A stretch of 54,289 nucleotides of DNA, from NCBI GenBank assembly GCA_022925895.1, contig JAKSYS010000418.1, positions 1-54,289 of the forward strand, in the 5' to 3' direction. The stretch's first letter is position 1. The number at the start of each line of letters is the position of its first letter. The notes beneath the pieces are model-generated. The model did not search any database. It was not told the origin of the DNA and saw nothing but the letters and a program-made list of their open reading frames with translations. The position numbers and the translations under genes are program-made. Origin of the DNA: Fragilaria crotonensis (taxonomy: Eukaryota; Bacillariophyta; Fragilariophyceae; Fragilariales; Fragilariaceae). This document shows, piece by piece, positions 1-54,289 of this stretch.

Positions 1-26
1 AGTAGACGCCCAAACACTTGAGGATC

Positions 27-1533
27 ATGACAACGTTGTTGTCGGAGACAAAAATCGGCAATAGTAGTAAGGGTGTTGGTGCTGTTGATGTGACACGCAA
101 CACTCACAATCACAAGGCAATGCCATTTCTCAACAAATTAAAGCATGGCGGTGGTGCCATTGTTTCGAGTGGAAGGACGACTCTGAGTAACATGTTTCAG
201 CATTGTGGCACGAGCACGAGCACGAGCACGAGCACAACGCATCATACCATTAGAAGCAATGATGGCAGTACAAGAACAACTGCAACAGCATCAACGTCAA
301 CCACACTGTCGCCACAATCAAAATCAAAAACAAATTCAGAATCAATGAATATGACTCTACTAGCGTCAACATCAATAGAACAACATCCTTCCGTCGTTGT
401 GGTTACTTCTGAGCAACAATCATTCCGTTCCGATTCTCTTTTGGACGACGAGGAACAAGCAACAGAGGATACCTATACTTGTCATACTCCTACAGCAAAA
501 ATCACACCAGATGTCGACATTGTCGGAAGCACTCAAAACAACACTGTCGCAAGACGACAACAACAACTACAAGCACCACCAGTTCCGGACGATGAAACAT
601 TGAAACATATGGATGTCATTCTCAACGACCGTCTGCGTGGCATTACGTTGGAAGAATTTTTCAATATATGGAACGACGATACCGATACCTCTCTGTATCG
701 AAATTGGTTGGAATTGACTGGAAAGAAGGATATCAATATTCAACATTGGAACCTTTCCACGGACGGTGATCACGCTAGCACGAACAACAACAACCATTGT
801 TGGAACGATGGTGAATCGTATCCCCTTCAACGCACCGTTACCTTTACAGTGGCACGAACCTCGCATTTGTACATTGGTCCACCCATGGCAGCAGTCCGAC
901 ATGTCCAAAAGTGTCGTGTCGATCCAAATACCAATCGTTGTGTCCTGACGATGCAAATTGATATGCAGGGAATTCCTTTTGGTGATTGTTTTCAAATACA
1001 CATTCGATGGGTCGCTACTCAATCACAACAGCATGATGGAGCAGCAGCACTTGATATTCAAGTTGGTCTTTTCGTACATTTCATCAAATCAACCATGTAC
1101 GTTCTCTTGAATGATTGTTGTTGTCATATTTCTTATAGTGACAATCTTGTTTTTTTTGGTTGATTTCGATGGAGAACTCACCATTTGAACACATTTTCAC
1201 ACATAATGCCATTACAGATTTGCTGGCAAAATTCGTTCCAGTACCAGGGAAGAAACACGAAAAACACAACTCAGTTTGTTTCATGCCATTCAGCAACATG
1301 CGAAGGAATCAACAACGGTCGATCGTGTCGTTGAGGAAAAAAGTGGAGAGGAATGTATGAATGACGACAAGATTTGCAACAACCAGAACAACAACAAAAG
1401 TATTGATAACGAGGATGGTGATGCCGACGGCGATGAAGAAGACGACTTTGAGAATCCAAGTTGCTTTACCCTGTCCAATGTTTGTGCGGGACTCTTTCGG
1501 AATCGTCACGAGGACGATTCCGCCACGAAATAG
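27..1533 (+). CDS. VASt-domain protein (StAR-related lipid-transfer-like), two exons
   Basis: Predicted exons are 27-1096 and 1218-1533, joined in phase 2 across a 121-nt GTACGT..ACAG intron, giving about 461 aa. The first 185 residues are low complexity (Ser/Thr/Gln). From about residue 190 comes a VASt domain: it opens with LRGITLEEFFNIWNDD, continues with TVTFTVARTSHLYIGP and the typical IPFGDCFQIHIRW, and ends VGLFVHFIKST. Exon 2 supplies the expected continuation (IFAGKIRSSTREE) and an acidic tail, which supports the splice. VASt domains in this family (Lam/Ltc, plant VAD1) bind and move sterols at membrane contact sites; here that role is inferred from the fold only. No GRAM domain or membrane helix is visible, unlike full-length Lam proteins. 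An in-frame stop at 3-5 makes the ATG at 27 the likely start, unless an upstream exon lies outside the window. Confidence 0.8.
211..234 (+). repeat. Hexanucleotide microsatellite (CGAGCA)4 inside the VASt gene
   Basis: Four perfect CGAGCA units encode an alternating Ser-Thr run in the disordered N-terminus of the VASt protein. The hexamer length keeps the frame whatever the copy number. Confidence 0.9.
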
Positions 1534-1852
1534 AATCATGATTATGAAATATTTGAAATTATCTTGTCTTTGTTCATGCCTCATTCTTCGTCAAGATTAC
1601 GAAACTTGTGTCGACAGTTACGGAATGGCGCAAGTCAATCAAACTTGTAAAATGTCGTTTCGTGTCCATCCCTCAGCTTGCAGAGTAGTAGTTGCTTTGA
1701 TTGGTATCGAACCATTGGGTTCGAAACGTGGGTGACAGTGCACGAAGCCACAACACGCAATACAGTTGATCCACTGCAAACGAACAGGGACACCGATCGT
1801 CGCCGAATTCCCTTCCTAATTTCGTCATCATGGGCAAGCAAAGAAAGCAACT
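1534..1852. other. Intergenic spacer between two convergent genes
   Basis: The VASt gene (+) and the K+ channel gene (-) converge here. I see no RNA gene and no credible ORF. A GGTTCGAAAC-like word near 1708 is not part of a tRNA fold. Confidence 0.6.
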
Positions 1853-2777
1853 CTACTTTTCCTTCTTGTCGTCCTTGTCAGGAACGATCTTGGGTGGCGA
1901 TGGAATACAGAATTGAATCAAGCGTTCTTTGGATATATCCAACAAGACACCTGTCACACCCACCACCAAAACGGCATACAATGCCACCAGAATCTTTCCC
2001 ACTTCGGTCGTGGGAGTTAAATCTCCATATCCAATGGTAGTTCCTGTAATGACACTGGCATACAACGCATCTGTAGTCGATATGCCTTCGTACGTGAATA
2101 CCATGACACCCATGGCCAACGTCCACAGTGCCACAGCAAACAACCCACCAGGTATGGTATGCCGCCACGAGGATGTGACTGCCAACAGTGGACCACAAAA
2201 GACACCAAGTCCAAGAAAGGAAATGAGAACAATGAATAGCTTTCCAGCGAGGGGTGCCTGTTTTGTTGGACAAATGTCACCGTATCCAACGCTTTTTTGG
2301 AAAGAATGGTCAACGTATCGGACAATGGAGAGAATAATTTGGACAAGGCGAGATGAGATAACAGAGGGAGATGACGAATCATATTGCCCCTGCACTCAAG
2401 CATGCGAATAATGCACCCATCTCACCCGAACAGAATGCGACAGCAAGGTACTTACGTTGTCAAGGTAATGACAGCACAATAGAATGCATTCACTAGTTTG
2501 GATCCTGATGCATTCGTCTCAATCATGTCATCTATAAAGTAGAATCCAAGGGATGCCGCAAAGACTAATGCTGCCCCCATGGCAAACACCCCTATCGGGA
2601 CTAACACCTTGGTTGACGGTACCTGCAACAACGACGACGACGTGGTCGTTGTTGTATTGTTGACATGGGTTTTGTCAGAACACGCTTATCCTCGCACCCA
2701 TTTTTTGATTGACACACGCACACGCATCACTGATTGCGAAATAGACACTCACCTTCTCGCACTCGAATCAAAGGCAT
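1853..2777 (-). CDS. Two-pore-domain potassium channel, compact, three exons
   Basis: Predicted minus-strand exons are 2777-2753, 2684-2456 and 2291-1853, giving 230 aa. Splicing across the 164-nt intron 2455-2292 restores a textbook first selectivity filter (ITLTTVGYGDICP, residues 81-93); the second is TGTTIGYGDLTP (168-178). Four hydrophobic helices lie at about 36-58, 102-123, 133-151 and 184-203, giving the M1-P1-M2-M3-P2-M4 order of TPK/TWIK channels. The tail is short and highly charged (DKDDKKEK). There are no EF-hands, unlike plant TPK channels. The likely role is K+ leak or vacuolar/plasma-membrane conductance. The first exon (25 nt) and the 68-nt first intron are the least certain part. 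The protein is shorter than most two-pore channels because both termini are minimal. Confidence 0.88.
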
Positions 2778-4580
2778 GCTGGTATATGGTACAGTAGTAG
2801 TAAAAGAGGGATTGATGTAACGCTTGTTTCAGCTTGGAGGTTGCACAAAGAAACCAAGGTCGATATGGGCCATGCAGAAAAATGATTTTACTTAAAAATC
2901 TTGTGATCTTGGATCTTGAACTTCGATACTGGTACTGTAGTACTCTAGTAGAGTTCTACTATGCAGACGGTATCGAGTATTAAACCTACCCATAAGATAC
3001 TACGAATGTATCCGGATTTCATGCATCAAAGCATACCACCGAATACGGCGTCCAACGTGAAGGCTAACGTATGTCAAAACCATACTAAGAGACTACGTAC
3101 AGTTATCGCATCTGTACTCCAAGCTCACATGACATGTCGCGGAAAGGGGGAAAACGATCAAGTCCGAACAAACCCTTCAGATCTTATCAACTTAAACATT
3201 GTAGACAATTCAATCTGAAGAGCTAAAGCCTTTTTATAATACCAGTCATATTTGCCTGTGGATCATTGTACCGACTGTAGATCACGTTGATTGCCCTCTG
3301 GGATCTCTGCCCTGGCAAGTTGAGGACAGTAGGGAGACTCGTATAGCGCCTCAACAAATATGCGACAATGGCAGTCTTCTCCATCCAATGAAAAGAAACG
3401 ATCAGGACCACAACTCAAGACTCCAATCGTGTCGACAACACACCCTTTTGACTTCGTTCCCATCCTTGAGCATTGCAAGTGCCCATGTCCCCGTCCTCGC
3501 AAACAATTGGCGTAGTACAAGGTAGCAAGCTTCGAACTCACCAGCATTTATAATGAAAGCCATCTTTGGCGAACAATTTTGGTGATCCCCAACAAGTCAA
3601 GTTGTACCCGGCACTTCCCATGTTATAGTAGTAGAGGTTGCCCAGAGCAGCAGGTAGTAACCATCAAACAGCAGCATGTAAATGTGGTTCAGGCAGGCGA
3701 GCCAGTAGTCGGGATCGTAGCTTTTCTGGCAATAGACCACCCGTCCCTGAGGAATGAAGAAATCAGAGTTCAAAATAGTATTTGTTCACAAACTTCAAAA
3801 TTGCGCTCGTCACTCTCTGCCGCATATCATATCGAATGATTCTGGACCACCTTGTGGGACAACAGCTGGAAGCCGAAGATCGCTTTCGGTCAAAAATGCA
3901 AGAAATCCATCACTCCCCTAGACCCACATTCCGCAAATGTACCAGACCTTTGCTGCGTTTGCTGACGCTGTGGCGTGAATCATGCACAGTAGCTATCACA
4001 GCATCAAACTGTCAAAGATCGTACGTTCTGACCTCTCATGGCAATTTTGAGGTTCGCGGCACCAACGTATCATCAATTATACTCCAAGTAGTATCGACGG
4101 TACTTGTTACTCTTTTTGGTACACATCCTACGGATGGTACGAGTGACGCCAGTGCCAAATTGAAGCAAATTGGGATCAGAATATCCAATTCTGCATGCGC
4201 ATACGTCGCATTTTGATATCATTCCGATCCCGGTACTAGCTACACAAATCTACCTTCCACATATTATACAGTACTCCCGTATTAATTTTCTCGCCTCTTC
4301 AAGAATCTATGCATGCTTTATACCACTTCGGTGGTATTTTCCAGATAATACAGTAATACACCTGCTGGTAGTGGAGTAGGAGTACTCGACTATTTTTTGC
4401 CACAGTAGAAACATCAAAAATAGCTCGTGGAGCTCAACCTTGAAAAGCCGTTATGTGCTGCGCCTTCGAATTTGAATTTCAACCTACGAACCACATTCTG
4501 TTCATTTCTCATTCTTGTCGTAAAACGACTCTTTTGGAGTTGACGTTGTCCTCATTTTTACCTCTTTTTCTGTCATCACC
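2778..4580. other. 1.8-kb region without a confident gene; eroded coding-like stretches on the minus strand
   Basis: Several minus-strand stretches between about 3260 and 4240 read like protein in short open pieces that change frame every 100-200 bases. Examples are the peptides IPQGRVVYCQKSYDPDYWL, INAGEFEACYLVLRQLF and GYSDPNLLQFGTGVTRTIRR. None has a domain I recognise. They may be remnants of one decayed gene or transposon. The plus-strand ORFs at 2961-3218 and 3579-4216 have no coding character. Confidence 0.35.
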
Positions 4581-6757
4581 ATGCCTCGTCCACCAAACCC
4601 TCGTCGTACGACATTGGGTCCAGTCTCGATGAACCGCAGCAGCAGCGGTGGTGGATCCGGCAATGGCTCACTTGCTGGGCCACTAGCATCATCCGCAATG
4701 ACGCCGTCCAAGGTCCCTAAACCTCGAAAAGCAAGACAATCGATGCTTCCACGAATGGGCCGCGAAAATACAGGAACAGCAGGTTCTACTACTTCCAACA
4801 CTTATCCATCATCTCCGTCGAATAGCGTCGTTTCGGTTTCGTCGTATTCTCGACGATCGATTGGAGGTAACCACAACAGTAGCAGTCGTTCAATGCTACC
4901 CGGCCGCCAATCACTTGGTGGAAATAACAACAGCGCTAACGGCAGTGTCGTTAAGCTGATCCTCGACCCATTCAAGATAAGGCCTATCAACAGCATTGTA
5001 TTCGTTCGTTACTCATGTTCCTGACGAAAGCTGGCTATGAATATCCAGTCAATCTCAAGTCACTGGCGCATCCGTCCGGTAAAGACTTCACGCACATTGT
5101 AACCTTCTTGTTGAAACAAGTCGACCCTACCTTTGGTACGACAGATTTGAAGATGGAGGAAGAGGTAGCCATGCACTTTAAAGCACTCGGATATCCGTAC
5201 CCGGTCAGCAAAACAGCGCTTGTGGCTGCGGGTCGCCACACACATGGCCATCACTTTTGGCAGCACTCGCCTGGTTGGTAGAGCACATTATGGTTCTCAA
5301 TGTCAGTGTCGAGGAAGAGGCACAACTGATACAGGATACTGCTGCCACAAAATTTGAATCTCTAGCAGAATTGGAAAACAAGACAGATAAAGCATTCTTC
5401 CAATACTTGCATCGTGCGTACGCCGCGTTCCTCGAAGGAGCAACGGACAAGTCAGATGTCCTCATTGGAAATCTCATTGATATGTTTGAAGAAGACAACA
5501 TTATTATTGAACGAGAAATCGAACGAGTTACGGAAGTGAATGCAACCATTGCAGAAAAGATACACATGTTGGAGCGCCAGAGTGAAACGTAAGTGTCCCT
5601 TTGTCTATCTCTCGTTCTGCCAGTATGCCTTTAATGGACTGCAATGACTTGCCCAACGTTCAATCCATCCAAAAAGCCTTCCAGCTCTTGCCAAAAAGCG
5701 TGAGGAATACGCTACCGATCTGGAACAATTCCATGACTTGATTCGTCAAATGGATGATCACTGCGCCGCGTTGACACTCAAGGTTCAAGAGCGTACGAAG
5801 GAGCTTCAGCAAACTCACGACGAACTGGCAAGTATATCGGAGAGAATGGAGGTACTACAGCAGAAAATTATGACGCAACCCTTGACTGTGGAACAAGTAC
5901 AAAAGATGCATAGCGAGCAGGCTCGTCTCAAGGAGGCCCTGGAGAAGGCTGTCGCATTCAAGCAATTCAATATGGAAGGCTTGGACAAGTCTAATGAAGA
6001 ATTGACATCGCTGTGGGAAGATTTGGAGTTGCTGATGCGGGAGTATAACGACGAGGCGTCAGAACTATCCAGATGCATGATTGAGTTTTTCAACAAGTGC
6101 AGTTTAAAATGACCCTACAAAAAGAAAGCAGCAATGATCAAGCACAACTGCTGAGTGTTGACATTGCTGGTGAGCTGTTGCCATGGCTGGAGCATTGGAA
6201 GGGACGCAATATGGATTTGTTGAATGATACGCGACGCCAGCTTGAGAAGATGCTCGATGATCTCGAAGTCAGCAAGGAAGCCTTCACCGAAGCATCAGAT
6301 CGCGACAAGGTACGACACAAGATGCGCCGGGATCTTCTGGTTTTCTCAACTCTAACTTACTAACATCCCATCATTTGTTCGTTGTCCCATGCAGATTGTC
6401 GAAATGAAGCTGATCAAGTCAGAGGAGACCTATGAAAACGAACGCGAACTGCAGGAGGCGACGCTGCATGTTCGCCTTAAGGAAGTGGAAAGTGTGGAGC
6501 TCAAAATTGAATCTCTCCGTGATCCTGCATCTCTCGAAGAACAAATGTGTGCACTCCAGCGTCAATGCGATAGTTTGGAGAGATTGAGGAATAGACACGA
6601 AGAAGAGACTGTGTCTCAGAAAATGGCTATTCAACAAGAGATCCAAGAAGCAATCCTAGCAGTGGAGGAGTACAATCGATTTGTGTACAACAAATTGAAG
6701 GAATTGCAATCCTACGCGGATGGGCAAAAGAAAAGTGTTCGGAAATTAGAACTGTAG
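4581..6757 (+). CDS. NDC80: Kinetochore protein NDC80 (HEC1)
   Basis: Predicted exons are 4581-4866, 4956-5588, 5677-6309 and 6395-6757 (introns 89, 88 and 85 nt), about 638 aa; human NDC80 has 642. A basic, Ser/Pro/Arg-rich tail (MPRPPNPRRTTLG) precedes the calponin-homology domain, which opens DPRPIQDKAYQQHCIRSLL, continues LKSLAHPSGKDFTHIVTFLL and holds the family signature SPHTWP. A long coiled coil follows to the end. The protein binds microtubules as part of the NDC80 complex at kinetochores. Two single-base breaks interrupt the frame: GGG at 5230-5232 should be GGGG (restoring AAGSPHTWP), and T5 at 6086-6090 should be T6. Both sit in homopolymers and both flanks stay well conserved, so sequencing error is likelier than pseudogenisation. 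The first intron is inferred from phase and the DPRP motif. Confidence 0.92.
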
Positions 6758-7685
6758 GTAGCGGCTCTGTGCGTGGGGGGAATAGTTAAAATTTGCACTC
6801 TCATGTCCGGTGTCACTAGCCATGGATCTATCCGCGTACGCTTGCCAACAGCAGTAGCCTTTCCACAAGCATTCGTGGTACGATACAATGTAATTAGATG
6901 AACTCCGAGACTCCGAGTACACTCGATCGCTCGAAAACCACAGTCGTGCATCCGTTTATACAGTTTCGTGATACGATCATATTGCAGTATGTGGATAATG
7001 TGAGCCAGCCCGAAGGATTGGCGAAAGGTTTGGACATATCGCATATGGCGTACCAATACGTACAGATAATACTGAGAATAGAATGCGTGAATACTGCTCA
7101 GTTCGTACTTGTTACCCATACACTTATATACCTGCTACTCCACTATTGATTTGTATATTGTGCTACTCCGAGTAACCGAGTTTACGGGTAGAAAACAAGG
7201 ATGCGTACGGTAAACCCTCTAGCAAGGTATTCCTAGTACAAATAGTACTTGTTCTTCAGTACAATACTTTCACCCTAATTTCTGGAATGTTATAAAAACC
7301 GGTAAATTGACGGTAACTTGTATCTCTGAAAGATGGCAGAGCGTGAAGAGTACCGGTCGTGCCTGATTGGAAAACTTTCAGCGACGAATACAAGTATATC
7401 GTGCCTGTCTCGGTTTTTCTCCATCCTTGCGGGTTTCAACAGATTCAAATCTGTAGGTAAGGCAGCGATGATCGTATCGCTGTGACACAGATGTTGGATC
7501 ACATATCAACGCATGAAACTCGGACCACAACTTCGAGATTGCTGCGTGTATCATATTCCAGCAGACAAATAGAAGAAGTATCAGCGGTGTATCTCATACT
7601 CCGAGTACAACGTACATAAACATACTTCTTCAAAAGTATATACACTTGTTGTCCTCTGTGAGAAGGTTGTACAAAAGCCGACGAC
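6758..7685. other. Intergenic region between NDC80 and the SGNH pair
   Basis: AT-rich sequence with scattered CGAGTAC/AGTAC words. Small ORFs on both strands (for example minus 6712-7119, which overlaps the NDC80 3' end) lack coding character. It presumably holds the NDC80 terminator and the promoter of the next gene. Confidence 0.55.
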
Positions 7686-9656
7686 ATGATGCCCAGCCGT
7701 GTTGAAAGTCCTATATTCAGGTGCTCTTCCACCTATGTGATCACTGTTGGCGCATTGCTATCGCTAGTTTTCCTTCTATTCCTGTCGAATTCCCCAATAA
7801 GAGGGGAACGATCAACGTCTTCCTCGTGGACAAATACCAATGATGGTGTCCGAGGGAGCGCGGATGTACAATCCAATGTCAAAATCGATGCTCAAGTACT
7901 GCAAGAGCGAATCACGAGTCGTCAATGTTCCTCTGTCTTGAACTTCATCCATTCGGGTATTGGTTTTGAACGTAGGAACGGCGCCACTGCTGATGACACA
8001 GAAACAACGGCTTCCACGACATTTTTACCTTCTATTCACAATATATGGGAAGAAACGGTTCATCCCAAACTCTTACGTCATGCCCTGCGATGGGCAAGCT
8101 TTAAATTGGGAAACAACAAGACGGAGGTGGATTTGGGGAAGATGACACACGATTATACCAAGGTCCACAATGAGTACATCGTTCCAAGACTCCGCAATTC
8201 ACTGATTCGACCCATGGAAGGCAAACAAGTACAACGGATTCTTCAAATTATAGAGAAGCGATTGATGGACCCCGTCAATAATCCACGCCTGGAAATCATG
8301 GTCTTTGGTGGTTCCGTGGTTCAAGGATGGCACAGTGAATTTCATAATTGGTTCCAACCAGGATTCGAGAATAAAGTCAATCCTGAGTGTGCTTCCTTTA
8401 GTTGGCCAGCACGACTGGAGGCAATTCTCAATGAAGTCATCTTTTTTGGTCAAGATGTTGTGCGGGTCACAAACATGGCAGTGGGTGGGACCACCAGCGA
8501 TGTTGGAGCTGTAGCATTGGAGTATGGACTCTTTCCTCCAGATTATCCGGGCCCGGATATAATTATTCATTCTTACGGCAACAATGACGGTAGACAACCG
8601 GGGGCAGACATTGACCGACTGAATCTTATGCAAGATTTCATCCGTGCAGCTAGAACGATGACCTGTGATGTTGAAAAACAACCGTCCATCATCCTCTATG
8701 ATGACTTTCTTGGGTTCTATTTTTATGACATTCATTACGCTATGGGATACTCTCAATATGTGTCAAAGGCAGCAGCTTGGTACGATTTGATGGCCGTGAG
8801 CTTCGCCAACGCATTTCGGCATACAGTCTACTCGGGTGATGGATTTGGGAACGCTACCGCTGTCGAACACGAGCCCGGTGGTGACCTCCCAATGCTAGGA
8901 TGGCGTCTCGAACTTCATCCAGGGATGCTGTATCATTCGACTTCACCATGGACGTTAGTCTACAACCTTTTGGATAACATGATCAACGCCTGTCAAGACT
9001 ACGCAACAATGACGCGGTACGCACCTGCGTTTGACGAGCTTCCATTGAACCAAATACCAGAATTGACGAGGGACTTTATGCTGTCTGATCTTCCCGAAAA
9101 GTGGAACGAAAACATTGCACACCACCAACAAATGTGTCTTAAAACATCGGATAAAACTGGAAGTGTCTGCGCGCCAACATCTTGGATTGCAGGCAGCTTT
9201 GCTGGCGCAAGGTCCCAACCGATCATTGATGAAGAAATGCAGCGATTGTTCTTATCAGGCAATAACGGGTGGCAAGTTGAGAGCATGAGTAACTCCAAAC
9301 CTCGGCCAGGATGGGTTGCTATTGCGGCGAAGGCGAAGTTCAGTCTCACGGTAAAGGATCATGAAGGCATTACATTTGCGACCATTATCTCCATGCAGAG
9401 TTATGGGGCAAAATGGGATGGTAGTCGTGTACGCGTCACTCTCTATGACCTTGGTCCTTCCGGAGCCGGTCCCGTTACAAATGTTGGGCTATATGATATA
9501 TCAGGATATCATAATATTACAACAAGTGTGCTGCATCCGCATAAGCTTCACCTGGAAGGCAATGGCGTTGCCAAAGGCAACTGGTTAATGGCCCACTTCG
9601 ACCTGGTAGGAGGGACTACGTTCAGGATACAGGGCATGCTCTTTTGCACACGCTAG
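7686..9656 (+). CDS. SGNH/GDSL-type hydrolase, membrane-anchored or secreted (paralogue 1)
   Basis: Intronless, 656 aa. A hydrophobic segment at about 18-36 (ITVGALLSLVFLLFL) is a signal anchor. The hydrolase core starts near residue 200: FGGSVVQG puts the nucleophile at Ser210 (block I), TNMAVGGTTSD gives the block II Gly, SYGNND (296-301) matches block III GxND with Asn300, and ELHPGMLYH (409-417) provides the His of block V. A C-terminal beta-rich domain of about 120 residues (KFSLTVKDHEGITF onward) ends in GGTTFRIQGMLFCTR. SGNH enzymes are esterases, lipases or carbohydrate O-acetyl/acyl hydrolases. The substrate here cannot be told, though the topology suggests a Golgi or cell-surface glycan or lipid ester. 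A paralogue lies directly downstream in the same orientation. Confidence 0.85.
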   Translation: MMPSRVESPIFRCSSTYVITVGALLSLVFLLFLSNSPIRGERSTSSSWTNTNDGVRGSADVQSNVKIDAQVLQERITSRQCSSVLNFIHSGIGFERRNGATADDTETTASTTFLPSIHNIWEETVHPKLLRHALRWASFKLGNNKTEVDLGKMTHDYTKVHNEYIVPRLRNSLIRPMEGKQVQRILQIIEKRLMDPVNNPRLEIMVFGGSVVQGWHSEFHNWFQPGFENKVNPECASFSWPARLEAILNEVIFFGQDVVRVTNMAVGGTTSDVGAVALEYGLFPPDYPGPDIIIHSYGNNDGRQPGADIDRLNLMQDFIRAARTMTCDVEKQPSIILYDDFLGFYFYDIHYAMGYSQYVSKAAAWYDLMAVSFANAFRHTVYSGDGFGNATAVEHEPGGDLPMLGWRLELHPGMLYHSTSPWTLVYNLLDNMINACQDYATMTRYAPAFDELPLNQIPELTRDFMLSDLPEKWNENIAHHQQMCLKTSDKTGSVCAPTSWIAGSFAGARSQPIIDEEMQRLFLSGNNGWQVESMSNSKPRPGWVAIAAKAKFSLTVKDHEGITFATIISMQSYGAKWDGSRVRVTLYDLGPSGAGPVTNVGLYDISGYHNITTSVLHPHKLHLEGNGVAKGNWLMAHFDLVGGTTFRIQGMLFCTR

Positions 9657-10482
9657 GTGGAGCAACTTTTCTTGATACTTCTGCTTGGAAGTGGGCTTTT
9701 GAACTACCGTACATAGTAGTGGGACTACTGGGTTTATTACCTCATTTTACTGAGAACTCTAGACTACTAGTGTGGACCACACTATTTTGGAATCCACACT
9801 ATTTGCGCAGCCACACGAACACCGTGACCATCGAGAATACTTGCCTTCTCTTCTCACAATCCAGACTCCAGACTATTGAAACTTGAAACTATGCTGCATA
9901 GTAATTGCTGTATACACTCGGTGTAGTAATTGTACTCCGAATACATAGAAGAACTCGAGAAGCACAAAGCACACCACAAACTACCGGTATCATACTGCAC
10001 TACCAGGTACCATACACCATACGTGCAACTCCGACCATCGGGGATGGAAAATTCGGTACCTGGTAAAAGAATAATATTTGAATAAGGCATGCATGTCTCG
10101 GAAATATATCTTAAACAACTTCCCTATTCTATATATAACGAGTGGTATTGCTGCAATTTGAATACCCAGACTGAATTCGGCAAGACTAAATGATACTCAT
10201 AGTACTGCATTATGCATACTAGTACATAAACAGGCGGGAAAAGTTTGCATTGGTTGATACATTTACTTGCATGGCTTTCGGCTCTGCAATTGTAGCTTCG
10301 TCACTGCAAACTGCTAACAGCAAACAGCCAACCACAAACGTACCCCAATTCTCGAGGTAGCCTTTTCGTCAATAGTAGTACTCGCCATGTAAGACACAAT
10401 ACTTGTACTGTACACCTACTGCGCTTGACGACTCCTAAGTTGTCGCAGCAGACGCAAGGCTTGCACCAAAGACACGGTCACG
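9657..10482. other. Spacer between the two SGNH genes
   Basis: Repetitive AT-rich DNA with GTAC words and a short perfect inverted repeat (TAGTGTGG-A-CCACACTA, around 9768-9784). No gene is seen. It must hold the promoter of the second SGNH gene. Confidence 0.5.
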
Positions 10483-12416
10483 ATGCTGAACGGTTGCAGC
10501 AATGCAATTTCAAGAATCGTTGGCTTGCGCTCTCCTCTCATATGCACAGTGCTCAATGTGTCTTTGCTGTCGGTGATCTTTGTGTTACTTCAGACGAACT
10601 TCCCTGAAAGAATAAATAGATCTCCTACCACAAAGAAGGATTCCGATCGAGTGGTCCTTGTCGGCGTAGATGAAGAAAGAGTTGTTTACACTACACATCA
10701 GTGTTCCTCTGTGCTGGACTACATCCAATATGGCGTCAGTATTAACTCCGAATCAGCCGATGTAACAACGACTGTCAAGACCTATTTACCTTCCATTCAC
10801 GATGTCTGGGAAGAGACGGTTCATCCGAAACTCCTACGTCACGCCATTCGGTGGGCGAAGTTTAAATTGGGAAACAACAAGACGGCGGTGAATTTGGAAA
10901 GATGAGACGCGATTTTACCCAGGTCCACCATGAGTTCATCATTCCGAGACTTCGCAAGTCGCTTGTACGACCAATGGACGACAAGCAAGTACAGAGGATT
11001 CTACGAATAATAGAGGACCGATTGATCGACCCGATCAATAATCCACGCCTAGAGATTATGACATTTGGTGGGTCCGTGGTTCAAGGTTGGCACAGCGAAT
11101 TTCATAACTGGTTCCAACCAGGATTCGAGAATGTAATTGAACCTGATTGTGCTTCGTACGCGTGGCCAGCGCGACTGGAGGCTATACTCAATGAGGTCAT
11201 CTTTCACGGTCAAGATGTCGTGCGTGTCACAAACATGGCAGTGGGAGGGACCACCAGCGATGTTGGAGCGGTAGCATTGGAGTATGGACTCTTACCGCCA
11301 GATCATCCTGGCCCAGATATCATTATCCATTCCTACGGTGTCAATGACGGCAGAAGAGCAGGGGACGACTATGAGAGGTTCAATCTTATGCAAGACTTCA
11401 TCCGTGCGGCCAGAGCGATGAACTGTGATGTTGAAAAGCAACCGTCCATCATCCTCTATGATGACTTCATGGGGTTTTATTCTCATGACATCTATAGAAC
11501 GATGGCATACTCTGAGTATGTGTCGAAGGCTGCAGCATGGTACGATTTGATGGCTGTGAGCTACGCCAACGTATATCGACATACGGTGTTCTCGGGCGAA
11601 GGATTTGGCAACGAAACTGCGGTCGAGCACGAGCCCGGTGGTGACCTCCCAATGTTGGGATGGAGCCTTGAAATCCACCCAGGGATGCTGTACCATTCCA
11701 CGTCTCCTTGGATGTTAGTCTACAACCTGTTGGATAACATGATCAACTCTTGTCAAGACTACGCAACAATGACTCGTTACGAACCTGTGTTTGAAGAGCT
11801 TCCATTGAACCAAATACCAGAATTGACGAAGGACTCCATGCTATCTGATCTTCCAAAGAAGTGGAACGAAAATATTGTAGAGCACACGAAATTGTGTGCC
11901 GAGGCATCCAATAGAAAAGGGAACGTCTGCGCGCCAACTTCTTGGGTTGACAGCGCATTCACTGGCTCGAGGGACAAGCCTAAAATTGACGAGGAGATGG
12001 AACGATTGTTTTTATCAGACAATGAAGGATGGCAACTGGAGGAAATGATAAACTCCAAACCTCGTCCAGGATGGGTTGCCTTTGCGCGAACTGCCACGTT
12101 CACCATCACCGTAAAGGACCACGAAGGCATCACATTTGTGACCATTATCGCCATGAAGAGTTATGGGGCAAAATGGAAGGACAGTCGCGTACGCGTCACT
12201 CTTTTCGACGATGGTCCTTCGGGGAAGGGTCCCATTTCAAATGTTGGGCTTTATGAGATACCCGGATCTCACGATACTACAACCAGCGTGTTGTTTCCAC
12301 ATAAGCTTCACCTGGACGGGGACGGTGTTCCCGAAGGCAACTGGTTGACGGCCCGCTTCGATCTGGTAGGTGGAACTACTTTCAGGATACAAGGCATGCT
12401 CTTCTGCACGCGCTAG
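10483..12416 (+). CDS. SGNH/GDSL-type hydrolase (paralogue 2), one frame break
   Basis: A close tandem paralogue of the gene at 7686-9656, with the same architecture: a signal anchor (about 17-40), FGGSVVQGWHSEF, SYGVND (block III), EIHPGMLYH (block V) and a C-terminal domain ending IQGMLFCTR. About 643 aa once the break is bridged. The frame shifts at 10896-10901: the first paralogue reads TTGGGGAAG while this one reads TTGGAAAG, so one G is missing. The C-terminal 500 codons are otherwise fully open and conserved, which argues for a sequencing error or a very recent lesion. The signal anchor and linker have diverged much more than the catalytic core, as expected for functioning duplicates. 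Substrate unknown. Confidence 0.82.
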
Positions 12417-12972
12417 GTGGAGCATCGGCTGAACCTTGTTCTGGTGTTGGTTCTGATGCTTTGCTTGAGCCAACCCTTGCAATCGAATTCCGACGTTTTG
12501 AGTCTAGGGCTTTCAATGCCATGCTTCACTGAGAACTGTTAGTATCTGCGAAAAGCCACAATTGGCGCCAACAACATTACTAACACAGTTGCTGAACAAT
12601 TTTTTTTTACTGTCGGAGCGTTATACCTTGAGCCTGTGCCGCTGATGGTATTGTTCGCGTTTCTTCTTTTTCTAGAGTTGGGATCTTTAGGTTCCAGGTC
12701 AAATGATCTCAATGAAAAGCTCGTCAACATCGTTGGCAGCGATGACACTGGGTAATTCATGTTGTAGGCGACATGGGCCATATCGAGGAAATAGACTAAG
12801 TCTTATTATTGACGCACGCAGTCAAAAGTTGGAGCCCCAGAGCTTTGTGGATGACGAACGTTACGAGACTGCGGCAAGCAGTCAAGTATCTGGGAAAGTG
12901 ACAACGGACAACTTAACGTGCTATAGCAAACTAATAATGGCAACAAAACCCGACAGTGAAAGGAAGTTTACA
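12417..12972. other. Spacer between the SGNH pair and the S28 peptidase
   Basis: The two flanking genes converge. A stop-to-stop open stretch on the plus strand at about 12551-12752 encodes a hydrophobic peptide (VPLMVLFAFLLFLELGS) but has no upstream ATG. It could be a leftover of a third SGNH signal-anchor region, but the similarity is too weak to claim. Confidence 0.4.
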
Positions 12973-14783
12973 TTATTCGTTCAAAGCGATCAGCCACATC
13001 CGTAAAATCCGAATGATATCTTCGTGTCCCTTCGCCAAATCTTCCGTCTCGTCAGGTGATGGCCACTCATGGATCAAATCGGAATGATGGGCACCATTCG
13101 GGAAATTCAATGCCAAGATAGAATCCGACAAGTCGGAGGTATACGACGACACGGACCAACCATCACGTAGTCCATTCGTGAACAATATCCGAGACGTTCG
13201 ATTTATCAAATTCGATTTTTGAAAATGCCACATTCGTACCAACGACGGGGTTGTGGTTTGACTTGGAATCGGCTCATGCAATGGTTTGTCAACCAGGAAA
13301 GTGAAAATTCACGAGGTGGGAAGAACATGCTGTTGGGACCAAATCCAGTTTCCACCACCAAATCACGACAAATTTGAAATTCCCAACTGCGAGCCGTGTC
13401 ACCATCACCCGCACCTGACCAATCTGCGGATGAAATCGTGGCATTGGGACCCGCCGCAATTTCTGTTTGCAAATCAAAGCAAGACGACGACGATGATGAT
13501 TGATAGTCATCTCCACCTTGTTTCAGTTGCAAGAATTTTGAATAACGTTCGACAGGATTGGCGTCACTTGTACTTGGGTCTTTCCCAGAAAAGATACGAC
13601 ACGCCTTGACCAGATCCGTGTCGTTGGTGGGTGGATAATAATCCATGTTAAAGTCAGCATTTGACGCAACTACCAACATTGTGAGTTCTTGTGCCAAAAT
13701 ATCGTTCGACACAATGTATTCCGGGAAACTCTTGACACAAATACCAAATTCCGAAGCAAGCTCGGTTGGAGTTTTCGAACTTTGTACGACGTGGTTATGA
13801 ACGGCCTCCAAAGTCGACTTGACACCGTGGGCACAACCTGGAGATGCTTTGTCCGCAACCTAACGTCAAACCATGATGAGAGGTGAGGGATAAAAACGCT
13901 TTTGACGGTCTTTTCATTCTGCAATGGCGGCACGTACCTTTGTCACAAAATCATAGTATCCATCAGCATCAAAACCAGAACTGTGTTCGTAGAGTTTCAG
14001 AGGGGCGGACGACGCATACCCAATGTCCACAACACTTGGGTAATTCAATCTCATCATTGCAGAGAGGAAACCAGGATAGGAACCTCCGATGGTTATCACC
14101 GGACAATAGGAAGATGATGTTTTGTTGTGCAACGAACATCCCAATTGGACTTGGACATGTCGGATGATGCGGATCCAATCAGCAAGAGCTTGTTCTGGAG
14201 AAAGATAGAGGTCCAATTCATGATTGGTTGCATTGAACCCAACTGGTTGAGAGTTTCCGTAAAATCGATGTTCCGTTTGCAGCACATAGGCACCAAACGA
14301 TTTCGCTAACTTGGTCGAAACAAATGGGTAGAGTATGTTTGTCACCGGGCCTTCCCCACCCAAAATAACGAGAATGGGATGACCAGGACCGGCGAAGTGA
14401 GTACCAGAAACAAAATAGGGATGAGACCATGTGGCGTTGTTGGTTGGATCAAAGTGATCAACCATCTGATTCAAGAACAACATGGGTTCTCCACCACCTC
14501 CAGTGGCAACTCCTCCAGCTTCTGCAGCTCCTCCATTTTTGATTCCTGAAACATCAACTACATGAGAGGCAATTAAAGCGCGATGGCCCACCAAGGAGGC
14601 GATCAGGACGAGACCAGCGCAGAATGATCCCAATTGCAACCATCGATTCTTCGGATTGGAGGACGAGTGGAGTTGTTCACTGGATGCGCTTTCTTCGTCT
14701 TGGTAGTTGACAATCTTCACACCATCTTCGATACTTCCATAGCCTCGTTTGGAACGCTGCTCTTGTCGCTGTGGGTCAGTCAT
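12973..14783 (-). CDS. Family S28 serine carboxypeptidase (prolylcarboxypeptidase/DPP7-like)
   Basis: Predicted minus-strand exons are 14783-13938 and 13859-12973 (78-nt intron, phase 0), about 577 aa. A cytoplasmic N-terminus and a membrane anchor (about 50-70, LGSFCAGLVLIASLVGH) precede the alpha/beta-hydrolase fold. Family marks in order are FLNQMVDHFDP (105-113), ILGGEGP (140-146), EHRFYGNSQP (171-180) and GGSYPGF with nucleophile Ser235, followed by GYASSAPL. The acid and base residues lie near the end, in FTNGLRDGWS and NFPNGAHHSDL. S28 enzymes cleave Pro-X bonds at peptide termini in lysosome-like compartments or outside the cell. One base appears lost in the C4 run read on the minus strand (GGGG at 13247-13250, plus strand). 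With five C the frame joins KPQPPSLVRMWHF to the NGLRDGW block, as expected for the family. Confidence 0.88.
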
Positions 14784-15491
14784 GTTGTGGTCTAGGGTGA
14801 CGCGCGAAACTGAAATGCAGTGATGCCCTTGATCTTAATTTTGTGGTCGTTGCTTGGGTTGCGCACACGTATCGAACACACATCTCACAAACTTGACACA
14901 ACCCACATACATGTACAGATTGTCTGTGAAACGTACGTGGAACAAGAATATGCATACGAGGTAAATACAGATTTACTTGCACTCGGAGTAGAAGTACTTG
15001 CATGGGTGTAATTTCTCGTTGGCATCGCACGGAAATTCATATTAAAGTTCGTCATTTGCTCGTATTCGACTGATGTTAAAATACGATGTTACTGTACGAG
15101 TACCTGGTACCGGAGCTTCCGTGCCTTCAACTTTTGTCATTCAACTGTAGTACTAGACTATACGTACTTGCAGTACGATCTGTAATCTGCAATCGCCTGC
15201 GCTGCATACTGCACATACACTCGCTGGTCTAACTACGGTAGGAACATACGGTGAATTTGTCTACAGTGCAACAAGTAATCCAGTCCATCACAGTTGACAA
15301 GATCATAGCAGTTGCGGTAATAGCAGAGGGACCTGGGGCCTGGGGGCCCTAATAGACGTAGTACTTCAATCCTTTGTCAATGCATGCACAGGATGTATCG
15401 GTCCTGGAGTAAGATTGAGACTGGAGTACTTTTGACTATAATGCTTGCTGGATCAACTGTACTACCGTAGTTCGTGAAAAAAACAGGGGAC
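14784..15491. other. Intergenic region upstream of the S28 peptidase gene
   Basis: No gene is seen. GTAC-rich patches occur (for example around 15080-15180), with a G/C block around 15328-15350. Confidence 0.55.
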
Positions 15492-16508
15492 CTATGCCGA
15501 TGTTGCAATGCATTGCTCGGTTTCATTGTACGATGGAATGCCAAATACCTTTCTGGCGGCACCGTTAAGTGCCCAGCATCGCTCCGAGGGTGTAAAGCCA
15601 GCCCACACCATGGCCTTGATCGACTCCACTAGTGCTTGACGGATTTGACCTTGAAAGTAGCTTGCATCGGATCCCCACAATAGCTTGGGGATGACGCCGG
15701 CCTCTTTGAATTTCTTGGCATTCTCCAACCCGCCTGGGTATTTGAACGATTTGTCCGGATTCTGAGCAAACATGGCCGAAAGGGATATCCAAACATTTGG
15801 GTACTCGGCAGCCATGGCGATGGACTTGTCCACAAACTCAAAGTTGTAGTAAAACGGACTGTCGGGAGGTAGGAATTCGTGACCAGCATGAAGCAATACA
15901 AAGGTAATGTCTGGATACGCCTTGATCTTGGGAAGCAAAAGTTCTGGGTCCACGTATTCACGACCACAACACGTGACGATATTAAATTGCTCTCCCAATG
16001 GTCCACAAAAGGGTGTAGTTCCAATGTGAATGGCAATCACTTTGGCCCTCGTTGCCTTGTTCACAACGTCCAACACATCGTCCATGGCTGGACTTTGCAG
16101 TGGAAGACATGTGTGAGGAGGTGCAATCTTTACACCCAAAACCTCACTCTTGGTCAAAAAGGTCGCCAAGTGTTCCATTTCCGATTCTCGATGATCCTCC
16201 CACACATTATGAGTCGTATTGAGCGATGCCAAGGAATAAATACGACCCTGACTGTGTGCTGCAATCGCGTGTGTGTACGTGTTCATATCAAACGGCAAGG
16301 ACATTTTTGGATATGGATTGTAGAGCAGTCCAATGGAAATGTTGGCCGATTCCAATTCGGCCACCAACGAGCCGCCGCAATCGAACCACGGAGCAATGTG
16401 CAAATGGGGATCAATAATTTCTCCACATCGCGACAGTTCACTCGCCAAGAGACGATCGGGTGAGGTCCACGTCAGGATGAAGGCAATCAAGTCTTGAATT
16501 CCAACCAT
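15492..16508 (-). CDS. Amidohydrolase family protein (amidohydrolase_2-type TIM barrel)
   Basis: Intronless, 338 aa, the usual size for this group. The metal-binding opening IIDPHLHI (His35, His37) is followed by VIAIHIG, FVLLHAGHEF and the late Asp motif LLWGSDASYF, the order expected for PF04909-type hydrolases and decarboxylases. These enzymes use one divalent metal to hydrolyse C-N or C-O bonds or to decarboxylate aromatic acids; the substrate is not deducible here. An upstream open stretch without ATG (16487-16708, another frame, basic and acid-poor) resembles a transit peptide and overlaps the start. If a small indel or intron joined it, the protein would be organellar, but I cannot support that and keep the ATG at 16508. 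It has its own promoter region and is not in an operon. Confidence 0.85.
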   Translation of the reverse strand: MVGIQDLIAFILTWTSPDRLLASELSRCGEIIDPHLHIAPWFDCGGSLVAELESANISIGLLYNPYPKMSLPFDMNTYTHAIAAHSQGRIYSLASLNTTHNVWEDHRESEMEHLATFLTKSEVLGVKIAPPHTCLPLQSPAMDDVLDVVNKATRAKVIAIHIGTTPFCGPLGEQFNIVTCCGREYVDPELLLPKIKAYPDITFVLLHAGHEFLPPDSPFYYNFEFVDKSIAMAAEYPNVWISLSAMFAQNPDKSFKYPGGLENAKKFKEAGVIPKLLWGSDASYFQGQIRQALVESIKAMVWAGFTPSERCWALNGAARKVFGIPSYNETEQCIATSA

Positions 16509-17301
16509 GATGCTGTTGTTGTTGTTTTCAATTCTTCAGTTGTCTTGCGAAACAAGAGATACGAACTTTCGTTAGAATATAGCGAAGCATGGTAACTTTG
16601 GTCGAACAAGTTACACCGTGTAGACGACAATGGAGAACCCAATGAGGTTGCTCGCAGTGTCACTGCTACCACTCGATTCCAAGCTGATGTTCGCCCGACA
16701 ATCAACAAATCTGTTTCACTTGCTACTACCGTATTGGTCTATCACCACTATACCGGGTACAAGTGCAACAGGTACATGTACTTCTCTCGAGATTGTGGCA
16801 TGACAAACTCGAAAAATGGGGCTCGACTTGTACTCGGCATTCCGAACGTACCTGAATCAGATGCGAGTGCAATAATTGTATTGGTGCCACTTCGACAGAT
16901 TGGACGGGACGGGAAAAGTGAGAGAATGGGTTCTTGCTATCTGCTTGGCGCTTCTGTATTTAGTTGGTACTGTACTACGCGAGGAATCTGTTGCACTGCA
17001 CTACAATACACTGAAGATATATCGTGAATCTTGATGCGTATCTTCGCGTTGATGGACGCCAGTCATCCAACGAACACAGACATAAGACATTCGACATCAA
17101 GTATGACGAGCGCCTTGTCAAGATGACAGTACCGGTACGAAAGATCCAAGTACAGGTACAGAACTGTAAACTGCTTTGAACGTGTAGCACTGGTAGTACT
17201 ACAGTACAATCTAAGATGAACCACATTCAATTCACCTCATGATATATCTATTGTGATTAATGCGGATTCGTATAGATGATCATGAGATTGTTGCGTTGTC
17301 G
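16509..17301. other. Intergenic region between the amidohydrolase and RAP genes
   Basis: Apart from the open, ATG-less stretch at 16487-16708 noted with the amidohydrolase, nothing coding is seen. GTAC words and TACCGGTAC-like patches are frequent. Confidence 0.5.
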
Positions 17302-19921
17302 TCACAATAATACTACACCAGCGTCGGATAGCTTGCTCCGTAGCCATTCTTGGCTCACTTGGTGTTGTCGTGCTTCTGCCCAGTTCAAATTAATGACATT
17401 CCAACCAAGCTGTTGCAACAAACGACGTTTCGCCTTGGTGGGTCCATTCTCAAGTCGGTTCCCCTCGTTGTCACCAGCAACCGATAGGTAATGGCTGGGA
17501 CCATCACATTCAATGGCTATCCGGCGTTCCACGCATGCCAAGTCGATGGAAAGCATTCCAGGGATGGATTCAAAAGGAGAAATTTCGCATTGGTGGGAAA
17601 ATCCAATGTCCCAAAGTGTGGTTGATACTGTCGTCTCAAATCTGGATGATTCAGTAGTAAATGGAACTCGATCAAGCTGCGTTTGAAGAACTGATGATGG
17701 ACTTGCAAGCGCCATGTCAAACGCTGATGCACAGGCCTGTACGTAAACAACTTGTTTCAATTCTTCAATCGGCAAGTCATCAATGTCCCTTGCTATGAGG
17801 TCCTTCCACAGGTTTGCTAGCATGTCTTTCTGACTCACACCACTAAGGTGGAGGACCACTATAGCGTAGCAAACATTGCACAAATCTTGTGAATTTGCAT
17901 CAGCCAGGAACTCATTCAGGCATCGTTCCAAGGCGGAGAAAAATCCACGCGAATGACTTCCCAATACAGCAAGAGCATATGCGCAATTCGCAATTTCCTG
18001 TGATGATCCATGTTCAACTAACCATTCCGCATGCTCGTCCAGCAATCGAAACAAATTCGGAGACTCGATTTCAAGCTTGGCGCACGCCCATGCGCAGTTT
18101 GCTAACCCTTGTGGAGACCCACCGTTGGCAACAAACATTTCCGCGCGTTCGTCCAGTAGCCGAAACAGATTCGAACACTTCATTCCAAGCGTGCCACATG
18201 CCCAGGTACAGTTTGCTATCACTTGTTGATTTCCATTTTCAAATAACCACTCGGCGTGCGCATCGAGCAATCGAAACAGATTCGGAGACTTTAGTCCAAG
18301 CGCACCACAGGCCCATGCACAGTTTGCAATTTCTTGTGGCTTGGCATCTTCAAAAAGCCACTCCGCGCGCTTGTCGAGCAACATGAACAGATTCGGTGAC
18401 TCAACTCCAAGCGTACCACAAGCCCATATACAGCTTGCGATTTCTTGTTGATTACCATACTTAAACAGCCATTCGGCACGTTCTTCCATCAATCGAAAGA
18501 GATTCGGAGACTCCATTCCAAGCTTGGCACATGCCCAAACGCAATTCGCAATTTCTTGTGGCTTTCCATTTTGAAACATCCATGCTGCGCGTTCGTCGAG
18601 CAATCTGAACAGCTTTTGGGCCGTAATTCCAAGACTACCACATGCCCATATGCAGTTTGCAATTTCCTGCTGGTTTCCATTGAAGAACAACCATTCCGCG
18701 CGTTCGTCCAGCAACCTGGACAGATTAGGAGACTCACTTCCAACTCTAGCGCACGCCCATATACAATTTGCGATGTCCTGTTGATTCCCATTGTGAAACA
18801 GCCATTCCGCACGTTCGTCAATCAACCTGAACAGATTCGGAGACTTTACTATCTAGCTTACCACATGCCCACATACAGTTTGCGATAACCTGTGGATTCC
18901 CAAATTCAAACATCCATTCGGCATGGTCATCCAGCAATCGAAACAGATTCGGAGCCTCAATTCCAAGCGTGGCACACGCCCATGCACAGTTGGCCAAGCC
19001 TTGTGGAGTCATCCCACTTTGAACCAACCATTCGGAGCGCTCGTCCAGCAAGCGAAACATGTCATGACACTCGAATTTGAGCCTACCACATGCCCAGAAA
19101 CAATTCGCAATCTCTTGTGGATTCCCATGTTCAAACATCCATTCCGCAGTCGTTGGCTCGTCCAGCAGTTTCATGATATGGAGCGCAATGGAATCAGCCT
19201 TTAGGGGGAGTCCCATCTTTGCAATGGCATGGACTGTATTGCCCAATTCCCGAGTACCTCCCAGCCATGTGATTCCATGCACATGCAGCTTTGTGTTCAG
19301 GTCTGATAAAAATGCTTCGAACAATGGATCATCGTTTCGCAAATGTCGGATGCGCGCTATTTGCGACATGACAGTGGCATGATTGACAGGATCAAAATAC
19401 TGCTTTTGGTTCTGATACAAACTCAATATTTCTTTCCATTTTCCAGCTTTTCCCAGTGTAATGATTTTCTTATTGATTGATATTGACATTGATTTTGCAT
19501 TTCGGTCCACTTTTTGTGCCCCACGATCAGTTGGTCTTGTCGGATTCAATTCTTGGTCTTGTAATGTTGAGGAATACGATACGTGGCGAGACTCTGGAAA
19601 TCTCTTAGCATGCATGCGATCCCGTCGTTCTCTTTCACATAATAATGACTTGTCCAAAGATGCGATTAGAGAGAGATTTACCATTCCACGTCCATGAAAA
19701 GCGCGCCGTAGAAACGTTGGACTGAGACTGGAAGGGAACGAAATCCCCCTCATTGACCGTGTTTTCGAGGCGAATCTCCCAATCATTGTATTAGGGTCCT
19801 CGTCTAAATGTTGATTATTGTTGATACTAATATCATTGAACCCCCTGGGTAGTCTTCGAATGATTGTATCTCGCACTGTCGACTTTATTCCACCAAAGTT
19901 GATTGTGATGGAATATGACAT
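17302..19921 (-). CDS. Octotricopeptide-type repeat protein with C-terminal RAP domain
   Basis: About 872 aa once a one-base break is bridged. The N-terminal 150 residues are basic and Ser/Arg-rich, compatible with organelle targeting. Then come about twelve repeats of 37 residues. Ten carry the core IANCxWAC, with the consensus SPNLFRLLDERAEWLF, NGNQQEIANC and WACGxLG; the last two are degenerate (ANCAYAL, CNVCYAI). The C-terminus is a RAP domain (IAIECDGPSHYL, KAKRRLLQQLGWNVINLNW), an endonuclease-like fold common in organelle RNA factors. OPR/RAP proteins bind and stabilise or process specific chloroplast or mitochondrial transcripts; that role is inferred. The break lies at 18845-18847: removing one A from the minus-strand AAA turns SKVSESVQ into the expected SKSPNLFRLIDERA repeat. 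No introns are seen. Confidence 0.88.
17960..19150 (-). repeat. Tandem 111-bp coding repeats (OPR units)
   Basis: About ten to eleven 37-codon units, strongly alike at DNA level (for example the recurring minus-strand word behind SPNLFRLL). Such arrays change copy number by unequal exchange and are hard to assemble, so the unit count may not be exact. Confidence 0.8.
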
Positions 19922-22064
19922 ACGACTGTGACAAGTGGGTTGGGGGAGCAGAACAGCGACATCTACGACAACTTATCATCATATCATCATTCTGTGGGTG
20001 CGGTTTCTTTTGTATCAAGTATCGTACGTACATGGACAGTACCAATACACAGTAGGAAGACATGTACTGTATGACTCAAAAGTCATAAAGTCCAAAAATC
20101 ATTTTTACTTCTCCGTACAGTAGCACCTGGATACTGGCTACACAGATTGTCTGAAGTACCGAGGGTACCATGGTACTGTACAATGTGGTATTTCTTCCAT
20201 GTGTCTACTTTGTACCGTAGTCTCCGTAGGTTGACAGCAACCTACTGGGGTACTGTCGTACTATGCTAAGGAGAATTCGCCGTACAAACTTGCATGTACC
20301 ATTCCACGTGCTGGTATGTTTGTAGTGTAGAATCTACTGGTGCTTATTTAAGGTTCCACTTAACAAGACTTCAAAATGGCGCATGGTCGCATGGACCAAC
20401 AAGGCGCCCACCTCAAAGAGGCGATTCCATTGTTGTTACTTTCTATGATTTGATGCAACATTTTGCTTGGAAGAACTTCTCTCTCAAATATGTACCTTTG
20501 CGAATGCCTTGAATCAGATCAGTTCCGTGGTTTTTGTGATGATGTATCCAACAGAACTCGTCGACTCGAGAGCGTCTTGTAGGCTCGACGTAAGCACACA
20601 AAACCTTGGTTTATGTAGCAAGTGGTACATTTTGAACTGAATATCAGACGAGAACTGCTCCTAGCTAGTAGAGAGCATATATGCGACGAGGGGACTGTGA
20701 CCCGAAGAATTCTGCGTATTCCAGAGTGTCGAATGCTCGAGAGCTACTTAAGCTCTTTGTCTCAGAATAGCATCTGGTACTACCAATTGCGAACCCTCAT
20801 TTCGTTATCGAATGTATCACTCACCTATCCACTTGAGCTTGCGACGAGAACTGCGCCATATTCCTGAAATACATACAGGAACACGTAATCGACGAACTGT
20901 GACAAAACTCGACATATCCCTTCCATATTTAACATGTAAAGAACGCGAAGGGGCTATCCCGATCAAGCTGAAGTGGATGCCATTGAGACCTTTGTTGTGA
21001 ATTTAAGATTTATATCCTATGCAAGCATTTTGAAAGGAGCACCTGGTCAAGGAAAAGACCGTACTTACAAGGTCGTGACGACGATCTTGGATGAACGATT
21101 TCCAAGATCCCAGGCGTTGCGACTTTATTATGAATACCGACTTCAAGTACATTTTTCCAACGCGACATTTCGTAGACATTTCCGTGGCGACAAACAGATC
21201 TGAAGAGTCGTATGACTGCATATGGGTGGATGGCTACTGTAGAAGCCTCTATATGATATATTGGGTTTAAAGTTGAAACGCGTCTACGCAATTTTGACGT
21301 CACTGATTGATGGGCCATCGGCCATCGACCATGGGGACACGTTGAAAGTTGCGCCCATTGAATTGATGTGAGGATTAGGCCCTCCCGCAAGGATCCATCG
21401 ATCAACATAGTTAGAGGACCTGTGTTAATCATCGAGAGTAGACTACAGAAGGAGTACAAGCACCAATTGATATGCAGAGGTTAATGACAAAGATCGAAAG
21501 CTAAGTCTCGCCCGTCACCAGCGTTGACACATGACCGAGTTGCTTCATTCAGTGCTGAGCGCAAGTTAATCAATTGCATATTCTAATTCGTTATAACAAA
21601 ACAGTCCATCGTACCGTCTCTGCTTGCAATCTCGTTGGCGGCGTGATTGCACTAATTGCTTGTTTTGGTTTGACCAGCGGCTCTAACAAATGACAAACTA
21701 CTCTCACCACTGTACCAGTATTAACCGACCAACATACTTGATCATGCCAGAACAAATTTCCATTAGATTCTGTTTTAACGTAGACCCTTGCCTGCGAAAG
21801 AGATATTGATAAACTATTCCGAGCGAGATGGCTCTTGAGGTCGCCGACGTGTTTGAAAGTCGACGACGAGCAACTGACTGGGACTTCATCGTTCTCGCGT
21901 CGTACAAACAATTATTTCCTCGAACTCACTGACTCGTTATTGAATCATAGTGGTCAATACAATTTGACAAGGAGGAGCAGGTAAGCTATAACGTTCCCCT
22001 GAAGCCGTTCTTAGGCAATTTACATCAAATCAACAAGCCCTCGATTGTTCCGTGGCTAGATTCG
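19922..22064. other. 2.1-kb region without a recognised gene
   Basis: GTAC-rich at the left (20000-20300). A 76-codon ORF at 20973-21203 (+), starting MDAIETFVVNLRF, and a 149-codon ORF at 21010-21459 (-) overlap; neither shows a known motif. Another minus ORF at 21591-21911 is equally orphan. The region between divergent gene starts probably includes the promoter of the RAP gene and the 3' flank of the helicase gene. Confidence 0.45.
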
Positions 22065-25000
22065 TCATTCATGGGAGTTCGGGGTGACAGATGCATTGAG
22101 TAAAACCGCAGGGGTAGGAGACATTGACTGAACGCAAGGCGCCTCAGTTTCGTCGATTAGTATTTGCCTTGTCACCGTCTGTACCTCCTCACTATCATGA
22201 GTGGACGAGTCTGGAGAGTGGCACCCCATTGGAGTCTGCGGCGTCACGACGCTACGCACCTTCGCTTGACTTTTGTCATCGTCGGAAACGCCCAATTCTT
22301 CCTCTTGCGTGACATCGAAGGCAATAGGAGCAGTTGATGTCCAGCTACCCGTCTTGACATCGAACCGGTGAGACCGACTGGTTTGGGCTTGGGAATTACG
22401 TAAGAGCATAGCTTCTTGTTCCCTGACTTTCTGAGCATGGACAGGAGCTTCAGTGAAGAAGCGCTTCATTTCCTTTTGCAATCCAGCCCACCCACCATAA
22501 ATAGAATGCGTGCGGGTGTCACCGTTATCTCGCATGGAAAGGTTCCTGACGTGATGGCGCATCCATTTGGGAAGTCGGAGGTGCGCTTGGCAGAGGTGAC
22601 CCTCACGAGGACCTCCATCGTCGCAATGTCTCGAGTCCATTAAGACAATAGTGCCGTAGTCAGATGCATGGCGAATGCATCTACCCAAGGCTTGAGCAAT
22701 GGCGCGGTAGGCCTGTTGAGCGTACCAATCGTTTCCTGGCAACAAATCCAATCGCTTATTCAACTTTCGCTGTTCGTCGTTGTATGCCTTCTTGGCTGTA
22801 ATGGGACGACTGTAAGCACTGGGAAATGGAATACCGACGCAAATGACACCTCTTGCGTTCTCGTCGTTGAAACTGATGCCTTCACTCATCTTCCCGCGAA
22901 ATACAGCCAGCAGGACGCAGCTACCCGTGGCCGAAATCGTACGCGCGTACTCCTCCCGCGCCAACTCAAAATCAGCTTGAGAACCAGTCGGCTCAACAAC
23001 GACCTTACCCTTGCTAGCAACAAGGCGTTCCCAGACTGTTGATCGTGCCCCACTTCTCTGTCGTGCCTGCCACCCATCTGCACCTTGCCGAGCTTGCCAT
23101 GTTGTAACACACTTTCGGAGATTTGAGTAGCTTGAGAAAAACACTAATACCCCACCAGAAGGAATGGACTGGACAACAGTCGCGATCGCATCACCCAAAT
23201 TGCGGACGAAACTGTCCTGGTTCCAAGTACAATAGTTGGCCGTCAGCGGCGAACCTTGGAGTGTAAATCAAAGCGTTAAAAAAAGAACAAAAGCAGTACC
23301 ACGGCCAAAAGGAAACACTCACCATCCATTAGAACACCACAGCTGACAACTAGTAACTGCTTTTCCAAGTCAATAACGTGGTCCGCCTCCAGAGGTTTCG
23401 GCGTCATCTGCAACCGAGGCACTGGCGTAATCACTCCGCAAGGTGGAGACAGAAGCTGTTCCTCCCAGTCAAAAACTCTGTCGGCCTCCGAAACGTCCAA
23501 GGGTTGCTGGGAGTTCTGCGAGTGTGGGAATTCTTTTGTTTCTTTTCCTTGCTCGGATTCGTTCGCAGGTGTTCCCAGCAATCCCGATGATAATAGCGAT
23601 TCTTCTTTGGTTGCTGTTGAGCCGAGTAGGCCTAATTCGGCGCATAGCGATGGTATTGGTGCCAATGAGCCCGAGGCCAACACAACAGTACGACATTGGT
23701 GTCGAAGGTCGGCAAACAACGGTGCTGGTGTTAAAAGCTCGAATCGTAACAACGCTTCCCACCGGGGCTGCGCACCGTCGCAGTATTGCCCATGGCGGAT
23801 GTATGTAAGCTTACCTGTCCGGCTACAGAATGTAGCACGGCATTCAGGACGAGTACATACGCACGTGCTCGTAATCTTGGGTAAACACCGGAATTTGTCA
23901 GTGGGTTGGACAGGCGAGGTGTCATCCTCCGTCTCGTCCCTTGAAGCAAACTCAAGTGATCCATTAGCCTTGATCGCCGACGCAATGTAGTAGTGCTCAG
24001 AGTGTTTGGCCGTGAGAGATAGAATTGTCGTAAGAGCACTCAATTTGTCGAGAATTCCACTGAACTTATCCGTTTGCCAATCTTCCTCACCACGCAGACT
24101 TTTGACGAATTCTGCACTGCTGGATTGCAACTGATCGCCGTCAAAGTCTGTGTCAAGTTTTTCCAAGAACGTGGCACATCCGACAGCTTTTCCCCGCACC
24201 CCATGGCCGGTGGGGCCGTCAAATGTCATGTCGAAATCCTTGTCATCGTTTACTTGGCCGTTGCGCCATTGTTGGAGCACTTGGGTTGCCTTTGATCGTT
24301 CGAACTTGACTTTGTTGTCAAACAGGCAGCGAAGCAGTGATTCGACGACGAGCAATATTGTATGCGCACAATCGGAGAGTTGAGCAGCTTCGGGAGAACT
24401 ACGGAAGGTTGGTTTGACCGACGCGTATTCATACAACATTTTGACCATTTCGGCCAACTCGAACTCACTAAACGTTCCGGAACCCGATTCACGAAGGATA
24501 TCTTCCACATTGTGAGCTTCATCGAGGACCACAATCGAGTTCCTCAGGTTTATTCCCGACATTTCTCTAATGTTTGGATCCAAGACGTAGTTGTATGGGC
24601 AAAACACGAGTTCGGCATCTTTCGCAAGTCCCTTGGAAAGATAGTAGGGGCACGGAGCATGTTCAGAGAGATCTTCTTCAGTGTCATCCACGACGTGGTC
24701 AGGATTCGAGGTAGTATCCAGCATCAATGGCTTGTCATCTGGAGTCTGCCCTACTTGACGGGCTGCCTGTTGGACGGAAGGAGCAGCTGCTTTCCCATTG
24801 ATGGTTAGGATTACATCGCCAACTTTCACTGCCGCCGATGAAGCTGCTGGACTTGGATTTCGAATGGCTCCAATCCGAATTCTATTTTCGTCTTCAATGA
24901 GCGTCATACCGAATGGTTCCTGCGGAGATCGATAGATGGCAACACCTCGCTGACGATACGGATCTTTTCCAAAGAGTACCAAATCTTCAACATCGTGCGT

Positions 25001-26029
25001 CCCATGCTTGGAATCGGCACCACCGTTTTTGGCCGCGCGAGTTGGCACAAAGCTGTTGCATGCCATGACAGCGGTCCGTCGTGTGCCAATTTGTTGATAA
25101 TGAGGACAGCATGACTTTTTGGGCAATCGTCGAAGCATACCATCATTGTGTTCATCATCATCAGGATCATGCGCGTCTGCTGATGTCGGAGTGGCAGGTG
25201 GTGCTTGTTCTGTCGAATCCTCCCATGAAGGTTTTGGTGGATTGTTGTCGTCATAGTACTCATGACGGGATGTGAGCATGTATTTCCGCATATCTTCCGT
25301 GGTTTTCACACGCACACGACATTCCTTATCCATATTTTTACTGTCCAGTACTCGTTGGTTGATGCACAAGAGTTTTCGGCTCCCCAACATGGCCATTCGA
25401 GGACGGTATGGTGTTTTGCGAAGAGACGAGACCATCTGAGCCACCTGTGAATGAGTTCGAGAGCAGTAAAAGATCCGGCATGGTCTTTCGATTGACGCGC
25501 CTTCCATTTTGGTATGATAACGATGCCAGGCTAGGACGGAACAAAGAATGGCAGCACTCTTCCCCGTACCTGTAGGAGATTCGATGACCACATGCTTGGA
25601 TGCTTTCAGTGCAGTAATTAGATGCATAGCCATTTGGCGTTGGGGTTTCATGACAACTGGAAACGGCCAACCAATTTTTACACCACTGACGAAAAATGAA
25701 GGGTGGAGACTTAGTTTTGGTAGGTCGCCTTCCATGGGTTCTGTAGTTTTTGTAGCAGACTCGAAACGCTCTGTAGGCCGTGAACCATTTCCACTAACCG
25801 GGACAGAATATCCCTTTAAAATTAATTGTTCTCGTAAATTTTCGGCAAGCAAATCCGTGATTCGCTTTTCTTGTGGTTTCTTGACGGCCTTCTCGTCGCC
25901 ATTGTCAAAGTGCGATGAATGAGAGGAAGGGCGTTCAAGTTCTTCATGAATCAATTCTTCAATCCTCGTTCTTTTGGCATTTCGCTGATCAACGTCGGAC
26001 TCCTTGACCTTGGTCATTAATTCACTCAT
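22065..26029 (-). CDS. FANCJ/BRIP1-like Fe-S DEAH helicase with an inserted PDZ domain
   Basis: Predicted minus-strand exons are 26029-23323 and 23254-22065 (68-nt intron, phase 1), about 1298 aa (human FANCJ 1249). Motif I is ESPTGTGKSAA (about 150), Ia is YCSRTHSQVAQM and II is VLDEAHNVED (DEAH about 503). Later come LMDGSPLTANY, GKMSEGISF (V) and QALGRCIRHASDYG (VI). Candidate Fe-S cysteines lie at about 222, 237, 324 and 460. The pair APCPYY and FCPYNY (FANCJ-like) follows a foreign block at about 368-440: EPFGMTLIED, GAIRNPSPAA, VKVGDVILTINGKAA. That block has the pattern of a PDZ domain. XPD-family helicases of this group unwind DNA 5'-3', including G-quadruplexes and crosslink intermediates. 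Residues near 850-895 contain a partial internal repeat. The tail is Ser/Thr/Gln-rich without a clear BRCA1-binding motif. RTEL1 is the main alternative; the HVI and NLGDAI blocks favour FANCJ. Confidence 0.88.
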
Positions 26030-26846
26030 GATGCTGTCTGGGCTTCGGATGAAGAACACGCCGGTGACAGGCGACAGGCGGCGGACAGCAATTTCACTCT
26101 TTCAGCATTTGCGACGTGCCGTGCTCCTGATGATGTGTGTGAGCTACAGTATGTGCTGTGAGATGAGAACACAGTTGAAAACTTGGCGCGCAATATCATC
26201 AGATTACTTTGCAAGGGTTATCGTTAGGTCTCACATTAAGGACAGCATCAGTTGCATTCCATATTCCGTCAATCGCGGCATACCATGTACGTGTACGTTG
26301 TATGATATTTGACATAGGACGTATTCATAGGGTACAAGTAGCAGTAGTAATACCGGTAGGGTTTGTACTCCAGTCTCGTACTAGTACCAGCATACAGCAA
26401 GTAAGAACAGAGAATGAAGTCTACGGAGAGATGGCCGGCCGGCGCATTTTCGTGTGCTCGCTGGCGAATAATCACAAACGTATATATGTCGACTGCAGGA
26501 CCCTCTATAAAAATGAAACCCAAATATTTTCTTTCGCGTTCGGTCGCTGTTGAATCGTGTGCGTAGCCCATAGTCTTATTTCATATACTTCTTTAGTTTC
26601 GTATAAAGAAAAACTCTTGATAAGAATAACATTGATAGAATGACAAGTTAGGACGGCTTTTACTATCCTTAATGCTCATATGTTTGCATTGCCGTCAGAC
26701 TTGAATCCATGCATATCCATCCTCTTTAGTATACTGCATCACGTTTCCCTCCAATTTAATACTATACATGTGTGATGACCACCATGGATATTGCCAAAGC
26801 TGCACGCTGATCATAAAACAATTTAATCGAAGTTACTCTGGAAACA
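26030..26846. other. Divergent promoter region between the helicase and LRR genes
   Basis: The helicase (-) and LRR gene (+) start on opposite sides. AT-rich with GTAC words near 26290-26400. No RNA gene or ORF of note. Confidence 0.55.
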
Positions 26847-29724
26847 ATGGCTCCTGTTTACCATGACGACGACGAAGAAGACATTCCTCCTCCACCACCA
26901 TCTCATCCCCACCCTGATGATGTCAAGGCTGCACCGCTTGATAGTGATGAGAAAGCCGAAACGCACAAGGCCAACGACCTGGAAGATGGGCAATCCTATG
27001 AGATCCCACCGACACCGGTTGTACATCGCATGACGGAAGCGGAAGACAATGCGAAATCTCCAAGCCGGAGTCGCAATGCAATTTACGGTTGTATCATTGC
27101 TGTGTTTGTCATCCTCATCGCAGTAATTCTCGGTGTTGGCTTTGGAACGGGATCATTCCAGGGTGGAAAGTCCTCGAGTGCACCTCCTCCGTCAACTGAG
27201 GAACCTACGCCATCTCCAGCCCCGATTGGAGGACGGGAACAAGCCTTAATCGATTACATTTCTTCTGTATCAGTCAATGGTTCAAACTCCTTTGAGAACC
27301 CAAAATCAGGCGAATCTCTCGCCTTGCAGTGGTTGGTGACCAATGATACTCTGATGCTCGATCCTACGGATCCTGACTTTCATCAGCGCATCAATCAGCG
27401 ATACGCACTTGCGACCCTCTTCTACGCGTCTGACACTTGGAAGGATGAAAGCAACTGGTTGAATGAGGATGAATGTACATGGGCGGGTGTTTCGTGCGAT
27501 TCCAATGCTCAATCGCAAGGAGGACGTCGACGCGGTCTATCCCAAGGAAACACGACAGCACCTGTTTTGGCAATCAATTTGACCAGTAACAGTTACAGTG
27601 GAACACTTCCTGCAGATTTCGGTTTGTTGACTTCTCTTACCAGCATTGACTTTTCTACAAACGAGGTTCAAGGAGACTTTGATAGTGTCAATTGGACCAA
27701 ATTCGCCGACCTTGTCGAGCTAGACGTCTCAGAGAATTCACTCGCAGGATCGCTTGGTACAAGTTTGTTCAAGCTCTCAACTCTTGAGACACTAATCCTG
27801 TCGAACAATCCTGACCTAGTTGGTAGCATCCCATCCACCATTGGCAACCTTGTGAATCTGCAAGTTTTCATAGCCGATAACACTGGTCTCAAGGGTTCAA
27901 TACCCTCCAGCATTGGACTAGCGCAACAGTTGGTGACGTTTGACGTTAGCTCGGCAAAAGTGAGTGGAGCAATCCCTACAGAAATCGGTAATCTCCAGAA
28001 CCTCCAGGTTTTCGTTGCAGATGAAAACTCCTTGACAGGAACGATTCCTGTGCAGGTTAGCAATATGAAGTCATTGGTCGAGTTTAGCTGCCACAGGAAT
28101 GAGTTGTCGGGGACTATCGATGGGATATTTGGAGGGCTTTCAAGCTTACGTAAGTTCCATGAGAAGGTTGTTTCAGATCTCGGAAAGAAATAGTCCAGCT
28201 AACACCACCGTTCGTAACTCAGAAACCCTCCGGTTGGGAATGAACTTGTTCACCGGTGCCCCGCCCCAGGACATTGGGCAGCTCCAGAGTTTGCGTAAGT
28301 TTTCTGAAAGTCAAATATCACGAGCTTTATTTTGCGATTATCTGAACATATGCGGCGCAAACCTCCAGAATCACTTGTCCTTGCTGGCAATGACTTTAAT
28401 GGCAACAGCATACCGACGTCCTATACCAGTTTGACATCCTTGCAACTGCTGAATATGGGAAGTTGCAATCTGACAGGTTTTCTCGATTCGAGTCTTGCAA
28501 ATTTAGTTAGCCTAGTGGAGCTTTTCCTCGATGACAACATGCTTTCAGGAACATTCCCTTCTGCTCTTCTCACGTCCCCAAAACTCGGTACGTACAATTT
28601 CATTTGACAGCCTCTACTTTGATTCTTTGCCTCACGATTTGATTCCCTGTACATAGAAAAATTGTATCTTTCGGGCAATCAATTAACCGGACTTATCCCC
28701 AACGGCTTGTGGCGCATGACCACTCTTGTCGAGTTGTCACTGGGCAGCAACACGAACATGACTGGCCAAATCGGTACATCAATCGGAAATATGGTGAATT
28801 TGGGTAAGTCAACGGGATGGCTTGTTAAAATGGATTAGATGTATTCTCAACTGTTGAGCGAAGTTGTACTTGACTTGCATGATAGCAGCTTGGATGGAAA
28901 CATTCCAGAGCAAATCGGAAACTTGGAGAAACTCGGTACGTGATTGATGACAAACAAGCAAAGTTTCGACCAACATGGTAGCGGGTGTCAATTCGTCTCA
29001 CAAGTTCACTCCTTTGCCCGCAGAAACATTGGATCTCGGGGTCAACGGCTTCAGCGGCACCATTCCGGAGACCATAAGTCAGCTGGGAAACCTCATGATT
29101 CTAGATTTGGAATCGAATTTTCTCAACGGCACAATACCAGCCGCTATTTCCAAACTCAGCAATCTTGGTAAGAAACTCCCCATGAATCTGCCGTGGTGCG
29201 ACATCATCATTTGTCTCACATATTTTTCTGGTGACGCTAGCCAAGCTGGAGCTCCGCTTCAATGACATTGCAGGCCAAATTCCTACCGGTATCGGCGAGC
29301 TGTCCAATCTAGGTAAGTCTATGCATCTTGCAACATAAACCCTCACACTCTGGCGATTTTTACTCATGTCTATGCCTCAGAATACGTGGGTTTGCAGGGA
29401 ATGTTCCTTACGGGGTCCATCCCGGAAAGTGTGGGCGGCCTTCGCAAGGTTACAGACCTCCAACTTCAAGAAAACCGACTCAGTGGTTTCGTGCCTTCCG
29501 AAATCGGACAAATGCAAAGTATCAAGGGAATCAACTTACGCAACAACTCCTTGACGGGCACCGTACCAACTCAATTCGGCGCACTTGCAAGCCTTGACTC
29601 ACTCGTAATCGACGGAAACGTTTTCAGTGGCAGTATTCCTGCCGAGATCTGCGCCGTTGCTCCGCGAGAAATTGTTCGGGATTGTTTTGTAGCGTGCTCG
29701 TGCTGCACTCAGCCATGTACGTGA
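26847..29724 (+). CDS. Single-pass membrane leucine-rich-repeat protein, eight exons
   Basis: Predicted exons are 26847-28149, 28223-28294, 28369-28587, 28657-28803, 28864-28935, 29024-29167, 29241-29312 and 29381-29724. The sum is 2373 nt, giving an exact 790-aa frame. An acidic or Pro-rich cytoplasmic N-terminus (DDDEEDIPPPPPS) precedes one membrane helix (77-99, CIIAVFVILIAVILGVGFG). An outside Cys-containing cap follows (WKDESNWLNEDECTWAGVSC, like plant LRRNT), then about 17 plant-type LRRs (for example LVGSIPSTIGNLVNLQVF) and a Cys-rich end (DCFVACSCC). The orientation puts the repeats outside or in the lumen. There is no kinase domain, so it is more likely a recognition or adhesion protein than a full receptor kinase. 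All introns are phase 1 and cut after the conserved LRR leucine. Confidence 0.9.
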
Positions 29725-30401
29725 GAATTCTGTTGCTGCTTCAGTTTCAGTGGTAAAATGCTCGTTTTCTTGAATTTAGTTGCCTTGCATTCCCAGAATA
29801 TCCGATATAAATGTTTAGACTTGAAAGCTAGTTCAGCGACAAAGGGTTTCTTTTAGAATGCATTCGCCGCGTGCATTTAGTGAACTCTGTTGAAAACAGC
29901 GTTCGTGAAGCGAGACACAAAACGAGAGAATCGAACTCATTGCAACTTGGCGCAAAATCACCATTGTCGTAGTAAGCTGCCTCATCTGGCGCGTGTTCTG
30001 CAATACAAACGATCCGAGCATATGCGGCTCATGCGGTGCGAGAGGATGTCCGGGAACCTTCGTGACCTCGATGCGATAAAAGAATCTGCCGAAATACATG
30101 TGAGTATTCAGATTCTCTTCGAATGGACTCACATGATTCGCCATCACAACTCACTAAACACTCGCTGGCGGCAATGCACACGAATTAATCGATTAAAATA
30201 GCTCTGGAATTTCCGATTTTTTAATTAACATATATACAAGTATTGATACAGCATAAATCAGCAGTTTAAAAAATCATCGCCTAGCCTCACATTTTCTTTT
30301 TCTTCATCACTCGCTCCTTGTGATTGGTGGCGAACATTTGCATTACTGAAGAACAAGTTGCAATCGAGAAAACTTCACAAAAGCCAACCATTGCTTTTGA
30401 G
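29725..30401. other. Intergenic region upstream of PSGKPS gene 1
   Basis: No gene recognised. Small ORFs on both strands at 29833-30201 show no motif. The right end carries the putative promoter elements listed separately. Confidence 0.5.
30231..30295 (+). promoter_or_regulatory. Putative core promoter of PSGKPS gene 1 (TATA-like box plus CCTCACATTT element)
   Basis: TATATAC at 30231-30237 and CCTCACATTT at 30285-30294 lie 54 bp apart. The paralogue at 33596 has the same two words 52 bp apart, at a similar distance from its ATG. The second word may mark the transcription start. Confidence 0.4.
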
Positions 30402-32150
30402 ATGGTGAAAGCGAGAAATCTCGTGTTGCTGGCGCTGGTCGTGATTGGGGGAGTTGACGTTCACGCTGGCAAAGACTGCACTGGAGAAGAATGGGGAGCG
30501 AACTGCTCCTATCCCGATCACAGAGAATTTTGCGACTTCGATTCATCGATTCTTCAGGAAGGCTTCCCCCGAAGTGTTTGCGCTCCTGTTGGCATGCTTG
30601 AATACTTGGTCGGAGAAAAAGACTATTGTGGACGGTGTAAGCCTCCTGAAGACATCGTTTTTGGGATTGCGTACCCATCTCAGGAGCCTACTTCATTGGA
30701 ATCATCGCAGGCATTGGAATTTTCCGTGCCGTCTGCCGAGCCAAGTAGTTTGCCATCCGCTGTCCCTTCTAGCAAGCCATCAGGATCGTCCTTACCATCC
30801 TTGGAACCGAGTGAAGTACCTTCCAGCTTCCCATCTGGAAAGCCGTCGGGATCTTCCTTGCCCTCAGCCGTCCCAAGCAGTATTCCTTCCACTGCATCTT
30901 TGAGCAATCTCTCCGGGTCATTCTTACCATCCTTGGAACCGAGTGGTGTCCCTTCGAGCGTCCCATCTGGAAAGCCATCGGGTTCTTCCTTGCCCTCTGT
31001 CGCGCCTAGTAATTATCCGTCCGCTGTCCCTTCGGGCGAACTGAGCGCTCTTCCTTCGAGCCTTCCGTCAGGAAAGCCATCGGGCTCTTCCTTGCCCTCT
31101 AGTGAGCCCAGCACTTACCCGTCGGGTGTCCCATCCAGCACGCCGAGTGCTCTGCCTTCAAGTCTTCCGTCAGGAAAGCCATCGGGATCTTCCTTGCCAT
31201 CTGTCGCTCCTAGCAATTATCCGTCCGTTGTCCCTTCGGGCGAACCGAGCGCTCTTCCTTCGAGCCTTCCGTCAGGAAAGCCATCGGGTTCTTCCTTGCC
31301 ATCTGCCGCGCCTAGCAATTATCCGTCAGCTGTCCCTTCGGGCGAACCGAGCGCTCTTCCTTCGAGCCTTCCGTCAGGAAAGCCATCGGGCTCTTCCTTG
31401 CCCTCTAGTGAGCCCAGCACTTACCCGTCGGGTGTCCCATCCAGCACGCCGAGTGCTCTGCCTTCAAGTCTTCCGTCAGGAAAGCCATCGGGATCTTCCT
31501 TGCCATCTGCCACGCCTAGCAATTATCCGTCCTCTGTCCCTTCGAGCGAACCGAGCGCTCTGCCTTCGAGCCTTCCGTCAGGAAAGCCATCGGGTTCTTC
31601 CTTGCCCTCCGCTGAGCCAAGTGGCATTCCTAGCGTCGAGGGCTCGCCAGTAGGCGAGACATATTCCCCTGCAATGAATATCGATATTGCTGGTTGGCTT
31701 CGTAACTTGCCTTCGGCCAGTCCGTCAAGTCAAGAGACCGATGCGAACACAGACAACGAATTGCTCGAAACTGCATCTTACACATTCCCTTATGCGTTTG
31801 TCGACGGCGAATTGACTGGAGAGCAGGTGAAAGAGTTCGAATCAGCCATACAAGTGTTTCTCAATTTGGAGTGGTCGCGCTATGATAGCCGAGGTACACT
31901 CATCGTCGAGGTTCATGCAGTTCCAAAAGACCTCAACGAAACAACTCGGCTGCGTCGTCGCGCTCAAAGTGTCAGTACTGTTAATCCACTTGATCTCAAG
32001 ATCAGCGCCGTCGTTCCGCGTCGGGGTGATCAGCCGTACGATCTTCTCGGTATTATTGCCACAATTTTTGACGAGAGAAAGCAGTCGCTGAGACATAGCT
32101 TGGAGGTAATCGGCATTCCTATTGTTCTCACAGTGAGCGGCAACAACTAG
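30402..32150 (+). CDS. Secreted Pro/Ser-rich repeat protein with six-Cys module (paralogue 1)
   Basis: About 582 aa from the first ATG (30402); upstream codons in the open frame contain no ATG. The signal peptide is VKARNLVLLALVVIGGVDVHA. A short module with six cysteines follows (DCTGEEWGANC, EFCDFD, SVCAP, DYCGRC). About 330 residues of tandem Pro/Ser repeats come next (LPSSLPSGKPSGSSLPS, SNYPSAVPSGEPSA). The C-terminal globular domain of about 140 residues begins TASYTFPYAFVDGELTGEQ and contains GTLIVEVHAVPKDLNETTR. Such repeats are typical of secreted or cell-surface diatom proteins, probably O-glycosylated; a role in the wall or extracellular matrix is inferred. The C-terminal domain has no membrane helix after it. 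A degenerate copy of this domain lies at 35196-35610. Confidence 0.85.
   Translation: MVKARNLVLLALVVIGGVDVHAGKDCTGEEWGANCSYPDHREFCDFDSSILQEGFPRSVCAPVGMLEYLVGEKDYCGRCKPPEDIVFGIAYPSQEPTSLESSQALEFSVPSAEPSSLPSAVPSSKPSGSSLPSLEPSEVPSSFPSGKPSGSSLPSAVPSSIPSTASLSNLSGSFLPSLEPSGVPSSVPSGKPSGSSLPSVAPSNYPSAVPSGELSALPSSLPSGKPSGSSLPSSEPSTYPSGVPSSTPSALPSSLPSGKPSGSSLPSVAPSNYPSVVPSGEPSALPSSLPSGKPSGSSLPSAAPSNYPSAVPSGEPSALPSSLPSGKPSGSSLPSSEPSTYPSGVPSSTPSALPSSLPSGKPSGSSLPSATPSNYPSSVPSSEPSALPSSLPSGKPSGSSLPSAEPSGIPSVEGSPVGETYSPAMNIDIAGWLRNLPSASPSSQETDANTDNELLETASYTFPYAFVDGELTGEQVKEFESAIQVFLNLEWSRYDSRGTLIVEVHAVPKDLNETTRLRRRAQSVSTVNPLDLKISAVVPRRGDQPYDLLGIIATIFDERKQSLRHSLEVIGIPIVLTVSGNN
30740..31640 (+). repeat. Tandem coding repeat array (PSGKPSGSS units)
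   Basis: Units of roughly 100 bp, some pairs nearly identical over 200 bp (for example the blocks beginning about 31090 and 31390). This points to recent internal duplication. Confidence 0.85.
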
Positions 32151-33595
32151 TGGAGCGCCAACATGAGAAAACTGTATGTCACATTTGAAAGTTTCCATGG
32201 AGCACATGACGTTGGTGTTTATAGAGTAAAGTTTAGTTTTTGATTTTATTGGTACGACTCCATTGTGCTTTAGAAAGGTTCACTGCAGCCACCATCGGCT
32301 AGCAGAATGATTGCTACTATTATTAGGAGAGCAATTGTTGGGATTAAGTGTATAATACGATACTGGAGTATGACTTGAAGTACTTTATTTATCACTTACC
32401 TATAGGTCATCATCCTCGAAATGTGGCATGTTCTGTACTGTACATACTACAGACGACTTGCTCCGAGTTTATTCCTGCATGCCTCGCCTCTAATAATCTT
32501 TCTCGTTACGTCAACAACGCTAAACAAACTCCACGTTCACGATGCTAATGAATCATACACTAAATAGAAAACATATGAGGTATAAGGTATACATCTTTCT
32601 CGAAGGATTATTATCGGTGTCTTGTCCAAAGACAATCATTGTGAAAGTTGCATGATTAACTTGATGAATAAAGATGTATTGACATAGACTGATTTTGTGC
32701 GGCTTTCGGTTCTCTGTGTCGTTGATTTATTCTTTAAAGATGCGTTTTCCCTTCTTCCATAAAACGCATTGGTTCCGTAGAACTCACTTGTTCCTTTGAT
32801 CACATACTTCGGAAAACACATCACTGTGCCGTGTTGCTAAGGATAAAGGCATAGGCAGCTTTGACGGGTTGATGAGACCGCATACTTCCGGCAATTCATG
32901 AAACAACAGTGCCCTTGTTTTAGGAGTTGGTTCATTATCATTAGAGAGTTAGAGAGAGTATGAATGAGTCCATTTCCTTGTTTGTTTTTCAAGGGCATCC
33001 TTGATCCCTTCTACTTGACCAAAATATCTCCAATATTAAACAGCACAATCAGAAGTGATGGTTATGTAGCACGAATCCAACGCACCAGTACATGGGATTT
33101 CAATATGCTTCGTGTGTGTACAGTTCATTTTGTTTGTTCATTTGTTCATTTGTGTGCTATGGATGGTATGGTATGGACTCGGCTACTAGTGTGTGAAGTG
33201 TGAGTAGGGTGATGACGTCATGATCCATCAGCGCCCATCTGGGGGCAGGGTCCTTGTATGCCTGTGCGCGGACAGCAGAGTCGGGTCGGGTCGTGCCTCG
33301 TGCCTGGTTAGCGCCGTGGACAGGCGCTCGTAGAGACTTGTAATATCCAAAATTTCTCGTTCAGAGCAGGACACACTCTAAGTATCTAAACATACATAGC
33401 TTATCAATGATGTGCAAACGATGGGTTGAGAAGTAGTATATATACATTCATGAGCATTTTGTTAAGAAGGTAGTTTTTTCGTTCATTCATCCTCACATTT
33501 CTGTTTGGTTTACTATCGCCGGTAGATGCCAACAACTCCACACTTCGCGGATCGACATCCGGGACAATATATCTGACCAAGCAATTTACGTTGCC
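32151..33595. other. 1.4-kb intergenic region between the PSGKPS genes
   Basis: No gene is seen. It contains a TGACGTCA palindrome at 33213-33220 and, near the right end, the putative promoter elements of the second PSGKPS gene. Confidence 0.5.
33439..33500 (+). promoter_or_regulatory. Putative core promoter of PSGKPS gene 2
   Basis: TATATATAC at 33437-33445 and CCTCACATTT at 33491-33500, the same pair and spacing as in front of the first PSGKPS gene. The ATG follows at 33596. Confidence 0.4.
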
Positions 33596-35115
33596 ATGTT
33601 CAAAATGCGGAGCGCATGCATCCTTCTGATAGTTGTGGCCAATCGAGTGAATGGTCAGGTTGTCCCCGATTGTTCAGGGCAAGAGTGGGGAGCAAATTGC
33701 GAAAATCCCAATTACAGACAATTTTGCGATGCCGACGCAACGATTCTTGGTGAAGATTCAAACAGAAGTATATGCGCTCCAACTCTAGCGCTACCATTTC
33801 TGGTCAGTGATGGAGACTATTGTGGACCATGCTTGCCTCCATCCGCATTGCCAAGTGTGATGCCATCGATCATTCCTTCTCCGCACCCTTCAATGTCGCC
33901 TTCAACCAAACCAAGCGTCAGAGAATCAAGCTATCCATCAAGAAGGCCATCGGGATCTTCGGCGCCTTCAGAGGCAACAAGTAGCACATCAAGCGACATG
34001 CTTTCCATATACCCATCTGGAAAGCCATCAGGATCTTCCTTGCCTTCTGGGAAGCCTTCAGGATCTTCCTTGCCTTCTGGGAAGCCTTCAGGATCTTCCT
34101 TTCCTACTAGAATGCCGAGCGTTCGGCCATCCAATATTCTATCTGAAATACCTTCCAGATCTTCGTTTCCCTCAAGAATGCCGAGCGTTCGGCCATCCAG
34201 TATTCTATCTGAAATACCTTCCAGATCTTCCTTTCCCTCAAGAATGCCGAGCTTTAGCCCATCTACTAATCCCTCTGAAAGGCCTTCTGGCTCAACCCTG
34301 CCTTCTGAGGAGCCAACCTTCGCTCCCTCAAGGAGTCCTTCCGCAATGCCTTCGCGCTCCATCTTTCCCTCTCGTGAGCCGTCAAGTGTTCCGTCAAACG
34401 TTCCCTCAGGGAGACCGTCATACTCGTCCATTCCCTCTCGCGAGCCAAGCGGTGTTCCTTCCAACGTTCCCTCAGGAAAACCATCAGGCTCCTCCTTGCC
34501 CTCTTACGAGCCGAGCGGTGTTCCGTCCAGTGTTCCCTCAGGACGACCTTCAAGCTCGTTCTCACCCTCTCACGAACCAAGCGACGTTCCATCCAGTGTT
34601 CCCTCAAGAAAACCTTCAGGCTCTACCATCCCCTCTCACGAGCCGAGCGGCGTTCCGTCCAGTGTTCCCTCGGGAAAACCATCAGGCTCGACCATCCCCT
34701 CTCACGAGCCGAGCGGCGTTCCGTCCAGTGTTCCCTCAGGAAAACCATCAGGCTCCTCTTTGCCCTCTCACGAGCCGAGCGGTGTTCCATCCAGTGTTCC
34801 CTCAGGAAGACCTTCAGGCTCGTTCTCACCCTCTCACGAGCCGAGCGGTGTTCCATCCAGTGTTCCCTCAGGAAAACCTTCTGGTTCTACCATCCCTTCT
34901 AACGAGCCGAGCGGTGTTCCGTCCAGTATTCCCTCCTTAAAACCATCTGCCTCGTCTTCGCCTTCGTTTCAACCCAGTCATATCTGTCGATTCTACCGAC
35001 ATCAGTGACTTCGTCTTCATCTGAAATTCCAACATTTGTCACGCCCATCGTCTTCATCTTCGTTTTCGCTTGCGCCTTAATACTCGTGATGGTGTTGAAA
35101 CGTACCAAGTCTTGA
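33596..35115 (+). CDS. Secreted/membrane Pro/Ser-rich repeat protein with six-Cys module (paralogue 2)
   Basis: The signal peptide (SACILLIVVANRVNG) is followed by the same six-Cys module as paralogue 1 (DCSGQEWGANC, QFCDAD, SICAP, DYCGPC). About 370 residues of repeats come next (EPSGVPSSVPSGKPSGS). The continuous frame stops at 35008, but adding one T to TTT at 34967-34969 reads on through SILPTSVTSSSSEIPT into a membrane helix (TPIVFIFVFACALILVMVL) and a short basic tail (KRTKS) ending at 35115. This makes a type I membrane mucin-like protein, and I prefer it to the truncated version. It lacks the globular C-terminal domain of paralogue 1. The function is unknown; a surface or wall role is inferred from composition. 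Confidence 0.78.
33930..34960 (+). repeat. Tandem coding repeat array (EPSGVPSSVPSGKPSGS units)
   Basis: Units of about 60 bp in the middle and right of the array are nearly identical; at 34020-34100 a shorter unit (SGKPSGSSLP) is repeated. Confidence 0.85.
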
Positions 35116-35195
35116 TCAGATCCGCTAACCATCGAGTCCAGCGCATGACTCAAGCGTCACGAGTCTTAGCATCATGAGGCGAGCCATGCAAGTTA

Positions 35196-35610
35196 CCCGT
35201 CCTATCCAACAACCCATAAGGATTGTTCACACCATCAATGGAGCGAGTGTAAACCTTCGAGCCTCCCGTCAGGCAAGTCATCGGGTTCTTTCCTTGCTCT
35301 CAGACCATCCAAGTGGCACTCTAAGTGATAAGGGCTAGACAGATGACAAGGAATACTCACCTGCAGTCCTTCAACTCAAGTGACCGATGCGAACACGGAC
35401 GATGGTTTACTCGAAACTACAACTTACACCTTTCCGTACGCGTTTGTCGATGGAAAACTGGCTAGTGAGCAGTTCGGAGAGTTCGAATCAGCCACACAAG
35501 ACTTCCTCAATTTGGAGTGGTCGTGCCAAGATAGCGGAGGTACACTCATTGTTGAGATTCGCATTGTTCCAAAACGCGCATCATTCGTACGGTCGCGTGC
35601 CACATCATGA
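35196..35610 (+). pseudogene. Broken copy of the 3' part of the PSGKPS paralogue 1 gene
   Basis: The left part still reads SSLPSGK with frame breaks and stops. From 35380 the frame is TDANTDDGLLETTTYTFPYAF and GTLIVEIRIVPK, closely matching residues of the C-terminal domain at 31736-31930. It lacks a start, signal peptide and Cys module. It ends where an ankyrin remnant on the other strand begins. Confidence 0.82.
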
Positions 35611-35862
35611 GCTGTTTCACCCTTGTCATTCGTGATGTGTATATCCACCACGTCGCGATGTATAGAATAAAGCACGAATGACTTCCGAATAGCCCTTCAA
35701 GCTTGCCCCAATAGGATCATTGTTGCCGTATTCACCTTTCACATTCACGTGGACCCTGTCTTCAATCAATAAAGCACGAACCGCCTCCAAATAGCCCTCC
35801 AGCTCGCACAGATGAGACCATGTGGTACCGTATTCATCCATGGCATTCAAGTAAGTGCTCAT
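35577..35862 (-). pseudogene. Ankyrin-repeat gene remnant
   Basis: Minus-strand peptides CELEGYLEAVRALLIEDRVH and, after a frame break near 35650, DIHITNDKGETAHDVARDR are typical ankyrin fragments (helix pair, and a terminal G-x-TAHDVA). Only two or three repeats survive and there is no start. It is distinct from the ankyrin gene at 44 kb. Confidence 0.65.
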
Positions 35863-36048
35863 GAACCTCGACTAGATTAAGAACATTGTCAACGGCGATA
35901 GAAGATGTCCATCCAAACGCCGTGCGACAGTTCTTATCTGACATGGAGTAAGCTAGCCAGCGACAACAAAGTCTACAACTACTAGCTCTTACTTCACTAG
36001 TGGGTTGACAACTACACTATAATCAGATTTTTATCGTCATACTCACAC

Positions 36049-36912
36049 TCATTTCCTCATAGCCCACGTGTTAAAACTATCTTCCCTGTAGGAAATTGTG
36101 AGCTGTCTTCCGACTTCCATCGCAAACTTGTCCACAGCACCCTTGACGACAGTCCTAGTCTCATCTTTAGTCCCATCATAGTTGGTCGTCCAGTCTTGGC
36201 CGCCCTGCTCTGGCCCATCATCTTGTGTGACGTAGTCGTGCCCAGCCATAATGCCACCCTCTCTGAGCTTCGGCCACCACGCGCGTAAGTCCTCATACAC
36301 ACCCTTGAAATCGTGCCTCGCATCCACGTAGATATAGTCAAAGTGACCATCAGGCATATTCTTCACACAAACTGATGTATAATTACGACAAACGTGTATC
36401 TTGTCCTTCCAAGGCTTGGTACGCTCGATGGCTTCATCGTATATGTTGTTCTGTTCTGCTTGGTCGAAATTTGCAAAATCATGGTAGTTTTCTTGATGGG
36501 CCCAAAGATCAACCAGGTGGAACTCTTTGCAGGACGGCCATTGGTCCAAAGTTGAGCTTGAAAAATAGCCTCTCTGTACGCCGAGCTCCACTCCAACCGT
36601 CATGTTTTCTTTCTCAAGAATACTTCCGAGGTTATTACGACTCATGAAAGTCGGAACGCCTTGAAATCTTATTGGTTCCGAGCATGCAACAGTAGTTGCA
36701 TTCTTGACATTGACTGTTTCCTGATGACCTTTCGCAGGCAAGTGATCAAGGGTAAAGCCGAGAATGAAAGATGCGATGCAAGCAAGCGGCAGCATCCAAG
36801 ACGGACGCCTCGCTTTATCCTTGGAATCTATGAGCAATCCTGCGACCATATCCCTCTCCTCATCAGTCGTCGATGTCCCTGTGTTGACGCCGGAAACGTT
36901 GCTTCGAAGCAT
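36049..36912 (-). CDS. Type II membrane SAM-dependent methyltransferase (Methyltransf_24-like)
   Basis: About 287 aa from the first ATG (MLRSNVSGVN). A membrane anchor lies at about 38-58 (WMLPLACIASFILGF). The catalytic part begins near residue 100 with the SAM-binding loop VGVELGVQRGYFS (motif I), then FHLVDLWAHQ, and FDYIYVDARHDFKGVYEDL plus LREGGIMAGHDYV, the usual motif order of class I methyltransferases of this group. The acceptor is unknown. Homologous domains are often fused to, or neighbours of, glycan-modifying enzymes, and the topology suggests the Golgi lumen. A GTAAGT upstream (about 36955) and a TGTCAG before the ATG could flank an intron in the 5' UTR. Confidence 0.8.
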   Translation of the reverse strand: MLRSNVSGVNTGTSTTDEERDMVAGLLIDSKDKARRPSWMLPLACIASFILGFTLDHLPAKGHQETVNVKNATTVACSEPIRFQGVPTFMSRNNLGSILEKENMTVGVELGVQRGYFSSSTLDQWPSCKEFHLVDLWAHQENYHDFANFDQAEQNNIYDEAIERTKPWKDKIHVCRNYTSVCVKNMPDGHFDYIYVDARHDFKGVYEDLRAWWPKLREGGIMAGHDYVTQDDGPEQGGQDWTTNYDGTKDETRTVVKGAVDKFAMEVGRQLTISYREDSFNTWAMRK

Positions 36913-37353
36913 TCTGTATATCGGACTGACACAACAAGAGTACAATGACACTTACAAAGCGGATCTGTCGGGAGGGTTTGGACTCGGGTGTTGATAAGCT
37001 TGGCGCGATCAAAGGTTGGAAGTTGGAACACTGTGGCTGCAGACCGTAAGCTGAAACACAGTCGTGTGATGACAACAATGACCTTTTCTGCTACAGCTTG
37101 TCGTCCTCTCACGGTCTTCTTATGCATATACACAGGATTTCAGATACGAAAAGAGACACCCAACTGCACCCACGTGCACCGAAGGGTGCGCAGTCAAACG
37201 CATTCAGGAGGGTGTGTATCCAGATATAACGGTTGCCGTTAATATACGTTTGAACTGCATGCCTGTTTTGATTCTCTCAATTGCTGTAGAGGTTTAGAGT
37301 ACAAGTACGTGTACCAAGTACCAAGTACCAAGTACCAAGAGTATCTTCTACTA
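36913..37353. other. Spacer between the methyltransferase gene and the transposon
   Basis: No gene. Four tandem GTACCAA units lie at 37311-37338, 15 bp outside the transposon end. The TA at 37352-37353 is the left copy of the target duplication. Confidence 0.6.
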
Positions 37354-37539
37354 TGGCTGGGTGCAGAAAAAAGTCTTTTGGGTAGCCATCGTAGATGTAG
37401 TATGCTATAATTTTGGTTATCAATGAATCGAAGAGCGCTCGTTGAGGATATATATGTCATATTCATATTATGTAACATAATCCGAAATCGTTGCCGATGA
37501 GTGCACAATCGCATTCATGAAGAACACATCAACCTGAGG

Positions 37540-38282
37540 TCAGGCCTCCTTGACAAACTTGTAGTCGAAGTCAAAGGCACAGCGGTGAGTCTTGAACTGG
37601 CCAATAAGTTTTGTCAGTGCCACAGGGCCGTAAGTCCTGCAATCGTGTCCTGTTTGTTCATCAACTTGATTGGTATCCATTGCATGGTATGCCATCAAAT
37701 ACTGCCGCGCTCGTCTTGCAAATCTTCTGATTCTAACCTTTGTTATTACTTCCTCTGACAGGCAAAAGCACACACTCTTCTTGAAGTTGTCCTTTCCCTT
37801 CTTGTCGCGTAAGCTTAGATTTCGATATGCTCCTTTCACACAAGCCCAGACATATTCAACACCTCGCCAGCAAGTTCTGCATGGCATTTTGGAGTCAATA
37901 GGACCGTGACACCAATACTCTTGGCAATGTATTGCAGCATTCCCTCTTCATTTATGAAATCATTGCACATGCCCATTATGTGCTGCAAGCTTGTGCGCTC
38001 ATCAACTATTCCAAAGTCATCTTTCTTCCCCGTCAGTGAGTACTGCTTCAAATTCTCACCGTCAATAAGTCCTCTTTCCCAGAGAATTTGTGACAAACCT
38101 TTCGCTTTCCCTTCCCATCCTTCTTTGATCTTTTCAACAGTCTTCGTGATTGCAATGTTGTGATGTCCACATAGTTCAACTAACTCCCTTTTATTCTTTC
38201 CCTTCGTTCCGACACCTTTTCCTCGCAGACTAAGTTCCAACTCGGAACGATTTCGTGGCGTGACAGTTGCAGTACACCGCAC
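37540..38282 (-). pseudogene. C-terminal part of the transposase, one frame break
   Basis: It begins around TVTPRNRSELELSL, a SAP-like stretch (LRGKGVGTKGKNKRELVEL), then GKAKGLSQILWERGLID, LTPKCHAELAGEGVEYVWAC (the catalytic Glu region, like the CELNxIE..W motif of related fungal elements) and RIRRFARRARQYLMAYHAMD. One base is missing in the minus-strand GG at 37862-37863 (GAGGTG for GAGGGTG), which shifts the frame inside the Glu motif. Confidence 0.8.
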
Positions 38283-39011
38283 GTGCCCTTAGTGTAGTGC
38301 TATGCAGTATACTATATTACTAGTATCCAGTACTACAATACAATGACCATGTATAGTACTTGGACATACCGGTAGGCTAGTAATACAATAGTACAGTGTA
38401 ACAATGCAACACTGATCCTGTACTACATCGTTGCGTGAGATTTACGATATGAGATCACAAATGGAACCTAGTATGCAACAGGTGCTATGTAAAGACGTGA
38501 CGGAGCATGTCACAAAAACAACGAGTTACAACCAAAATTGGCTGGCGGTGTATGGTCCCTTGGTGCGTGAAAGCATTAAACGAGCAAAATCTTTGGCAGT
38601 ACAAAATGTGAGACCAATCACGGAGTGGTTAGTTCGAAAATCGACGTCCTGACGATTATCACCTTCTGGATGCTACCTGCACAAGGTACTGTTCAGGCGT
38701 ATAGGTCGAATGTCCCTGGTACGGACATAGCGATAGTACGTTAAATAGATGTTGGTTTTTTTTTTGATCCTGTACTACAGTACAACTGTACAACTATGTG
38801 TAATCATCTACTAGTTAAGATGAGAACTAGTTGACAACTCTTGGAGACTCAATGAGAGTCCAAGAGAATAAAAATCAGAACAGTTCAATCCCATCTGGGA
38901 TGGGATGAAATGGGACTGCTCAGAATTCTTTATCAACTAGTCTCATAACTTTTAGTTAACCCACTTTATCACCCCATAAAAACTAACTGCAAATTACTTG
39001 TTACAAACTGA
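38283..39011. other. 730-bp noncoding interruption between transposase parts
   Basis: This block separates the middle and C-terminal transposase segments, which should be contiguous in the family. I find no convincing splice pair that restores frame. It is AT- and GTAC-rich and contains a fold-back sequence at about 38811-38966. A 67-codon ORF at 38449-38652 (MRSQMEPSMQQVL) is of unknown value. Confidence 0.55.
38811..38966. repeat. Fold-back/MITE-like inverted-repeat sequence
   Basis: The left arm TTAAGATGAGAACTAGTTGA (about 38815) and the right arm (TCAACTAGTCTCATAACTTT, about 38933) are imperfect reverse complements. Between them lie nested hairpins: CTTGGA..TCCAAG around 38839-38863 and CCCATC..GATGGGAT around 38890-38907. 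Confidence 0.55.
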
Positions 39012-41417
39012 TTACTTTGCGCGTAGGGCAACAGTTTCCGTTCCGAGTTGGATGTCAAATTGGCATTCTTCTCTCTCGCTCTCACTCATCCAGAAAGGAC
39101 CGCCGGAATCAGAGGCGGAAAAAAGAAGTGATTGAATGCTTCCGGGCTCAAGCACTCTTTGGAATGGTCCGAGAAAGCCCTCTTCCTGTGTGATCAGAGT
39201 ATCTCGCATCGCAGCTGCCTTGCCCCCATAAGACCTGTTCATCCTATGTTGATTGAGGCCATCGGGACGTTTTTTTGAGTGGCCAGCACTATGGTCAAAC
39301 AGGAACACAAAGTCAAAGGATGGGTGCATAACTTTTAGCACATCCACAGCGTCCTCAAACTGGAGTACCATATGATTGTAGGCCCAATAGCATTCACGGT
39401 TCTTGCCATATTCAAAAAGAACAAGAAAGGGAGACTTGTCTGCTGTCAGCGGTCGCTTCTCAGCACTTCCTAGGATCTCAACTGCTGCCTCAGGATCAGC
39501 GTATGTCTGCCCCGCACGTTGAGCATTCACTTGGACAAGTATCTCTGGTGGAAGAAATCGAATAAGGCCATGTTCACGGCAAATGAATGCCGATATCATT
39601 GTACCACTTCCCTCATCCTTTGGGAGAAGTGGTCTTTGACCGCTCGGGCCAACCCACATACTTGTCAGGAAAAGGAATTGTTTAAAAATTGCTTCGTCCT
39701 GACCGATGAAGATCACTGCCTTACTGTCGATTGGCTTTCGAACACTGAGGTTGCCTCCGAAGGGAAGCAAAAGAAGTTGCTCCTCAAAGGCATAGGATGC
39801 ATCAATGTGATACTACTCGACCATATCGACATGTTTGTCATCAACATAGTGATAGCCACAATTTAAAGCTATCATACTCTTGTTTGATTCCATTTCTTGC
39901 GATTGTATCAAAGTGATCTGGATCCACCGGTGTGCTCGAATCTCATCATTGAGATACTTCTTTGTGAAGATTGGTCTGTATGCAATAGTTTCAGGGCGTT
40001 CGTGCCCGTCCACAAAATAATGCTTCTCTCGTTTCTTAAATCTAAACCCGCAAGCATGCATCCACCTTGCTATCGTTGTGATACTTAGAGTTGAAAGGCC
40101 GTATGATTGCAAGAAGGACTCTTTAGTAGTAGGAGTTACATCTTTGTTGTTGTTGTCTTGCAATGATCCTACTTCTATGTCATCACCATTGTCATCGTAC
40201 AATGAATCGTTCTGAAGCAGGATGAGCTTCGGAATAAGTTCAGAATGAACATACTCCAGCATCATCTCGACCCGGAGGTCCTTGATGTTGGCAAGTCCGT
40301 ATTGTTTGAATGCTTCCATTGCATCAGGATTGTCGAGAAAGAAGCGGGGACACAAATTCTTTTCACCTGGTGCCTTGTAAAAAAAGAATCGATTTCGTGC
40401 GAACTTCCTGTGCCAGCGTGCCAGGGTTGAGAAGTTTGAATAGAACTCAATACCCACATCGTTCATTGCTTGGATGGCATACTGGAGGCATCGTTTCCAA
40501 GTCCACTGAGTCCGCAAATCGCCGGTGACGTTGAGCACAAATTGCTTCAATGCAATTGCCAAGTACATGCTTCTAAATCTCAACGAGAGCACATCCGCTT
40601 CAGAGTAATTCTTCAGACTTTGATCTCCCCCACTTGTATCCACAACAAAGTTCCAGTTACTGCCAGTGCAATTTACAGCCTCAAACACTTCGATTCTATT
40701 CATGACAACTTCCTTCACAGAACAGCGGGTATCATATTTAGAATCAGAGCAGGAGTGTGACGGCGCAAACAACCGTCGTGCATCTCCAGATTTCCACCAA
40801 TCACCATCATGACGAGGACCGCTATCAACAAAAGAAGGCGGAGGAGCACCAAGAGGGTCATCATTGACTTCCTTGGCGGTTGCTTCCACCGCTATGTGTT
40901 GCTCAGTGCTTGCAGCAACGTTGCCTGCAATTATCATCCCCTTCTTTTGTCGCTTTGATTCTGGCTCCTCTAACGTGCTGAGGCTCAATGGCTGTTCACG
41001 ATTTCCAGCTAGCAGCCTTGTCACAGCACAGTATTCTTCCCATGCTGTTGAATTCATTTGTGATGGTAGTGATGGACGAAGTCCAACCTGAGCTGTTACC
41101 CAAAAGAAGTACCTCCGAGTCCGATTTTGAAATGTGTGGCGAAAGACTTGAAGCTGCGGTCCGCCTGCTGGAATATCGACCAAATTTGGATCTGTGCTTG
41201 TGAGAGGAAGCATTTTATTCACCACTCTTTTCATTGAACTCAATGAGAACTTGATGTCGTCTCCGATTTGGAACTTCATGTGCATATACATGAGCAGTTG
41301 CTCAGCTGGTAGCCATCTCCCATGCAATTGTCGTTCCCTTAAAACCCTCCGCAGACAAGTCAAGATAAAAGCAGATCCATTATGTTTGCCGTGTGCATCT
41401 AAAGTGGAACTGCTCAT
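39012..41417 (-). pseudogene. N-terminal and middle parts of the transposase with an in-frame TAG
   Basis: The reading frame is continuous from ATG 41417 to 39012 except for one TAG at 39813-39815 (HVDMVE-stop-YHIDASYAFEEQ). The N-terminal part (534 codons) contains helix-rich DNA-binding-like segments and ends with the conserved HACGFRFKKREKHYFVDGHE block. The middle part has IGQDEAIFKQF (first catalytic Asp), KDEGSGTMISAFICREHG, FEYGKNRECYWAYNHM and FDFVFLFDHSAGH (second Asp). The family is the large eukaryotic DDE transposases known from fungi and protists, in which the second Asp and the Glu are far apart. The nonsense codon probably kills this copy; readthrough cannot be excluded from sequence. 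Confidence 0.82.
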
Positions 41418-41616
41418 TGTGCACTTGATGTAGCTTTTGAGCTATAGATGCACACGGGAGGTGGTTTTGATCAAAAGATAATTGATATCGAAGGTTAGTG
41501 TCAATGAAGCACGATGTTTGACGTGATGAGTGCATCGGCGGATGGAGTATAGAACCAAAATGTCATACTATGGTCTACTGAGGCTACCCTAATTTCCCAT
41601 TTTCTGCACCCAGCCA

Positions 41617-44029
41617 TAGAGTAGCACCTGAATTGTTTGTATGAACTGCTGCGTCCGCCATCTGGACGTATAATAACTACTGTACATTTACTATCGGTAC
41701 CAGTACCTGGTAGTGTCTATTGTCTATTAGGGTCTGCGCCAGATTTTTTCGATTTTCGCCACTGTAGCTTCTGGTAGTGGTAGCACTTCGCATCTTTGTA
41801 CATGAATCTGCAGTATGCATACTCTTAGTACATGTTACTCACTCCTACCCCAGTATGACAAAATTCAAAACTCAGAAGGACAACGCTCACATCCCAAATC
41901 TCAATGCCGTTCGCAACTGTTATTGCTATTGATTGACCGTATTGTTGCATTCATCATTACGTATTGTTTGTTCCAGAACTGATTGATTTGGGATTGGAAA
42001 TGGAAAGGAAGAAAAGGCATTCAGAGGCGGCTATTTGTTTTGAGTACCTCAAGATACAATGTCATCCAAGGTGGTCGTGCAGTCGTCGTGATCCATCCTT
42101 TTGGATTGTCGGACTCAAAGGATTCGTTGATGCACTGGTTGTTCGTGGGAGTGTGTACAGATGATGACTTTGCTGAAATGTTAGCTTCGCTACTAATTGT
42201 GTGATGCATTTCTTGGGATTTCTGTACGACTGTATCATTCCTCATGGTAGTAGTCAACCAGAAGAGATGTGTCGGGCACCTCTTCAACTGAATCGTGGAC
42301 AGTCGCGCCAAAGCTACGTACCGCGACCGGTCACCAGCCAGTTAACGATTGCCAACACTGTCCGCTGTATGAGTATTGAAGCGCACGACATTACCTTGAT
42401 GTGGCACTACTTGTAGCTTGTGTGCTGCACCGTGACGGAACGCTGCCATGAGCAGATTGCAGCTTTGAATGTATTGCAGAGACGATGAGGTTGATGCGCC
42501 AAGTAAGTCAACAAGTCAGCTTGACATGACCCTCTCTTTCCGACTTTTATTGCATTGCTCGCTTGAATTGTCTGCTGGTTTCACAGGACTTATCTTCTCA
42601 ATGAGTTTGCCGTGTTTTGTGAGTGACAAGTTGTACGTCACAGTTCGTGCACTGCACTCGTCGTTCCAGGGATTGGTACCCAAAGAAAAATTGGCGTGAG
42701 ATGCTCGGTAGTAAACGCATGCTGTATACCTCATGGCCAACCGCCATTGCGATTTCCTCGTCGTCGTCGAGACCAGCCAGCCTTCTACGGAGTACCGAAA
42801 GAGATCCAATGATACTGCAGCTGAAAATCTTACTAGTTATGCCATGTTGAGCTTCGAGAGCGGCACAACTTGAAACCACCAGCATTGCAAGAGGGATTCA
42901 CAGGAACTACCACAAGAGCAAGAACAACAACTACAACCGTCACCACCAGATCTTTTGAGCCAACTTCTTGTCGGACTACGAATGGTGGTTACCTACCATC
43001 ACATGGATTGTATTGGTCTCAAGATAGGTCTGCCATATTGCTTAGATTTTGACTTTCTAGGAATGCAGTCCCAAAGACTGTTCGGTACAATTGAAAGGAA
43101 AGATGTATAGCTAAACGGTGCGGTACTCAGCTTTAGGGTCCAACAATTCGGCTTTGTCTCAGATATCAGGGAAGTATCTCGAAAACAACAAATAAACTGG
43201 AGGTTCTCGTTCATGGCAACTTGCCGCATCCGATACACGACAAGAATAAGGGTGACGATAATTAGGATGCCGTCTTTGTTATTGAATTGGATTGTTAATG
43301 ATGACGAGGGACACAGATACGTTCTGTTGTTAGTGTCAAAGGCGGTTCCAATGTCACTTGTGACAATGCGCTGGGAGTAGGCCTATACAGCAGCAAGACT
43401 CTGTTGGTGTAGACGATCGTAGTTGTAAAAACACTCGGAATGACTTTCCATTTCAAAGGGCTTGGGGTGCATCCTACTAGATTCGCTGTTGCTCAATGCA
43501 GAATGAAAATATACAATAATCTCACTACCCTTGGGGTCGCACTACCATACTCAAGTACATGGTTACAACTGATGCATCTGATCAACCAAATTGATTTGCA
43601 TTTGCTTTTTCAATACCAGTATGCACTATATCCATTGAAAGGTTTGCATTCCTCCGTTGGCATCAACTCCGTCAAGTCAGAGCACGACAATTGTCATCGG
43701 GAGCATGTTGGATTAGACGACGGCGCCGCTGGTTCTCCATTGCGATCCACTTTAATTCCATGGCCTCCACGTAGAAAAAAAAATGCTTGTCGTCGTTTGT
43801 TTCCTTCCACACCCAATCTTGCTGTACATTCTCTGGGAGCATCATTTTCCTTTCCAAAGAGATGATCGTGTTGCCATAACTTTTTCTTCCGACGCCATGG
43901 GTCTTGATGCGAGCAGTCGCCAAGTGACAGTGACCGCGATCATCATCGTCAGCTCCCAAATTACTAAAACGATCAACAAGACAGCCTTTTGTAGGAAATG
44001 ATAACGTCTGGGAGATTCATAATGCAGAA
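41617..44029. other. 2.4-kb region without a confident gene
   Basis: Short coding-like fragments occur. On the minus strand, 42598-42885 contains LDDDEEIAMAVGHE, reminiscent of an M48/OMA1 zinc-protease site but without the second His. On the minus strand, 43672-43959 is a 95-codon ORF with a helical look (SLERKMMLPENVQQDW). On the plus strand, 41964-42416 has overlapping ORFs. None joins into a plausible gene. A TA at 41617-41618 is the right copy of the transposon target duplication. Confidence 0.35.
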
Positions 44030-45279
44030 CTAGTAATGTTCCAGATTCACATCGACCCTTTTGTTTTGGAGCAACTCACAGGGGACTTGCACATGGCCAT
44101 TATGACTCGCAACGTAAAGGGCTGTTGAACCATCAGTTCTTTGGAGATTCACGTCCACCTATTTTATTTCGAAGCGACTCGCGGACGACTTCCACATGCC
44201 CCTGTTGACTCGCAACGTAAAGGGCTGTTGAACCATCAGTGCGTTGTAGATTTACAACCACCTTAATGTTTTGGAGCAACGCCCGGACGACTTCCACATG
44301 CCCCTGTTGACTCGCAACGTAAAGAGCTGGGCTGTCGCACCATTCTTACATTGGAAATTCACATCCAGTTTGTTGTTTCGGAGCAACTCGCGGACAACTT
44401 CCAGATGGTCATTTTCGCTCGCAATGTAAAGGGCTGTTTCACCAGTGTGACGTTGGAGATTAACATCCACCCTGATGTTTTGAAGCAACGCGCGGACAAC
44501 TTCCACATGGCCATTTTGACTCGCCTTGTAAAGCGCTGTTGTACCACCATCAACAGTACGTTGTAGATTCACATCCACCTTGTTGTTTTGGAGCAGCTTG
44601 CGGACAACTTCCACATGCCCATTTTGACTTGCATGGTAAAGAGCTGTTTCACCATCCTTACATTGGAGATTCACATCCACCTTGTTGTTTTGGAGCAGCT
44701 TGCGGACAACTTCCAAATGGCCATTACAACTCGCCATGTAAAGGGCTGTTGCACCATCTTTACATTGGATATTCACATCCACCTCATTGTTTTGGAGCAA
44801 CTCACGGACAACTTCCAAATGGCCCTTACAACTAGCCATGTAAAGGGCTGTAGTACCATCAGTCTTTTGGAAATTCACATCCACCTTGTTGTTTTGGAGC
44901 AACTTGCGGACGACATCCAAATGGCCATTAAAACTTGCCATGTACAGGGCTGTTGCACCTTCTTTACATTGGATATTCACATCCACCTTGTTGTTTTGGA
45001 GCAACTCACGGACAACTTCCAAATGGCCCTTACAACTAGCCATGTAAAGGGGTGTTGCACCATTAGTGCTGGGAGATTCACATCCACCTTGTTGTTCTGG
45101 AGCAACGCCCGGATGACTTCCAAATGTCCATAACAACTCGCCACGTAAAGGGCAGTTACACCAACATCATCATGTTGAGAATTCACATTGGCTCCCGCTC
45201 GTAACAGGTCACGAACCTCCTGGAGATTTCCTTGATAGGCATAGTGAATCAAATTATGATCATTCGCACTCAACGGCAT
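44030..45279 (-). CDS. Ankyrin-repeat protein, about twelve repeats, three frame breaks
   Basis: From MPLSANDHNLIHYAYQGNLQ the protein is almost entirely ankyrin repeats of the form DGATALYMASCNGHLEVV and RKLLQNNKVDVNLQC. About twelve units of 33-35 residues end at a TAG at 44030-44032. Frame breaks lie at 45071-45073 (GGG, plus strand; one more G joins VDVNL to STNGATPLYMAS), at about 44330 (two extra bases in ACAGCCCAGCTC) and at about 44160 (AAATAAAATAGG). Units are so alike that they must have spread by recent duplication. Ankyrin proteins mediate protein binding; no catalytic domain is present. It may be a living gene with sequencing errors or a young pseudogene. Confidence 0.7.
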
Positions 45280-45622
45280 GGGTTGAAGTTTTACGTTAAA
45301 GACACAAGGTCAAGGGATGCACAAAAACCATGAAGAATCAATGAGCGCCTTTTTCTTTCCGTGCGAATATGGACCATGATTGAAATTGGTTCCGAGGGGA
45401 GTCTTGATTATTCGTGTTGGCCGATTTTAGGCCCTTCCTTATCGTATGCAAAAAACCTGTGTCAAAGTTGAGCCCCAATTTTCTTAGATCGAAATCATGT
45501 TCCCACCGCCCATATCGTAAAAACAAAAAACGTTGGCTTTTCCGGGTGCTTTGACCGTAGATCTGCTCGGAATTGGAGTAAAGTTTATTTGAGGTAAAAT
45601 AATTTAGGTACTCTCGACTACC
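45280..45622. other. Spacer between ankyrin gene and orphan ORF
   Basis: The two flanking genes diverge. A 62-codon minus ORF at 45338-45526 has no recognisable feature. Confidence 0.5.
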
Positions 45623-46204
45623 ATGTTGCCAACATCCTCTAAGAAGACAGCTTCTAAGAAGCTAGAGTCCATCAAGTTTGTTGGCGGTTCCAAGTTCATG
45701 AAAGAACTGCAGAAGACTGTCTTTTTTTCAGCTTATGATTCTGTCGTGTTTTTGTCCGGGAGGAGCATGACAGAGAAGGAGCAGAAAGAAATGCTTCGCA
45801 CTACTAGCATCATTGGATCTGCTGGTGCAGTTCTTGATGAAATGACTCTCCCAGAGCAGATGGTCCTTGGTCTGAATCAGTTCTCTCACCTTTATGATGA
45901 AGAAGTTGACATCGATATAAACGACGACAGAAATGCGTTGTCTTCCTCCGTTTCAGAAGGCGGTGTTGTTGATCGGCATGGCGGCGGCAGTACAGAAGAA
46001 GGTGGAGAAATGATCTCCTCACCACAATGGTATGACAAGAAACTGAAAGACTGTTTCTTCCCCCAGAAAAGCTCTTGCGGAAAACTGGCGATCTACGCAA
46101 ACAAGCCCGATGGAATTACGAAGTCCCTGTTGATGTCATGCACTGCTACCAGGTACAAAGGCTCTGAACTCGGAGTACAGAACTCCGTACTGTTGTACTG
46201 TTAG
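45623..46204 (+). CDS. Hypothetical protein, possibly truncated
   Basis: A 193-codon ORF with coding-like composition starts MLPTSSKKTASKKLES. Charged residues alternate with hydrophobic ones (LQKTVFFSAYDSVVFLSG), and the middle is acidic (YDEEVDIDINDD). I do not recognise a family. The last 15 codons run into the GTAC-rich repetitive DNA that fills 46150-46400, so the original 3' end has probably been replaced, or an intron starts near 46150. No signal peptide or membrane helix. Confidence 0.45.
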   Translation: MLPTSSKKTASKKLESIKFVGGSKFMKELQKTVFFSAYDSVVFLSGRSMTEKEQKEMLRTTSIIGSAGAVLDEMTLPEQMVLGLNQFSHLYDEEVDIDINDDRNALSSSVSEGGVVDRHGGGSTEEGGEMISSPQWYDKKLKDCFFPQKSSCGKLAIYANKPDGITKSLLMSCTATRYKGSELGVQNSVLLYC

Positions 46205-46606
46205 TGTTGCACAGTGCGCAGTATACGGTATGTTACTGCAGCTCCTATTGGAAGTAGTATCAGTATGTGTCGTATACTGCAGTACGTGCTGCAGCTCATA
46301 GACATATGATACTGCAGTACATACTGCTGCTGGGACAAACTGCAGTACTGTACTGTAGCTCCGTAAAATAAAAATACTGGTATGCAGTATTATCTTTTCC
46401 AGAGCCTGTCCCAGTGCTCAATACTTCCGTGGTCTTGCCGAGCCGCGCACTGTACTGGCGCACGGCCTTCAGTATGAAAAATGCATCGTTTTGTCAGGAA
46501 CAATCGTCTGGCCGAGCATACCGTTCATGCCTACGACAATCAGTACAAATAGTTTTCGTCCGCCAACAAAAACGTTTTATAACCGGCGTGACGATTCGAC
46601 AAAAGT
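46205..46606. repeat. Low-complexity GTAC/CTGCAGTAC-rich stretch
   Basis: The words CTGCAGTAC, GTATACTGCAG and TGTACTG recur many times between about 46170 and 46400. No gene. Confidence 0.6.
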
Positions 46607-48557
46607 CTGATAAGCGGTGGAGGAAATCATACACCTAAGATATGACTCTGAAAAGGTACGTAAATGGTATAAGGAAGTGAAGTTATCCAATGTTAGTTAT
46701 ATTGAAACTAGAACCATGAAGTATCAATAGGACAGGAATGTGTGTATCGCTTTACGTAGGGCATTACGTAGGACGTTACATAGTATTAATACTCGAGTAC
46801 TCCATTACGTAGTGCAATACATTGTACTCCGAGTACCAGGTACAGTACAAGTACATTACGTTCATCACTATGTCATACGTAACTCGGTACGCACATGATT
46901 TCCGTAGTAAATTCAGTACAGTAGTACTCCATTTCATAGTACTAAGTACATTCCGTATTTAATTCAGTAGTACATTCCGTAGTACAGTAGGGCTTTTGGT
47001 TCTAGCAGTACAGTACTTACAACTTGTACTCCAGAGTCCAGATACACTCTCAGCAGAGTATTACCAGCGATTCACAACTCTGAGGGATTGTTCTCATGTT
47101 TCCTTTAGCTAGAGTCCATTGATTCCTCCCAATTGGAGCATCACTGTGGATTCACAAACTTCTGTTCATGGGGCATTTGCCAAAACATTTGACAAAGAAT
47201 GCATGGAATCTGTCTTCCCTAAATTGATCAACTGGGAAGCTCATTCTAGTAAAGTGAGTCTTTTTGTCCAGGTCATCCACTCAAGAATGCACAAGCATCA
47301 TCACTTCTAGCCTCAGCATTAGGCTACTAGTACTAGTACTAGCTACTATATGATGTGCTGAGCTTAGCAATTGCATAGAATGGCACAATCAGTTCTTGAC
47401 TGGACTTAAATTGCAATTTCTTTCTTCAGCCAAACACCTTCCTGCTGCTTTGTGCTTCTGCTCTATTGTTGGATGGGTTATGCCAGGCAGTGCTGGTTCT
47501 GCTCCTGTACTGATATTGAGAACTATCACCCCACAGTGCAACACATAATCATACAACAAAACAGGAATGGATGGGCTCCATTATTTTGGAGGAGATTTAT
47601 AGGCAACACCAGCAATGCTACTACTACTCATCTCCTCAATGAGATGACAATGATGACCTCAATCAATATACTAGCGGCATGGCAGGCAAATTTAATCCAA
47701 CTCATATGTTGGGAACAATGGTGCAAGCTTTGGAAACATCAGAATCAAGGGACACACGGGCACTACAATCACACCCAAGCAGAGGCCTCAAAATGCAAAT
47801 GCGCCAGCAATTAACGGAGGTCTAGTAGTAGTACTGATGTCCTCATACAATGCAGTACGAGGTGAAAGTACAAAGCTGTCACATCAAGACGTTTCTGATC
47901 ATGACCAACATCCCCTAGTAGGAGTCACCAAAATTGCTCGCGATTCATGTGTCTATCTTTCGGAAAAGTTATCGACTCATCAGAGAAGCAATACTTTAAT
48001 TTGCCATTGTTGTCATGATGTCACCTACTGAAAAATGATTGCAGATCCACAGTGTTATGCCTATCCATGTGAGTCAAATACCTTCATCTTAGGCATAGTG
48101 GTAGCAGGTATAATAGACTTGCTATTATTTAATAGCTATTTCTCAATGCATAGTTGTTCTTAGTACAACACAAACTGCAACGACACGACGCTGGATATAT
48201 AGGTATTGTACTACTGTAGTACTGCTCTATTGTCGTTCATTTTTCTTATGTACTGTACTTCGAGTACTGTCGTACAAATCTCGATTAGTGCGCGAAATTC
48301 AAAATGTCGAAGTAAGTACAGGGGAATAACCATTCTTTAACTGTCAACGCTCGTCAAAACACGGACGTGAATTGGATTAGGGCCGCTCGGAAAGTCATAC
48401 AGCTAGAAGTATGATTTTCGACGTTTGCCCTTGTTCCTACGTGTCGTTTGTACCAGAACGTACGCACAACTGGACCTTAGGGCAGGTCGGAAAGTATACT
48501 TTAATTGTATGACTCTCGAGAAAATCCTTGTACTGCAGTGTATACTCCGCTCAGGTC
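46607..48557 (+). repeat. Tandem unit A of a 1.95-kb direct duplication
   Basis: It starts at CTGATAAGCGGTGGAGG and ends just before the next CTGATAAGCGG. It matches 48558-50504 along its whole length with many small indels. Contents are GTAC-rich DNA (46760-47050), AT-rich filler and a set of TCATAC..GTATGA hairpins at the right end. Small ORFs (for example 47452-47814) are not preserved as equal frames in both copies, so coding is unlikely. Confidence 0.85.
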
Positions 48558-50504
48558 CTGATAAGCGGTGGAGGAAATCATACACCTAAGGTATGACTCT
48601 GAAAAGGTACGTAAATGGTATAAGGAAGTGAAGTTATCCAATGTTAGTTATATTGAAACTAGAACCATGAAGTATCAATAGGACAGGAATGTGTGTATCG
48701 CTTTACGTAGGGCATTACGTAGGACGTTACATAGTATTAATACTCGAGTACTCCATTACGTAGTGCAATACATTGTACTCCGAGTACCAGGTACAGTACA
48801 AGTACATTACGTTCATCACTATGTCATACGTAACTCGGTACACATGATTTCCGTAGTAAATTCAGTACAGTAGTACTCCATTTCATAGTACTAAGTACAT
48901 TCCGTATTTAATTCAGTAGTACATTCCGTAGTACAGTGGGCTTTTGGTTCTAGCAGTACAGTACTTACAACTTGTACTCCAGAGTCCAGATACACTCTCA
49001 GCAGAGTATTACCAGCGATTCACAACTCTGAGGGATTGTTCTCATGTTTCCTTTAGCTAGAGTCCATTGATTCCTCCCAATTGGAGCATCACTGTGGATT
49101 CACAAACTTCTGTTCATGGGGCATTTGCCAAAACATTTGACAAAAGAATGCATGGAATCTGTCTTCCTTAAATTGATCAACTGGAAGCTCATTCTAGTAA
49201 AGTGAGTCTTTTGTCAGGTCATCCACTCAGAATGCACAAGCATCATCACTTCTAGCCTCAGCATTCAACTGACTGCACATAACTCACTATACTGAGTGCA
49301 GTATAGCCAATTGTTTAGGATGGCACTGATCAGTTCTTGACTGGACTTAAATACAATTTCTTTCTTCAGCCAAAACCTTCCTGCTGCTTTGTGCTTCTGC
49401 TCTATTGTTGGATGGGTTAATGCCAGGCAGTGCTGGTTCTGCTCCTGTACTGATATTGAGAACTATCACCCACAGTGCAACACATAATCATACAACAAAA
49501 CAGGATTGGATGGGGCTCCATTATTTTGGAGGAGATTTAGCATGGGCAACACCAGCAATGCTACTACTACTCTCTCCTCAATGAGATGACAATGATGACC
49601 TCAATCAATATACTAGCTTGGCATGGCAGGCAAATTTAATCCAACTCATATGTTGGGAACAATGGTGCAAGCTTTGAAACATCAGAATCAAGGGACACAC
49701 GGGCACTACAATCACACCCAAGCAGAGGCCTCAAAATGCAAAATGCGCCAGCAATTAACGGAGGTCTAGTAGTAGTACTGATGTCCTCATACAATGCAGT
49801 ACGAGGTGAAAGTACAGAAGCTGTCACATCAAGACGTTTCTGATCATGACCAACATCCCTAGTAGGAGTCACCAAAATTGCTCGCGATTCATGTGTCTAT
49901 CTTTTTGGAAAAGTTATCGACTCATCAGAGAAGCAATACTTTAATTTGCCATTGTTGTCATGATGTCACCTACTGAAAATGATTGCAGATCCCACAGGAG
50001 TGTTGTGCCTATCCATGTGAGTCAAATACCTTCATCTTAGGCATAGTGGTAGCAGGTATAATAGACTTGCTATTATTTAATAGCTATTTCTCAGCATGCA
50101 TAGTTGTTCTTAGTACAACACAAACTGCAACACGACGCTGGATATATAGGTATTGTACTACTGTAGTACTGCTCTATTGTCGTTCATTTTTCTTATGTAC
50201 TGTACTTCGAGTACTGTCGTACAAATCTCGATTAGTGCGCGAAATTCAAAATGTCGAAGTAAGTACAGAATAACCATTCTTTAACTGTCAACGCTCGTCA
50301 AAACACGGACGTGAATTGGATTAGGGCCGCTCGGAAAGTCATACAGCTAGAAGTATGATTTTCGACGTTTGCCCTTGTTCCTACGTGTCGTTTGTACCAG
50401 AACGTACGCACAACTGGACCTTAGGGCAGGTCGGAAAGTATACTTTAATTGTATGACTCTCGGGAAAATCCTTGTACTGCAGTGTATACTCCGCTCAGGT
50501 CCTG
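48558..50504 (+). repeat. Tandem unit B of the 1.95-kb direct duplication
   Basis: The second copy is head-to-tail with the first. The junction word CCTGAT is shared, and at the right end it continues into unique DNA (CCTGATTGGTACGCC). One block (about 49268-49320) is replaced by unrelated sequence relative to unit A (about 47321-47378), so the copies are not a simple assembly echo. Confidence 0.85.
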
Positions 50505-50968
50505 ATTGGTACGCCTTGACGTCATTTCGTTGCATTCCATTCGGATCCGTCTAAGCGCCCGGACCATGTGCCTTAATTAATGCCGTCAGGCCGATGCTTA
50601 CGGTAAACAAAACTGTCCAACAAAATCACAACTGACCGGAATTTTTGTAAAACACGGTCCTTATTCACACAAAACTTCTCACACAACTTCCTGTCAGTTG
50701 TGTAAAGCCGGGTTAGTTAGAAAAATTCCCCGAAACAGAAATGCAGTTTTGTGGAAGACCAAGACCCTCCACAAAACTTCCATTTGATGGAAGGATACGC
50801 GTTCACTCCTGAAATTTGTCAATAATTGATCATCAACATCAGCAAAGTTCTTCCTCTTTCCTCTCATTCCTTCGTGCAGTGTCTCACAAACTCCAGATGG
50901 GCAATTCCCAGAGTTCTACCAACAACATTAGCCATGTCTTTGGCTTAATGCAGTATCCTCACCAGCGT
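50505..50968. other. Spacer upstream of the decayed transposase
   Basis: Contains a TGACGTCA palindrome (50517-50524) and AAAACTTCC/ACAAAAC repeats around 50610-50780. Perhaps the outer part of the Harbinger-type element, but I could not find terminal inverted repeats. Confidence 0.45.
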
Positions 50969-52424
50969 AAACGATAAAAGCGCAGATGATGAACGCCCTA
51001 CCAATGAATCAGCCTGCTACGACGACGGCGGTGCTTTCAGCGATGAACTCTTCCAAGACTACCTTGACCGACAAAGAGATGAGGATTTGGCAAAGATAAA
51101 GTCGGATCCTTCTCATGCACATGTTGGAACAGGACAATAGGGCAATTGAATGCGAACCACCATCAAAAGATCCCGTCGCGTCAAGACGTTCATTGACCCG
51201 ATCACGCATTTGGCTCGTCCAATTACGCCAAGACTTAGCCACTGGTGGATATTGTACATAGAAGACCCAAAGGTGAACGACCCACATTGGAACAAGCAAT
51301 TTAGAACAGATTCCGACTTCCTTATGAATCATACCTCAACCTTTTGTACCATATTCTCGAACTTGAGAATGATTCCGAGGTAATTGATCCTTTTCAAGGT
51401 GGAGAGATGTAGCCAAGGGTGATGAGTCAAAGAAGAAGAAGGCAAAAGTGTCACCCATTGAACTGTTGGTCTTAGGAAGTCTTCGGTACCTTGGACGTGG
51501 ATGGACGTTCGACGATCTTGAGAAGCACATACATTGCGAGGACGTCCACCGTGTCTTCTTTCATAAATTTGTTGAGTTTGGTGCAAAGTTTCTTTACAGT
51601 ATACGTCACGATTCCCTCAACACTTGAAGAGTTGAAGGAATGTGAACTTGAGTACCAAAAAGCTGGCTTTCCTGGTTGTATTGGAGTACCGATGCAACGC
51701 ACATAAACATGGACAAGACAAACTTTGGTGTTCGTCAAGCACATCTTGGATTTAAATCAAAAGGAACTACTACGCGAACATTCAATTTAACTGTCAACCA
51801 CCGTCGAAGAATAATCCATACTACGACCGGTCATCCTGGTAGATGGAATGATCAGACTCTCATTAAGTTCGATGGGTTAATGGATCAGCTGAGACGTGGT
51901 CTATTCAACTCGACCATGAGCTTTGAATTGCAGACGCGGGCAGGCCGCAGCATCAGCATAAATGGGTGCTATGTCATTGTTGATAATGGTTATCTGCAAT
52001 GGTCGACTACTGTACCACCACACAAAAGCTCCTCGAATCGCTCCGAGCTTCGATTTTCGCAGTGGTTGGAATCTTTGCGAAAAGACGTGGAGTGTACATT
52101 TGGAATACTCAAGGGTCGCTGGAGGATTTTAAAAACAGGCATTCGACTCCATAATACAGAAATTGTGGATAATATCTCTGGATGACATGCTGCGCCTTGC
52201 ATAACATGCTGCTCGATGTTGATGGTTTGTCTGCTGGATGGCAAAACGGGGTACCATCACAATGGGAGTTAGAGTCTGGACAGTTTGATGACATTGATGT
52301 TCCGGCATCGATTCGGAAGCTAATTGACCCAAATGGAATCAATCCGAGGGCAGTTTGGTCATACGATACGAGCTACTGCGGGTATATGGATGCTGTTGAT
52401 GATGACAACGACTGTCGTGAGTGA
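50969..52424 (+). pseudogene. Decayed PIF/Harbinger-type (DDE_Tnp_4) transposase
   Basis: Collinear pieces in three frames read: CYDDGGAFSDELFQDYLDRQ, LSHWWILYIEDPKVNDPHW, LPYESYLNLLYHILELEND, VSPIELLVLGSLRYLGRGWT, EDVHRVFFHKFVEFGAKFL, GFPGCIGSTDATHI (first Asp), GHPGRWNDQTLIKFD, YVIVDNGYL (second Asp), DVECTFGILKGRWRILKTGI (Glu) and CCALHNMLLDVDGLSAGW. Frame changes fall near 51320, 51405, 51608, 51677 and 52175, with a stop near 51139. This is more damage than in the host genes, so it is annotated as dead. PIF/Harbinger elements usually encode a second, Myb-like protein; the neighbour at 52723-54278 is a candidate. Confidence 0.8.
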
Positions 52425-52722
52425 ACAGAACCAGCCGAACAACAACAACGACGATCATGATGCTGTAGAATTCCGCAACGAAAGTCCTATTTCGGTGAAC
52501 AATATATCTCTGAAACGTTTTCGAGAATGCTTGTGGAACATTTCAATATACTTTTCACGACAACAAAATCATTTGGCCCCGACGCCTCCCTGAGAAGCCT
52601 CGTTATGTTCCAGCATGACTTGCGGAAACATTGTTCTTAGAAGTGGCTACTAGTGTTGTCGATGTCCTAATACTCCTTGATTCACTACCAAATACTACTG
52701 CTTCATTCCTCTACTACCTCTT
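52425..52722. other. Spacer between the decayed transposase and the Cys-rich gene
   Basis: The flanking frames converge here. About 300 bp without recognisable features. Confidence 0.5.
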
Positions 52723-54278
52723 TTACTCCTCGTCGTCGCTTTCATAATTGCCCGCCCGAATTTGCTTTTGATTGCTGAGACTTTCATTCTCAAAACAGCT
52801 CTCACATATCATTTCCAAACCACGCTTCACCGAACAACAGATATCACACACAAATTCTTTACACTTTCGGCATTTGTGTGTTGACGGATTCTTTCTGCAG
52901 TCAATGCACATGAAGGATGCGTCGCACGCTGGCGGTTCATCGAGTCCCGGTAATGGTACAGAGAAGAATGTTGTTGCTGGAGACGTTGTTCGAAGAGTTT
53001 CAGAGCAATCAATCACCGAGGAGGCTCAGTGCCACCACTCGTTGCGTATGACGCGGCAGCCGCAGCCTGACGAACGAGAATGACATTCTTTCGTCTACTC
53101 ACCTCAGCTTCTTGAAGTTTCTTTATACTTGTTTCCAATTCAAGAATCTCGTTTTCGTATCGATCCAGATTATCCTTAATCTCAGCTTGTGCAGGACCGT
53201 TTTGGGTGCGATAATACCTTTCCAGCAGCCTGTCATGTCTTTTATTCAGCGACGTTAAATTGTCGCGAATTATTCGTAGTTCAAGGTGATGCGTATTCTG
53301 TAGTTCCTTCTCAATAAGCTCTGCCTCAAACAGCTTGTAAGTCTTCTCCAGCACATTCGTATGCTGTTGGTTTGCGACTGAATCCATTTTCATTTGTTCT
53401 TGACCTCTTTGTTGCTTTTGCTTTTTTGATGATCTTTCCACGTCGTCGTATGCTGCTGATGTGCTATTGGATTTCATGGCCCGTCGTGATGCTATCTTTC
53501 TTCCAAATGATGTGTTACATTTGGCATCTGAAAAGAGGAACGACTTCATCGATGAACCAGGTAGAATTGGTATCCAGCCCCATAAGCACCAGGCGAGGAA
53601 TCCCTTGAAGAAGTAATTCTTAGGAACTTCAAGAACTTCAAGGTTGTCGACGATGTTGGTTTTACCATTGGATGGCGGTACATCTTCGGGAGAAACATCC
53701 TCCAAATTGTCATCCTCGTTGTCATTAGAATTGTCTTTATTAGAAATATTACCTGTTGTAGTAGCTGGAAGCGAGGAGCGAACACGAAGGTTTAGTGGAC
53801 GTAAATTCAATTCGTTTCATGTTGTCGATATTCATGTACTTACTTTTTGCTTTTCATTGTTTTGTTCTGCATTGTACATAGCTGATAGGCACCACTTTAC
53901 GTAATCCTCATAATTTGTTCCTGACGGAGTGTAATTGATATCCTTATAAGGCAAGTCACTTCGAGTCACCAAGGCCTGCATCTTCTTGCAGTTACTCAAA
54001 ACATCTTTGGCGAGCCGCGGCATTGTCCTACCAGAGATTTGAGTTGAATTTACAAGTGATTTGCTACAAAGCAGCTCCTTTTCAATAGACCCGCTTCCAA
54101 CGTAGATGTGCACACCACTTTGTCGATGGAGTAGCACTGGAATGCTGAGTATCAGCGCTGAATCGTGTTGCTGTGCATCTTCACTTGCAGGAGATGCAGT
54201 GAACAGACCCTTGAATCGGTTCAGACCGGCAAGAAACTGGTCAACGTAAGACATGGTTTCATCATCTGACATCACCAT
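52723..54278 (-). CDS. Coiled-coil protein with C-terminal Cys-rich zinc-binding motif; may extend beyond the window
   Basis: Likely minus-strand exons are 54278-53835 and about 53767-52723, with an intron GTAAGT..TTCCAG at about 53768-53834. The phase across that intron is off by one, which may be another error in the A5 run at the donor. The N-terminal part reads SGRTMPRLAKDVLSNCKK and TNYEDYVKWCLSAMYNAEQN. An acidic stretch follows, then a basic patch SFGRKIASRRAMKS like the one in Myb/NAM-associated transposon partners, and a long coiled coil (LEKTYKLFEAELIEKELQNT). After a one-base gap (CC at 53016-53017, plus strand) comes a Cys-rich module: MCIDCRKNPSTHKCRKC, FVCDICC, MICESC, with eight or more Cys able to bind zinc. 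The role is unknown; it may be the second protein of the adjacent Harbinger-type element or a host protein. Confidence 0.55.
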
Positions 54279-54289
54279 CACCAAAACAT

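Follow-up and report, generated by a model that had tools for sequence, protein, structure and literature searches.

A predicted PDZ domain between iron-sulphur cluster cysteines of a FANCJ-like helicase in the diatom Fragilaria crotonensis

FANCJ-family proteins are DNA helicases that unwind in the 5'-3' direction and protect genomes at crosslinks and G-quadruplexes, and the usual work of PDZ domains is binding C-terminal peptides. In a 54,289-nucleotide stretch of the Fragilaria crotonensis genome (contig JAKSYS010000418.1; the whole stretch is called the window here), a first-pass annotation proposed that a FANCJ-like helicase carries a PDZ domain within its Fe-S region. We asked whether the gene is of the FANCJ type, whether the inserted segment is a PDZ domain that stays in the protein, and what such a domain may do beside the cluster. 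The host genome gave 19 silicon-transporter matches, 18 of them above the cut-off, with a top score of 646 bits, which mark it as that of a diatom.

The minus strand carries the gene, whose layout is as follows.

26029-22065, minus strand: FANCJ-like helicase gene, two inferred exons, 1298 amino acids predicted
23323..26029, minus strand: exon 1, 902 codons plus one base, the open frame P0001 from 26029 down, its end inferred from sequence; N-terminal tail, helicase domain 1, Fe-S domain with the predicted PDZ insert, Arch region and motif III
23255..23322, minus strand: intron of 68 bp, GTGAGT...CCAAG, inferred from sequence
22065..23254, minus strand: exon 2, helicase domain 2 (Helicase_C_2) and a C-terminal tail ending NSHE
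25556..25582, minus strand: Walker A, ESPTGTGKS, by motif search
24509..24532, minus strand: Walker B/DEAH motif, VVLDEAHN, by motif search

Inspection of the sequence placed the exon 1 donor at 23323 (ATGGATG/GTGAGT) and the start of exon 2 at 23254, after ...CCAAG. Removal of the 68-bp intron joined LMD-G-SPLTAN in frame and left no internal stop in the 1298 residues. The SF2 motifs Walker A, DEAH box and Helicase_C_2 were all present in the predicted protein, and Pfam scored DEAD_2 at 125.7 bits in exon 1 and Helicase_C_2 at 142.5 bits in exon 2. In the PDB search, human FANCJ was the top solved relative of both exon 1 (3.6e-40) and exon 2 (8.8e-32), against 2.5e-14 for XPD and 4.3e-14 for Chl1 with exon 1, which bore out the proposed FANCJ type; no RTEL1-named entry was among the 15 PDB matches listed for exon 1. 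The genome search found one FANCJ copy. Separate XPD and DDX11 homologues, assigned by sequence, and a separate RTEL1 homologue, assigned via its ARCH_RTEL1 domain, were found elsewhere in the same genome. With human FANCJ as the best PDB match and these homologues encoded elsewhere, we rejected an XPD, RTEL1 or DDX11 identity; judged by search scores, the diatom protein is nearer to FANCJ than to any of the three. Helicase motifs and cluster cysteines also follow one another in human FANCJ/BRIP1 (PDB 9ej9) as they do in the diatom protein.

Other genes of the window were noted in passing. Two neighbouring genes at 7662-9656 (+) and 10429-12416 (+) encode predicted proteins that are very similar by eye, likely a tandem duplicate, and the first gave no Pfam match. 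A RAP domain (43.6 bits) and many NxQEIANCxWACxxLG-type repeats, each about 37 residues long, mark the frames at 17302-19972 (-), which encode what we take to be an organellar RNA-binding repeat protein. Neighbouring genes at 30324-32150 and 33437-35008 (+) have long PSGKPSGSSLPS-type repeats and, by eye, a similar N-terminal part; their products are possibly secreted or wall proteins. An ankyrin-repeat frame with very similar repeats (44252-45166, -; Ank 189 bits) and a transposase-like frame (51652-52185, +; DDE_Tnp_4 63.3 bits) were also seen.

The Fe-S region of the helicase contains the following features, in the order of the protein.

25364..25366, minus strand: C222, cluster cysteine 1, Cys in 78/78 aligned sequences
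25319..25321, minus strand: C237, probable cluster cysteine 2, opposite the human FANCJ NEKC cysteine in the alignment
25106..25108, minus strand: C308, cluster cysteine 3, Cys in 70/78 aligned sequences
24991-24962, minus strand: VEDLVLFGKD, by motif search
24653..24964, minus strand: 104 residues (356-459) that follow the VEDLVLFGK helix and precede cluster cysteine 4
24710..24937, minus strand: predicted PDZ domain, about residues 365-440, on profile, PDB, hhalign and alignment evidence
24919-24890, minus strand: EPFGMTLIED, by motif search
Residues 371-375, minus strand: carboxylate loop EPFGM, within the predicted PDZ domain
24871-24842, minus strand: GAIRNPSPAA, by motif search
24829-24794, minus strand: VKVGDVILTING, by motif search
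24658-24641, minus strand: APCPYY, by motif search
24653..24655, minus strand: P459, directly before cluster cysteine 4, aligned with human A349
24650..24652, minus strand: C460, cluster cysteine 4, Cys in 78/78 aligned sequences

The motifs lay where the first-pass annotation had placed them, all on the minus strand, which it had not given, and the predicted PDZ shares exon 1 with the motifs of helicase domain 1, as it had said. Four putative cluster cysteines are thus present in the diatom FANCJ. The second was assigned solely from the alignment with human FANCJ; the C237 column has Cys in just 7/78 rows and a nearby column in 54/77. Cluster cysteines 2 and 3 are also far apart, the loop that joins them (25109-25318, minus strand) being about 70 residues long and partly acidic; its human FANCJ counterpart is presumably about 12 residues.

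The inserted stretch lies between cluster cysteines 3 and 4, just where it had been proposed, after the VEDLVLFGKD segment. It measures 104 residues in the diatom protein, whereas only 4 residues separate the LGK helix from cysteine 4 in human FANCJ (WDIEELVSLGK-KLKA-CPYY). The expected short linker was also found in 3/3 diatom paralogues, with 4 residues before cysteine 4 in each (GN-TRKV-CPFY, GK-ARGW-CPYY and GE-ASHA-CSYY). When the insert was omitted, the alignment to human FANCJ crossed the site with one single-residue gap and continued through IEELVSLGKKLKACPYY. Among prokaryotic relatives (80 kept, 79 readable), cysteine 3 was approximated crudely by the first cysteine met on going upstream from a point 26 residues before cysteine 4; its distance from cysteine 4 was 26-53 residues in 79/79 (median 39). 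In the diatom FANCJ, C308 is 152 residues from cysteine 4, and an extra, unconserved C324 is at 136. Walker A and DEAH are 349 residues apart, against 127-245 in the 79 prokaryotic relatives. Two viral helicase relatives (L018 and L019, from the alignment scan of viral contigs) were excluded from these spacing counts. The layout with the insert was seen in none of the three paralogues or the 79 readable prokaryotic relatives, and single-protein scans of viral contigs and prokaryotic genome contigs returned no relative bearing it. A transposon footprint was considered unlikely, as just short, chance-sized repeats were found around the insert.

We then come to whether the insert is a PDZ domain. 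On a 123-aa segment PF00595 scored 25.2 bits (2.2e-5), above its cut-off of 23.2, and it reached 25.8 bits in the whole-genome scan, again above cut-off and last among the 20 PDZ matches listed; in the 917-aa full-length scan it scored 21.0 bits (4.5e-4), under cut-off. Of the two profiles proposed as a check, PF00595 and PF17820, the first therefore stood on the segment and the second did not, as PF17820 (17.7 bits), like PF13180 (23.2 bits), remained under the cut-off of 27. The PF00595 match spans profile positions 3-56 of 81; helix B and the last strand, which added little score, fit both on visual inspection and in the MAFFT alignment. A phmmer search of the PDB, run at E up to 10, had the MAGI-2 PDZ as its top match (E=4.2e-4), the sole row below 0.001 among the best 60 of 101. 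By their names we take 59 of these best 60 to contain PDZ domains, the exception being GAPDH (4lsm). A leave-one-out profile, built from 8 further PDZs in the genome, the query being excluded, gave 23.3 bits, a score reached by 0/20,000 shuffles (18,413 scored, the best at 13.2), and the reversed sequence gave 4.4 bits. Searched in the whole ORF, this profile gave 18.3 bits (E=7.5e-5), with the runner-up among 766 ORFs of the window at E=1.4. Hhalign returned 91% over 48 columns. These lines of evidence support the proposed PDZ in the Fe-S region.

The carboxylate-binding loop (X-hydrophobic-G-hydrophobic) is present as P-F-G-M, and its glycine is invariant in 9 aligned PDZs. The other PDZs of the same diatom, which belong by eye to S41-type proteases and to KPMGIVFE- and GKLGIILAN-type proteins, have these PDZ landmarks in common with the FANCJ PDZ; the 8 compared were 12-26% identical to it, and 0/8 of their frames were helicase-like. 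The GDVILxING motif by itself is weak PDZ evidence and not diagnostic, because 14 stretches with that DNA pattern in viral contigs held 0 PDZs by eye. A PDZ profile run over those 14 stretches and the other scanned loci gave nothing under E=0.16, and scans of viral contigs with a two-PDZ alignment and with a protease alignment gave no PDZ rows. GC at codon positions 1/2/3 was 0.61, 0.49 and 0.40 for PDZ residues 365-441 and 0.57, 0.44 and 0.47 for residues 1-880, so that in codon-position GC the insert is much like the remainder of exon 1. By sequence, then, residues 365-440 form a predicted PDZ domain, with a modest Pfam score that falls under cut-off in the full-length scan.

AlphaFold was run on the segment and in context. 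The 116-residue segment alone had a mean pLDDT of 39. The run in context covered residues 105-810 with an alignment of 77 prokaryotic XPD/DinG-type relatives (77/80 loci). It returned helicase domain 1 folded and mostly confident, the greater part of this domain exceeding 90, and the insert at about 30, with 174 of the 706 residues at pLDDT of at least 90 and 238 below 50. By blocks of ten, the insert had 25-37 over 365-434 and 47 for 435-444, from an alignment that held no PDZ homologues and that placed the relatives' pre-cysteine stretch on residues 433-459, not on the VEDLVLFGK helix.

An insert of this kind could also arise as an artefact, the PDZ segment being a retained intron, an alternative exon or an assembly join. 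A first splice scan found no donor scoring 6/9 upstream of the PDZ and no YAG acceptor in 24739-24600. The gene's own inferred intron ends AAG, so all AG acceptors are admissible and not YAG alone; 9 donors (25060-24938) and 4 acceptors (24709-24600) then combine into 36 GT-AG pairs, 16 of them in frame, which would remove the PDZ. Half of these 16 spare C460, and 4 of those 8 also spare the VEDLVLFGK helix (24945-24676, for example). However, none of the 9 donors scores above 5 of 9, against 8 for the donor of the gene's own intron, and the two acceptors that spare C460 follow purine-rich tracts (4-5/12 pyrimidines, against 9/13 in the own intron). The frame is open throughout the segment, and no intron would match a PDZ profile by chance. 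We therefore hold an intron unlikely on such weak splice pairs, and an assembly join likewise, since the genome search found the segment a single time; taken as a whole, an artefact is most improbable.

What the domain may do was approached by comparison with human FANCJ, which has an insert of about 150 residues after Walker A that the diatom protein is without: the alignment skips human residues 93 to 244 where the diatom runs on at 184-195. According to the accessible part of one account this insert mediates MLH1 binding (PMC8109800), and the consulted sections of another describe MLH1 as critical for bringing FANCJ to crosslinks (PMC4204437). A CIP box of human FANCJ, in a region that includes N734, D736, L738 and L739, binds AND-1, as stated in the excerpted text of a third (PMC10897178). 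Counted by hand in the exon 2 alignment, these four residues align with diatom D, E, A and R, and the CIP-box di-leucine is gone in the diatom because L738 and L739 align with A and R. By alignment, the MLH1-binding insert is absent and the AND-1 CIP box is not conserved in the diatom FANCJ. Both elements have been described for human and vertebrate FANCJ, and we do not take them as family-defining.

Our main reading, to which we give a probability of roughly one in two, is that the PDZ serves as a docking module. It would grip the C-terminal peptide of a partner at the replication or repair fork, and the partner-bound PDZ would place the helicase on its substrate, standing in for the human MLH1-binding insert and AND-1 CIP box. 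Docking is the simplest reading because PDZs usually bind C-terminal peptides and the core is without the human docking sites. We infer that the domain folds, binds a peptide, has a partner and acts in recruitment. By eye, helix B probably begins at or near V419, which would favour a hydrophobic residue at ligand position -2. Binding of the PDZ to the protein's own C-terminus was held unlikely, as NSHE is not a usual PDZ ligand. Docking is also suggested by Chl1/DDX11, an XPD-family helicase that likewise has an insert with a partner-binding motif in helicase domain 1; that insert differs in lying between Walker A and the Fe-S domain and in being mostly disordered and without a PDZ, as far as the available portion of the source goes (PMC8109800).

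The null reading is that domain shuffling put the PDZ into a surface loop that tolerates it, where it does nothing that depends on a ligand. The cluster domain of the family does tolerate additions, as bacterial DinG, set against YoaA, carries an extra helix and insertions within its Fe-S domain; these were proposed to affect substrate choice and, in the partial text at hand, are not described as PDZ (PMC9826845). The FANCJ PDZ has no close relative in the genome, the next best match being 32% identical (E=0.014), and for that reason it would be old or freely diverged. An idle domain should decay, however, and this one has kept its landmarks, including the carboxylate-loop glycine and the GDVILTING core. 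We consider an idle insertion possible but doubtful.

Docking competes mainly with an effect on unwinding, because the PDZ adjoins the cluster, the insert lying next to C460. The PDZ would then gate or tune unwinding and not serve recruitment, with its ligand altering the coupling of translocation to unwinding. The residue directly before cysteine 4 is A349 in human FANCJ and a proline, P459, in the diatom protein, whose motifs otherwise look intact; a proline was found there in 0/77 aligned prokaryotic relatives and 0/3 paralogues. In people the Fanconi mutation A349P leaves translocation uncoupled from unwinding, according to the sections seen of its description (PMC4204437). Strand separation has been placed around the FeS and Arch domains, with the exact elements not fixed in the part of the study that we cite (PMC7125077). 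The long insert may itself offset the effect of P459, however, and we rate this tuning of unwinding as unlikely. A stronger form, in which the protein would be a peptide-gated repair helicase that unwinds fully only once the PDZ next to the cluster is occupied by a partner C-terminus, is a long shot; if it held, partner binding would switch a translocase into a helicase, given the disease-type proline.

The layout is so far that of one species, Fragilaria crotonensis. No PDZ-in-FANCJ layout was found in the literature searched by title and start of abstract, a scope outside which domain-architecture catalogues and most subscription papers fall. The first-pass annotation, which knew of no described FANCJ-family protein so arranged, agrees with that literature as well as with the paralogues and prokaryotic relatives counted above, and the combination of a PDZ with the FANCJ Fe-S domain appears in no relative or paper within reach, although a catalogue entry may exist.

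The cluster domain of FANCJ is sensitive, and a change of one residue beside cysteine 4 leads to Fanconi anaemia in people. A peptide-binding domain together with a disease-type proline at this place would show how far the cluster region can be remodelled. The PDZ would be a natural handle for controlling a FANCJ helicase through a peptide, and it may offer a route to the partners of the diatom FANCJ because the docking sites of the human core are missing or not conserved.
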